NCBI RefSeq assembly: GCF_032854445.1
Contig: NC_088300.1
Span: 81,259,084-81,323,083, forward strand
DNA length: 64,000 nt
Source: Liolophura sinensis
Taxonomy: Eukaryota > Mollusca > Polyplacophora > Chitonida > Chitonidae
Direction of reading: 5' to 3'
In this document: piece by piece, positions 1 through 64,000 of the stretch
Numbering within the stretch: position 1 is the first letter of the stretch
Layout: each line of letters starts with the position of its first letter
Notes under the pieces: model-generated
Databases searched by the model: none
Seen by the model: only the letters and a program-made list of their open reading frames with translations
What the model was told of the DNA's origin: nothing
Made by a program: the position numbers and the translations under genes

Positions 1-430
1 CTTCCCTTCTCACACCAGTGTATAATCACTAACTTTACACTCCTTGAAGAGGCAGCGAAAAGAGCCTTTTTATCAAGTCCCCTCCTCCCCACTTCCCTTC
101 TCAGACCAGTCTATAATCACTAACTTTACATTCCTTGGATAGGCAGCGAATAGAGCCTTTCTACCAAAATGCCCTACCCCTTTCCATTCTCACGCCAGTG
201 TATAATCACTAACTTTGCATTCCTTGGATAGGCAGCGAATAGAGCCTTTCTACCAAAATGCCCTACCCCTTTCCATTCTCACGCCAGTGTATAATCACTA
301 ACTTTGCATTCCTTGGATAGGCAGGGAAAAGAATCTTTCTATCAAAATCCCCTCCCCACTTCCGTTCTCACAACAGTGTGTAATCACTAAATTTACATTC
401 CTTAGATATTTTCAGATGCTGCACTACAGC
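1..430. repeat. Degenerate tandem array (about 90-bp units) next to NFYA exon donor
   Basis: About five units keyed by 'ataatcactaactttac'. On the minus strand a unit reads AAATATCTAAGGAATG followed by TAGTGA, resembling the end of the adjoining exon plus donor (AAATATCCAAGGAACG then AAAAGTGAG). Confidence 0.8.
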
Positions 431-460
431 TCTTAAGCCAGTTTATATTATCTCACTCAC

Positions 461-685
461 TTTTCGTTCCTTGGATATTTTGCCGCGGGCCTCAAGCTTG
501 GCTCTTGCCTGCCGTCGTTTCAGTATCCTATGATATTGTTTGGCGTTGACATATAGAGGCTCCTCCTCCAGGACTTCTGCCCCAGGGATGGTCAAGGTGG
601 GGGTGGGGTCAGAGGCCGCACCCCCACTTCCAGAGCTGCCCTCATTGGTCGAGCCTGTGGCACCTGGTGTGGACGGAGGGACAAC
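461..685 (-). CDS. NFYA: NFYA exon with subunit-association domain
   Basis: 225 nt, phase 0 to 0, acceptor acctgcag, donor AAAA/gtgagtgag. The last third encodes the conserved NF-YA core helix. The break after KERK falls where the DNA-binding half would start. Confidence 0.92.
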
Positions 686-3600
686 CTGCAGGTACAAACA
701 AAACATATCGCATGACCAATTGATGATTACCAATGCAGAATTCCACTCTTTTCTTGTTGACTTCCAGTTTCACAGAATACCTGGACTTTGTTCAAAATTA
801 AGACGAACTCCTCTCCTCAAAGGCTTCTTGTCACCATGTACAATAATTCTACGCTTACAAAAGCATACATGAATAACCCTGAGCTGAGAAGTCTATCTAA
901 TAACCTGGAAACCTCTCTCTTAAAGCCTTGTGTAACCCTACATGAATTTCATGCCATCTGTGGCCAATCATGACATCCAATTTCCTTATTTATAGATACT
1001 GAACAGACCTACTGTAATTCTTCCACATCTTCGCATGATTGCATGGTGTTTTTAGTTAGTTTTTATGAAAACCAGAAACACTGTTTTATCTCCAAAATCA
1101 AATTAAAAATGAGCTTAACTTGCACTGAAAGTTGCCCTTCATATGCAAAAAGGTTGAAATATTAGGGTACTCTAAAGGCCAACTGTCTTAACAGATGTGT
1201 TAAATGATAAGGATCAAGATAGTCTGAATTGCTTTCCAAGTTACAAAAAAAATTCAACATAATAAAACTGCTATTGTATTTGGGAGATAATATGAAAACA
1301 GAAGTTCTCTGTCATTTCCACTTTTGCCCGGGATGATGTCACACAACACAGGGCATCACCAACTGGTGAGGAACAGTAACAAATGACCCCAAACATTTGA
1401 ATGCTCTTCATGTCATTCCAGTATAATTGTCTGAGCCAACATCGTATTTGCCAGATTCAACGTCATAGAAGGGATATCATTATGTCAAATCAAGCAAATT
1501 TTACAGAAACTAGTGAAGGTTTTGCTTTGAGGAGACTTAATCTTTAGGGATTAAACAATGTTTTTCACAGTGAAATTTCTGGTTTCTTTCATGTGGAAAG
1601 TACATCTGTAACAAGCAGAAATAGCTATAAATGTCTACTCTGACTGACCATGAACATGCCTGGTACATTGCCACTAGGTGGGCTTGTGCTCGTAGCTTGC
1701 TGGTTCGTTGACACAGTGGCCGTGGCAGTATCTGTTGTTGACACTGTCGTGGCTTGAGAAGCTTGAGGGTTTGATCCATTCCCATTTACCGTGCTACTGA
1801 GCGGCAACTGTACAAAGTCTGTCAACATAAAAATACTGTACAGTGACCAAGTATCTCAATAGCAACACCACCACCTCTCTTGGTAAGGTATTTCTGTACA
1901 AGTTATCTCTTGGTATCACACATACTACACAACACACTACTGTATAGTGATCTCTTGGTATCATAAGCACAACACACTGCTGTACAGTGATCTCTAGATA
2001 TCATATACACAACACACTACTGTACAGTGATCTATTGGTATCACATACACAACAAACTACTATACAGTGATCTCTTGGTATCATATGTACAACACACCAC
2101 TGTACAGTGATCTCTTAGTATCATATGCACAACAGACTCTAGATATCATATACACAACACACTACTGTACAGTTATCTCTTGGTATCACACATACTACAC
2201 AACACACTACTGTATAGTGGTCTTTTGGTATCATAAACACAACACACTACTGTACAGTGATCTCTTGATATCATATACACAACACACTACTGTACAGTGA
2301 TCTTTTGGTATCATATACACAACACACAAATGTACAGTGATCTCTTGGTATCACATACACAACAAACTACTATACAGTGATCTCTTGGTATCATATGTAC
2401 AACACACCACTGTACAGTGATCTCTTGGTATCATATGCACAACAGACAACTGTACAGTGACCTCTTGGTATCATCTACACAACACACTACTGTACAGTGA
2501 TCTATTGGTATCATACATACAACACATAACTGTACAGTGATCTCTTAGTAACACATACACAACACACTACTGTACAGTGATGTTTTACACTGGAATCCCT
2601 CCAAAACTTACTGGGGGTCTGAAGGTTGGGGATTTGTAGCTGGTTGCCATCTGCTAGTATTGGTTGATAGATTAATGTCTGCCCGTCTTGAGTCTGTACC
2701 ACCGGACTGAACAGCTGATTTGTGTTGATTACATGTCCCAGTTGACCGGCAGGGGTCAGGTACTGACTTTGCCCAATCAACTGACCAGCAGTTTGTGGCT
2801 GTTGAATGATAAACTGAACAAGAAAGCGTAGAAAAATATATGCAATTATACAGTCCAACTACAACTACCTGCAGTTTCAAAGCTTCCACATAATCATCAC
2901 GAATGGTATTCAGCTTCTGCTTCAGTACAGAGCAGTTTGCTACATGACAATGTTTGTAACAAGTGATCAGCAACACAGCAATGCTGGTATGTTAAGGTGC
3001 TGGTATGTTAAGGCGCTGGTAGGTTAAGGCAATGGTGGGTTAAGGCGATGGTAGGCTAAGGTGCTGGTAGGTTAAGATGCTGGTATGTTAAGGTGCTGGT
3101 ATGTTAAGATGCTGGTATGTTAAGGTGCTGGTATGTTAAGATGCTGGTGGGTTAAGGTGCTGGTAAGTTAAGATGCTGGTAGGTTAAGGTACTGGTATGT
3201 TAAGGTGCTGGTAGGTTGAGGCGCTGGCATGTTAAGATGCTGGTATGTTAAGGTGCTGGTATGTTAAGATGCTGGTGGGTTAAGATGCTGGTAAGTTAAG
3301 GTGCTGGTATGTTTAGGTGCTGGTATGTTAAGATGCTGGTGGGTTAAGGTGCTGGTATGTTAAGATGCTGGTATGTTCAGGCGCTGGTATGTTAAGGTGC
3401 TGGTATGTTAAGATGCTGGTATGTTAAGGTGCTGGTAGGTTAAGGTGCTGGTAAGTTAAGATGCTGGTAGGTTAAGATGCTGGTATGTTCAGGCGCTGGT
3501 ATGTTAAGATGCTGGTATGTTAAGGAGGCGCTGGTAGGTTAAGATGCTGGTAGATTAAGACACTGGTATGTTCAGGCGCTGGTATGTTAAGATGCTGGTA

Positions 3601-6335
3601 TGTTAAGATGCTGGTATGTTGAGGAGGCGCTGGTAGGTTAAGATGCTGGTAGGTTAAGATGCTGGTATGTTAAGGAAGTGCTGGTAGGTTAAGATGCTGG
3701 TAGGTTAAGGCGCTGGTATGTTAAGATGCTGGTATGTTAAGGTGCTGGTATGTTAAGATGCTGGTGGATTAAGGTGCTGGTATGTTAAGATGCTGATATG
3801 TTCAGGCGCTGGTATGTTAAGATGCTGGTGGGTTAAGGTGCTGGTAAGTTAAGATGCTGGTAGGTTAAGATACACAGCCTGTTTTGGGTCATCATGGATA
3901 GTTAACTAAGAAGCATATAATTGCATAGCTACCCTCTAAGTGTAGGTTAAGTGAATGGCTTAACTTTCTATTCCTGAAATAGGGTGAGTGACTGAGTGAG
4001 TGCTTGGGGTTTAACGTCGTAGTCAACAATTTTTCAGTCATATGATGACGAAGGAATCTTTAGGGTGCATGTACGTGTAATGTGCCTCCTTGTAGCAGGA
4101 TGGATTTCCACCGCTCTTTTATCTAGTGCTGCTTCACTGTGACGACTTACCGAAGGCAAGTAAGCCACCCCGCCCGAGCCATTATACTGATACGGGTCAA
4201 CCAGTCGTTGCACTATCCCCTTCATGCTGAACGCCAAGCGAGGAAGTTACAACTTCCTCTTTTAAAATCTTAGGTGTGACTCGATCAAGGATTGATCCTG
4301 GATCTACCGGTCCCGAAGCGGACGCTCTACCAACTGTGCTATCCGGGCCGGTGCGAAATAGGGTGAGAACGCTTGTAGTGAGAACACTATTTATGGTAGC
4401 TAAAAATGGTTCAATTTTGAAAAGAGCATATCATGAAAAGAGCAAATTATAACTTTCTAGCTTGCATACTTATTCGATTTACAAGCCATTCAAATTACGT
4501 AACGTCAAACCCTAAAATGAGTTTTTTGACTATATCCCTAAAAGTTAAAGACATGGACAAAAAGAAAAAAATGCAGATATGGAATCTCCAGTCCAAAATA
4601 CAATGGAATACACCAAACTTATGTCAATATTGAAAAAAATACATGTATATCAAATATACATATACATAGTAAGGTGAAAATCAAGCATGTTTTCAATGAA
4701 ATTAGAGGTCACATAGTACAAAAGCACTGAAGATTTTCTTCGCTCATTACTCAGGTCTCAGTTTTAAAATGGACAAAAACTTACTTGAGCTTGAGGCTGT
4801 GTCACCGGCTGGACTTGTTGTCCAGCAGTATTAAGAACTTGGAACTACAGGAAAACAAAAAATATCTCAGTATAAGTCTTACACAAATGTAAACAAACTT
4901 CTTACTTAATCAGAAAACAAATTTTCAAAATTAAACATTCTGTTTTCTGTAATACGGCACCTGAGCCCTTTGACAGTTGTCCCTTCATGGAAGCAATGAA
5001 GTACTGTGATTTGGAAAATACAAAATATATAGTGGTAAAAAATATGTAATTTCAGCCAAAAATTACACTTGACACACTCACCGATTAATCATGAAACAAT
5101 AAAAAAGTATTTAATCTTGGTTCTAATAAGCATAAATGTTCCATGTTGAGAGTGCAAGTTGTCTAGATGACAAACCTGAGGTATTTGTTGAGCTGTTTGT
5201 GGCTGAAGCTGGATTGTCTGCCCTTGGGGGAGACCCTGCAACATGATTGGCTGACCAGTGATCAACTGACCAGACTGTCCCAACTGCATCATGGGAGACT
5301 GGAAAACCTGAGACAAACAGAGAAATAGAGTGTCTGTGTGTAATTCATTACAGCTTTATTACCAGTACCTCTGTCATAAAACCATTCTGTCTTAATGAAG
5401 CACAGGTCATGTTAATGATCTCTGAGTCAGGTTTCTACTGACAGCTTACAATAATAGAAAGAATTTCTGAAACAATGACCTTTAACTGTTACAATACGTC
5501 CTGGGTTAGACTGATATTAGAAATGTGTAAAGAAAGGGAAGTGCTTGTTTATAACTTCTGCTATCATCATTTTTTTTTTTTTTTTGAGAGACAGGAAAAA
5601 TACTCCTCTACCAGGTTCTGTTATTTGATGAACAGTTTTATAGTGAAGCTGTGTAAGAGATAAAGTTCATAGATGATTACACCTGTATCACAATATTGCA
5701 TGTTAAGTAGGTCAAGCCACTCATCCTCATCTTCACAGTCAAGTCATTCACGGACAATGGATACTGACATGCATTCATGACAAGTCTTAGAAAACTGTTA
5801 CAAAAACACAGATACTCATTTTATCTCACAAAATACCAAAAGTCAATAATGGAATGATAAAAGCTTATGTTAAGATGTTGAGTTAGTACCTAAACATACT
5901 TACTCCCTCTTATATACATGTAACTGTTTATAAAGAGGGTATAACCCTACAAACTATGTATTTTTACAGATACCTAGTTGGCTGATCATAATATAAATCA
6001 TCACAATATCAGAAATATGCACTGACACAGTCGCAGCAACAGTGTGTAACCATGAACCTATCAGGCCTTGCAGGTAAAGTAAATGGACTGGCATAAGATG
6101 ATTCAGTTTTCATTAGACTCGATACTGTATTACAACATGAGGACAATACCTGGTGCTGGGCTTGGCCTTGTGTCTGTTGTAGCGGCAGTGTGGTTGTCCC
6201 TGGATACTGTGACACAGAGACTCCGCCCACTTGAAGACCACCAGGAAGAGCCTGCATTACAGTGAACTGCTGCTGAGACTGGGAGTGCAGAGCTTGAGTT
6301 ATGTCCCCTGCACTGATTGTCTGCAGTTGCTCCAT
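461..6335 (-). CDS. NFYA: NF-YA, nuclear transcription factor Y subunit alpha (5' six coding exons; continues beyond left edge)
   Basis: Sequence-specific subunit of the trimeric CCAAT-box factor NF-Y (NF-YA/NF-YB/NF-YC), acting in the nucleus. Six coding exons join in frame (186, 132, 60, 202, 170 and 225 nt; 325 codons). Residues 1-250 are rich in Gln, Ser and Thr, as expected of the transactivation region. Residues 288-325 hold the hallmark subunit-association helix, with core EPLYVNAKQYHRILKRRQAR then AKLEA. The second half, which contacts CCAAT DNA, should be in the next exon left of base 1; I see no such exon in 1-460. The start at 6335 gives MEQLQTIS, with a 5' UTR splice acceptor just upstream. 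Small departures from the usual core are seen at the right end (LEARGKISKERK where vertebrates have LEAEGKIPKERR). Head to head with SERGEF. Identification is secure from the core motif. Confidence 0.95.
1649..1818 (-). CDS. NFYA: NFYA coding exon (Ser/Thr-rich)
   Basis: 170 nt, phase 1 to 0, acceptor gttgacag, donor ATG/gtcagt. It encodes FVQLPLSSTV through a Thr/Ser/Ala-rich stretch to VPGMFM. Confidence 0.85.
1845..2580. repeat. 40-bp minisatellite filling an NFYA intron
   Basis: About 18 units keyed by 'tgtacagtgatctcttggta' and 'cacaacacactac'. The unit resembles the sequence just upstream of the acceptor of the exon at 1649-1818 ('actgtacagtgaccaagtat'). Confidence 0.9.
2612..2813 (-). 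CDS. NFYA: NFYA coding exon
   Basis: 202 nt, phase 0 to 1, acceptor cttgttcag, donor CCCCA/gtaagt. Peptide starts FIIQQPQTAG and ends in NLQTP. The split codon is completed by the next exon. Confidence 0.85.
2985..3872. repeat. 16-bp minisatellite in NFYA intron
   Basis: More than 50 imperfect copies of 'gctggtatgttaagat/g' between exons 2612-2813 and 4785-4844. No clear relation to an exon edge. Confidence 0.95.
3989..4354 (-). mobile_element. tRNA-derived SINE, family A, with target-site duplication
   Basis: Minus-strand head 'ggatagcacagttggtagag' has a tRNA-like A box, and the tail on + begins 'gagtgagtgcttggggttta'. A 13-bp duplication (gaaatagggtgag) flanks it at 3976-3988 and 4355-4367. 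Not a functional tRNA gene. Confidence 0.9.
4785..4844 (-). CDS. NFYA: NFYA coding exon (60 nt)
   Basis: 20 codons, phase 0 to 0, acceptor tcctgtag, donor CAA/gtaagt. Peptide begins FQVLNTAGQQ. Short but with consensus sites and in frame on both sides. Confidence 0.8.
5176..5307 (-). CDS. NFYA: NFYA coding exon (Gln-rich)
   Basis: 132 nt, phase 0 to 0, acceptor tctcag, donor CAG/gtttgt. It encodes VFQSPMMQLG onward to QTAQQIPQ, a Gln-rich activation segment. Confidence 0.85.
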
Positions 6336-6379
6336 TCTGATGTGTTGCCTGGCACCAGTGATGGGAATCCCTCAAGTAG
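6150..6379 (-). CDS. NFYA: NFYA exon with start codon (coding 6150-6335, UTR 6336-6379)
   Basis: ATG at 6335 opens 62 codons ending in frame at donor CAG/gtattg. A likely acceptor (gggtttag) lies at 6380, so 6336-6379 would be 5' UTR. Phase out is 0. The product is Gln-rich. Confidence 0.85.
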
Positions 6380-6494
6380 CTAAACCCAACGATAAGAGTA
6401 TGCTTAAGATGTTGCTGTTGACAACCAATGTTAGAAATTTTATACGTTTTTCATTTGGTGTTAACAATTTACTCTAAATAAAATAGAATTCATG

Positions 6495-6556
6495 TGCGAG
6501 TGAGTGCTTGGGGTTTAACGTCGTACTCAACAATTTTTCAGTCATATGACGATGAT
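6495..6556 (-). mobile_element. Fragment of SINE family A
   Basis: Only the tail end, 'gagtgagtgcttggggttta' to 'catatgacgatga', is present. Confidence 0.8.
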
Positions 6557-6574
6557 AGAATTCATGTCCAAACC

Positions 6575-8040
6575 ACTTAGTATAGGGATATGTGTAAGAT
6601 ATCTACACATGGATAGAGTAAGAAAGAAAAGCGCAGAGTGTGTTTGTTCTCTTTTTCTTAATGTTTCTTTCTTCTGTAGACATTTATGAGTGCATGGTGT
6701 AAACAGAATATAAAGTGTCCAGAGTCTAAATAAAGTGTCCATAGTCAACATAAAGATAATTTGTCAATTTTTCAAACAGGGCTTAACCTACTTTCTCCAC
6801 AGACAGTTTTGAAATAAGGTGACAAAAGCCAAGCATTGTGAATCATGCACCATTAAATTTAATAACTTTAGTGCCAACAGCATTATTCAAATTATTAGTC
6901 ACTTTCACTGGTAGTTTTTACATATGCCTGGCAGCAGGGCCTTGGTGTCATTTTATTGACGTCAAATGTTCTTTTCCCAGCTCATCATCATGATGTCACA
7001 TTCCAGCTCATCATCATGATGTCACATTCCAGCTCATCATCATGATGTTACAGGATTAAAAAATACTCCACTTCCTAATTGTTCAATATGGCATTAAAAA
7101 GGCCTCAATTTAATATACAAATAAAAAAAGTTTTACCATCAATGCTGAACAGATCAAGCTGGATGACTTTGCTGCACTCATACTATAAAGCCAATTCCAA
7201 CCAGTCCCTTGTTAAAGACTGGGAATGTTAGAACAAAGACTGTGAGCTGTTCTGTTTACCTCTCACTGGAAATATTTGGTTTGTACCATAATAATGTACA
7301 ATATATTTGAAACTTGAATGGAATTGAAGGTGTATTAAATACAGGGTAACTTAACATGCGCAAGAGGATAAGTTTTTCATGATTTTCTTTAGCTGACAAC
7401 CTGTAGAAGAGAATTAGAATTTTCAACCATGCCTTGGCCAAGTTTACAGTGATACTGGCATTACTATTAGAGAAGAAAAATATCTCAGAAATTTATAATT
7501 TCATCATAAGCTGGGTGAGCTTGCTATTCTCATCCTGTTAACTGTAAGTCTCTAGTGTTAGCACATTGTACATAGTGTACTAATGCCTGGTGGTCAGTAC
7601 ATTCGTGAGCTATCCGAGCCTGGGCACCACCGATGCTGAAAGTAAACAGTACACACACACACGAGCAGTGGAAACTATTCTATTAGCCTGCTTGAGCACG
7701 GTATTTTAAATACAGCGCTGATCTGTGATTTGCAAGTTTGTATATTCCTACAAGTTTACTCTAATCAGAGATAGAAAAGTAGGCCATGTGTTCGAGCCGC
7801 ATTTCCACGCCCACTTTCGCCAAAGCAGCCAACCGAAGGACTGCACACTGTTTTTAATGAGGATAAATTATCTCTGGCTATTTTCTGTGTTCTTTTCGCA
7901 CACAAACTCAACAAAATCACAAACATGACATAATCATAACGACTAACTGTGTTTACCCCAGAACCCACTATAAACTTGAAGCATATTCTAATGAATCTAT
8001 TACCCCGCGGTGGCACTATCAAAGCAGTTTTTGCGTGAAC
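6575..8040. other. NFYA 5' intron, no further feature except a short repeat
   Basis: AT-rich with no supported exon. Three 27-bp units keyed by 'agctcatcatcatgatgtca' lie at about 6978-7050. Confidence 0.5.
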
Positions 8041-8127
8041 AATGAGGCTTAGGGAGGCAGACAAGACAGCCAAGCCGACAGACAACAGGAACATGGCGTA
8101 CATCCGAGCAGAGAACTCGGACGGCAT
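7990..8127 (-). CDS. Possible first exon of an unrecognised membrane or secreted protein
   Basis: An open minus-strand segment starts MPSEFSARMYAMFLLSVGLA and continues as a hydrophobic helix resembling a signal peptide or anchor, within the CpG-containing region. A weak donor (gtaata) occurs near 7990, after which the sequence becomes AT-rich. I found no second exon and no family match, so it may be chance. Confidence 0.25.
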
Positions 8128-8231
8128 AACTCGAGCATAAGTCGTCCATGAAAATCCAAACTACAATCAGATTTGACAACAGAACACCTATAGGAAACTC
8201 CAGTGAATAAGAAGATAATTTCACCACTTAC

Positions 8232-8390
8232 ATTGGGCCGAGCGACGGAGTTGTTTAGAGGTGATTGGCTATGGAAATCAACAGCGGCCGGACAGCGAAT
8301 CATGAGCTGTTACGGTAGTCTGGCTTCCACTCTATTGGCGCTAGCCCTGGAAAGCCGGCCCCTGTGTGATAGCCGACACACTTATTCATA
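8232..8390 (-). other. NFYA: Possible NFYA non-coding first exon
   Basis: A strong donor (gtaagtgg) on the minus strand at 8226-8231 follows GC-rich sequence and could close a 5' UTR exon joining the acceptor at 6380. The transcription start is not visible, so the right limit is arbitrary. Confidence 0.3.
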
Positions 8391-8656
8391 GAATTGCTAC
8401 CTTCCCTCATCAGTTCTTATCAATGATAGGTTGAACATGCTTAGAAATGTTTTTAGGACTCTGAACAACTTAGCAGCCGGAGATTAGCAATGTAGAATCA
8501 ATCCTCTGGAAATTAAAAATTCCGTGTCGCAGGGGGGTGATTGATAGATGGAATGGCATGTCAATATCGCCTGGCTCACGCCAATCCTGTCGCGAGCGTT
8601 GACGTAGCTAGCTGAGGCTGCTCATTCAGCAATGTACAGAGGTGAGGGTGACCGAC
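8232..8656. promoter_or_regulatory. Head-to-head promoter region of NFYA and SERGEF
   Basis: This interval has more CpG than its surroundings. It has inverted CCAAT boxes (ATTGG on +) at 8264-8268 and 8334-8338, and another ATTGG at 8232. The first sits in GTGATTGGCT, a good NF-Y site oriented towards NFYA. SERGEF ATG follows at 8657. That it is one bidirectional promoter is inference. Confidence 0.5.
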
Positions 8657-8722
8657 ATGGCAGCGCTTACAGCTAGTACCCCAGGGAATGAGAGCAGGGC
8701 TGTCATGGCAGTATACTCATGG
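8657..8722 (+). CDS. SERGEF: SERGEF exon 1
   Basis: 22 codons, MAALTASTPG to AVYSW, donor TGG/gtgaga, phase out 0. The Trp continues as W-GANSYGQL in exon 2, restoring the first RCC1 motif. Confidence 0.85.
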
Positions 8723-11700
8723 GTGAGACATATTAGGCAAGGCCTCGAGACTGCTGAACCTTCACAAAAACGTTCACGAAGTTAACGTGAAAAGGAAGGC
8801 ATCATCCGTCAGTGTAGTGAAGGTGGACAGAATCATCCTGAGCCTTACAACTCTTCACAAATTCCGTGCATGTGTAATAAACAGTGAACTGAATGTAATT
8901 CATTTTAGTTGAAAATGTGTGCGGTCACACAGGCTCTCTCAGTGCCTTGCATCGAGCCAATGTGTCATTGCTGGTCATTTAATGTCCAGTTTCTGGGAAA
9001 TTTAAGCATTGTGTAAAGTAGCCCAATGATAGAGGTAAATCAGTTAACAAATTGACGCAAATTTACATCAAACTCAAAAGTTTATCATAGTCACGCACAC
9101 AAACGCTTATCTGATTATGCAGAGTACACCTCAGCACGCAGAAGTATGTACTAATTTATTCATTTATGTGTTTATTTGATTGGTGTTTTATACCATGCTC
9201 AAGAATATTTCACCTGTACGACAGCTGACAACATTATGGTTGGATGAAACTGGATAGAGCTGGGAAGAATGAATTTATTCAAGTAGGCTACAACTTTAGA
9301 CGTGCCTGGCCAGATGGAATACTATCCTGTAACCTACCTCTCCTAGACGTGAATGCTAGTTTACAGGTACGAGACTTACTGTGGGAACTGAGGTGCAATG
9401 TGTCATATGTAGTTTCTGCAGAAGGATATTTTCTTCAAATGAGAGTGACACCTTCATTCACAACTACCACTGGCAATGCATTGTATTTGAGTACTGACTG
9501 CTAAAGCACCTGCCTCAAAGTTGGGTCGGGACCGGTAGATCCAGGATCAATCCTTGATCGAGTCACACCTAAGACTTTAAAAGAGGAAGTTGTAACTTCC
9601 TCGCTTGGCGTTCAGCATGAAGGGGATAGTGCAACGACTGGTTGACCCGTATCAGTATAATGGCTCGGGCGGGGCTGCTTACTTGCCTTCGGTAAGTTGT
9701 CTCAGTGAAGCAGCACTAAATAAAAGAGCGGTGGAAATCCGTCCTGCTACAAGGAGGCACGTTACACGTACATGCACCCTAAAGATTCCTTCGTCGTCAT
9801 ATGATTGAAAAATTGTTGACTACGACGTTAAACCCCAAACACTCACTCACTCACTCAAAGTTGGGAGACCTGGGATCAAACCTGAAACAGGTCAGGTCAA
9901 AGCAAAGACTTCAAAGATGGTATTGCTGCCTCATTTGCGCTCAGCACTGACTGAAAAGAGCAAGACTGGTTGGCCCAGTGACACTATAATGTTACTGGAT
10001 AGGGTGTCGGAGTATCCTGTCTTTTGCAAGTACCAAATTAATAAATAGTTTACCTTGTTTGTTATATTCCACATGCTCTGCAGGGAGCTAACAGCTATGG
10101 CCAGTTGTCCACGGGTAGGTGTGAGGAAAAGTGTGAGCCAGGGGAGATAACCCTTCCATTCATGCCCTCACAAGCAGTAGAGCTGTCAGGAGGAGGTGGG
10201 CACAGCCTGCTGGTCACAGGTATTCTGACAAGTTGTCATTATCTGATAGAACACACAAAAACATCATAGAAGTAGACACCAATAGCTAGAAGTAAACTTG
10301 GTTTTGCATTTTGTTGAAAACACCTTTAGTTTCATACCAGGACAGACTTTCTCCCACGTTGTAGTCTCTGGGTAATGTAATGTTTGTTTTAATGTTTGAA
10401 GTTAAAGTTCATGGAAATCTGCATGCAGATTATACTTTAATGAGAACCAGCTGAAGACTATGATTGTGGCTGATGAGAATCCAGCTAGCACAAGGACAGA
10501 GCAACTACAACTCTCATCAACTGGCAGGACGTATTTCTGTTTTCTAGCACAACATTTCACCAATGTCCTGCATTTAGGGAAAACCCTCAGTAACTTGCCA
10601 GAGACCTGTGGTTTACTCTAGGCAATCTTATTTCCTCCATTCAAAAAACTAATTGCCACTGTATTAGTGAAAATTATTGAAAAGTAAATAAGTAAATATC
10701 AGAATTGTTTTTTGTGTGTTGAAAGAGTCAGGCAAGCTGTTCACATGTGGTTCTAACAGCAGAGGTCAGCTGGGGGTGGGGCACAGCCAGGATGTTCTGA
10801 CTCTGACCAAGGTGACACTACCTGAGGGAGCTAAGGTGCTTAAGGCTGTGGGAGGATGGGACTTCACACTGGCTCTTACAGGTATGCCCATCCTCTTGTG
10901 GAACAGTTTGAATGTCAAGTAGTTAGGTGACACCACCTGAGGGAGGTAGGGTGCTTAAGGCCGTGGGAGGATGAGACTTCATACTGGCTCTCACAGGTAT
11001 GCCCATCCTTTTGTGGAACAGTTTGAATGTCAAGTAGTTAGGTGACACCACCTGAGGGAACCAAGGTGCTTAAGGCCATGGGAGGATGAGACTTCATACT
11101 GGCTCTTATAGGTATGCCCATCCTCTTGTGGAACAGTTTGAATGTCAAGTAGTTAGGTGACACTACCTGAGGGAACCAAGGTGCTTAAGGCCATGGGAGG
11201 ATGAGACTTCATACTGGCTCTTACAGGTATGCCCATCCTCTTGTGGAACAGTTTGAATGTCAAGTAGTTAGGTGACACCACCTGAGGGAACCAAGGTGCT
11301 TAAGGCCATGGGAGGATGAGACTTTATACTGGCTCTTATAGGCATGCCCATCCTCTTGTGGAACAGTTTGAATGTCAAGTAGTTAGGTGACACCACCTGA
11401 GGGAGGTAAGGTGCTTAAGGCCGTAGGTGGATGAGACTTCACACTGACTCTCACAGGTATGAAACAGGTTGAATGTCAGGGAGTTAGGTGACACCACCTG
11501 AGGGAGGTAGGGTGCATAAGGCCATGGGAGGATGAGACTTCACACTGACTCTCACAGTCATGAAACAGGTTGAAGGTCAGGGAGTTAGGTGACACCACCT
11601 GAGGGAGGTAAGGTGCTTAAGGCCGTAGGAGGATGAGACTTCACACGGACTCTCACAGGCATGAAACAGGTTGGATGTCAGGGAGTTAGGTGACATCAAC

Positions 11701-14700
11701 TGAGGGAGGTAAGGTGCTTAAGGCCGTGGGTGGATGAGACTTCACACTGACTCTCACAGGTATGAAACAGGTTGAATGTCAGGGAGTTAGGTGACACCAC
11801 CTGAGGGAGGTAGGGTGCTTAAGGCCATGGGAGGATGAGACTTCACACTGACTCTCACAGTCATGAAACAGGTTGAATGTCCGGGAGTTAGGTGATACCA
11901 CCTGAGGGAGGTAAGGTGCTTAAGGCCGTAGGAGGATGAGACTTCACACTGACTCTCACAGGCATGAAACAGGTTGGATGTCAGGGAGTTAGGGGACACC
12001 AACTGAGGGAGGTAAGGTGCTTAAGGCCGTGGGTGGATGAGACTTCACACTGACTCTCACAGGTATGAAACAGGTTGAATGTCAGGGAGTTAAATGTAAC
12101 TAAAACCATTGATGATTTCCATGATTATGTTTTTAATTTAAGTGAGAAATGATGTGACTTATTGATGTTGAATGTTTCAGAGGGTGGCTTTTTGTATGGG
12201 TGGGGTTCAAACACGTTTGGCCAGCTGGGATTACCTGATGTGAAGGGGCATATAAGCTATCCTGTGAGTCATTCAGTATAAGATGCTCTTTATAATACTA
12301 ATATCTATATGAGAGTAACACACAAATTATTGAAAAATTAATGTCCTTTCATTCATTATAAGTGACATACAGAATTCCAAAAGCATTCCGTGATAAACCC
12401 TTGTAACATGTTAAAAAGCTTACTGACAAGCTTTCTGATGGGAGAAAACCAGGCAGAGCCCGGGGGAAACCCACAATCATCTGCAGGGTGGTGGTAGACC
12501 TTCCCACGTACAGCCAGATAAGAATTGGCATATTGCATGTATTTTTCAAATTTACTGTGAAATGGGAAGTGATAAATAATGCAGAGAGTTATCTCCCTTA
12601 GCTGAGTGCTTTTATGTTCTGTCTCTGATTCTGGCCACAGACCCCATTAGTCTTCCATAAGCGACAGTGTTAACGTTTAGCGCTGTAGCTCAGTCCCAAA
12701 CATTCCATGGCCAATAAGCCTTGGTTCATACCTGGCCCAGTCTGTGAGAAAGAAGCAATAAAAATCTTGACATAGGTTGACCGTCAAAATCTGGACTTTT
12801 CTATGCTGGCAGCTGAGACGGGTGCCTAGCAATGTCAAGGGGGCGTCACTCGCAGACTCATCACCACCTGTCTTCTTGTGTCGTCTCACCCAGAATTTCA
12901 AACTATCATCATTAAAACTCATACCTGCCCAAAGCTTAGACAATTTCCATCATTTTGATATCAAGCATGCACCTGTATATCAAAAACGGTAGGCTAGCAG
13001 CAAAAAATGACTTTACACCCTAAAATACACAGAATTACATTTGTCCCTCCTGAAAAATGGAAGTATTAATGGGGGTCTATGTCCTTCTGACATACTTTTG
13101 TTTTCACAATGTCACATTTTTATGTGGCTTCTGATATGCTGGAAAAGTAATAAGGATTTTTTATGTAATCTACATTTGTTTTAGAGGCTTGTGGATGTTA
13201 TTACTGAACCGCTAACTGATGTGGCAGCAGGCTTGAGACATGCTGCAGCTGTAACAGGTACAGGTACAGCAATAAACAATATATTTTTTTGTAAAATTTG
13301 ATACATATTAATTCTGGTAAATTTGAAAAAGTATTCAGATATTATATTTTAAAGGTTTATATGAGTGTTATGTTTTGTAAGTGTTGTATCTGCTGATTAA
13401 ATTTGGTGGTCTCCCTGACATCTGTTCTATTCTGTTAGCCAGTGGTATTCTCTACACCTGGGGAAGTGGCAGAAGAGGTCAGCTGGGCTGGACAGACAAC
13501 ACAGGAAAACCACCTGGTCAGGTGTTCACCCCATCTCCAGGTGAGTCTGTACAAGTGGTAGGAAAGGTCATCTGGGTCAGACAACACAGAGAAACCACTT
13601 GGTCAGTTGTTCACACTATCTCCAGGTGAGTCTGTACAAGTGATAGGAATGGTCAGCTGAGTCAGACAGTCAACACAAGAAAACCACCTGGTCAGGTGTC
13701 CACACCATCTCCAGGTGAGTCTGTACAAATGGTAGGAATGGTCAGCTGAGTCAGACAGACAACACAAGAAAACCACCTGGTCAGGTGTTCACCCTATCTC
13801 CAGGTGAATCTGTACAAGTGGTAGGAAAGGTCATCTGGGTCAGACAGACAACACAAGAAAACTACCTGGTCAGATGTTCACCCTATCTCCAGGTGAGTCT
13901 GTACAAGTGGTAGGAATGGTCATCTGGGTCAGACAACACAGGGAAACCATTTGGTCAGTTGTTCACCCCATCTCCAGGTGAGTCTGTACAAGTGGTAGGA
14001 ATGGTCATCTGGGTCAGACAACACAAGGAAACCACTTGGTCAATTGTTCACACTATCTCCAGGTGAGTCTGTACAAGTGGTAGGAATGGTCAGCTGAGTC
14101 AGACAGACAACACAAGAAAACCACCTGGTCAGGTGTTCACCCCTTCTCCAGGTGAGTCTGTACAAGTGGTAGGAAAGGTCATCTGGGTCAGACAACACAG
14201 GGAAACCACTTGGTCAGTTGTTCACACTATCTCTAGGTGGGTCTGTACAAGTGGTAGGAATGGTCAGCTGAGTTAGACAGTCAACACAAGAAAACCACCT
14301 GGTCAGGTGTCCACACCATCTCCAGGTGAGTCTGTACAAGTGGTAGGAATGGTCAGCTGAGTCAGACAGACAACACAAGAAAACCACCTGGTCAGGTGTT
14401 CACCCCATCTCCAGGTGAATCTGTACAAGTGGTAGGAAAGGTCATCTGGGTCAGACAACACAGAGAAACCATTTGGTCAGTTGTTCACCCTGTCTCCAGG
14501 TGAATCTGTACAAGTGGTAGGAATGGTCAGCTGAGTCAGACAGACAACACAAGAAAACCACCTGGTCAAGTGTCCACACCATCGCCAGGTGAGTCGACCA
14601 GCCTGGATAGCACAGTTGGTAGAGTGTCCACTTCGGGACCGATAGATCCAGGATCAATCCTTGATCGAGTCCCACCTAAGACTTTAAAAGAGGAAGTTGT

Positions 14701-17700
14701 AACTTCCTCGCTTGGCGTTCACCATGAAGGGAATAGTGCAACGACTGTTTGACCCGTATTAGTATAATGGCTCAGTCGGGGCGGCTTACTTGCCTTCGGT
14801 AAGTAGTCTCAGTGAAGCAGCACTAGATTAAAGAGCGGTGGAAATGCATCCTGCTACAAGGAGGCACATTACACATACATGCACCCTAAGGATTCCTTCG
14901 TCGTCATATCACTGAAAAATTGTTGACTATGACGTTAAACCCCAAGCACTCACTCACTCCAGGTGAGTCTGCAGAAGTGGTAGGACTGGTCAGCTGAGGC
15001 AGACAGACATCACAGGGAAACCACCTGATCAGTTCTTCACATCATCTCCAGGTAAGTCTGCAGAAGTGGTAGGAATGGTCAGCTGTGCCAGGCAGACAAC
15101 ACAAGAAAACCATTTGGTCAGGTGTTCATACTATTTCCAGATGAGTCTGCAGAAGTAGTAGGAATGTTCAGCTGAATCAGGCAGACACAAGTGGTAGGAA
15201 AGGTTAGATGAGTCAGACACATAAGACAGAGAAACCACCTGGTCAAGTGTCCACATCAACTCCAGGTGAGTCTGTACAAGTGGTAGGAATGGTCAGCTGA
15301 GTCAGACAGACAGTACAGGGAAACCAACAAGTCAGGTGTCCACAGGTGAGTCTACAAAACTGTACATCATAAGTGTCAGTATTCCAGATGCTTCCCCTAC
15401 TATTACCTATCTCCATCTAACTGTCTTTATTTGTGCCTCACTACCTCCACCCCACCACATGTATCTCTCAGTGCCTCTGCCTCATTACCTCTATCTCATT
15501 GCCTCTATCTCAACACCTCCACCCCACCACATGTATTTCTCAGTGCCTCTGTCGCACTACCTGCATCTCATTGCCTCTCACAACCCCCACCCCACCACAT
15601 GTATCTCTCACTGGCTCTTTCTCTACCTCGCCAGCCCTACATGTGCCTCCACCTCATTACCTCTGTCTCTATCTCACTACCTTCACCCCACCACATGTAT
15701 CTCTCACTGCCTCTGTCTCTACCCGACTACCTCTATCTCATTGTCTCTATCTCACTCCCTCCACCCACCACATGTATCTCTCACTGCCTCTGTCTACCTC
15801 ACCACCTCTATCTCATTGTCCCTATCTCACTACCTCCACCCCACCATGTGTATCTCACTTCCTCTGTACCTCTACCTCACTACCTCTATCTCATTGCCTC
15901 TATCTCACTACCTCCACCCTAGCAAATGTATCTCTAACTGACTGTCTCCACCTTACTACCCCTACATGTATCTCTACCTCACTACCTCTATCTCACTAGT
16001 TTTAAATCTACTTGTTTCTCGATTACAGTGGATTTCCCATCAGATTCTGGGCGGCCTGTCTCAGTGACTGCTGGATCCCTGCACACTGCAGCCCTCACAG
16101 GTAATTCAGCTGTCAGTTTGTATGAACTTTTTACTGTGTAGTGATCGCATTTCACAATTAACCTAATTCGTTGTCAGTCAGGTCAAACATTATCTTGTTC
16201 AGACAATCAGTTCTGTCCGTCTCTCAGATGGTCATTTCTGTTTGTCTTTCAGACGGTCATTTCTGTCCATCTCTCAGATGGTCATTTCTGTTTGTCTTTC
16301 AGATGGTCATTTCTCTCCATCTCTCAGACGGTCATTTGTGTTTGTCTCACAGATGCTCATTTCTCTCCATTTCTCAGACGGTCATTTCTGTTTGTCTCAC
16401 AGATGGTCATTTCTGTTTGTCTCACAGATTGTCATTTTTGTTTGTCTCACAGATGTTCGTTTCTCACCATCTCTCAGACGGCCATTTCTGCTCGTCTCAC
16501 AGATCTTCATTTCTCTCCGTCTCTCAGACAATCATTTTTGTTTGTCTGACAGAGGGTCATTTCTGTTTGTCTGACAGGTGTTCATTTTTCTCTAACGGTC
16601 ATTTCTCTCTGTCTCTCAGACAGTCATTTCTGTTTGTCTGACAGATGGTCATTTCTCTCCATCTCTCAGATGTTCATTTCTGTTTGTCTGACAGTCATTT
16701 CTCTCCATCTCTCAGACGGTCATTTGTGTTTGTTTGACAGGACGGTCATTTCTGTTTGCTTCATAGATGTCCATTTATCTCCGTCTCTCAGACAGTCATT
16801 TCTGTTTGTCTGACAGATGTCCATTTCTCTCCAATTCTCAGACTCTCATTTCTGTTTGTCTGACAGATGGTCATTTCTCTCCACCTCTCAGATGGTCATT
16901 TCTGTTTGTCTGACAGACGGTCATTTCTCTCCATCTCTCATACGGTCATTTCTGTTAATCTCTTAGACAGTCATTGCTGTCCATCTGTCAGACGGCCATT
17001 TCTCTAAATCGCTTAGAAAGTAATTTCTCTCCATCTCTCATTGGGCTGCATCATTTCTGTCTATCTCTCAATCATGTCTGTCCATGTGTGTCTCAGACAT
17101 CCATTTTTCTCCATCTGTTAGACAGGGGTGAAGTGTTTATTTGGGGTTGTAACAAGCATGGCCAAGGCTCGCTTCCACCTAGCACAGCAATCTCCATAAA
17201 CAAACCCTTCAGAGTGGAATCCTTTAAGCTGGGAGACGTGCAAATCTCCGCTGTCAGAAGTGGATGGACACACATTCTGTGCCAGACAGGTAATTGGCCC
17301 ACCAACCTAATACTCTGCTTCTTCAGGCAATGGAAGTTTTTGTGGTTGATGAAATCCAAAAAATTGGTTACAGGTTTTAAGCGTTGAATAACTGATTGAT
17401 CGGTTTCGCCACGATGCGAAAACAGACCAGTCGTTCACGCAAATAGATTCCGTGAAAATGTGAAGATAGTCATCTACGTTGTACAGTACTTCGTAGCAGA
17501 TTTTTTCATTTTATTACTGTAACTTCGCCAAAGTCTATTAATTTGCGTATGAAGTAGGTTGTATAGCAGTACAGTCCGCTATCACACATATAGCGGAATT
17601 CTCAGATAGCACAATGGCTACATCGGGTGCCACAGTATGAACAGTGATCAGCACACATCAGCGTGGATCAGGAAGCCACTATAAAACATATTGGTTACAC

Positions 17701-20700
17701 ACACCGAGCATCACATGGATTTCAAAGCCTGACCAGCATGTGTTATATTCCTGAGTATTTTTATTTTCTTTTGATGATTAATAATTACTTTTACATTTAG
17801 TGACTTGTAGTGTGTGTAGTACCATGCGTTCTCAATAATTTCAGACGCATTTTTAGAAAATGTATACCATGATGCCTTGCAGGTGCTATTGTCTTTAAGT
17901 CGTACACTCTCTGTGGGTGAGTAGGGAATTACGGGTAGTTGGTAATCTCCGTCACGCATCAGTCAGCCTTACCAGCTTTGCAAGAAGGGGAAAGACACTG
18001 CCGGGTTTTGAAGAGATTTAACTTCTTGTGTGATTGGAAGGCTGTTTTTCAATCATGCCAATAACGTTTAAATCACTGCACACGTTGGTAGACATACATA
18101 AACTACAAAATTGCAGAACAGACGTTTCCTGAATTTTTGCTTGTAACACGTTGGTGCATCGTATGTATGTATGTATATGTAGCGGTGTTCAACTGAACGT
18201 CGGCCAATAGAATTTCTTCTTGGATTCTCGAAATTTGAAAGCTAATAATTTGTCATTCATAGCAACTGGTGGCATTTACACGAAGACTATCCGAAATAAT
18301 TGTTTATTTTAAACATCGTTGTGTAAACCGGCGGGCAGTAGAACACTATACGAGCGCACGGTAGAAATAATTCTGGAGAAACTACAAATGAGACGCAACT
18401 CGGCAATGAATTCTGTAGTAGTTAATGTGTGTTTGCCCAATACAAGGAAATCTTGGCTTGGAATGTAATTAAGAATACCAATGTTAATAGTTCGTGTCCA
18501 TTCTTGGGACTCCTGATGTGGCCAGAGGTGTTTGGTGTTGAAAATGAAACCTGGATCAAAAGTTTTTTCACAGTAGGTAATGAGTCATTCATTAGCCATT
18601 TTATGTACCTGTAAGCCCGCTGATGATTTGGGAAAGCTCTTTAAAAATATATTTTCAGCGGCATGCATAAAACCTGCGAATTTCTATAATATTTTAATCT
18701 TGCTTTTTGTTGTGAGTTTATCTGATAGTTATTTCTGAAACCAATACCTGTCGCGGGAGATGTGTATGGGGTCTTGATTTTTGTGAAGTCTAAGTGAATT
18801 CGGACTAAGTGAAGTCCGAATGAACTGAGTGAGGATTCCGAGGGATGGGTGTTTAGGTACCTGGTAATGTACCTTACTGAGGCCATGTCATACCCTGCAT
18901 CATTCGTAACTTTTGAGCATACCTTTAGAGTGATTAGTAGATAAATTCACATGAGAATTAGACACGTCTTCTTTTTAACTTAGAGTTTTATTAGGACACT
19001 GAACATATGATATGTATCGTTTTGCGTCTGCAAATGGCCTTCCAGAGGCTCTCATGTCCGATTCCTGCAGGTGCCAGATGAAATCCACCTTGTTTGTATT
19101 CTCGGAACAGGGAAATCAGGCCTGTCATCTTTTCACTTGGATCTAACCACTTGAACTTTGTTTTCTGAGCAAACATTGTTTATATATTTTCTGTGAAATT
19201 ACCGATGCCATCTACAGCAAAACGCACTCCTCAGAGCTCGATATTCTCCCAAGGTCGTCTGGTACGTATATCGGTGGGTTTTGAAGGCATTTGTATGGTA
19301 AAGTTTAAAGCCAGGTTTGGCTAATTTAATGACATATATACATGAATGTACATGTATTACTAACTTTTTTTCTTGAAATGCCTGTGGTAATATGTTGCAA
19401 ACTATATTTTTAAAATTAATCCAAAAAGAGGGTAGCCGGTCGGTAGATTCAAGACAATCCTGCGGATATAATACCTGATGCGGCGAGGCGTTGGATGCTT
19501 CCCTGTAAATGCCACTCAACCGTCCACTTCAAATATTGGATAGCATAGTTTGTAGCACACAACCCGAAAAACGGCATGGTAAGTCTTTTCAGAAGAGAAA
19601 GAACAAAGATAAATTTTCACTAGATTTATGTTCCGGTATCAACATTTTAATCTTTTTTTAAACAAGCGTGTATACTGAAAAATGACATCTAAATTTGCTG
19701 TGTACAAACTGTCCGGAAACACTGGCTTCCTAGGCCAGGGTAGGCCCATACTCCAGCTGGGGAAGCTGGCACGGTGATGTTACTCGCGGTGAGCGCTTCG
19801 CAGGAGATTTCTCTGACCTACCCGCTTGCTTTCAGTGTGTCTCAGTTAGCAAGTGTCTGTAATTATTGAGAACGTATTGTAGCCAGCTGGCTTAGGGAGC
19901 CCTCACCATCCCTTTCTGATGAAATGGTTTTGTCCACAGGGTGAAATAATATAACCATTGGCACGAGGTAGTGTCATCGATAACAAATTTGCAGAAAGTT
20001 GGTGACTCGTGAAAGTTTAAATTATGTTCAAATTAAATGTCACCTTTCTCCACCTACCCCTTGCCCGCCGAGAGCACAATACATGACTGACGAATGTTGC
20101 CAGCTAGTATGTGTTGTGTACATAATGTGACGTGGGAAATGAACGAAACACACACACAACTTGTGGTTGCGAGGTCTTCATGTCTATAATTTCATTCACG
20201 GGTCCCGTGAATAACCCTATCAACATAAACACAGAATGTGACATAAGTAATGTAACACAGATATGTTCATTTCAAACAAATGCAATAAACCATTCGTGTA
20301 AATTAGAGAATAATGCATATGTAAGAATCGTTAGCCCAAAGCGATGGTTATTAGTTATTATCAAATACATATTTACTAATATACACAGTAAACGCTTAAT
20401 TACCCCTGTTGACCAGGAGATAAACGGCGTATCCAGACCAGTATACCGGTTCATCACGCAGTCAAGACATCCGTGTCTACCTAAATACACAAACATTAAT
20501 TGTGTAAAGCAAAGTAACCATTAAATGGTACTAGAGACAAGAAATCCTAATTGACTGCTGAATTAACAGATATATCTGGCAAGTCTGATATAATTGCACG
20601 ACAGTTCAGTGAAACATATCGTCACATAGCTGCATTGAAAACTAGTGCGCAATAGTGGTAAAACCAAGTCCTAACAAAATTCAGCATAGAACGAACCATT

Positions 20701-23307
20701 TATCTCACTGAAAGTAATAGAAAAGTCTACAGAATAGCGTAACGTTATGATGCAGAAATAGGTAAATGACATTGAACATGTGATGATCACTCGTACAACT
20801 TGCGCACAGGGTTGGCCTTTCCGCTTGCTGTAGCTATGTTGTTCGGTGGCAGCCATCTTACCTAGCACAAGCGAAACGTCGTTACACTAACACATCGACA
20901 CATAAATAAAGCACAAATGCAGCTTACGAAAAGGATATATAAACGCTAACACTAACACTAAGCAAGCTCATTATCATATGGTCAGAATCCTGTAATCAGT
21001 ATGGTTTCTACATACGAGATATCGCCAAGAACTCGGCAGTAAAATAATATAAAGCACTCCTTTCAGAATAGCTGCAGACGATAGAGTAGCGAAGAGTGAC
21101 GTCATACAAACAGCATCATAACATGACGTATCCCCAGCGCGTCATAGCTAACCTGTTCCGGGGGGGGGGGGGGGCGATCAGGGACAGTGGATGCCCGTTT
21201 TATATGAATAACGAGTAAAAAATAAAAAAAAAAAATAAACAACAAAACAAAACAAATGACTGTCCCAATAACAAAGAAGATTTTGTTTTAACACGGAAGC
21301 CTTCTCGCGAGTCACCTATAGGCCTTCACGAAGTTAATAGTTTTGTAGACTTGACGACACAAATGGCAGGACACAGCGCAAATGCACGGACATCAAAACG
21401 AAATCAAAATCAACCAGCAACTGACAGGACTTAATTTTGTGGCACCTGTCACTGAGCATGACCGTGTGTGGGGTAACTGTAATAAAGTAATATACCCGTT
21501 GAACGCTACGCAGTTCAAGCGCAGCATTTGTGGGAACGTTGCAGGGGACAGATCAGCGTAACACATAACTGACACGTGAACGATCGTTTCGTTCGCGCTA
21601 AATTTCGTGGCCTGTACCTGTACTTTTGTGCATATAATTAAGAACGAATTTCCAGTGCGATACAACAGTTAGTAAACGCTGAGGTTTACAATTTTCAGCA
21701 ATTTCTAATATTTACCTGGCTGAATGTTTAATCGTTGAATTAAAAAGCCCTGTACGTCCATGCCACAAGGCACTTTGCGGGACGCAGTGGGCATTTAAAT
21801 CCACTTTGAAACGGCTGCACACGCCAATTTCTGGTGTGCATTAAAGAGAATGGGACCTTTATTGCCACTCCCGCAAGTTTAAATCCATTTCTGAGTCGAA
21901 ATGTTGTTGAAAACCACAGAAGTATTTCCTTCTCCCTCGTCAAAATAACTTGGTGCTGCGTGGCAAGTCAGGTGTACTTAAATCTCAGAACCGTATGCCA
22001 AAAGACAAGGTCACAAAAAAAGGTCTTAGATGACAACTACAGGTGATTTCATTGGTCATCATGGATGTAGAGTAGAAAGAACAATCTGCTGAGTCAGTTG
22101 GTTCGAAAGGCTCCAGTCAAGGCTTGCGAATATCATGTGCACATCTGCCTGTGGCCACAGAAACAATCCGGATTGTGGATGCACCCAATGCGTCGCGCGT
22201 GCATACCGCGATATTGAAAAGAAAAATGTCAATACTTTATGACGTTTTCTGCATACAATTAGTCTGAAATTGATTGAAACTTACAGAAGTGATCGAAAAG
22301 ACCCATCTCTTCTCATTTCACACCAGAAATCGACGTGCCGTTGTTTTGGGGTGGATTCAACGGCCAACTTCGTTCCGCAAGTGCCTACATTACGAATTGA
22401 ACATCAGAAATTGCAACAGACCTCAACGTTTAATTTAACTTGCTAATGGCCCATAATTATGGTAGACTCCAGTAAGACCTATAACCGCCATGGCATGTGT
22501 GTATAAATGTTTTGTATCCTCAGAGACGGGTTATGTGATGAGTTGGGGGAGAGGTGACTACGGTCAGTTGGGTCGTCCGTGTACTGAGGCCTTCTCTCAC
22601 ACTCCGGGGAGGATCCCAGACTTGATCAGGGTCAGCCAGATAGCGTGTGGGTCTGAACACAACCTGGCTGTTACAGGTACATGTAATCAGCAGTGACCAG
22701 GTGTTCTATGACACTCTACACTTCGTTGTACCAGATATCTGTTATCATTATATACCTATGTACCGGTACACTCAAACATTTAACTTGCATCTACATCTAC
22801 TCATGCTATTTTCTGTCTAGTGTAAAACACCAATCAATTAAATCAAATAAATATTTTTTGTATGAACAGGTCACTGAAGATAACTAATAAATGTTTTTAC
22901 AGTGTGTCTTCACATCTTGCCTATCCTGGGGTGAAGCATATCAGGCAGGTGTGGAATTGTGAACATATTAAAACGTGTGGCTTGAAATTATTATGCAATA
23001 AATGTATATGAACAAGGGACTTCATACTCCCCCTCATATAAGCTTCTTCCATTGGAAAAATGTTACCAAATATGAGATTTTTTGTAAAGAAATGAGTCAA
23101 GAAATCAGTAATGGTATCCTGTTTTTATCAGTGATATTATTTGCAGATGGCAGACTGGTATCCTGGGGATGGGGAGAACACGGTATGTGTGGCCAGGGAG
23201 CAGAAAGAAATGTGGAATACCCTCTTCTGATTGGTCAGCTGAAGAGCACAAAGGCCACCCTGATTGGCTGTGGAGCTGGCCACTCCTGGGCAGTGGTAGA
23301 GATCTGA
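8657..23307 (+). CDS. SERGEF: SERGEF/DelGEF, secretion-regulating RCC1-like protein (complete, ten exons)
   Basis: RCC1-family seven-bladed propeller. The vertebrate homologue binds exocyst component Sec5 and regulates secretion; GEF activity is not established. Ten exons (66, 136, 156, 83, 73, 102, 72, 168, 153 and 161 nt) join with matching phases into 390 codons including TGA, against roughly 460 residues in human, mostly because the C-terminal tail is short. Blade motifs in order: WGANSYGQL, CGSNSRGQLGVGH, GWGSNTFGQLGLP, WGSGRRGQLGW, WGCNKHGQG, WGRGDYGQLGR and WGWGEHGMCG. SERGEF-like signatures are GGGGHSLLVTG near residue 60, SGWTH near 277, GSEHNLAV near 330 and the terminal GCGAGHSWAVVEI. 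The start lies in a fair Kozak context (gacATGG). Introns 3, 6 and 7 carry minisatellites built from the adjoining exon edges. Identity is secure at family level. Confidence 0.93.
9164..9243 (-). mobile_element. Fragment of SINE family B
   Basis: 'tttatttgattggtgtttta' followed by 'aagaatatttcacctgtacg' matches the tail of the second SINE family; the tRNA-like head is absent. Confidence 0.75.
9526..9854 (+). mobile_element. 5'-truncated SINE family A with target-site duplication
   Basis: Same family as 3989-4354 in plus orientation, starting within the head at 'tcgggaccggtagatcc' and ending in (cact)n. An 11-bp duplication (tcaaagttggg) is at 9515-9525 and 9855-9865. Confidence 0.9.
10084..10219 (+). 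CDS. SERGEF: SERGEF exon 2
   Basis: 136 nt, phase 0 to 1, acceptor tgctctgcag, donor ACAG/gtattc. First blade, GANSYGQLSTG to GGGGHSLLVTG. Confidence 0.9.
10726..10881 (+). CDS. SERGEF: SERGEF exon 3
   Basis: 156 nt, phase 1 to 1, acceptor gttgaaag, donor ACAG/gtatgc. It encodes SGKLFTCGSNSRGQLGVGH to GGWDFTLALTG. The 3' part is the template of the array at 10,882-12,090. Confidence 0.9.
10882..12090 (+). repeat. Minisatellite of SERGEF exon 3 end plus splice donor
   Basis: About 11 units of 100-115 bp, each repeating 'ctgagggaggtaaggtgctt', the exon end 'ctcttacag' and the donor (gtatgc). Nearly all units read GGATGAGAC where exon 3 has the Trp codon (GGATGGGAC), giving a stop in the exon frame. 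Confidence 0.92.
12181..12263 (+). CDS. SERGEF: SERGEF exon 4
   Basis: 83 nt, phase 1 to 0, acceptor tgtttcag, donor CCT/gtgagt. It encodes the blade start GGFLYGWGSNTFGQLGLP. Confidence 0.9.
12432..12530 (-). mobile_element. Fragment of SINE family B body
   Basis: 'gagcccgggggaaacccaca' and 'gaccttcccacgtacagcca' match the central part of the family B elements near 49.3 kb. Confidence 0.7.
13185..13257 (+). CDS. SERGEF: SERGEF exon 5
   Basis: 73 nt, phase 0 to 1, acceptor ttgttttag, donor ACAG/gtacag. Peptide RLVDVITEPL to LRHAAAVT, a typical blade end. Confidence 0.88.
13439..13540 (+). CDS. SERGEF: SERGEF exon 6
   Basis: 102 nt, phase 1 to 1, acceptor ttctgttag, donor CCAG/gtgagt. It encodes SGILYTWGSGRRGQLGW to VFTPSPG. 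The following array repeats its 3' part with the donor. Confidence 0.88.
13541..15350 (+). repeat. Minisatellite of SERGEF exon 6 end plus splice donor
   Basis: About 12 regular units of 85-89 bp plus degenerate ones, each with 'aaaaccacctggtcaggtgt', 'ccatctccag' and the donor gtgagtct. Interrupted by a SINE at 14,596-14,958. Confidence 0.93.
14596..14958 (+). mobile_element. SINE family A inserted into the exon 6 array
   Basis: Head 'ggatagcacagttggtagag' through a (cact)n tail. 'ccaggtgagtc' flanks it on both sides (14585-14595 and 14959-14969), consistent with a target-site duplication, though array units share that sequence. Confidence 0.88.
15400..16000 (+). repeat. Pyrimidine-rich degenerate minisatellite before SERGEF exon 7
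   Basis: Units of about 55-65 bp keyed by 'ccaccccaccacatgtatct' and 'ctacctctatctcattgcct'. The array runs to within 30 bp of the exon 7 acceptor and is nearly all C, T and A. Confidence 0.88.
16029..16100 (+). CDS. SERGEF: SERGEF exon 7
   Basis: 72 nt, phase 1 to 1, acceptor tcgattacag, donor ACAG/gtaatt. Peptide VDFPSDSGRP to AGSLHTAALT. Confidence 0.87.
16200..17115 (+). repeat. Acceptor-like minisatellite before SERGEF exon 8
   Basis: Roughly 24-25-bp half-units such as 'gtcatttctgtttgtctgac' then 'ag', and 'catttctctccatctctcag', running up to the real acceptor. Over 30 pyrimidine-tract-plus-AG motifs precede exon 8. Confidence 0.9.
17122..17289 (+). CDS. SERGEF: SERGEF exon 8
   Basis: 168 nt, phase 1 to 1. 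Acceptor is catctgttag; the AG four bases later would create an immediate stop, so phase selects 17122. It encodes DRGEVFIWGCNKHGQG to RSGWTHILCQTG, close to the human order of motifs. Donor ACAG/gtaatt. Confidence 0.9.
17290..22523 (+). other. SERGEF intron 8, 5.2 kb, no array or supported gene
   Basis: Mostly unique AT-rich sequence and the only long SERGEF intron without a minisatellite. Notable items are a short (gtat)n near 18,165, a run of about 15 G at 21,160 followed by A-rich sequence, and a possible minus-strand start context near 20,855 (see findings). Confidence 0.5.
22524..22676 (+). CDS. SERGEF: SERGEF exon 9
   Basis: 153 nt, phase 1 to 1, acceptor gtatcctcag, donor ACAG/gtacat. 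It encodes the blade WGRGDYGQLGR and ACGSEHNLAVTG. Confidence 0.92.
23147..23307 (+). CDS. SERGEF: SERGEF exon 10 with stop
   Basis: 161 nt entered in phase 1, acceptor tatttgcag, ending GCGAGHSWAVVEI and TGA at 23305-23307. Contains WGWGEHGMCGQG. It lacks the tail found after this point in vertebrates. Confidence 0.92.
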
Positions 23308-23449
23308 TAAATGTGAATGTAACATTCAGGCATCAGGTTTGCTGCTGCTGCTTGAAAACATTGCAAGTCAGGAAGTAGTTCCTGGGACTGTCTGATAAAG
23401 TTACGACGGTATGTCTCTACACAAACAGGTTCCCCACTTTGGAGTTATC

Positions 23450-23825
23450 GCTGCCTGACTTTTTTACACTGACGGGTTCCTCAGTGAGGAGTTACTGTTG
23501 TCTCTCCCTACACTAATGGGTTCCCCACTGAGGAGTTACAGATGTCTGTTCCTGCATTGATGGGTTTCCCACTGAGAAATTACCACTGTCTGTTCCTACA
23601 TTGATGGGTTTCTCACTGAGGAGTTACCACTGTCTGTTCCTACATTGATGGGTTTCCCACTGAGGAGTTACCACAGTCTGTCCCTACACTGATAGGTTCT
23701 CCTCCGAGTAGTTTCCACTGTCTGCCCCGCACTGACAGCATTGGCACTGACTAGTTACCACTGTCGGTCCCTATACTGACAGGGTTTGCACTGAGGAGTT
23801 ACCACTGTCTGTCCCTACACTCAGG
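23450..23825 (+). repeat. 45-bp minisatellite after SERGEF stop
   Basis: About 8 units keyed by 'tgatgggtttcccactgagg' and 'gttaccactgtctg', probably in the 3' UTR. Confidence 0.85.
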
Positions 23826-24053
23826 GAACACAAAACATTTCAGAATGAAGTACATGTAATATAAATTTGTTCTATTCTATCAAATATCATTTGTTACATT
23901 TTAATGAAACATGTATACATTCTCTGAATGGTTCCTCTGAAGATTCTGAATACAGAGTATGCTACAGTAAAGAAAGCTACAATCGTTGAACATTCATTTT
24001 TACTGTGTTGTCACAGATGTCTGTTTATTGTTTGTCTTTACACATTGTTTTAT

Positions 24054-24078
24054 AATAAAAGTATAATTGAATAATAAA
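24054..24078 (+). terminator. Likely SERGEF polyadenylation signals
   Basis: Two AATAAA hexamers at 24054-24059 and 24073-24078, about 750 bp after the SERGEF stop, with T-rich sequence nearby. Another lies at 24251. Which is used is not visible. Confidence 0.45.
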
Positions 24079-24569
24079 TTGTTTGGGGTCAGTGGGTGAT
24101 CTTTCCCCAGCTGAGTATCTGCACAGTCAATTTAGATTTCAAGGAGCAATATTTACACCTGTAATGATATGAAATGAGACCACATTGATTAACTGAAGAT
24201 TAAAGCTATCCTTACAACTGGTGTATTAAAAAATATGTCTGTTATATGTAAATAAAAAATATGTATATAACTGTACAAGAACATATTGTATTCTGCTGCC
24301 CTATATCTCATTATCAAGGGCAGTAAATCTAGGACGAGACCGCTTTAGTCCATGTATGAACACGTCACACACTTAGTACATGCTTACAACCATTCTGATC
24401 AGTATACTGCTGGGCGTCTCTAAAGAAGCTGTGAGATACTGAAGCAGACAAATAAAGCATTCCGATTTTAACCATGTTTTTAACCAAGCATCTGAGGAAC
24501 AAGTCTGAACAACACTGACAAACTGGACCACCCAAAATCCACTAACCCTGACATACATGTACATGAGGT

Positions 24570-24865
24570 ATAAAACATAGGGTAACAAGTATCAAGTGGT
24601 GCTAAGCCACATGGACATGGGGTAATACAAGTGGTGCTAAGCCACATAGACATGGGGTAATACAAGTATCAAGTGGTGCTAAGCCACATAGACATGGGGT
24701 AATACAAGTATCAAGTGGTGCTAAGTCACATAGACATGGGGTAATACAAGTATCAAGTGGTGCTAAGCCACATGGACATGGGGCAATACAAGTATCAAGT
24801 GATGCTAAGCCGCATGGATATGGGGTAATACAAGTATCAAGAGGTGCTAAGCCACATGAATATGT
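24570..24865. repeat. About 43-bp minisatellite between convergent genes
   Basis: About 7 units keyed by 'agtggtgctaagccacatag' and 'acatggggtaatac'. Confidence 0.88.
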
Positions 24866-24904
24866 AAGACCACCTAGACAGGATTCTCCAGAAAACTTCA
24901 TACA

Positions 24905-25260
24905 TCAGTTGTGAGCAGGCAATGAGTTAACACCAGAACACCTGTCACAAGAACCTGATCAGCAAATATCCCACTAAAGGTCCTATCACAGACATTTACA
25001 CAAACACAGCCTCCATCCATCACATCAGGTGTGAGCAGGCATTGTGTTAACACCAGAACACCTGTCACAAGAACATGATCAGCAATATCCCACTAAACGT
25101 CCTATCACAGACATTTACACAAACACAGCCTCCATCCATCACATCAGGTGTGAGCAGGCATTAACACCAGAACACCTGTCACAAGAACATGATCAGCAAT
25201 ATCCCACTAAAGGTCCTATCACAGACATTTACACAAACACAGCCTCCATTCATCACATAC
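24905..25260. repeat. About 110-bp tandem repeat, three units
   Basis: Units contain 'aacaccagaacacctgtcac' and 'cctatcacagacatttacac'. Location fits the receptor 3' flank or UTR. Confidence 0.88.
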
Positions 25261-26330
25261 ATCTATATACGAAACCATCAACGATCTCTCTCATGACTGC
25301 CTTCATTGGCCTGCCTTCATAAGAAACACATCAGGAAATCACATTATGGAAAATTACTACCAATTATCAAAAGCTTATTACAAATTTTATATTTACACAA
25401 TTATCACAGAAATCTCACATTGAAAAATATCCTACCTACAGTTGCTTATAAAATATATGTACAAATATACAAATTATAGTCAGCATTAACATATTTTCAT
25501 TTACATACATGTAGTATAGGAGTTGCCACACAATCTAATCCAATGGCATGGGTCTTTAACCAGACCTACAGGAAAATCGGGATTACATGGTCAGTAGCTA
25601 TTCACCTACAAGTGGTTGTTACTACATGCATCCTCTCTCTGTCAGCAGATTAGTATTGTGTAGTGTATGTTGACACGGGACTTGATTAGAGTGTGACATC
25701 ACAGGTGATGTCTGCTGTTCCTATAAATGATGCTTTGGCACTTGACTGGCCAATAATCTCAACATCTTAGCACCAACACACACAGTGTGACACAATTCAG
25801 TCTTTCATCAACAAGCTAGTCGACTTAATCTATTACCGGGTATCTCCAGTGCCTAAGACTAGACATATAGGTGTAAATATATTCTCAGTACAGCTTTCTG
25901 GCCATATTTATACAGGCCTATATGTATGTATTGCTATTCCCATTGACAGAATCAATGGACAACATTACAACTCTTTCTCAGTAGAACCGCTACATGGAAT
26001 TAAGTGTTCATAGAATATGTACATTATGCTATCAATATGTTTCCATGATAATATATTTATGTAAATCTGCTTTGTTCTGGTTAAGAAATCTGATTTGCTG
26101 CGGTAGAATAAATAAGGCAAAAACCATACAAAAAAAACAAAGCACCATGAAAGGGTTATAGTGAGATGAAATATCAAGTTAAAATGTCCAAAAAAATTGT
26201 ATACCATGAAGTGTTGCACATAGACTTGTAGAAGTTCAAATCATTATACACCATGTACCTACTACATGATTATGAGTGATCACAGCATAGAAATACATGA
26301 GTATTTTTACTGGAATTGAGTCAGGGATTG
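25261..26330. other. Intergenic/3' UTR interval without supported feature
   Basis: AT-rich, no exon or SINE recognised. It lies downstream of the receptor stop and may hold its 3' UTR. Confidence 0.4.
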
Positions 26331-26332
26331 TG

Positions 26333-26548
26333 TTAAAATACCATATACACAGTGCCTCTGCTAGCTGTGGACTGAGTTAAGGCTTGAGTCAGAAAGGATG
26401 GCTGTTATAATCCTGTGTAGAGAGTGACTCTGCTGGCTGTGGACTGGGTCAAGGCTTGAGTCAGAAAGGATGGCTGTTATAATCCTGTGTAGACAGTGCC
26501 TCTGCTGGCTGTGGACTGAGTCAAGGCTTCCCGCTCTCCCTGATCCAT
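26333..26548 (-). repeat. 72-bp repeat of receptor C-terminal codons and stop
   Basis: Three units with exact 72-bp spacing. On the minus strand each has the tail coding sequence (AAGCCTTGACTCAGTCCACA) and GGATTATAA. Only the first unit read (highest coordinates) is coding. Confidence 0.9.
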
Positions 26549-26610
26549 TAACCTCCTTCGTCGTTTTCTATAAAACTGTCCTACTACACACAGCGTAAAG
26601 AGGATGACCA
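26477..26610 (-). CDS. Receptor exon 15 (TM end, cytoplasmic tail, stop)
   Basis: 134 nt from acceptor gcatttcag, phase 1. It encodes VVILFTLCVVGQFYRKRRRR, then a short tail ending RGTVYTGL and TAA at 26477-26479. The tail and stop are repeated twice more in the 3' UTR with a 72-bp period. Confidence 0.85.
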
Positions 26611-29600
26611 CTGAAATGCAGAGAGCATCTTGTCACAAAACTGACCAGGAACTAGTGATTAAATCACAGGTATGATACACTAACTGACAGGTATGATACA
26701 CTGACGGAGCACTATTGACTAAATCACTGCTATGATACACCGACATGTATGCCACACTAATTGACAGGGCACTACTGATTAAATCACAGGTATGATACAC
26801 TAACTGACAGGGCACTTGATTAAATCACAGGTATGACACAGACAGGTATGATACAATAACTGACAGGTCTCTAGTGATTAAATCACAGGTATGACATTAA
26901 CTGACACGGCACTACTGATTAAGTCACAGGTATGATACACTCACTGTCCGGGTACTATTGATCAAATCACAGGTATGATATACTGACAGGTATGACAGAA
27001 ACAGGGCACTATTGATTAAATCACAGGTATGATGCACTAACTTAAAAACATTATTTATTACATGACAGGTATGATACACTAACTGACAAGGCACTATCGA
27101 TTAAGTTAAAGGAATGATGCACTAGTGGATGGGGCAATATTGATTGCATCATGCACTAACTGACCAGGCACTATTTATTGTATCATGCACTAACTCACTT
27201 TATGCTGAAATGTAACTGCTACAAACACAATATACAAATGTCCTGCATTTATATGGCATAGAATATTTTCTCTCTGTTAGGTGTTAGCCGAGTTATTGCT
27301 TACCTGTGGCAGATATTAGTTGTGTTCCTACATGTACATGTACTCACCTATGGTAGGTGTTAGCTGTGTTCCTGTTCACCTGTGGCAGGTGTCAGTTGTG
27401 TTCCTGCTCACCTGTGGCATGTGTTAGCTGTGTTCCTGCTCACCTGTGGTAGGTGTTAGCTGTGTTCCTGCTTACCTGTGGCAGGTGTTAGTTGTGCTCC
27501 TACGTGTACATGTACTCACCTGTGGTAGGTGTTAGCTGTGTTATTGCTCTTCCGTGGTAGGGGTTAGCTGTGTTCCTGCTCAACCTGTGGTAGGTCTTAG
27601 CTGTGTTCCTGCTCACCTGTTGTAGGTGTTAGTTGTGTTCCTACATGTACATGTACTCACCTGTGGTAGGTGTTGACTGTGTTCCTGCTCACCTGTGGCA
27701 TGTGTTAGTTGTGTTCTACATGTACATGTACTCACCTGTGGTAGGTGTTAACTGTGTTGCTGCTCACCTGTGGTAGGTTATAGCTGTGTTGCTGCTCATC
27801 TGTTGTAGGTGTTAGCTGTGTTGCTGCTCACCTGTAGCAGGTGTAAGCTGTGTTAATACATGTCCTCACCTGTGGTAGGTGTTATCTGTGTTGCTGCTCC
27901 CCTGTGGTAGGTGTTAGGTGTGTTCCTGCCTACCTGTGACAGATGTTAGCTGTCTTACTACTCACCTGTGGCACAGCCTCCAATGATAGCTAGCAGCTCC
28001 TCTGAGGCCGCACACTTATCCCCTTCTATCCTGAACAACGGCTGATTGCATGTGTCAGTTGCTTGTTACCCCCTGGGCACAATGTGTTCTTGGGGCATGG
28101 TTGTGGGTCACAAGATGCACACTGTATGAAAACAAGCATATTACATGTATTAATAGTTTGTATCATCATCCATTAAGAGCGCGCACTTGCTCAGAAGGTG
28201 AAACGCTTCCTCGCTCTGGCAGTTTGTGCAACATAAGGGAAAACGTTTTATCAGATGAAATTTTTTTTATTTTATCAATGAAATATGCAGCATTCGTTAA
28301 ACATGTTAAAATGTCATGAGTATTGAAAAAGAGGAAATGTCTGGCTGCTGCCTGATCTAAATGTCAACATGATACTGACAGTAATGTGCTTGACAACAAA
28401 GTCACAAGGTCCCTGTCTGACTTACTGGACAGAAGTGGCCACCCGGACAGCCGATACAGTCCTTACAACAAAGTCCCTGTCTGATTTACTGACAGAAGTG
28501 GTCGCCCGGACAGCCGATACAGTCCTTACAACAAGGTCCCTGTCTGACTTACTAGACAGAAGTGGCCACCCGGACAGCCGATACAGTCCTTACAACAAGG
28601 TCCTGTCTGACTTACTAGACAGAAGTGGCCACCCCGACAGCCGATACAGTCCTTACAACAAGGTCCCTGTCTGACTTACTGGACAGAAGATGCCCTGTGG
28701 ACAGTCCTTACAACAAGGTCCCTGTCTGATTTACTGGACAGAAGTGGCCACACGGACAGTGCTTAAAACAAGGTCCCTGTCTGGCTAAATATTAGACAGA
28801 AGTGGCCACGTGGACAGCTGATACAGACCTTTACAAGGTCACTGTCTGACTTACTGGACAGAAGTGGCCAGGTGGACAGCTGATACAGTCTTTACAAGGT
28901 CACTGTCTGACTTACTGGACAGAAGTAGCCAGGTGGACAGCTGATACAGACTTTAACAAGGTCACTGTCTGACTTCCTGGACAGAAGTGGCCACGTGGTC
29001 AGCTGATACAGACTTTACAAGGTCACTGTCTGACTTATTGGACAGAAGTGGCCACGTGGACAGCTGATACAGGTCTTTACAAGGTCACTGTCTGACTTAC
29101 TGGACAGAAGTAGCCACGTGGACAGCTGATACAGACTTTACAAGGTCACTGTCTGACTTACTGGACAGAAGTGGCCACGTGGACAGCTGATACAGACTTT
29201 ACAAGGTCACTGTCTGACTTCCTGGACAGAAGTGGCCACGTGGACAGCTGATACAGACTTTACAAGGTCACTGTCTGACTTACTGGACAGAAGTGGCCAC
29301 GTGACAGCTGATACAGTCCTTATAGCAAGGTCCCCTGTGTAACTTCCTGGACAGAAGTGGCCACGTGGACAGCTGATACAGACTTAACAAGGTGACTGTC
29401 TGACTTACTGGACAGAAGTGGCCACGTGGACAGCTGATACAGACTTTACAAGGTCACTGCTCTGACTTACTGGACAGAAGTGGCCACGTGGACAGCCGAT
29501 ACAATCTTTACAAGGTCACTGTCTGACTTACTGGACAGAAGTGGCCACGTGGACAGCCGATACAGTCCTTATAGCAAGGTCCCTGTGTAACTTCCTGGAC

Positions 29601-32600
29601 AGAAGTGGCCACGTGGACAGCTGATACAGACTTTACAAGGTCACTGTCTAACTTCCTGGACAGAAGTGGCCACGTGGACAGCTAATACAGACTTTACAAG
29701 GTCACTGTGTAGCTTCCTGGACAGAAGTGGCCACGTGGACAGCTGATACAGACTTTACAAGGTCACTGTCTGACTTACTGGACAGAAGTGGCCACGTGGA
29801 CAGCTGATACAGACTTTACAAGGTCACTGTCTGACTTCCTGGACAGAAGTGGACAGCTGACACAGTCTTTACAAGGTCACTGTCTGACTTACTGGACAGA
29901 AGTGGCCACGTGACAGCTGATACAGACTTTACAAGGTCCCCGTGTAACTTCCTGGACAGAAGTGGCACGTGGACAGCTGATATAGACTTTACAAGGTCAC
30001 TGTCTGACTTCCTGGACAGAAGTGGCCACGTGGACAGCTGATACAGACTTTACAAGGTCACTGTCTGACTTACTGGACAGAAGTGGCCACGTGGACAGCT
30101 GATACAGTCCTTATAGCAAGGTCCCTGTGTAACTTCCTGGACAGAAGTGGCCACGTGGACAGCTGATACAGACTTAACAAGCTCACTGTCTGACTTACTG
30201 GACAGAAGTGGCCACGTGGACAGCTGATACAGACTTTACAAGGTTACTGTCTGACTTACTGGACAGAAGTGGCCACGTGGACAGCTGATACAGTTTTTAC
30301 AAGGTCACTGTCTGACTTACTGGACAGAAGTGGCCACGTGGACAGCAGATACAGTCCTTATAGCAAGGTCCCTGTGTAATTTCCTGGACAGAAGTGGCCA
30401 CGTGGACAGCTGATACAGACTTTACAAGGTCACTGCCTAACTTCCTGGACAGAAGTGGCCACGTGGACAGCTGATACAGACTTTACAAGGTCACTGTCTG
30501 ACTTACTGGACAGAAGTGGCCACATGGACAGCTGATACAGTCCTTACAACAAGGTCCCTGTCTGACTTACTGGACAGAAGTGGCCACATGGACAGCTGAT
30601 ACAGACTTTACAAGTCACTGTCTGACTTACTGGACAGAAGTGGCCACGTGGACAGCTGATATAGACTTTACAAGGTCACTGTCTGACTTACTGGACAGAA
30701 GTGGCCACATGGACAGCTGATACAGACTTTACAAGGTCACTGTCTGACTTACTGGACAGAAGTGGCCACGTGGACAGCTGATACATACTTTACAAGGTCA
30801 CTGTCTGACTTCCTGGACAGAAGTGGCCACGTGGACAGCTGATACAGACTTTACAAGGTCACTGTCTGACTTACTGGACAGATGTGGCCACGTGGACAGC
30901 TGATACAGTCCTTATAGCAAGGTCCCTGTGTAGCTTCCTGGACAGAAGTGGCCACGTGGACAGCTGATACAGATTTTACAAGGTCACTGTCTGACTCACT
31001 GGACAGAAGTGGCCACGTTGACAGCTGATATAGACTTTACAAGGTCACTGTCTGACTTACTGGACAGAAGTGGCCAGGTGGACAGCTGATACAGTCTTTA
31101 CAAGGTCACTGTCTGACTTACTGGACAGAAGTGGCCACGGGGACAGCTGATACAGACTTTACAAGGTCACTGTCTGACTTACTGGACAGAAGTGGCCACG
31201 TGGACAGCTGATACAGACTTTACAAGGTCACTGTCTGACTTACTGGACAGAAGTGGCCACGTGGACAGCTGATATAGACTTTACAAGGTCACTGTCTGAC
31301 TTCCTGGACAGAAGTGGCCACGTGGACAGCTGATACAGACTTTACAAGGTCACTGTCTGACTTCCTGGACAGAAGTGGCCACGTGGACAGCTGATACAGA
31401 CTTTACAAGGTCACTGTCTGACTTACTGGACAGAAGTGGCCACGTGGACAGGAGATACAGTCTTTACAAGGTCACTGTCTGACTTACTGGACAGAAGTAG
31501 CCAGCTGGACAGCTGATACAGTCTTTACAAGGTCACGGTCTGACTTATTGGACAGAAGTGGCCACGTGGACAGCTGATACAGACTTTACAAAGTCACTGT
31601 CTGACTTACTGGACAGAAGTGGCCACGTGGACAGCTGATACAGGCTTTACAAGGTCCCCGTGTAACTTCCTGGACAGAAGTGGCCACGTGGACAGCTGAT
31701 ACAGACTTTACAAGGTTACTGTCTGACTTCCTGGACAGAAGTGGCCACGTGGACAGCTGATACAGACTTTACAAGGTCACTGTCTGACTTACTGGACAGA
31801 AGTGGCCACGTGGACAGCAGATACAGTCTTTACAAGGTCACTGTCTGACTTACTGGACAGAAGTAGCCAGGTGGACAGAGGATACATTTCTTAGCGCCAA
31901 AGTCCGTCTGGTATGATCCGTCCGCACACTGCTCACACAGGTCACTACCTGGAATGGCTTTTGCTTTTCCTGTCAAACAATCATTTATTTATTTCATGTT
32001 TATTTGCATGTTGCTTAATGCTATACAGAAGGATTTTTCACATATGGGATGGAGGAAGTGTCCTCTGACCTTTGGCAAGTGACTGACAAACATGTGCAGA
32101 CATATTCAGCAGACAAGTGGTTTTCAATGATAGTTCAAAGGATAGTTTAGGCAAACACCCAAACAAGCATTGTTATTCACCCAGTGTCACCAAGGCCTTG
32201 CAGGCAGTGGAGTAGAAGAATTCAACAAGCTGTGCATGTACTTGAACTTGATACCTTTCTTCTAGTGGAATAAAGATTTCATGCTACATACACACTTCTA
32301 ATTAGACTGTACGTGTAAACATAGATTTACCTGCTTTTATTACCTTTTTTTATTGATTTGAAGCAATACCAAAATAAAAGCAAAATAGACAGGCATGAAA
32401 GGTAGTGACTAGCCTCAAACACATGGCCTTTACTCCATACCTAACAGTCAACTTACATACCCACTGACTCACATCCTCATTGTACACCTACATTCTTCAA
32501 TACCAGCCTTGCTCTCCCCTGTGTAATATTTCAGTCACAAAATACTGAGACACATGCAATGTATACGCTACCTGGTTCACACAAAGTACAGTTTTCCGCG

Positions 32601-35600
32601 CCTTCCTTCACAGCTTCCTCGCCTGCAGCACACACCTCACAGACTTCACAGGCCGGTTCACTGCAACATGATCAGGGGTAAGAATCAGCCATTGTACACA
32701 GACACCACAACATTGCTCACCTACATAACATGCATGTACACACCTCACAGACTTCACAGGCCAGTTCACTGCAACATGATCAGGGGTAAGAATCAGCCAT
32801 TGTACACAGACACCACAACATTGCTCACCTACATAACATGCATGTACACACCTCACAGACTTCACAGGCCAGTTCACTGCAACATGATCAGGGGTAAGAA
32901 TCAGCCATTGTACACAGACACCACAACATTGCTCACCTACATAACATGCATGTACACACCTCACAGACTTCACAGGCCGGTTCACTGCAACATGATCAGG
33001 GGTAAGAATCAGCCATTGTACACAGACACCACAACATTGCTCACCTACGTAACATGCATGTACACACCTCACAGACTTCACAGGCCAGTTCACTGCAACA
33101 TGATCAGGGGTAAGAATCAGCCATTGTACACAGACACCACAACATTGCTCACCTACGTAACATGCATGTACACACCTCACAGACTTCACAGGCCAGTTCA
33201 CTGCAACATGATCATGGGTAAGAATCAGCCATTGTACACAGACACCACAACATTGCTCACCTACATAACATGCATGTACACACCTCACAGACTTCACAGG
33301 CCGGTTCACTGCAACATGATCAGGGGTAAGAATCAGCCATTGTACACAACATTGCCATTGTACACAACATTGCTCACCTACATAACATGCATGTACACAC
33401 CTCACAGACCTCACAGGCCGGTTCACTGCAACATGATCAGGGGTAAGAATCAGCCATTGTACACAACATTGCCATTGTACACAACATTGCTCACCTACGT
33501 AACATGCATGTACACACCTCACAGACTTCACAGGCCGGTTCACTGCAGCATGATCAGGGGTAAGAATCAGCCATTGTACACAGACACCACAACATTGCTC
33601 ACCTACGTAACATGCATGTACACACCTCACAGACTTCACAGGCCGGTTCACTGCAACATGATCAGGGGTAAGAGTCAGCCATTGTACACAGACACCACAA
33701 CATTGCTCACCTACATAACATGCATGTACACACCTCACAGACTTCACAGGCCGGTTCACTGCAACATGATCAGGGGTAAGAATCAGCCATTGTACACAGA
33801 CACCACAACATTGCTCACCTACATAACATGCATGTACACACCTCACAGGCTTCACAGGCCGGTTCACTGCAGCATGATCAGGGGTAAGAATCAGCCATTG
33901 TACACAGACACCACAACATTGCTCACCTACATAACATGCATGTACACACCTCACAGACTTCACAGGCCGGTTCACTGCAGCATGATCAGGGGTAAGAATC
34001 AGCCATTGTACACAGACACCACAACATTGCTCACCTACATAACATGCATGTACACACCTCACAGGCTTCACAGGCCGGTTCACTGCAGCATGATCAGGGG
34101 TAAGAATCAGCCATTGTACACAGACACCACAACATTGCTCACCTACATAACATGCATGTACACACCTCACAGACTTCACAGGCCAGTTCACTGCAACATG
34201 ATCAGGGGTAAGAATCAGCCATTGTACACAGACACCACAACATTGCTCACCTACGTAACATGCATGTACACACCTCACAGACTTCACAGGCCAGTTCACT
34301 GCAACACGATCATGGGTAAGAGTCAGCCATTGTACACAACATTGCCATTGTACACAACATTGCTCACCTACATAACATGCATGTACACACCTTACAGACC
34401 TCACAGGCCAGTTCACTGCAACATGATCAGGGGTAAGAATCAGCCATTGTACACAGACACCACAACATTGCTCACCTACATAACATGCATGTACACACCT
34501 CACAGACTTCACAGGCCAGTTCACTGCAACATGATCAGGGGTAAGAGTCAGCCATTGTACACAACATTGCCATTGTACACAACATTGCTCACCTACATAA
34601 CATGCATGTACACACCTCACAGACCTCACAGGCCAGTTCACTGCAACATGATCAGGGGTAAGAATCAGCCATTGTACACAGACACCACAACATTGCTCAC
34701 CTACATAACATGCATGTACACACCTCACAGACTTCACAGGCCGGTTCACTGCAACATGATCAGGGGTAAGAGTCAGCCATTGTACACAGACACCACAACA
34801 TTGCTCACCTACGTAACATGCATGTACACACCTCACAGACTTCACAGGCCGGTTCACTGCAGCATGATCAGGGGTAAGAATCAGCCATTGTACACAGACA
34901 CAACAACATTGCTCACCTACATAACATGCATGTACACACCTCACAGACTTCACAGGCCGGTTCACTGCAACATGATCAGGGGTAAGAGTCAGCCATTGTA
35001 CACAACATTGCTCACCTACATAACATGCATGTACACACCTCACAGACCTCACAGGCCGGTTCACTGCAACATGATCAGGGGTAAGAATCAGCCATTGTAC
35101 ACAGACACCACAACATTGCTCACCTACATAACATGCATGTACACACCTCACAGACTTCACAGGCCGGTTCACTGCAACATGATCAGGGGTAAGAGTCAGC
35201 CATTGTACACAGACACCACAACATTGCTCACCTACATAACATGCATGTACACACCTCACAGACTTCACAGGCCGGTTCACTGCAGCATGATCAGGGGTAA
35301 GAATCAGCCATTGTACACAGACACCACAACATTGCTCACCTACATAACATGCATGTACACACCTCACAGGCTTCACAGGCCGGTTCACTGCAGCATGATC
35401 AGGGGTAAGAATCAGCCATTGTACACAGACACCACAACATTGCTCACCTACATAACATGCATGTACACACCTCACAGACTTCACAGGCCGGTTCACTGCA
35501 ACATGATCAGGGGTAAGAATCAGCCATTGTACACAGACACCACAACATTGCTCACCTACATAACATGCATGTACACACCTCACAGGCTTCACAGGCCGGT

Positions 35601-38600
35601 TCACTGCAGCATGATCAGGGGTAAGAATCAGCCATTGTACACAGACACCACAACATTGCTCACCTACATAACATGCATGTACACACCTCACAGACTTCAC
35701 AGGCCGGTTCACTGCAACATGATCAGGGGTAAGAATCTGCCATTGTACACAGACACCACAACATTGCTCACCTACATAACATGCATGTACACACCTCACA
35801 GACTTCACAGGCCAGTTCACTGCAACATGATCAGGGGTAAGAATCAGCCATTGTACACAGACACCACAACATTGCTCACCTACATAACATGCATGTACAC
35901 ACCTCACAGACTTCACAGGCCAGTTCACTGCAACATGATCAGGGGTAAGAATCAGCCATTGTACACAGACACCACAACATTGCTCACCTACATAACATGC
36001 ATGTACACACCTCACAGACTTCACAGGCCGGTTCACTGCAACATGATCAGGGGTAAGAATCAGCCATTGTACACAACATTGCTCACCTACATAACATGCA
36101 TGTACACACCTCACAGACCTCACAGGCCAGTTCACTGCAGCATGATCAGGGGTAAGAATCTGCCATTGTACGCAGACACCACAACATTGCTCACCTACAT
36201 AACATGCATGTACACACCTCACAGACTTCACAGGCCAGTTCACTGCAACATGATCATGGGTAAGAATCAGCCATTGTACACAGACACCACAACATTGCTC
36301 ACCTACATAACATGCATGTACACACCTCACAGACTTCACAGGCCAGTTCACTGCAACATGATCATGGGTAAGAATCAGCCATTGTACACAGACACCACAA
36401 CATTGCTCACCTACATAACATGCATGTGCACACCTCACAGACTTCACAGGCCGGTTCACTGCAACATTGCACACACCTCAAAGATAACTCTTGCTCAACT
36501 ACAGAACATTTACACACCTCAGAAATAAACCTTACTCACCTACATAATAAGTACACACCTCAGAGATAACCCTTCTCACACAGAGAACATTTGATCACCC
36601 ACAGAACACGTCCACAGCACACAGACAACACTTGGTCACCTATAGAACATACCCACAGCACACAGACAACACTTGACCACCCACAAAGCATGCCCACAGC
36701 ACATGGGCAATACCTGATCACCCACACAGCACATAGACAGCACAGAGGCAACACTTGATCCCCCACAGTGCACGCCCACAGCACACGGATAACACTTGAT
36801 CACCCAAAGAACAAGCCCACAGCACACAGACAACCCTTGATCACTCACAGAACATGCCCGCAGCACACAGACAACCCTTGACCACCCACAGAACATGCCT
36901 GCAGCACACAGACAACCCTTGACCACCCACAGAACATGCCTGCAGCACACAGACAACCCTTGACCACCCACAGAACATGCCTGCAGCACACAGACAACCC
37001 TTGACCACCCACAGAACATGCCTGCAGCACACAGACAACCATTGATCACCCACTGAGCATGCCTACAGCACACAGACAACACTTGATCACCCACAGAACA
37101 TGCCCACAGCACACGGACAACACTAGATCATCTATAGAACATGCCCACAGCACACGGACAACACTAGATCACCTACAGAACATGCCCGCAGCACACGGAC
37201 AACACTTGATCACCTACAGAACATGCCCACAGCACATGGACAACACTTGATCACCTACAGAACATGCCCGCAGCACATGGACAACACTTGATCACCTACA
37301 ACACATGCCGACACCACACAGACAACCCTCGCTTACCCACAGAACATGCCACACCACTCATACTTGCTCACCCACAAAACATGCCCACAGTACACAGATT
37401 ACAGCTTGTCCCTCCACTATGGTTGATGTAGGTGCCGGGGGCACAGTCAGAGCAATTTGTGGCATTTCTGTGCTCACTAAAGTGACCTGTAAAACAGAAG
37501 TACAAGAATACAGATTCCATTATACTTTCTTTTTTCCTACAAAATGTCAATTTGTCAAAAGTCAGAGACAGTCGTAGCACTTGACCTTGTCATTTCAAAG
37601 TACTGAGGTTCTTGCAGGTTTTCATCCCACTTGTCAAATGAATTCATCGACACAGACATCAGTACAATCACACGAATAAATAAACAAGACATCATAAGTG
37701 CACAAAAACTGAGTTTAAAATGTATGTGTAGATGTCATGGTGGTAAGGTCAGCCACTTTTTATATATTAAAAACAATCTGAAAAAAACAGGGTAAAGCAA
37801 CTGTAAAGCACTTGAAAGAGAATGTGTAGTCCTACAAGGCATAGACTATGTCACATGTAAGTTTGATGGATGTAGGAAGACAGGTTGTCTGTAAATAAGC
37901 CACTGCACAAGTAACTGAGGAACTTTTTGCATATTGACATCTGAATTTCCTGTACATGTGAGACTTCCTGAACAGACCTACTAACGGTGTCATCAAATTA
38001 CATGTATTGCCATCAAAAGCCCAAGGGGAATGGAAATCAAGCTGTGTGGGAGCGAGGAACTTGAGGTTACTCCAACTGAAGAGGACTATAAGATTTATTT
38101 ATTTATTTATTTATTTATTTGACTGGTGTTCTACAGAAGCCCTCAGGACTATAAGAAGCCCAGCTTTTACCTTTTGTGTACTTTATAGAAACCTGTAATT
38201 TAAACACTGCTCCAATCATCATCATGAAAAACCTACCAGGAGAGCACGGCTGACACATTTCCTTTGACATGCTGTGTTTGAAATATCCCTTTTCACAGCC
38301 AGTACAATTTGTGGCTCCAAGAGCTCTGAAAATGAAAGATGATGGTAGCGATAAGAAAAGAAATGCTAAAGAGACAATTCTTATGAGCTTTTTAAACTTA
38401 AATGAATGATAATAAATGGTTTATTTTAAGTTCCAAGTGAAGCAAACATTTTACTGTCTGACAGAGTTTATCCCGAGAGGAACTGCAGGTACACACGGCA
38501 CAAATATATCTGTATACACATGAGTTGTTTATACACCAACCTGGTTTCAAATCCTGCTGGGCAGGGGAGACAATTGGTTTGACCTTCTTTGTCTTGATAC

Positions 38601-41600
38601 TCGCCTGCAGAAGAGAATGTATAAAACAAACAAAATCAAACAGACTTTGATGTTCACTGTAGCCATCTAAACAAATCATAATGAAGTCATTTTCTGATTC
38701 AGAAAGGCATTTAATTTCCTACAACTGAACATTGCCATACAAGAGAAGTAGTTTATAATACATTTATAGAAAAAACCACCATCTAAAATTACAGTCTATA
38801 TGGAACTACAGAACATGGAATTATTTTTCAGTAGTTTTCAGTACAAAATTCTCACCAAGTTGACATGCTTTACAGAACTTGTTGCCTTTGGAGTCAGAGT
38901 AGTTCCCCTTGGGACAGCTGGAACAATTCACACACCCAGAAATACTGAAAAAGGAAAACAGAGAATTGGTTTTCAGAGAAAATATTTGATGAATTATTAC
39001 ACTTTCTGGACACACAGCATTCTATTGTACAAAGAATCAAAACTGTAATCTTTAATAATCCACCCGTCACCAAGATGATCAAATAGAACACAGCCTGAAC
39101 AAGGCTTAAAATATACTCAGACTACAACTCTGGTGACACTCAATCCAGCTTTCTACAACTGACACACACCTGTGCTGCAGTTTTTGTACTCTCTAAGAAC
39201 TTGATTTTGTTAAATACATCAGATGAGTCAATCATTTCTGGAAGTCTGGGGAAGTATGTATAAGTCAGCCTAATAGCTACAATTAACAGTTAAATCTGGG
39301 TCAGTTACATATACATGAACAGTCACAGACAAACATTATACTGTAAACGCCTTTTTATTCGCGTGGTACTAACATCTGTGGCAAACACATTTCCGCAAAC
39401 ACCACCCATGTAAGTAATTTATTAATGTAGCATGCATTACAGCTATAATATCGCTAACAAGCACTACAGTTCTAATACTTTTTCAAACATGTTAATTAGA
39501 AATACCTAATTAGAATGTACTCCGGCTTTCACAAATCCAGCTTAACCAATCGTCATTTAATCTTGCTCTCTTTTATGGAGGCTTAGCTCCATCTAAGTAT
39601 TGCCCCATTGCAACATTGTTGTTGTTGTTGATTCATTGCAGCGGTTAGAGACATACAAATTGATGATTTGTACTGGGCGTGTGTACATGATACGATATAC
39701 ATACGATGAGAAAGGCTGTTTTTTTATTAACTGTACTTGCCTTCCAGTCAGATCACCTTTCCAACATGCCCGATACATTGCTCGGGGGTTTCCACACTTC
39801 AAACTTCCTTTTCATAATGACGATTTCTGAGAAGTTTAGTCAAATCTGTCACAGTTCACTCAAACATTCACTCAGACTGCTGATGCATTTATATCACATT
39901 TAATCCTTCGTCGTCGTTTGCTCACACAGCAGGTAACGGCATCGTCTTATAAAGATTAACAGTCTTCCTTTGTCTGATCAAGTTACTGTATTGTATAGAA
40001 TGTTTTGCCACATCTTGTAGGTACAAACAAGAAACAAGTTTAAATGATAACATTGCTACTTGAATGCTTGAGTTGTTTTATTATTTGACGTTTCTGTATT
40101 GAAGTTTGATTTTTCGTTTATCAAGCGTCCAAAAATTCTGTTAACATCCGCGAAGGTTGACTCCCGCGAATATGTCTTCTTACCTAATCCGCAGAAGTTT
40201 ATCCCGGGAATAACAAGACATTTACATTAGACGTGAACAGTCACAGACAAACATCATGTACATATGAACAGTCACAGACAAACATGATATACATGTGAAC
40301 AGTCGTAGACAAACATCATGTACCTGTGAACAGTCACAGACAAACATCATGTACCTGTGAACAGTCACAGACAAACATCATGTACATGTAAACAGTCACA
40401 GACAAACATGATATACATGTGAACAGTCACAGACAAACACGATATACATGTGAACAGTCATAGACAAACATCATGTACCTGTGAACAGTCACAGACAAAC
40501 ATCATGTACATGTAAACAGTCACAGACAAACATCATGTACATGTAAACAGTCACAGACAAACATATTATACATGTGAACAGTCACAGACAAACATGATAT
40601 ACATGTGAACAGTCATAGACAAACATCATGTACCTGTGAACAGTCACAGACAAACATGATATACATGTGAACAGTCACAGACAAACATCATGTACATGTG
40701 AAGTCACAGACAAACATCATGTACATGTGAACAGTCACAGACAAACATCATGTACATGTGAACACTCAGACAAACACCATGTACATGTGAACAGTCACAA
40801 ACAAACACAACATACATGTGAACAGTCACAGACAAATGTCATGTACATGTGAACAGTCACAGACAAACATCATGTATATGTGAACAGTCACAGACAAACA
40901 TCACATACAAGTGAACAGTCACAGACAAACACCATGTACATGAGAACAGTCAGACAAACATCATACACATGTGAACAGTCACAGACATACAGCATGTACA
41001 TGTGAACAGTCACAGACAAATGTCATGTACCTGTGAACAGTCACAGACAAACATCATGTATATGTGAACAGTCACATACAAACATCACATACAAGTGAAC
41101 AGTCACAGACAAACATCATGTACATGAGAACAGTCAGACAAACATCATGTACATGTAAACAGTCAGACAAACATCATGTACATGTAAACAGTCAGACAAA
41201 CATCATATACAAGTGAACAGTCACAGACATACAGCATGTACATGTGAACAATCACAGACAAACATCATGTACATATGAACAGTCACAAACATACATCATA
41301 TACATGTGAACAGTCACAGACAAACATCATACACATGTGAACAGTCACAGACAAACATCATGTATATGTGAACAGTCACAGACAAACATCATACACATGT
41401 GAACAGTCAAAGACAAACATCATGTACCTGTGAACAGTCACAGACAAACACCATACACATGTGAACAGTCACAGACAAACATCATACACATGTGAACAGT
41501 CAAAGACAAACATCATGTACATGTGAACAGTCACAGACAAACATGTACATGTGAACAGTCATAGACAAACATGATATACATGTGAACAGTCACAGACAAA

Positions 41601-44600
41601 CATCATGTACATGTGAACAGTCACAGACAAACATGTACATGTGAACAGTCACAGACAAACATCATACACATGTGAACAGTCACAAACAAACATCATGTAC
41701 ATGTGAACAGTCACAGACAAACATCATGTACATGTACATATATATATATATATATACAAATACACATGTAGAAAGAAGGCTGCATACATGTGAACATGTG
41801 GGCCACCTTACCCAGGGCAAGAGTGCTGAACTGACTAGCAAACTGCAGGTTTATTTATTTATCTGACTGGTGTTTTAGACCATACTCAAAAACAGAGTAT
41901 TTAGCTTATGCAACAGTGGCTAGCATTATGGTGGGAGAAAACCTGACAAAGGCTAGGGGAAAACCCTCAATCATCGGCAGCTAAGTGGCAAATCTTCCGA
42001 CATACAACATAGGAGGAAGCCAGCACGAATTGGACTTGAACTAACAGCGACTACATTGGTGAGATGCTCTGGAGTCCTTGAGCTACGCTGGCTGACCACA
42101 TGGCCACGGAGAGCTTGCAGTGTTTTACTTACTTGCAGTATGTACCCTCTTCACACAAATGACATGTCTGCTGGCCTGTATCATTCTGATAATGCCCATA
42201 GTCACACCTATAGCACTCAAGGAGGCCAGTCTTGTTAGCATAGAAACCTGCAGCAGAAGAGGTCATACATGGCTATGGGTGCATTTAAGATAGGTATACC
42301 TGTGTACCAGTCACACAGGTGTACCTGTCAAACATGTGTACCTGTCAAACATGTGTACCTGTCAGAGATATGTGTACTAGTGTACCTGTCCAATCTGTGT
42401 ACCTGTTAGATCTGTGTACTTGTGTATCCAGCCAAATATGTCTACATGTACCTGTCAGAGTGATGTATGTGTACCTGTGTACCTATCAAATCTCTGTACT
42501 TGTGTATGTCAGATCTGTGAACCTGCCAGATATGTGTACCTGTCAGATCTGTGTACTTGGGTATCGGACAAATCTATGTAATATGTACTTGAGTATTTGT
42601 CAGATCTATGTATTTGTGTATCCGTCAGATCCGTGTACCTGTCAGATATGTGTACTTGCCAGATTTGTGTACCGACTAATTTCCCAAGGAAAACATGTCC
42701 AGAACATTAACAATTGTGGAGTACAGAACTTACCAACTTCCCACGGAAAACATGTCCAGAACATTAACAATTGTAGAGTATAGAACTTACCAACTTCCCA
42801 AGGAAAACATGTCCAGAACATTAACAACAGAGAAGTACAAATCTTACCGGCTTCACAAGGAAAACAAGTACTGCACCCTTCAAGACTGAAACAAAATTGT
42901 TTGATAAAGTATTCATTAAGCTCAAAATTCATCTAAATAAACAACAGAAATGACCAGTACATGTACATGTAATTACTATTACAATGTAATTAGTATTGCA
43001 TGTGTTCCCACTACCACCAAGCAAGATGCCAGTTCAATAATATTATTAAATGGGTTTAATATGTTACCTTGACTCGCTTGCACAATGGGATTGTGACTAC
43101 TTATCTAAATTTTAAGCCAACAACTGATTTACAATAGACTGTGAAAATAAGTCTAGACTTTTGAGGTGGTAGTAACTTTTTGTAGTTACGATCACAATCG
43201 GAGGCCAAACTTGACTTACATAACGGTGGTTTGTATAAATGTACCGGTCAACAACTTTTCCTTGCTTTCATTATTAAAATAATTCTGCATCATAATGGTT
43301 TAGCACATAAAAACAACAAAATGCTAGAAAAGTCTTGCAACAACTTTTTGAGACAAATAAACTGAAATAAATTTTAAGATAAGGCTACGACCAATATCTT
43401 ACTGATTTACAATAGCTTTATAGCCTTTGTCAACTAAAATTGTATGAGGTTAACAAGGGATTGTTTATGGTGAAGACAGATGAGTTTTGTGTCATTTGAA
43501 AGCATACAAAAATAAAAGCCTTGTGACAAAGGAGAGACATGTCAGATCAAATCCTTTTACAGACTACGTACACAACACAAAACTGGTAGATTGGACATAA
43601 TAGATGCAGCTGCAGGAGATAACCTGACACCCAAACATATGGGCTGTATGAAGTAAGCACATAGTGGTCGTACTTGCAGAAGGTGCCTTTAGCACAGCTG
43701 ACACAGGTGGTTTGCCTGGTCTGGTTTTGAAAGCTTCCAGGTTTACAACTGAGACAGTCTGGTTGTCCCTGCTGAGGCTGGTACTTCCCCTGGCAGCATT
43801 CATCACAGGTCAGGGAGCGGGGCTTTCGGGCATGGGTGCCTGCAAAGACAGGGACAATAAGGAAATCATGACTGAGGTCTAACTATGCCACATTGACTGG
43901 GAGAAGGCCGTACATGGACACTGTTATTCTTGAAGTCAGTGCTTTAACTTCACATAATATGACATATTTTAAGAGACTGGTACATTTTATGCAAACTTAC
44001 CAACTTCCCAAGGAAAACATGTCATGTACATTAACAATTGGGGAGTATAGAACCTACCAACTTCCCAAGGAAAACATGTCCTCAACATTAACAATTGTGC
44101 TGGGTGTGTTTGTATCTTACCTGCATCACACTTTTCACAGGATGAAGCTCCTGTCTGATTGCTGAACCAGCCAGGTGAACAGTCATAACATGTTGTCTCA
44201 CCAGCATTTCTGAAAACAGGATGTAATAAACACTAACACAGTGTTATACAAAACAGGATGTAATAAACACTAACACAGTGTTATAAAAATCAGGATGTAA
44301 TAAACACTAACACAGTGTTATAAAAAAAAAAAAAAAACAGGATGTAATAAACACTAACACAGTGTTATAAAAAAATAGGATGTAATAAACACTAACACAG
44401 TGTTATAAAAAAACAGGATGTAATGAACACTAACAGTGTTATAATGACTGTGACAGGGATTTATAGTGAACACGTACATGTACCCTCTCAGCCAATAGTC
44501 ACATGTTACAAGCACAATTCAACATTATCACTTTATTTGAAAGTGAATTGCTATTAGTGTGATGTAAAAAGCCAAGCATAACTATGTAAAATGAAAGTGA

Positions 44601-47406
44601 AAGTGAACAATTCTCTACATGTAAAGCAGTTGTTATAAAGCTATAAACTATACACACTCTGACATTTGTGTTCAGGTCCCTTCTCAGATGGATACGCTGA
44701 TTTGACTAATTCGTTCATTATTTTGTTGATTGGATATAAATTTTCAACATGTTCAAGAGTATTTTTGTTCATCTACTCAATCCCTGAAGTTTTCATCAGT
44801 ACTTACTGTGGCGGTCATCTTTATGGATTTAGGAAATAAAGGTGCCTTGATTCAATTTTTTATCTTTGGCATGTTACTGACAATCTCTTCCATGTGACAT
44901 ACACACTTCTTCTAGTACCAATGAAAGGACAATGGTCTTCAAACACACATGACAGGCCACTAGGCCCTATGGACAGCAAGGAAGTCTAAACACCATATCC
45001 TATGTAATAGTCCAATCAGACACAACACTTGAGAACATGTGCCCACTAAGCCCTACACATCTGGAAAAAGCAAGCTCTGACAAGCTGTGGGGATATGTTG
45101 CTGTTTCACCAGCATATAAAGATTTACCCTGAATAAGTGCCCTCTTCACAATGGGAACAACTCTAGACTTTGGTTGTGCGCTGGTAGTACCCACATTTAC
45201 TACAGAGGAAGACTTACTCAGAACAGGTGCCCTCTTCACAAGGGGAACAACCCCAAGCTGGGCTCATATTTACTGTAGAGGAAGACTTAATCAGAATAAG
45301 TACCCTCTTCACAAGGGGAACAACCCCAAGCTGGGCTCATATTTACTGTAGAGGAAGACTTACTCAGAATAAGTACCCTCTTCACAAGGGGTACAACTCG
45401 AGGCTTCGGTTGTGTTCTGGTAGTATCCAGGTTCACATTTACTACAGCAGGAGGCCTCACAGCAAAAACCTGGCTGTCGATTGCAGCATCCACAACATGT
45501 CACGGCTTCAAGAGAAACAAGCCACGTGGTATCAAACTTCAACTGTAAAGGTAACTGGTAACAAAAATCCAGAGTGCAAGCTTTGGTGGATTGAAGCTTG
45601 CTACATGATACAATGACCACACAGGTATGGTCGGAAATTCAGCAGGCCTGAGAAATCAAAACCCAGAAATCTCACCTGCTTAAATTATATATGATTCATA
45701 TGATTGACTGGTGTTTTTTTCACGCCGTACTCAAGAATATTTCACTTATACAACGACGGCCAGCATTATGGTGGGAGGAAACCCCTAAATTTAGACATCT
45801 GGTCTTTCCTTGGTATTAAATTTTAATGGTAATACAAAACTTCGGTAAAACCTGAAAAACAACAGATTCACTTTAACACTTTTTTCATAAACTATTATTG
45901 TTCAACATCATGCTTGATCAGATTAATTACAGTTATTAAAAAGTTACATGTAAATTTTTTTTTATAAATCTATTTTAGCTCCCTTAATATCAGTGAGCTT
46001 GTCTAGACTACAGGTTTGTGTATTTTTAATCCTGGTCAATAATACTTTCTGTTTTATGGATTTGTATTTGTCATGATGTTATCGTGTAATAGGACCATTT
46101 GGCCTATTGATTTTTTTCAAATTAACATCCATATTTATTACCTTATCGACAACATTCCATGTACACAGACATGTACACATATGTTATTTGTAATTATCAC
46201 TGAGAGTTTCAGAAAGCTTACTGTTATTTGCATACTGTCCTGCCTGGCATGGGAAACAGTTTTGTATGACCTCAGAACAGTTCAGCACAGGGGTGAACTC
46301 ATCCAGATATACTTCAGACCACCCTTGGCTAATAAGAACTACCAGCAAAACTGGAAAGGAAACATTCATACAAAATATCATTACAAACACTACGAAGATG
46401 TGTGGCATAAAGCCTGCAAAACAAATTCAGTCCACAGACAGTCCCCTTGTATGCAGTTCTTATGAACTACATTCATTCATGCATTCAGATCATTAGTCAG
46501 GACAACTATGGGACTATGTTAAGTATATATGTGTTTATATGTAGCGGATGGGATTAATATATAAACTGTTCCATTAGTCCTAGGTACCAGTAAGGCTTAT
46601 TTTTGGATGGCCGTACTTTAAAGAAAAGACAAAAAACCTGATTTATAAATGTATCAGTAGAGTATAAGGTTATAAAGCATACCATATTATTTTTGTTATT
46701 GTTGATTTGTGCAGTTACCAAGAACACGAGGAAACAATTCCCATTCAAAACATGGTAGATGTTGGTTCACCTTGTTTGATTCAAAAGTTTGAATGGCTGG
46801 ATTACTGTTAAAAAACGGTTTACCGATGCTTGCTTTGACATATCAGATGACATATAAGGAATATGTGCATACCAAAATTAGAGTCTGTTTCATTAGGTTC
46901 ACTTAGCTAATTAAGCCCTTAACTAGCATGACAATTAATGTATATTGTGTATGTGTGTATGTGTGCTTGGGGTTTTACGTCGTTCCGGGAGTATCATTAA
47001 TGTACAACAAATGACAAGCTTCCCTTTACAAAATTACAGGTTCAATTGTGCCTTCGAACACAAAATCTCCCGCAGTTACATGCAATCACAGTGAAGCAAG
47101 AAATTGTGCTTATGTCAAACATCGAAAATACTCTTTTTTCATGTATATCCGTGAACGCCGTTCTGTCCATCTTCAGCTTTCCTGACTATCGTATGTAAGT
47201 GCTCAACACAGTAGTAGCTCTAGGACTAGGCTGTTGGTATCCAAATGAATCAGACGTTGTACAAATGTACATGCTAGCCTACAAACTAAACTGAAGTTCA
47301 CCATCGCCATTCGTCTGTAAGGACAGCCTGCCCAAGGTTTGATTATAAACCCACCTGGCACGTTCCACAAGACAGTGGTTGACTGTCTACGCAGAGTTTC
47401 TGTCAT
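26477..47406 (-). CDS. Cysteine-rich single-pass membrane protein with ephrin-receptor-like/TNFR-like repeats (15 exons)
   Basis: Unnamed receptor-like gene. Exons of 52, 192, 142, 89, 166, 38, 115, 89, 64, 89, 115, 89, 95, 156 and 134 nt join with matching phases into about 541 residues (522 if translation starts at the second ATG), provided one missing base is assumed in exon 14. Residues 18-50 hold a hydrophobic signal peptide or anchor (core SFPVLLVVLISQ). Residues 60-470 are a run of CxxC-x-x-G-x-Y/F modules (CEKCDAG, CKPGSFQN, CEEGTY, CPKGNYSD, CAPGTY, CPPGYFCP) like GCC2/GCC3 ephrin-receptor-like domains, with many N-glycosylation sequons. A TM helix (ELLAIIGGCATVVILFTLCV) sits near 486-509, followed by YRKRRRR and a roughly 35-residue tail. 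Recurrent 89- and 115-nt exons point to internal module duplication. Predicted cell-surface protein; ligand and function unknown. Exons 1-8 are duplicated to the right. Confidence 0.82.
26640..27190. repeat. Degenerate minisatellite in receptor intron 14
   Basis: About 12 irregular units of 40-55 bp keyed by 'gattaaatcacaggtatgat' and 'acactaactgacagg'. Not clearly exon-derived. Confidence 0.85.
27290..27965 (-). repeat. Minisatellite resembling exon 14 end plus donor
   Basis: About 15 units of roughly 38-45 bp. On the minus strand each has CCTGCCACAG followed by gtgagcagg, matching the exon 14 end TGTGCCACAG and donor gtgagt. Confidence 0.85.
27966..28121 (-). CDS. Receptor exon 14 (membrane-proximal and TM start; apparent frameshift)
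   Basis: Entered in phase 0 after acceptor tttcatacag it reads CASCDPQPCPKNTLCPGG, then meets TAG at 28026-28028. The frame that matches the 3' exon (CNQPLFRIEGDKCAASEELL then AIIGGCAT) is one base off and blocked upstream by TAA at 28066-28068. One missing base between 28,029 and 28,065 reconciles both. Donor ACAG/gtgagt, phase 1 into exon 15. Confidence 0.65.
28395..31853 (-). repeat. 61-bp minisatellite of exon 13 end plus donor (about 57 units)
   Basis: On the minus strand each unit reads CTGTCCACGTGGCCACTTCT then GTCCA and the donor gtaagtcagac, matching exon 13 (CTCTGTCCACCTGGCTACTT). It occupies nearly all of intron 13. Reading through any donor gives a stop (TAA) about eight codons on. 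Confidence 0.95.
31854..31948 (-). CDS. Receptor exon 13
   Basis: 95 nt, phase 1 to 0, acceptor gccattccag, donor CCA/gtaagt. Peptide SDLCEQCADGSYQTDFGAKK and CILCPPGYFCP. The next 3.4 kb repeats its 3' end and donor. Confidence 0.87.
31949..32571 (-). other. Receptor intron 12, no array
   Basis: About 620 bp of ordinary intron between two exons flanked by arrays on their other sides. Nothing recognised. Confidence 0.6.
32572..32660 (-). CDS. Receptor exon 12
   Basis: 89 nt, phase 2 to 1, acceptor catgttgcag, donor CCAG/gtagcg. Peptide EPACEVCEVCAAGEEAVKEG then CTLCEPG. The first 30 nt with the acceptor recur in every 108-bp unit upstream. Confidence 0.88.
32661..36475 (-). repeat. 108-bp array of potential cassette exons (about 35 units)
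   Basis: On the minus strand each unit has acceptor catgttgcag, a 48-nt open segment (exon 12 start TGAACCGGCCTGTGAAGTCT fused to a copy of the exon 11 end CATGCATGTTATGTAG), the donor gtgagcaa and a 60-bp spacer holding 'ctgattcttacccctgatca'. A few units lack or duplicate a short block in the spacer. Because the period is a multiple of three, both strands stay open for over 1,280 codons; those long frames are not genes. Confidence 0.95.
36570..37371 (-). repeat. 41-bp minisatellite of exon 11 end plus donor-like site
   Basis: About 19 units. On the minus strand each has GGCATGTTCTGTGGGTG, matching the exon 11 end and donor (GGCATGTTTTGTGGGTG). It begins at the exon 11 donor and runs to the 108-bp array. 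Confidence 0.92.
37372..37486 (-). CDS. Receptor exon 11
   Basis: 115 nt, phase 1 to 2, acceptor tgttttacag, donor TGTGG/gtgagc. Peptide HFSEHRNATNCSDCAPGTY to CNLCTVGMFCG. Its 3' end and donor seed the 41-bp array and contribute to the 108-bp array. Confidence 0.88.
38094..38125. repeat. (TTTA)n tract with SINE family B tail remnant
   Basis: 'atttatttatttatttattt' followed by 'gactggtgtt', the tail start of family B. Confidence 0.6.
38237..38325 (-). CDS. Receptor exon 10
   Basis: 89 nt, phase 2 to 1, acceptor cattttcag, donor CCTG/gtaggt. Peptide ALGATNCTGCEKGYFKHS to MCQPCSPG. Confidence 0.87.
38541..38604 (-). CDS. Receptor exon 9
   Basis: 64 nt, phase 1 to 2, acceptor ttctgcag, donor CCAG/gttggt. 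Peptide EYQDKEGQTNCLPCPAGFET. Present once only, outside the duplication. Confidence 0.85.
38856..38944 (-). CDS. Receptor exon 8
   Basis: 89 nt, phase 2 to 1, acceptor tcctttttcag, donor CTTG/gtgaga. Peptide ISGCVNCSSC, PKGNYSDSKG and CKACQLG. It is the last exon inside the duplicated segment. Confidence 0.87.
40225..41740. repeat. 30-bp minisatellite in receptor intron 7 (copy 1)
   Basis: About 50 units keyed by 'gaacagtcacagacaaacat' and 'catgtacatgt', ending in an (AT)n tract. Not exon-derived. Confidence 0.95.
41852..42112 (-). mobile_element. SINE family B (diverged), copy 1
   Basis: 'tatctgactggtgttttaga' to a tRNA-like head ending 'ctgaccacatggccacggag'. It ends about 20 bp from receptor exon 7. 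Duplicate at 53,576-53,837. Confidence 0.8.
42133..42247 (-). CDS. Receptor exon 7
   Basis: 115 nt, phase 1 to 2, acceptor ttctgctgcag, donor GCAA/gtaagt. Peptide FYANKTGLLE, CYRCDYGHYQ and CHLCEEGTYC. A SINE lies immediately 3' of it. Confidence 0.85.
42300..42665. repeat. Degenerate short-unit repeat in receptor intron 6
   Basis: Irregular 18-25-bp motifs such as 'gtgtacctgtcagatctgtg'. Copy 2 lies at 54,024-54,388. Confidence 0.75.
42675..42847 (-). repeat. 60-bp repeat of micro-exon 6 end plus donor
   Basis: Two to three units with minus-strand TGTTTTCCTTGGGAAGTTG then gtaagttc, matching exon 6 (TGTTTTCCTTGTGAAGCCG then gtaagat). Copy 2 at about 54,398-54,570. Confidence 0.88.
42848..42885 (-). 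CDS. Receptor exon 6 (38-nt micro-exon)
   Basis: 38 nt, phase 2 to 1, acceptor tttgtttcag, donor GCCG/gtaaga. It encodes LEGCSTCFPCEAG, which completes the CxxC pattern between exons 5 and 7. Its 3' end and donor are repeated downstream. Confidence 0.75.
43674..43839 (-). CDS. Receptor exon 5
   Basis: 166 nt, phase 1 to 2, acceptor gtctttgcag, donor GCAA/gtacga. Contains CDECCQGKYQ, CLSCKPGSFQ and CVSCAKGTFC. In the duplicate this exon is one base shorter and frameshifted. Confidence 0.85.
43996..44092 (-). repeat. Displaced copies of the exon 6-derived repeat in intron 4
   Basis: Two further units, 'accaacttcccaaggaaaac' then 'atgtc', between exons 4 and 5, over 1 kb upstream of exon 6. 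Copy 2 at about 55,718-55,814. Confidence 0.85.
44121..44209 (-). CDS. Receptor exon 4
   Basis: 89 nt, phase 2 to 1, acceptor cctgttttcag, donor GCAG/gtaaga. Peptide NAGETTCYDC, SPGWFSNQTG, then CEKCDAG. Confidence 0.85.
44213..44455 (-). repeat. About 40-bp minisatellite abutting the exon 4 acceptor
   Basis: Six units of 'ggatgtaataaacactaaca' plus 'cagtgttata'. On the minus strand the unit nearest the exon ends tacatcctgttttcag, the exon 4 acceptor. Copy 2 at about 55,935-56,177. Confidence 0.92.
45121..45363 (-). repeat. Partial repeats of exon 3 end plus donor
   Basis: Three units after the real exon end, spaced 73, 73 and 90 bp, each with CCCTTGTGAAGAGGG or a close variant. Donor-like sites are gattaa (destroyed), gagtaagt (intact) and gggtaaat. 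Copy 2 at 56,843-57,085. Confidence 0.9.
45364..45505 (-). CDS. Receptor exon 3 (Cys-dense)
   Basis: 142 nt, phase 1 to 2, acceptor tttctcttgaag, donor CTGA/gtaagt. It encodes VTCCGCCNRQPGFCCEASCC and CEPGYYQNTT, ending CEEGTYSE. Three further partial copies of its 3' end with donor-like sites follow, so the exact donor is uncertain. Confidence 0.75.
45690..45785 (-). mobile_element. Fragment of SINE family B, copy 1
   Basis: 'gattgactggtgtttttttc' to 'gccagcattatggtgggagg'. Copy 2 at 57,412-57,507. Confidence 0.75.
46222..46413 (-). CDS. Receptor exon 2 (signal peptide)
   Basis: 192 nt, phase 1 to 1, acceptor tgttttgcag, donor AACA/gtaagc. It contains the ATG at 46408, the hydrophobic stretch and the first Cys motif CFPCQAGQYANN. 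Confidence 0.75.
47355..47406 (-). CDS. Receptor exon 1 (first ATG, tentative)
   Basis: ATG at 47406 in good context (aaacATGA) opens 17 codons, MTETLRRQSTTVLWNVP, donor CCAG/gtgggt, phase 1. Joining the acceptor of exon 2 stays open and in frame with the signal peptide. It could instead be 5' UTR if the ATG at 46408 is used. Confidence 0.5.
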
Positions 47407-47594
47407 GTTTTTGACATTTTCAACAAAATAGAAACTTATCAAAGCTTAATGTCAACACAAAACACCCAACAAGACTTAGTACGGAAACTTTTGTCATACG
47501 CCATTTGCTTGTCATGTGACCACCAAATGCATTCATGGGGAGATAACTGTAGTGACCAACTGAAACTCGCCTAGCGTGCTCTGACACACGTATA

Positions 47595-48246
47595 AAGCTG
47601 AGATTCCATATACGCGGTATGCGGTTTGCGGTATACTCCACGCGGTACGCGGATACGGCATGCGGTATGCGCTTTCTCTGATTCCATTTATGCGGTAACC
47701 TATGCGTTTTCTTTCATTCATGGTACGTTTTTATCAGAGCAAACATGTCGCATTCCTCCATTTCACGACGTGTGGCTTTAGAGCAAGATTCAGACCTTGC
47801 CATAATAGCAATGTCATATAAGTTGTTGCAACTAAAGAAGCGTAAAAAGAGAAAACACCGATGGTGGGTCCACAGTATTTTGCGGCAAAGAGCTCAGCAG
47901 GGAGCTTTACATAACTTGGTCTCGGAATTGCAGCTGGATGGAGAAAAATTCCAACAGTACTTTCGTCTAACCAGAGAACAATTTAAACAAGTTCCGACCA
48001 CGTGTCGGGGAAACACCCCACCAGTGACGTCATTTCTTGGGATACTCTGTCCGGTTTTGAAAACGCATACCGCACCGATCGCTACATGGTGCGATTGATT
48101 TTGCCGTATACGTTTCCGCTTGAAAAAACGGATCCGCGACCGTACCTATGGAATCATTGCAACTTATTTTAACTATTTCGATTTTTTTGCGGCGTACCGC
48201 ATACCGCGTACCGTATACCGCTACCGCATGTAAGGAATCTCAGCTT
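47595..48246 (+). mobile_element. PIF/Harbinger-like DNA transposon remnant, copy 1
   Basis: Perfect 13-bp terminal inverted repeats (aagctgagattcc and its complement) bounded by TA, with subterminal gcggta-type repeats at both ends. Inside, 47745-48098 (+) encodes 117 residues starting MSHSSISRRV with a KKRKKRKHRWWVHSIL then YFRLTREQF block, like the N-terminal part of Harbinger/HARBI1-type transposases; no DDE region follows. About 650 bp, so an internally deleted element. The family call rests on that short motif. Confidence 0.65.
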
Positions 48247-48579
48247 TAATCACATGTAGGTAACACCATATATGATTTCAACTGTGCACGTTTAGATGCC
48301 TGTATATACCGTGTCTATTCACTGTATGGTACAGAGAAGTATGAGTGGGATTTATTTTATTTTGTAAATCCACGTAGGACATTCTATTAAAGAGAAATGC
48401 TAATCTTGCGTAGGCTTTAAGTAATAACAAACAAAAGTCTAGGGACAAATCAACATGCGAGACTTGTAACCACTGTATGCCCACGGGAGAGACATGTTTT
48501 GGGTCTAAACAAGATTATGGTTACTTTCCCAATAAGGGTTTCCACACTGTCATGATGTCTCACACGCCTGTAATTGTCA

Positions 48580-48821
48580 CTTGACCGAGGTGGTTAGCGT
48601 GCCAAAATAATCCAGGAGCCTCTCGCACATGCGGTTGCTATGAGTTCAAGTCCAGCCCATATGCTGGCTTCCTCTGCCTCCATCCCCCGCCGACCCCCCA
48701 GCCTGACGTGAGAAGATCTGCCAGCAGTATGTGGATGGTCGTAGGTTTCCTTCGGGTTCTGCCTGGCTTCCTCCCAGGCAGAATATTAGTGAGCATGGCG
48801 TAAGCACTAACCAAATCCCGG

Positions 48822-48857
<36 letters not shown>
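48580..48857 (+). mobile_element. SINE related to family B, plus orientation, copy 1
   Basis: tRNA-like head (gaggtggttagcgtgcc, then gagttcaagtccagccc) and a tail ending in (aaat)n. Copy 2 at 60,302-60,579. Confidence 0.8.
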
Positions 48858-48858
<1 letters not shown>

Positions 48859-49284
48859 GTGACTAGCTACCGCAACGCAGACTATATGTAAGTACGTATA
48901 ATGGTTTTGTGCATCTGCCTTTTTTTCATGTTTTGTTAGGTGAACATTTTAGAGTTACAGGTATGGTTTCAATTTCTGGTCGTGATATTCACGGAGTAAT
49001 GAATAAAAAGATCCATACCTGTGATTTCAGTAAGGCCAGATTTAACGCCGGTTATATCACTTAAAGCTTAATCAGAGGCCGGTCGTGAGCATCATTTTGT
49101 TGAGAAGGGAGGTGGGAATTTGTCCTTACTATCACATATGTAGCTGGATGTACATGGTGTCTTGTGTATTCTAGGCCCACGTTGGCTGATCTATACGAAA
49201 AGTCAGTCTCTTTGACCAATGAAGGCGAGTGTTCCATTCAAGCTGCTAGCGGTTGAGGCTTCAAGTTGTCGTAAAAGCCTGGTT

Positions 49285-49555
49285 TTTTTTTTTTTTTTTT
49301 TTTTTTTTTTGATTGGTGTTTTACGCCGTACTCAAGAATATTTCACTTATACGACGGCGGCCAGCATTATGGTGGGTGGAAACCGGGCACAGCCCGGGTA
49401 AACCCACGACCATCCGCAGGTTGCTGAAAGACCTTCCCACTTACGGCCGGAGAGCATGAGCTGGACTTGAACTCACAGCGACCGCATTGGTGAGAGGCTC
49501 CTGGGTCATTACGCTGCGCTAGCGCGCTAACCGACTGAGCCACGGAGGCCCCCGT
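49285..49555 (-). mobile_element. Full-length SINE family B, copy 1
   Basis: On the minus strand a tRNA-like head (ggctcagtcggttagcgcg A box, gagttcaagtccagc B box), the body, and a poly-A tail seen on + as about 25 T. Best example of the family here. Confidence 0.9.
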
Positions 49556-49909
49556 AAAAGCCTGAGTACCGTGGTATAAGACTGACTATCGTTGTATAAG
49601 CCTATAGTCTGTTTCTTTTAGCGAGTCGCCTATATTCAGCTGTCGGTAAAATCAGTCCTATTCGCTACCAAAATTACCTTTAGTCAGTGACATGTAACAT
49701 ATTCTTGCAAAGAAAAGTAAGAATACTTTTTCTAATTCTTAATGTTAAACTGCATTAGCTCGGTTTCGACGGCAAGAACTCATAGCATTCGGTGACGTCA
49801 AAAGTGTTAAAAAAAAACGGCGTCATGCTGGACAATGGACGTGGAGAGCTATTTTCTTTACAATGATTTAACAGGCAGCTTAACATAGGCAGCTAAAGAA
49901 ACTGACCAC

Positions 49910-50176
49910 CGTCGTATTAGCCTGACCACCGTAGCATAAGGCTGACCACTGTCGTATAAGGCTGACCACCGTAGTATAAGGCTGACCACCGTAGTATAAC
50001 GCTTACCAGCGTAGCATTAGCCTGACCACCGTAGTATAAGCCTAACCATCACCGTATAAGGCTGACCATTGTCGTATAAGGCTGAGCACCCTCCTATAAG
50101 GCTGACCATCGTAGTATTAGGCTGACCACCATCGTATAAGGCTCACCACTGCAGTATAAGGCTGACAACCGTAGTA
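49910..50176. repeat. 20-bp minisatellite, copy 1
   Basis: About 13 units of 'ctgaccaccgtagtataagg'. Related single copies (cgtggtataagactgactat) flank the SINE at 49.57 kb. Confidence 0.92.
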
Positions 50177-50290
50177 TATTTATTTATTTGATTGGTGTTT
50201 TACGCCGTGCTCAAGAATATTTCGCTTATACGACGGCGGCCATCATTATGGTGGGTGGAAACCCACGACCATCCGCAGGTTACTGGCAGG
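50177..50290 (-). mobile_element. Fragment of SINE family B, copy 1
   Basis: 'tttatttgattggtgtttta' to 'acgaccatccgcaggttact', head missing. Copy 2 at 61,898-62,010. Confidence 0.8.
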
Positions 50291-51948
50291 CCATCCTAGG
50301 TACCAAATACAAATAACATCCCCCAGGTTTCCTCGTGAGCCTTTGTATGTATGTCGTCCTTTGAAATTTTTCAGTCATATGACGACGATTAGCCATTAGG
50401 TGTGCGTACGTATACTGTGTCTTTTAATTTCCATTTAATTTCCTACAACTGAACATTGCCATACAAGAGAAGTAGTTTATAATACATTTATAGAAAAAAC
50501 CACCATCTAAAATTACAGTCTATATGGAACTACAGAACATGGAATTATTTTTCAGTAGTTTTCAGTACAAAATTCTCACCAAGTTGACATGCTTTACAGA
50601 ACTTGTTGCCTTTGGAGTCAGAGTAGTTCCCCTTGGGACAGCTGGAACAATTCACACACCCAGAAATACTGAAAAAGGAAAACAGAGAATTGGTTTTCAG
50701 AGAAAATATTTGATGAATTATTACACTTTCTGGACACACAGCATTCTATTGTACAAAGAATCAAAACTGTAATCTTTAATAATCCACCCGTCACCAAGAT
50801 GATCAAATAGAACACAGCCTGAACAAGGCTTAAAATATACTCAGACTACAACTCTGGTGACACTCAATCCAGCTTTCTACAACTGACACACACCTGTGCT
50901 GCAGTTTTTGTACTCTCTAAGAACTTGATTTTGTTAAATACATCAGATGAGTCAATCATTTCTGGAAGTCTGGGGAAGTATGTATAAGTCAGCCTAATAG
51001 CTACAATTAACAGTTAAATCTGGGTCAGTTACATATACATGAACAGTCACAGACAAACATTATACTGTAAACGCCTTTTTATTCGCGTGGTACTAACATC
51101 TGTGGCAAACACATTTCCGCAAACACCACCCATGTAAGTAATTTATTAATGTAGCATGCATTACAGCTATAATATCGCTAACAAGCACTACAGTTCTAAT
51201 ACTTTTTCAAACATGTTAATTAGAAATACCTAATTAGAATGTACTCCGGCTTTCACAAATCCAGCTTAACCAATCGTCATTTAATCTTGCTCTCTTTTAT
51301 GGAGGCTTAGCTCCATCTAAGTATTGCCCCATTGCAACATTGTTGTTGTTGTTGATTCATTGCAGCGGTTAGAGACATACAAATTGATGATTTGTACTGG
51401 GCGTGTGTACATGATACGATATACATACGATGAGAAAGGCTGTTTTTTTATTAACTGTACTTGCCTTCCAGTCAGATCACCTTTCCAACATGCCCGATAC
51501 ATTGCTCGGGGGTTTCCACACTTCAAACTTCCTTTTCATAATGACGATTTCTGAGAAGTTTAGTCAAATCTGTCACAGTTCACTCAAACATTCACTCAGA
51601 CTGCTGATGCATTTATATCACATTTAATCCTTCGTCGTCGTTTGCTCACACAGCAGGTAACGGCATCGTCTTATAAAGATTAACAGTCTTCCTTTGTCTG
51701 ATCAAGTTACTGTATTGTATAGAATGTTTTGCCACATCTTGTAGGTACAAACAAGAAACAAGTTTAAATGATAACATTGCTACTTGAATGCTTGAGTTGT
51801 TTTATTATTTGACGTTTCTGTATTGAAGTTTGATTTTTCGTTTATCAAGCGTCCAAAAATTCTGTTAACATCCGCGAAGGTTGACTCCCGCGAATATGTC
51901 TTCTTACCTAATCCGCAGAAGTTTATCCCGGGAATAACAAGACATTTA

Positions 51949-53465
51949 CATTAGACGTGAACAGTCACAGACAAACATCATGTACATATGAACAGTCACA
52001 GACAAACATGATATACATGTGAACAGTCGTAGACAAACATCATGTACCTGTGAACAGTCACAGACAAACATCATGTACCTGTGAACAGTCACAGACAAAC
52101 ATCATGTACATGTAAACAGTCACAGACAAACATGATATACATGTGAACAGTCACAGACAAACACGATATACATGTGAACAGTCATAGACAAACATCATGT
52201 ACCTGTGAACAGTCACAGACAAACATCATGTACATGTAAACAGTCACAGACAAACATCATGTACATGTAAACAGTCACAGACAAACATATTATACATGTG
52301 AACAGTCACAGACAAACATGATATACATGTGAACAGTCATAGACAAACATCATGTACCTGTGAACAGTCACAGACAAACATGATATACATGTGAACAGTC
52401 ACAGACAAACATCATGTACATGTGAAGTCACAGACAAACATCATGTACATGTGAACAGTCACAGACAAACATCATGTACATGTGAACACTCAGACAAACA
52501 CCATGTACATGTGAACAGTCACAAACAAACACAACATACATGTGAACAGTCACAGACAAATGTCATGTACATGTGAACAGTCACAGACAAACATCATGTA
52601 TATGTGAACAGTCACAGACAAACATCACATACAAGTGAACAGTCACAGACAAACACCATGTACATGAGAACAGTCAGACAAACATCATACACATGTGAAC
52701 AGTCACAGACATACAGCATGTACATGTGAACAGTCACAGACAAATGTCATGTACCTGTGAACAGTCACAGACAAACATCATGTATATGTGAACAGTCACA
52801 TACAAACATCACATACAAGTGAACAGTCACAGACAAACATCATGTACATGAGAACAGTCAGACAAACATCATGTACATGTAAACAGTCAGACAAACATCA
52901 TGTACATGTAAACAGTCAGACAAACATCATATACAAGTGAACAGTCACAGACATACAGCATGTACATGTGAACAATCACAGACAAACATCATGTACATAT
53001 GAACAGTCACAAACATACATCATATACATGTGAACAGTCACAGACAAACATCATACACATGTGAACAGTCACAGACAAACATCATGTATATGTGAACAGT
53101 CACAGACAAACATCATACACATGTGAACAGTCAAAGACAAACATCATGTACCTGTGAACAGTCACAGACAAACACCATACACATGTGAACAGTCACAGAC
53201 AAACATCATACACATGTGAACAGTCAAAGACAAACATCATGTACATGTGAACAGTCACAGACAAACATGTACATGTGAACAGTCATAGACAAACATGATA
53301 TACATGTGAACAGTCACAGACAAACATCATGTACATGTGAACAGTCACAGACAAACATGTACATGTGAACAGTCACAGACAAACATCATACACATGTGAA
53401 CAGTCACAAACAAACATCATGTACATGTGAACAGTCACAGACAAACATCATGTACATGTACATAT
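51949..53465. repeat. 30-bp minisatellite (copy 2)
   Basis: Duplicate of the array at 40.2-41.7 kb with the same order of variant units as far as I followed it. Confidence 0.95.
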
Positions 53466-53575
53466 ATTATATATATATATACAAATACACATGTAGAAAG
53501 AAGGCTGCATACATGTGAACATGTGGGCCACCTTACCCAGGGCAAGAGTGCTGAACTGACTAGCAAACTGCAGGT

Positions 53576-53837
53576 TTATTTATTTATCTGACTGGTGTTT
53601 TAGACCATACTCAAAAACAGAGTATTTAGCTTATGCAACAGTGGCTAGCATTATGGTGGGAGAAAACCTGACAAAGGCTAGGGGAAAACCCTCAATCATC
53701 GGCAGCTAAGTGGCAAATCTTCCGACATACAACATAGGAGGAAGCCAGCACGAATTGGACTTGAACTAACAGCGACTACATTGGTGAGATGCTCTGGAGT
53801 CCTTGAGCTACGCTGGCTGACCACATGGCCACGGAGA
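53576..53837 (-). mobile_element. SINE family B (diverged), copy 2
   Basis: Second-copy equivalent of 41,852-42,112. Confidence 0.8.
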
Positions 53838-56800
53838 GCTTGCAGTGTTTTACTTACTTGCAGTATGTACCCTCTTCACACAAATGACATGTCTGCTGGC
53901 CTGTATCATTCTGATAATGCCCATAGTCACACCTATAGCACTCAAGGAGGCCAGTCTTGTTAGCATAGAAACCTGCAGCAGAAGAGGTCATACATGGCTA
54001 TGGGTGCATTTAAGATAGGTATACCTGTGTACCAGTCACACAGGTGTACCTGTCAAACATGTGTACCTGTCAAACATGTGTACCTGTCAGATATGTGTAC
54101 TAGTGTACCTGTCCAATCTGTGTACCTGTTAGATCTGTGTACTTGTGTATCCAGCCAAATATGTCTACATGTACCTGTCAGAGTGATGTATGTGTACCTG
54201 TGTACCTATCAAATCTCTGTACTTGTGTATGTCAGATCTGTGAACCTGCCAGATATGTGTACCTGTCAGATCTGTGTACTTGGGTATCGGACAAATCTAT
54301 GTAATATGTACTTGAGTATTTGTCAGATCTATGTATTTGTGTATCCGTCAGATCCGTGTACCTGTCAGATATGTGTACTTGCCAGATTTGTGTACCGACT
54401 AATTTCCCAAGGAAAACATGTCCAGAACATTAACAATTGTGGAGTACAGAACTTACCAACTTCCCACGGAAAACATGTCCAGAACATTAACAATTGTAGA
54501 GTATAGAACTTACCAACTTCCCAAGGAAAACATGTCCAGAACATTAACAACAGAGAAGTACAAATCTTACCGGCTTCACAAGGAAAACAAGTACTGCACC
54601 CTTCAAGACTGAAACAAAATTGTTTGATAAAGTATTCATTAAGCTCAAAATTCATCTAAATAAACAACAGAAATGACCAGTACATGTACATGTAATTACT
54701 ATTACAATGTAATTAGTATTGCATGTGTTCCCACTACCACCAAGCAAGATGCCAGTTCAATAATATTATTAAATGGGTTTAATATGTTACCTTGACTCGC
54801 TTGCACAATGGGATTGTGACTACTTATCTAAATTTTAAGCCAACAACTGATTTACAATAGACTGTGAAAATAAGTCTAGACTTTTGAGGTGGTAGTAACT
54901 TTTTGTAGTTACGATCACAATCGGAGGCCAAACTTGACTTACATAACGGTGGTTTGTATAAATGTACCGGTCAACAACTTTTCCTTGCTTTCATTATTAA
55001 AATAATTCTGCATCATAATGGTTTAGCACATAAAAACAACAAAATGCTAGAAAAGTCTTGCAACAACTTTTTGAGACAAATAAACTGAAATAAATTTTAA
55101 GATAAGGCTACGACCAATATCTTACTGATTTACAATAGCTTTATAGCCTTTGTCAACTAAAATTGTATGAGGTTAACAAGGGATTGTTTATGGTGAAGAC
55201 AGATGAGTTTTGTGTCATTTGAAAGCATACAAAAATAAAAGCCTTGTGACAAAGGAGAGACATGTCAGATCAAATCCTTTTACAGACTACGTACACAACA
55301 CAAAACTGGTAGATTGGACATAATAGATGCAGCTGCAGGAGATAACCTGACACCCAAACATATGGGCTGTATGAAGTAAGCACATAGTGGTCGTACTTGC
55401 AGAAGGTGCCTTTAGCACAGCTGACACAGGTGGTTTGCCTGGTCTGGTTTTGAAAGCTTCCAGGTTTACAACTGAGACAGTCTGGTTGTCCCTGCTGAGG
55501 CTGGTACTTCCCCTGGCAGCATTCATCACAGGTCAGGGAGCGGGCTTTCGGGCATGGGTGCCTGCAAAGACAGGGACAATAAGGAAATCATGACTGAGGT
55601 CTAACTATGCCACATTGACTGGGAGAAGGCCGTACATGGACACTGTTATTCTTGAAGTCAGTGCTTTAACTTCACATAATATGACATATTTTAAGAGACT
55701 GGTACATTTTATGCAAACTTACCAACTTCCCAAGGAAAACATGTCATGTACATTAACAATTGGGGAGTATAGAACCTACCAACTTCCCAAGGAAAACATG
55801 TCCTCAACATTAACAATTGTGCTGGGTGTGTTTGTATCTTACCTGCATCACACTTTTCACAGGATGAAGCTCCTGTCTGATTGCTGAACCAGCCAGGTGA
55901 ACAGTCATAACATGTTGTCTCACCAGCATTTCTGAAAACAGGATGTAATAAACACTAACACAGTGTTATACAAAACAGGATGTAATAAACACTAACACAG
56001 TGTTATAAAAATCAGGATGTAATAAACACTAACACAGTGTTATAAAAAAAAAAAAAAAACAGGATGTAATAAACACTAACACAGTGTTATAAAAAAATAG
56101 GATGTAATAAACACTAACACAGTGTTATAAAAAAACAGGATGTAATGAACACTAACAGTGTTATAATGACTGTGACAGGGATTTATAGTGAACACGTACA
56201 TGTACCCTCTCAGCCAATAGTCACATGTTACAAGCACAATTCAACATTATCACTTTATTTGAAAGTGAATTGCTATTAGTGTGATGTAAAAAGCCAAGCA
56301 TAACTATGTAAAATGAAAGTGAAAGTGAACAATTCTCTACATGTAAAGCAGTTGTTATAAAGCTATAAACTATACACACTCTGACATTTGTGTCAGGTCC
56401 CTTCTCAGATGGATACGCTGATTTGACTAATTCGTTCATTATTTTGTTGATTGGATATAAATTTTCAACATGTTCAAGAGTATTTTTGTTCATCTACTCA
56501 ATCCTGAAGTTTTCATCAGTACTTACTGTGCGGTCATCTTTATGGATTTAGGAAATAAAGGTGCCTTGATTCAATTTTTTATCTTCTTTGGCATGTTACT
56601 GACAATCTCTTCCATGTGACATACACACTTCTTCTAGTACCAATGAAAGGACAATGGTCTTCAAACACACATGACAGGCCACTAGGCCCTATGGACAGCA
56701 AGGAAGTCTAAACACCATATCCTATGTAATAGTCCAATCAGACACAACACTTGAGAACATGTGCCCACTAAGCCCTACACATCTGGAAAAAGCAAGCTCT

Positions 56801-59316
56801 GACAAGCTGTGGGGATATGTTGCTGTTTCACCAGCATATAAAGATTTACCCTGAATAAGTGCCCTCTTCACAATGGGAACAACTCTAGACTTTGGTTGTG
56901 CGCTGGTAGTACCCACATTTACTACAGAGGAAGACTTACTCAGAACAGGTGCCCTCTTCACAAGGGGAACAACCCCAAGCTGGGCTCATATTTACTGTAG
57001 AGGAAGACTTAATCAGAATAAGTACCCTCTTCACAAGGGGAACAACCCCAAGCTGGGCTCATATTTACTGTAGAGGAAGACTTACTCAGAATAAGTACCC
57101 TCTTCACAAGGGGTACAACTCGAGGCTTCGGTTGTGTTCTGGTAGTATCCAGGTTCACATTTACTACAGCAGGAGGCCTCACAGCAAAAACCTGGCTGTC
57201 GATTGCAGCATCCACAACATGTCACGGCTTCAAGAGAAACAAGCCACGTGGTATCAAACTTCAACTGTAAAGGTAACTGGTAACAAAAATCCAGAGTGCA
57301 AGCTTTGGTGGATTGAAGCTTGCTACATGATACAATGACCACACAGGTATGGTCGGAAATTCAGCAGGCCTGAGAAATCAAAACCCAGAAATCTCACCTG
57401 CTTAAATTATATATGATTCATATGATTGACTGGTGTTTTTTTCACGCCGTACTCAAGAATATTTCACTTATACAACGACGGCCAGCATTATGGTGGGAGG
57501 AAACCCCTAAATTTAGACATCTGGTCTTTCCTTGGTATTAAATTTTAATGGTAATACAAAACTTCGGTAAAACCTGAAAAACAACAGATTCACTTTAACA
57601 CTTTTTTCATAAACTATTATTGTTCAACATCATGCTTGATCAGATTAATTACAGTTATTAAAAAGTTACATGTAAATTTTTTTTTATAAATCTATTTTAG
57701 CTCCCTTAATATCAGTGAGCTTGTCTAGACTACAGGTTTGTGTATTTTTAATCCTGGTCAATAATACTTTCTGTTTTATGGATTTGTATTTGTCATGATG
57801 TTATCGTGTAATAGGACCATTTGGCCTATTGATTTTTTTCAAATTAACATCCATATTTATTACCTTATCGACAACATTCCATGTACACAGACATGTACAC
57901 ATATGTTATTTGTAATTATCACTGAGAGTTTCAGAAAGCTTACTGTTATTTGCATACTGTCCTGCCTGGCATGGGAAACAGTTTTGTATGACCTCAGAAC
58001 AGTTCAGCACAGGGGTGAACTCATCCAGATATACTTCAGACCACCCTTGGCTAATAAGAACTACCAGCAAAACTGGAAAGGAAACATTCATACAAAATAT
58101 CATTACAAACACTACGAAGATGTGTGGCATAAAGCCTGCAAAACAAATTCAGTCCACAGACAGTCCCCTTGTATGCAGTTCTTATGAACTACATTCATTC
58201 ATGCATTCAGATCATTAGTCAGGACAACTATGGGACTATGTTAAGTATATATGTGTTTATATGTAGCGGATGGGATTAATATATAAACTGTTCCATTAGT
58301 CCTAGGTACCAGTAAGGCTTATTTTTGGATGGCCGTACTTTAAAGAAAAGACAAAAAACCTGATTTATAAATGTATCAGTAGAGTATAAGGTTATAAAGC
58401 ATACCATATTATTTTTGTTATTGTTGATTTGTGCAGTTACCAAGAACACGAGGAAACAATTCCCATTCAAAACATGGTAGATGTTGGTTCACCTTGTTTG
58501 ATTCAAAAGTTTGAATGGCTGGATTACTGTTAAAAAACGGTTTACCGATGCTTGCTTTGACATATCAGATGACATATAAGGAATATGTGCATACCAAAAT
58601 TAGAGTCTGTTTCATTAGGTTCACTTAGCTAATTAAGCCCTTAACTAGCATGACAATTAATGTATATTGTGTATGTGTGTATGTGTGCTTGGGGTTTTAC
58701 GTCGTTCCGGGAGTATCATTAATGTACAACAAATGACAAGCTTCCCTTTACAAAATTACAGGTTCAATTGTGCCTTCGAACACAAAATCTCCCGCAGTTA
58801 CATGCAATCACAGTGAAGCAAGAAATTGTGCTTATGTCAAACATCGAAAATACTCTTTTTTCATGTATATCCGTGAACGCCGTTCTGTCCATCTTCAGCT
58901 TTCCTGACTATCGTATGTAAGTGCTCAACACAGTAGTAGCTCTAGGACTAGGCTGTTGGTATCCAAATGAATCAGACGTTGTACAAATGTACATGCTAGC
59001 CTACAAACTAAACTGAAGTTCACCATCGCCATTCGTCTGTAAGGACAGCCTGCCCAAGGTTTGATTATAAACCCACCTGGCACGTTCCACAAGACAGTGG
59101 TTGACTGTCTACGCAGAGTTTCTGTCATGTTTTTGACATTTTCAACAAAATAGAAACTTATCAAAGCTTAATGTCAACACAAAACACCCAACAAGACTTA
59201 GTACGGAAACTTTTGTCATACGCCATTTGCTTGTCATGTGACCACCAAATGCATTCATGGGGAGATAACTGTAGTGACCAACTGAAACTCGCCTAGCGTG
59301 CTCTGACACACGTATA

Positions 59317-59968
59317 AAGCTGAGATTCCATATACGCGGTATGCGGTTTGCGGTATACTCCACGCGGTACGCGGATACGGCATGCGGTATGCGCTTTCTC
59401 TGATTCCATTTATGCGGTAACCTATGCGTTTTCTTTCATTCATGGTACGTTTTTATCAGAGCAAACATGTCGCATTCCTCCATTTCACGACGTGTGGCTT
59501 TAGAGCAAGATTCAGACCTTGCCATAATAGCAATGTCATATAAGTTGTTGCAACTAAAGAAGCGTAAAAAGAGAAAACACCGATGGTGGGTCCACAGTAT
59601 TTTGCGGCAAAGAGCTCAGCAGGGAGCTTTACATAACTTGGTCTCGGAATTGCAGCTGGATGGAGAAAAATTCCAACAGTACTTTCGTCTAACCAGAGAA
59701 CAATTTAAACAAGTTCCGACCACGTGTCGGGGAAACACCCCACCAGTGACGTCATTTCTTGGGATACTCTGTCCGGTTTTGAAAACGCATACCGCACCGA
59801 TCGCTACATGGTGCGATTGATTTTGCCGTATACGTTTCCGCTTGAAAAAACGGATCCGCGACCGTACCTATGGAATCATTGCAACTTATTTTAACTATTT
59901 CGATTTTTTTGCGGCGTACCGCATACCGCGTACCGTATACCGCTACCGCATGTAAGGAATCTCAGCTT
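59317..59968 (+). mobile_element. PIF/Harbinger-like remnant, copy 2
   Basis: Same element in the second duplicate, with the 117-residue frame at 59467-59820 unchanged. Confidence 0.65.
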
Positions 59969-60301
59969 TAATCACATGTAGGTAACACCATATATGATTT
60001 CAACTGTGCACGTTTAGATGCCTGTATATACCGTGTCTATTCACTGTATGGTACAGAGAAGTATGAGTGGGATTTATTTTATTTTGTAAATCCACGTAGG
60101 ACATTCTATTAAAGAGAAATGCTAATCTTGCGTAGGCTTTAAGTAATAACAAACAAAAGTCTAGGGACAAATCAACATGCGAGACTTGTAACCACTGTAT
60201 GCCCACGGGAGAGACATGTTTTGGGTCTAAACAAGATTATGGTTACTTTCCCAATAAGGGTTTCCACACTGTCATGATGTCTCACACGCCTGTAATTGTC
60301 A

Positions 60302-60543
60302 CTTGACCGAGGTGGTTAGCGTGCCAAAATAATCCAGGAGCCTCTCGCACATGCGGTTGCTATGAGTTCAAGTCCAGCCCATATGCTGGCTTCCTCTGCC
60401 TCCATCCCCCGCCGACCCCCCAGCCTGACGTGAGAAGATCTGCCAGCAGTATGTGGATGGTCGTAGGTTTCCTTCGGGTTCTGCCTGGCTTCCTCCCAGG
60501 CAGAATATTAGTGAGCATGGCGTAAGCACTAACCAAATCCCGG

Positions 60544-60579
<36 letters not shown>
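60302..60579 (+). mobile_element. SINE related to family B, plus orientation, copy 2
   Basis: Equivalent of 48,580-48,857. Confidence 0.8.
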
Positions 60580-60580
<1 letters not shown>

Positions 60581-61006
60581 GTGACTAGCTACCGCAACGC
60601 AGACTATATGTAAGTACGTATAATGGTTTTGTGCATCTGCCTTTTTTTCATGTTTTGTTAGGTGAACATTTTAGAGTTACAGGTATGGTTTCAATTTCTG
60701 GTCGTGATATTCACGGAGTAATGAATAAAAAGATCCATACCTGTGATTTCAGTAAGGCCAGATTTAACGCCGGTTATATCACTTAAAGCTTAATCAGAGG
60801 CCGGTCGTGAGCATCATTTTGTTGAGAAGGGAGGTGGGAATTTGTCCTTACTATCACATATGTAGCTGGATGTACATGGTGTCTTGTGTATTCTAGGCCC
60901 ACGTTGGCTGATCTATACGAAAAGTCAGTCTCTTTGACCAATGAAGGCGAGTGTTCCATTCAAGCTGCTAGCGGTTGAGGCTTCAAGTTGTCGTAAAAGC
61001 CTGGTT

Positions 61007-61277
61007 TTTTTTTTTTTTTTTTTTTTTTTTTTGATTGGTGTTTTACGCCGTACTCAAGAATATTTCACTTATACGACGGCGGCCAGCATTATGGTGGGTG
61101 GAAACCGGGCACAGCCCGGGTAAACCCACGACCATCCGCAGGTTGCTGAAAGACCTTCCCACTTACGGCCGGAGAGCATGAGCTGGACTTGAACTCACAG
61201 CGACCGCATTGGTGAGAGGCTCCTGGGTCATTACGCTGCGCTAGCGCGCTAACCGACTGAGCCACGGAGGCCCCCGT
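61007..61277 (-). mobile_element. Full-length SINE family B, copy 2
   Basis: Equivalent of 49,285-49,555. Confidence 0.9.
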
Positions 61278-61621
61278 AAAAGCCTGAGTACCGTGGTATA
61301 AGACTGACTATCGTTGTATAAGCCTATAGTCTGTTTCTTTTAGCGAGTCGCCTATATTCAGCTGTCGGTAAAATCAGTCCTATTCGCTACCAAAATTACC
61401 TTTAGTCAGTGACATGTAACATATTCTTGCAAAGAAAAGTAAGAATACTTTTTCTAATTCTTAATGTTAAACTGCATTAGCTCGGTTTCGACGGCAAGAA
61501 CTCATAGCATTCGGTGACGTCAAAAGTGTTAAAAAAAAACGGCGTCATGCTGGACAATGGACGTGGAGAGCTATTTTCTTTACAATGATTTAACAGGCAG
61601 CTTAACATAGGCAGCTAAAGA

Positions 61622-61898
61622 AACTGACCACCGTCGTATTAGCCTGACCACCGTAGCATAAGGCTGACCACTGTCGTATAAGGCTGACCACCGTAGTATA
61701 AGGCTGACCACCGTAGTATAACGCTTACCAGCGTAGCATTAGCCTGACCACCGTAGTATAAGCCTAACCATCACCGTATAAGGCTGACCATTGTCGTATA
61801 AGGCTGAGCACCCTCCTATAAGGCTGACCATCGTAGTATTAGGCTGACCACCATCGTATAAGGCTCACCACTGCAGTATAAGGCTGACAACCGTAGTA
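61622..61898. repeat. 20-bp minisatellite, copy 2
   Basis: Equivalent array in the second duplicate. Confidence 0.92.
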
Positions 61899-62075
61899 TA
61901 TTTATTTATTTGATTGGTGTTTTACGCCGTGCTCAAGAATATTTCGCTTATACGACGGCGGCCATCATTATGGTGGGTGGAAACCCACGACCATCCGCAG
62001 GTTACTGGCAGGCCATCCTAGGTACCAAATACAAATAACATCCCCAGGTTTCCTCGTGAGCCTTTGTATGTATGT

Positions 62076-62390
62076 CGTCCTTTGAAATTTTTCAGTCATA
62101 TGACGACGATTAGCCATTAGGTGTGCGTACGTATACTGTGTCTTCTAGCGACAGGGCAAGACCATGCCGCAGAAGCGCTCCCGCCAGTGAAGGCATCATG
62201 CCGAAGGCACCAGGTTTGACACCCCCACGTAGTCACATCATACTGGCACCGGGCCAACCAGTCCTGCTTCATGGCTGAGTGCTGAGCGCCAAGTGAGGCA
62301 GCAACAAGAACCATTTTTTAAAAGTCTTTTGTATGATGCGACCCGGGTTTGATCCCTCCGGCTTTGAACCCGGATCTTCCGACTTCGAGT
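62076..62390 (-). mobile_element. Diverged family-A-like SINE spanning the duplication breakpoint
   Basis: 'tttcagtcatatgacgacga', 'gggccaaccagtcctg' and 'gctgagcgccaagtgaggca' follow family A order with many changes. The copy 1 duplicate is cut off inside it at 50,423. Confidence 0.65.
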
Positions 62391-62391
62391 G

Positions 62392-62640
62392 AGTGATTGA
62401 GTGCTTGGGGTTTAACGTCGTACTTAACAATTTTTTCAGTCATATGACGACGAAGGAATCCTAAGAGTGCATGTAATGTGCTTCCTTGTTGCAGGACGGG
62501 ATTTCCACCGCTCTATCTAGTGCTGCTTCACGGAGACGCCTTACCGACGGCAAGTAAGCCTACCCATTACACTGATACGGGTCAACCAGTCGTTGCACTA
62601 TCCCCTTCATACTGAACGCCAAGCAAGGTTCCGACTTGGA
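62392..62640 (-). mobile_element. SINE family A, head-truncated
   Basis: 'gagtgcttggggtttaacgt' to 'gaacgccaagcaagg', minus orientation, lacking the tRNA-like head. Confidence 0.85.
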
Positions 62641-63636
62641 TGCGGGCGCTCTAATCATGGGCCACAGGACATTCACATCTCCTGTTCACAAGCGACAGCT
62701 TATGCACACAGGTAAACGTGTTCACCACAGTAAAGACTGAAAACTTGCAGTCTCAGTAGATTAACTATTACAGGTTGACCCCACGTTCACGGGTAGGCAC
62801 CTATACTGTAATTTTCATCTGTGTATATGTACATATATATAAGCTCTCGCGTGCAGAGTGACATTATCAGCTAGGCAGTTTCTCTGCTAATGTCTGTACA
62901 TCAGTAAGAATCATGTAGCCGTTCCATTGGTGCATGAGTTTATAGTGAATGGCGTCTGAGGTCTACTGACCAGCGAAAACAGCCACTTGACTTCGTTTCA
63001 TTCAGCTTCACATCAACACGTTTGGGCTCCTCATAGTCCTCAAGCGACTTCAAACTACATGTCACGAAATCCCATACAATTTGAACTGACCGAGTCTTTC
63101 AGTGGGTCACAAAAGGGGCGGGGTCACGTGGGGAATACCGGCTGCTCGGTTAGAATATACGGTAACATATTCTCTGTCACGTTATTTCGCGGAAGGCTGT
63201 TTAATTCATGTATTATATGGTGGAACATGACAGGAAATCAGGGAACAAGATTATCACCGTTACATGAAGCTTTCTTCATCTTTGGAAATCGTTTCAGTTT
63301 CAGGGTTATACCAAAAAAACGAACGAGTGACTGTATCAAATTCTCCCAGTAAATAGGATCTATATGTGTTAATGCGGGTATCCGACAAACAAAGTTTTTC
63401 ACGGTATATGCTTCTCTTTCAACCTATGGTAAAGTCCTATTGTCAATGTTTTCTACCAAGACTAATTCTCTCTTCGCTTGTCGCACATGTATAGATCACA
63501 CAGGCAGGCATACCGGTCGTTTTTTTCCTTTGTCCAATCCTAAAGTTTGTATATTTTACTTGTGAAATCATTCTGTGATAATAGTCGCCAGTCAGGCAAT
63601 GTTCAGTTTTAGAATCATTATCTGGATTGCACACAA
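62641..63636. other. Unassigned sequence
   Basis: About 1 kb with no recognisable exon, SINE or array. A 121-codon open frame on + at 62,987-63,352 has no recognisable motif. Confidence 0.4.
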
Positions 63637-64000
63637 GGTATCTAACCCGTCCTGCCCACCAGGTATCTAACCCATCCTGCCTACCACGTATCTAGCCCGT
63701 CCTGCAAACCAGGTATCTATCCTATCCTGCCCACCAAGTATTTAACCCATCCTGCCCACTTTCAACCCATGTATGTAACCCATCCTGCCCACAACGTATC
63801 TAACTCATCCATAAGGTAGCTAACGCATCCTGCCCACCAGGTATCTAACCCATCCTGCCCACAACGTATCTGACCCATCCTACCCATCCTACCTATCCTG
63901 CACACCAGATATCTAACCTTTCTACTCAGCAGGTATCTAACCCATCCTGCCCATAACGTATGTAACTCATCCTGCACACCAGGTATCTAACCATCCTGCG
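63637..64000. repeat. About 25-bp minisatellite running off the right edge
   Basis: Irregular units of 'aggtatctaacccatcctgc' with 'ccacc'. Confidence 0.9.

Follow-up and report, generated by a model that had tools for sequence, protein, structure and literature searches.

The 64,000-nt window analysed here, from the chiton Liolophura sinensis, carries on its minus strand a cysteine-rich Ephrin_rec_like gene with a long row of 108-bp tandem units between exons 11 and 12. Each unit has an acceptor, a short open stretch and a donor of its own, which raises the question of whether the units are optional exons of the gene or copies of a splice junction that have multiplied within the intron. The joined exons (exon 11 and its neighbours) match Pfam PF07699. 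A protein search outside the window for a close, array-free paralogue returned only matches of 27–45% identity. The elements at the centre of the question are the following.

37372–37486, minus strand: exon 11 (exon model), 115 nt, an Ephrin_rec_like stretch with donor TGG followed by GTGAGCAAG; it exits in phase 2 and the frame runs on through the neighbouring exons
32661–36458, minus strand: 108-bp array between exons 11 and 12, 35 complete units, each a 48-nt exon-like part and a mini-intron of 51, 60 or 69 nt
32572–32660, minus strand: exon 12 (exon model), 89 nt, entered in phase 2 and left in phase 1
31854–31969, minus strand: exon 13 (exon model), 116 nt, donor CCA followed by GTAAGT

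The initial annotation had placed about 35 tandem units between exons 11 and 12, over 32572–37371. The number is borne out (35 complete units; 35.4 copies with 95% matches in the TRF row 32630–36467). The range is too wide, as it takes in exon 12 and a separate 41-bp array; the complete units run from 36458 down to 32661 (3,798 nt), with 22 distinct sequences among the 35, in addition to the authentic exon 12. The units were cut at the acceptor using the string TGCAGTGAAC, the matches of which are spaced by 99, 108 or 117 nt, always one unit, so that no unit was missed. In 35/35 units the exon-like part is 48 nt long, with intact AG and GT and no stop in the gene's frame, as had been proposed. 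The mini-intron measures 60 nt in 29 units, 51 nt in two and 69 nt in four, and contains branch-like CTGAT/CTTAC motifs. The donor is GTGAGC in all 35 units, and its calculated pairing with U1 (−9.7 kcal/mol) is as strong as that of the exon 11 donor (−9.3 kcal/mol). The acceptor is TTGCAG, identical to the six bases before exon 12, in 26/35 units and CTGCAG in 9/35; the acceptor of exon 12 is itself that of the last copy of the array.

The 48 nt had been described as the start of exon 12 fused in register to the end of exon 11, and the alignments agree. Over its first 31 nt the unit is identical to the beginning of exon 12, and the unit tail (GCATGTTATGTAG before the donor, GTGAGCAA after it) aligns with the exon 11 end (GCATGTTTTGTGG followed by GTGAGCAA) with a score equalled in 0/1000 shuffles. 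Entry and exit are both in phase 2, and the claim that any number of units keeps the frame holds for the numbers tried: with 0, 1 or 3 units placed between exons 11 and 12 by script, a single open frame resulted, lengthened by EPACEVCEVCTCMLCS per unit. Read unspliced in the gene's frame, a unit meets TGA at its donor (AGG TGA); the units are therefore open only when spliced. The 16 residues per unit include five cysteines, an odd number, and would represent a fusion of two part repeats.

Symmetric in-frame units with complete splice sites are what a functional array of cassette exons would show, and the strength of the donor, the exon 12 hexamer in most acceptors and the open phase-2 frame in every unit all favour that reading. 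The array also has the features of the splice-junction minisatellites, or mirages, of amphioxus: a unit of minisatellite length, a spanned boundary with a copy of exonic coding sequence, a position adjoining the true boundary (the array edge lies 30 nt inside exon 12) and AG/GT in the copies.

Amphioxus mirages are tandem copies of intron–exon boundaries beside the true boundary, found in Adh3, troponin C and the globins BflGb6 and BflGb9; the reports describe units of 10–160 bp at 5' and 3' boundaries, AG/GT signals in many copies and regular splicing that is undisturbed (PMC3087553, PMC3902484). One report gives six and three mirage copies for two BflGb6 haplotypes and proposes mirages as a source of new introns (PMC3087553). 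The chiton array likewise copies a junction next to an authentic boundary, with AG/GT in the copies. It differs in its host, a mollusc rather than a cephalochordate, in its 35 copies compared with few where they were counted, and in its unit, which joins one exon's end, a mini-intron and the next exon's start and hence contains a symmetric in-frame cassette. The cephalochordate host is where mirages were seen and is not treated here as part of the mechanism. The mitochondrial code (AGA read as Ser, AAA as Lys) and gene order point to a chiton and away from amphioxus as the source of this genome; a search for the GFP family was empty both here and in 14 controls and does not discriminate.

Among known cases, lancelet PGBD5 comes closest to a mirage that harbours a decoy exon. 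Its 60-bp and 108-bp tandem repeats (imperfect; 2 or 7 and 3 or 6 copies, depending on the assembly) overlap splice sites, and in one gene model an exon that could add 57 residues was predicted within the 108-bp repeats (PMC3902484). This database-predicted exon speaks for optional exons in the chiton too, but its authors excluded it for lack of transcript support (PMC3902484). Judged by its description there, the PGBD5 exon covers almost two whole repeats, whereas the chiton array has one symmetric 48-nt cassette per unit; the shared length of 108 bp is a coincidence. In KIV-2, tandem units are protein-coding and vary in number from 1 to 40 per allele (PMC11462820). Those units are 5.6 kb long and translated, whereas the chiton units are 108 bp long, contain fused exon fragments and are at most putatively translated. 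An intron of potato RdRp was reportedly gained by tandem genomic duplication (PMC4974935). Such an in-gene duplication creates splice-site pairs; there a new intron arose, whereas in the chiton it is an existing junction that has multiplied inside an intron.

Several further arrays lie in the same gene, and their relation to its exons bears on the choice between the two readings.

36463–37398, minus strand: 41-bp minisatellite across the donor and 3' end of exon 11 (a donor mirage); TRF rows 36577–37398 (20.2 copies) and 36463–36592 (3.2 copies)
28404–31886, minus strand: 61-bp array spanning the 3' end of exon 13 and its donor; 61-bp row 28795–31886 (50.5 copies)
42681–42866, minus strand: 57-bp array of 3.3 copies that extends across the donor of the next exon listed
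42848–42885, minus strand: 38-nt exon
45195–45397, minus strand: 73-bp array of 2.8 copies that extends across the donor of the next exon listed
45364–45473, minus strand: exon, acceptor uncertain
44213–44444, minus strand: 37-bp array, intronic only, 4 nt from the acceptor of the next exon listed
44121–44209, minus strand: exon
38237–38944, minus strand: three array-free exons (38856–38944, 38541–38604 and 38237–38325), all more than 40 nt from the nearest array edge

For six of ten arrays, the distance from an edge to one of the gene's 22 exon boundaries is at most 40 nt, compared with a mean of 1.7 arrays in 5000 circular shifts, and five of the six span the boundary; the fraction of shifts at least as high (0.005) is descriptive, because the ten arrays were merged by hand from TRF rows after the boundary contact of several had already been noticed. 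The test omits an exon with an uncertain donor in the ORF 43550–43882 (e_c) as well as the second copy of an 11.7-kb duplication. The 41-mer aligns to the end of exon 11 plus intron (0/1000 shuffles), and in many of its copies the donor is weaker, for example GTGATC or GTGGTC. The donor half of the 108-bp unit scores 39 against the 41-bp array versus 35 against exon 11.

The gene has junction arrays that are unable to encode exons, for example the 61-bp array, in which just 13 nt separate a donor from the next AG; this argues against a repertoire of optional exons. That the 61-bp array has persisted although its donors have changed favours the minisatellite reading. Cutting at TCTGTC gave 57 segments, for which counts are approximate, as one lies in exon 13 itself and copies without TCTGTC are merged into longer segments: GT stands at the donor position in 34 and is directly preceded by CA in 32, only three combine this junction with an open frame, and 37 have TGA directly after the would-be acceptor. 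The match level is 91%, compared with 95% in the 108-bp array, which is thus the more homogeneous. Among the five boundary-spanning arrays, only the 108-bp array places a donor and an acceptor 51–69 nt apart within its unit.

Elsewhere in the genome, 78 loci were sampled (the best-scoring 30 of 74 Ephrin_rec_like, 30 of 138 kinase and 18 of 148 fn3 loci; a single C1 cluster of paralogues accounts for many of the Ephrin_rec_like loci). The survey covered 40 nt around each domain match and misses exon ends that lie farther away. A clear boundary-spanning array was present in one of these 78 best-scoring loci (L023), a second gene of the genome, in which a 50-bp array, with 30.8 copies in the fetched locus, spans an exon's donor. 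Two candidates were rejected: the array of L018 ends about 12 nt before the exon, and the 1.9-copy repeat of L054 lies within the domain match. L069 has a 2.5-copy 15-bp repeat 30 nt beyond the domain match, where the exon edge was not placed. Junction-spanning arrays are not common in the 78-locus sample.

If the units served as exons, their coding parts might be expected to be constrained, and a comparison of constraint among units had been proposed beforehand. None was detected: the six variant sites in the 48-nt part are four non-synonymous (P/L, V/A, E/K and C/R) and two synonymous, which equals the neutral ratio (32:16 over all transitions), although six sites give low power. Lack of coding constraint, one of the two signs that the initial annotation had set against optional exons, is thus borne out as far as six sites can show. 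By site count the variants are not mostly synonymous, as the initial annotation had them. The C to R change removes a cysteine in 6/35 units. Nucleotide diversity (π) is 0.028 in the exon part; for the intron part it is 0.018 among the 29 units with 60-nt introns and 0.030 over the last 36 nt of all 35 units, so that the two parts vary alike. Over the first 14 intron bases it is 0. The open frame is itself expected without selection, because only 10 of 144 single substitutions in the 48-nt part create a stop and no transition does. Variation affects 13 of the 108 unit positions and none of the 13 splice-core positions (probability 0.17), and the 9-nt length steps are confined to the mini-intron and may represent just one or two events.

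The initial annotation had also offered an exon–intron unit amplified by unequal exchange. Amplification is upheld, since the unit is built from both neighbouring exon ends and the gene has more boundary arrays; unequal exchange is not, as no repeated three-unit block was found in the array (permutation mean 0.02). Neighbouring units resemble each other only a little more than units in general do (2.15 differences for lag 1, 2.42 overall). Unequal exchange would predict repeated blocks of several units, or neighbours that resemble one another.

We consider it highly probable that the 108-bp array is a splice-junction minisatellite in an intron of the Ephrin_rec_like gene that the cell would mostly ignore. 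A self-copied minisatellite is the most likely origin because the copies vary like unconstrained repeats. The array looks second-order, as if a copy from the donor mirage, the true acceptor and the start of exon 12 had been amplified again. The 3' end of exon 11 and its donor would first have been duplicated in tandem to give the 41-bp array, an order of events suggested by the homology. A segment comprising a donor copy, a 60-nt intron stub (branch point and true acceptor included) and the initial 31 nt of exon 12 would then have been duplicated head to tail into 35 copies; this composition is seen in the unit, and slippage or unequal exchange may have been the mechanism. The join probably lies within TGTGT, common to both exon ends. 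TGTGT carries, in both exons, an in-frame Cys codon (TGT) from one and the same repeat family, and this would produce the symmetric 48-nt exon reading; such a cassette needs no selection because one third of random joins are multiples of 3. The copies would since have drifted, with coding constraint undetected within the power of six sites. By analogy with amphioxus, the mRNA would most likely join exon 11 to exon 12 and skip the copies, with occasional +48-nt steps that may be tolerated because the frame is kept.

Some observations pull against the minisatellite reading. Donor, acceptor and frame are kept in 35/35 units but not in the 61-bp array, which could be read as purifying selection, and the restriction of length changes to the mini-intron also fits selection. 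The invariance of the first 14 intron bases points the same way. On the other hand, the invariant splice core has a probability of 0.17, and the 108-bp array is more homogeneous than the 61-bp one. The 41-bp and 108-bp arrays could moreover be of independent origin, because exon 11 gives almost as good an alignment to the unit.

A possible, if tentative, alternative is noisy inclusion, in which a few units would enter some transcripts to no benefit, the decoys being as strong as the true sites; it overlaps the last step above and adds that the in-frame unit let this array retain working splice sites. The equal donor strength, the in-frame symmetry and the pairing of donor and acceptor peculiar to this one of the five arrays are in its favour, but it draws on a single array, the frame of which had a 1 in 3 chance of being preserved. 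We think it unlikely that the array acts as a bank from which each pre-mRNA would take a stochastic 0 to 35 equally strong 48-nt exons, with allele length setting the range. Were this so, the Cys-rich stretch would vary in length between individuals and single transcripts, and minisatellite growth over a phase-matched junction would, with no new parts, turn a junk repeat into a source of protein-length diversity. The large repertoire of optional exons initially suggested, with 0 to 35 units spliced in, 16 Cys-rich residues gained from each and their variability put to use, is anatomically possible and very unlikely: nothing in the sequence points to its use, the variants fit the neutral ratio and lend it no support, a cysteine is lost in some units, the 16 residues hold an odd number of cysteines and would fuse two part repeats, and amphioxus mirages are reported as skipped. 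That the assembler inflated or collapsed the array is most improbable: HiFi depth was only 14x according to the genome paper, and the 11.7-kb direct duplication elsewhere in the window is suspicious for its 0 mismatches, but the units are diverse, at 3.8 kb the array would fit within a HiFi read of mean length (8,347 bp, same source) and a search of the assembly gave neither a second copy of the locus nor a second haplotype.

In the open-licence papers searched, no mollusc case of a junction-spanning minisatellite was found, and a term search of the main text of a chiton comparative-genome paper (PMC12005716) found tandem repeats and minisatellites unmentioned. As far as these searches show, such minisatellites are in print only for amphioxus; the mollusc host and the symmetric in-frame cassette predicted in every unit are new. 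The chiton arrays, five in one gene and one in a second, suggest that the mutational process is more widespread. A natural test of splicing would also be offered by the 108-bp array, since a single intron holds 35 donor–acceptor pairs of the same apparent strength as the true pair. Its in-frame symmetry would make splicing mistakes survivable and visible, and the spliceosome's choice of the outer pair, or its failure to choose, would be readable directly from cDNA.

The array comprises 35 complete units running from 36458 to 32661 on the minus strand, and exon 12 starts where the last unit stops. Each unit joins a 48-nt exon-like part (T GAA CCG GCC TGT GAA GTC TGT GAG GTG TGT ACA TGC ATG TTA TGT AG) to a mini-intron; nine versions of the former and 12 of the latter occur among the 35 units. 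Nucleotides 1-31 of the unit are those of the exon 12 start, and its tail, together with the first intron bases, aligns with the exon 11 end and donor (score 35) and slightly better with the adjoining 41-bp array (score 39), which is a tandem copy of the exon 11 donor region. The composition of the unit and its better match to the 41-bp array make a two-step history the simplest reading of the sequence. A 41-bp donor mirage (a minisatellite spanning a splice junction) would have arisen first; a second-order unit would then have formed from one donor copy, the short sequence leading up to the true acceptor, and the exon 12 start. The entire array (32611-36477, minus strand) is also stop-free over 1,289 codons in a frame that differs from that of the gene, because the unit lengths of 99, 108 and 117 are multiples of 9; this stretch is probably a by-product.

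In the host gene, a stretch of 11 exons was modelled on the minus strand, from 45473 to 28070; the numbers 11 and 12 and the label 'receptor' come from the initial annotation. Two of the exon models are uncertain, that of exon 45364-45473 at its acceptor and that of the last exon at its donor. When joined, seven exons (38944 to 28070; exit phases 1, 2, 1, 2, 1, 0) give a single open frame, 204 codons long, with six stretches that match Pfam Ephrin_rec_like (E = 2.2e-24). Farther down, also on the minus strand, lies an exon of NF-YA (CBFB_NFYA, E = 9.9e-14). A direct duplication of 11.7 kb (38708-50423 versus 50432-62144; 99.9% identical, 0 mismatches, 8 gap openings) includes several exons of the Ephrin_rec_like gene and alters the initial exon numbering. 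Given a heterozygosity of 1.24%, it either arose very recently or was introduced by the assembly. Its two copies carry 31-bp arrays of equal size (49.1 copies each; 40233-41735 and 51957-53459), the first with no edge near any modelled exon boundary.

The genome under study has 609,464,459 bases in 632 contigs (window, C6:81259084-81323083). The assembly paper gives 609,495,693 bp, 31 kb more, in 632 scaffolds, with scaffold_1 at 96,433,062 bp (PMC11068029); its species name, Liolophura japonica, has since been corrected to Liolophura sinensis (PMC12441733). Mitochondrial COX1 makes sense under code 5 (AGA = Ser, AAA = Lys, ATA = Met, TGA = Trp), which speaks against the code of echinoderms, and the order of the mitochondrial genes is similar to that in chitons. 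Contig C99 holds seven COX1 matches at ~15.5 kb spacing, i.e. head-to-tail mitochondrial genome copies, probably a concatemer from read or assembly.

Across the 35 units, six of the 48 exon-like positions vary, all by transition.

Variants in the exon-like part
P/L: 14/35 units
C/R: 6/35 units
GAA/GAG, synonymous: 5/35 units
V/A: 4/35 units
E/K: 1/35 units
TGT/TGC, synonymous: 1/35 units

Four of the six are non-synonymous, compared with 32 of the 48 possible transitions. Pairwise diversity is 0.028 in the exon-like part (35 units), 0.018 in the mini-intron (29 introns of 60 nt) and 0.030 over the final 36 bases of the mini-intron (all 35), whose first 14 bases are invariant. The open frame says little, since no transition in the exon-like part makes a stop codon. 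The splice cores are likewise invariant, with a chance of 0.17 by position counting. Six sites give low power, and weak selection on the exon-like part could have escaped detection.

Five arrays in the gene span exon boundaries: the 108-bp array crosses the exon 12 acceptor, and the arrays of 41, 61, 57 and 73 bp cross donors. One more array abuts an acceptor. For six of the ten arrays an edge falls 40 nt or less from one of the 22 boundaries; 5000 circular shifts gave a mean of 1.7 (as high in a fraction of 0.005). In the 61-bp array 13 nt separate the donor from the next AG, less than an intron needs. Among its 57 segments, 34 have GT in the donor position, 37 have TGA directly after the first ACAG and ten have an open symmetric exon part, three of these with CA|GT as well. 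Junction arrays such as this one clearly persist without coding. In the part of the window that holds the NF-YA exon, the units of a 101-bp array (10899-12092) and an 89-bp array (13477-15312) contain CAG|GT-like motifs.

Of 78 loci sampled from the same genome (Ephrin_rec_like, kinase and fn3 matches), one, the Ephrin_rec_like gene L023 (C1:12378471), has a clear boundary array; the remaining 77 showed no clear boundary-spanning array.

Second donor-spanning minisatellite, 50 bp: L023 1-1532 with L065 3950-4995, C1 near 12378471

Its unit combines 39 nt from the end of an exon with 11 intronic nt; the fetched sequence contains 30.8 copies, and the flank L065 has more. CTGGTTC is present in the exon at the point where the copied segment begins, and again in the intron past the array's far end, a pairing that likely represents microhomology.

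Predicted pairing with U1 is about equally strong for the 35 unit donors and the true donor (-9.7 versus -9.3 kcal/mol), and the 35 unit acceptors resemble the true acceptor. Regular splicing is reported to be intact at amphioxus mirages with cryptic splice signals (PMC3087553, PMC3902484). By analogy, the outer donor-acceptor pair would be used here and the units skipped; splicing errors may be tolerated, since by chance each unit preserves the reading frame.

Mirage minisatellites are a known kind of element. In lancelet PGBD5, a database-predicted exon lies within 108-bp repeats at a splice site and was kept out of the protein by the authors, having no transcript support (PMC3902484). A search of the open-licence literature returned no mollusc case of a junction minisatellite. 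The host phylum, the copy number and the presence of one symmetric in-frame cassette per unit are new in the chiton array, as is its apparent second-order construction.
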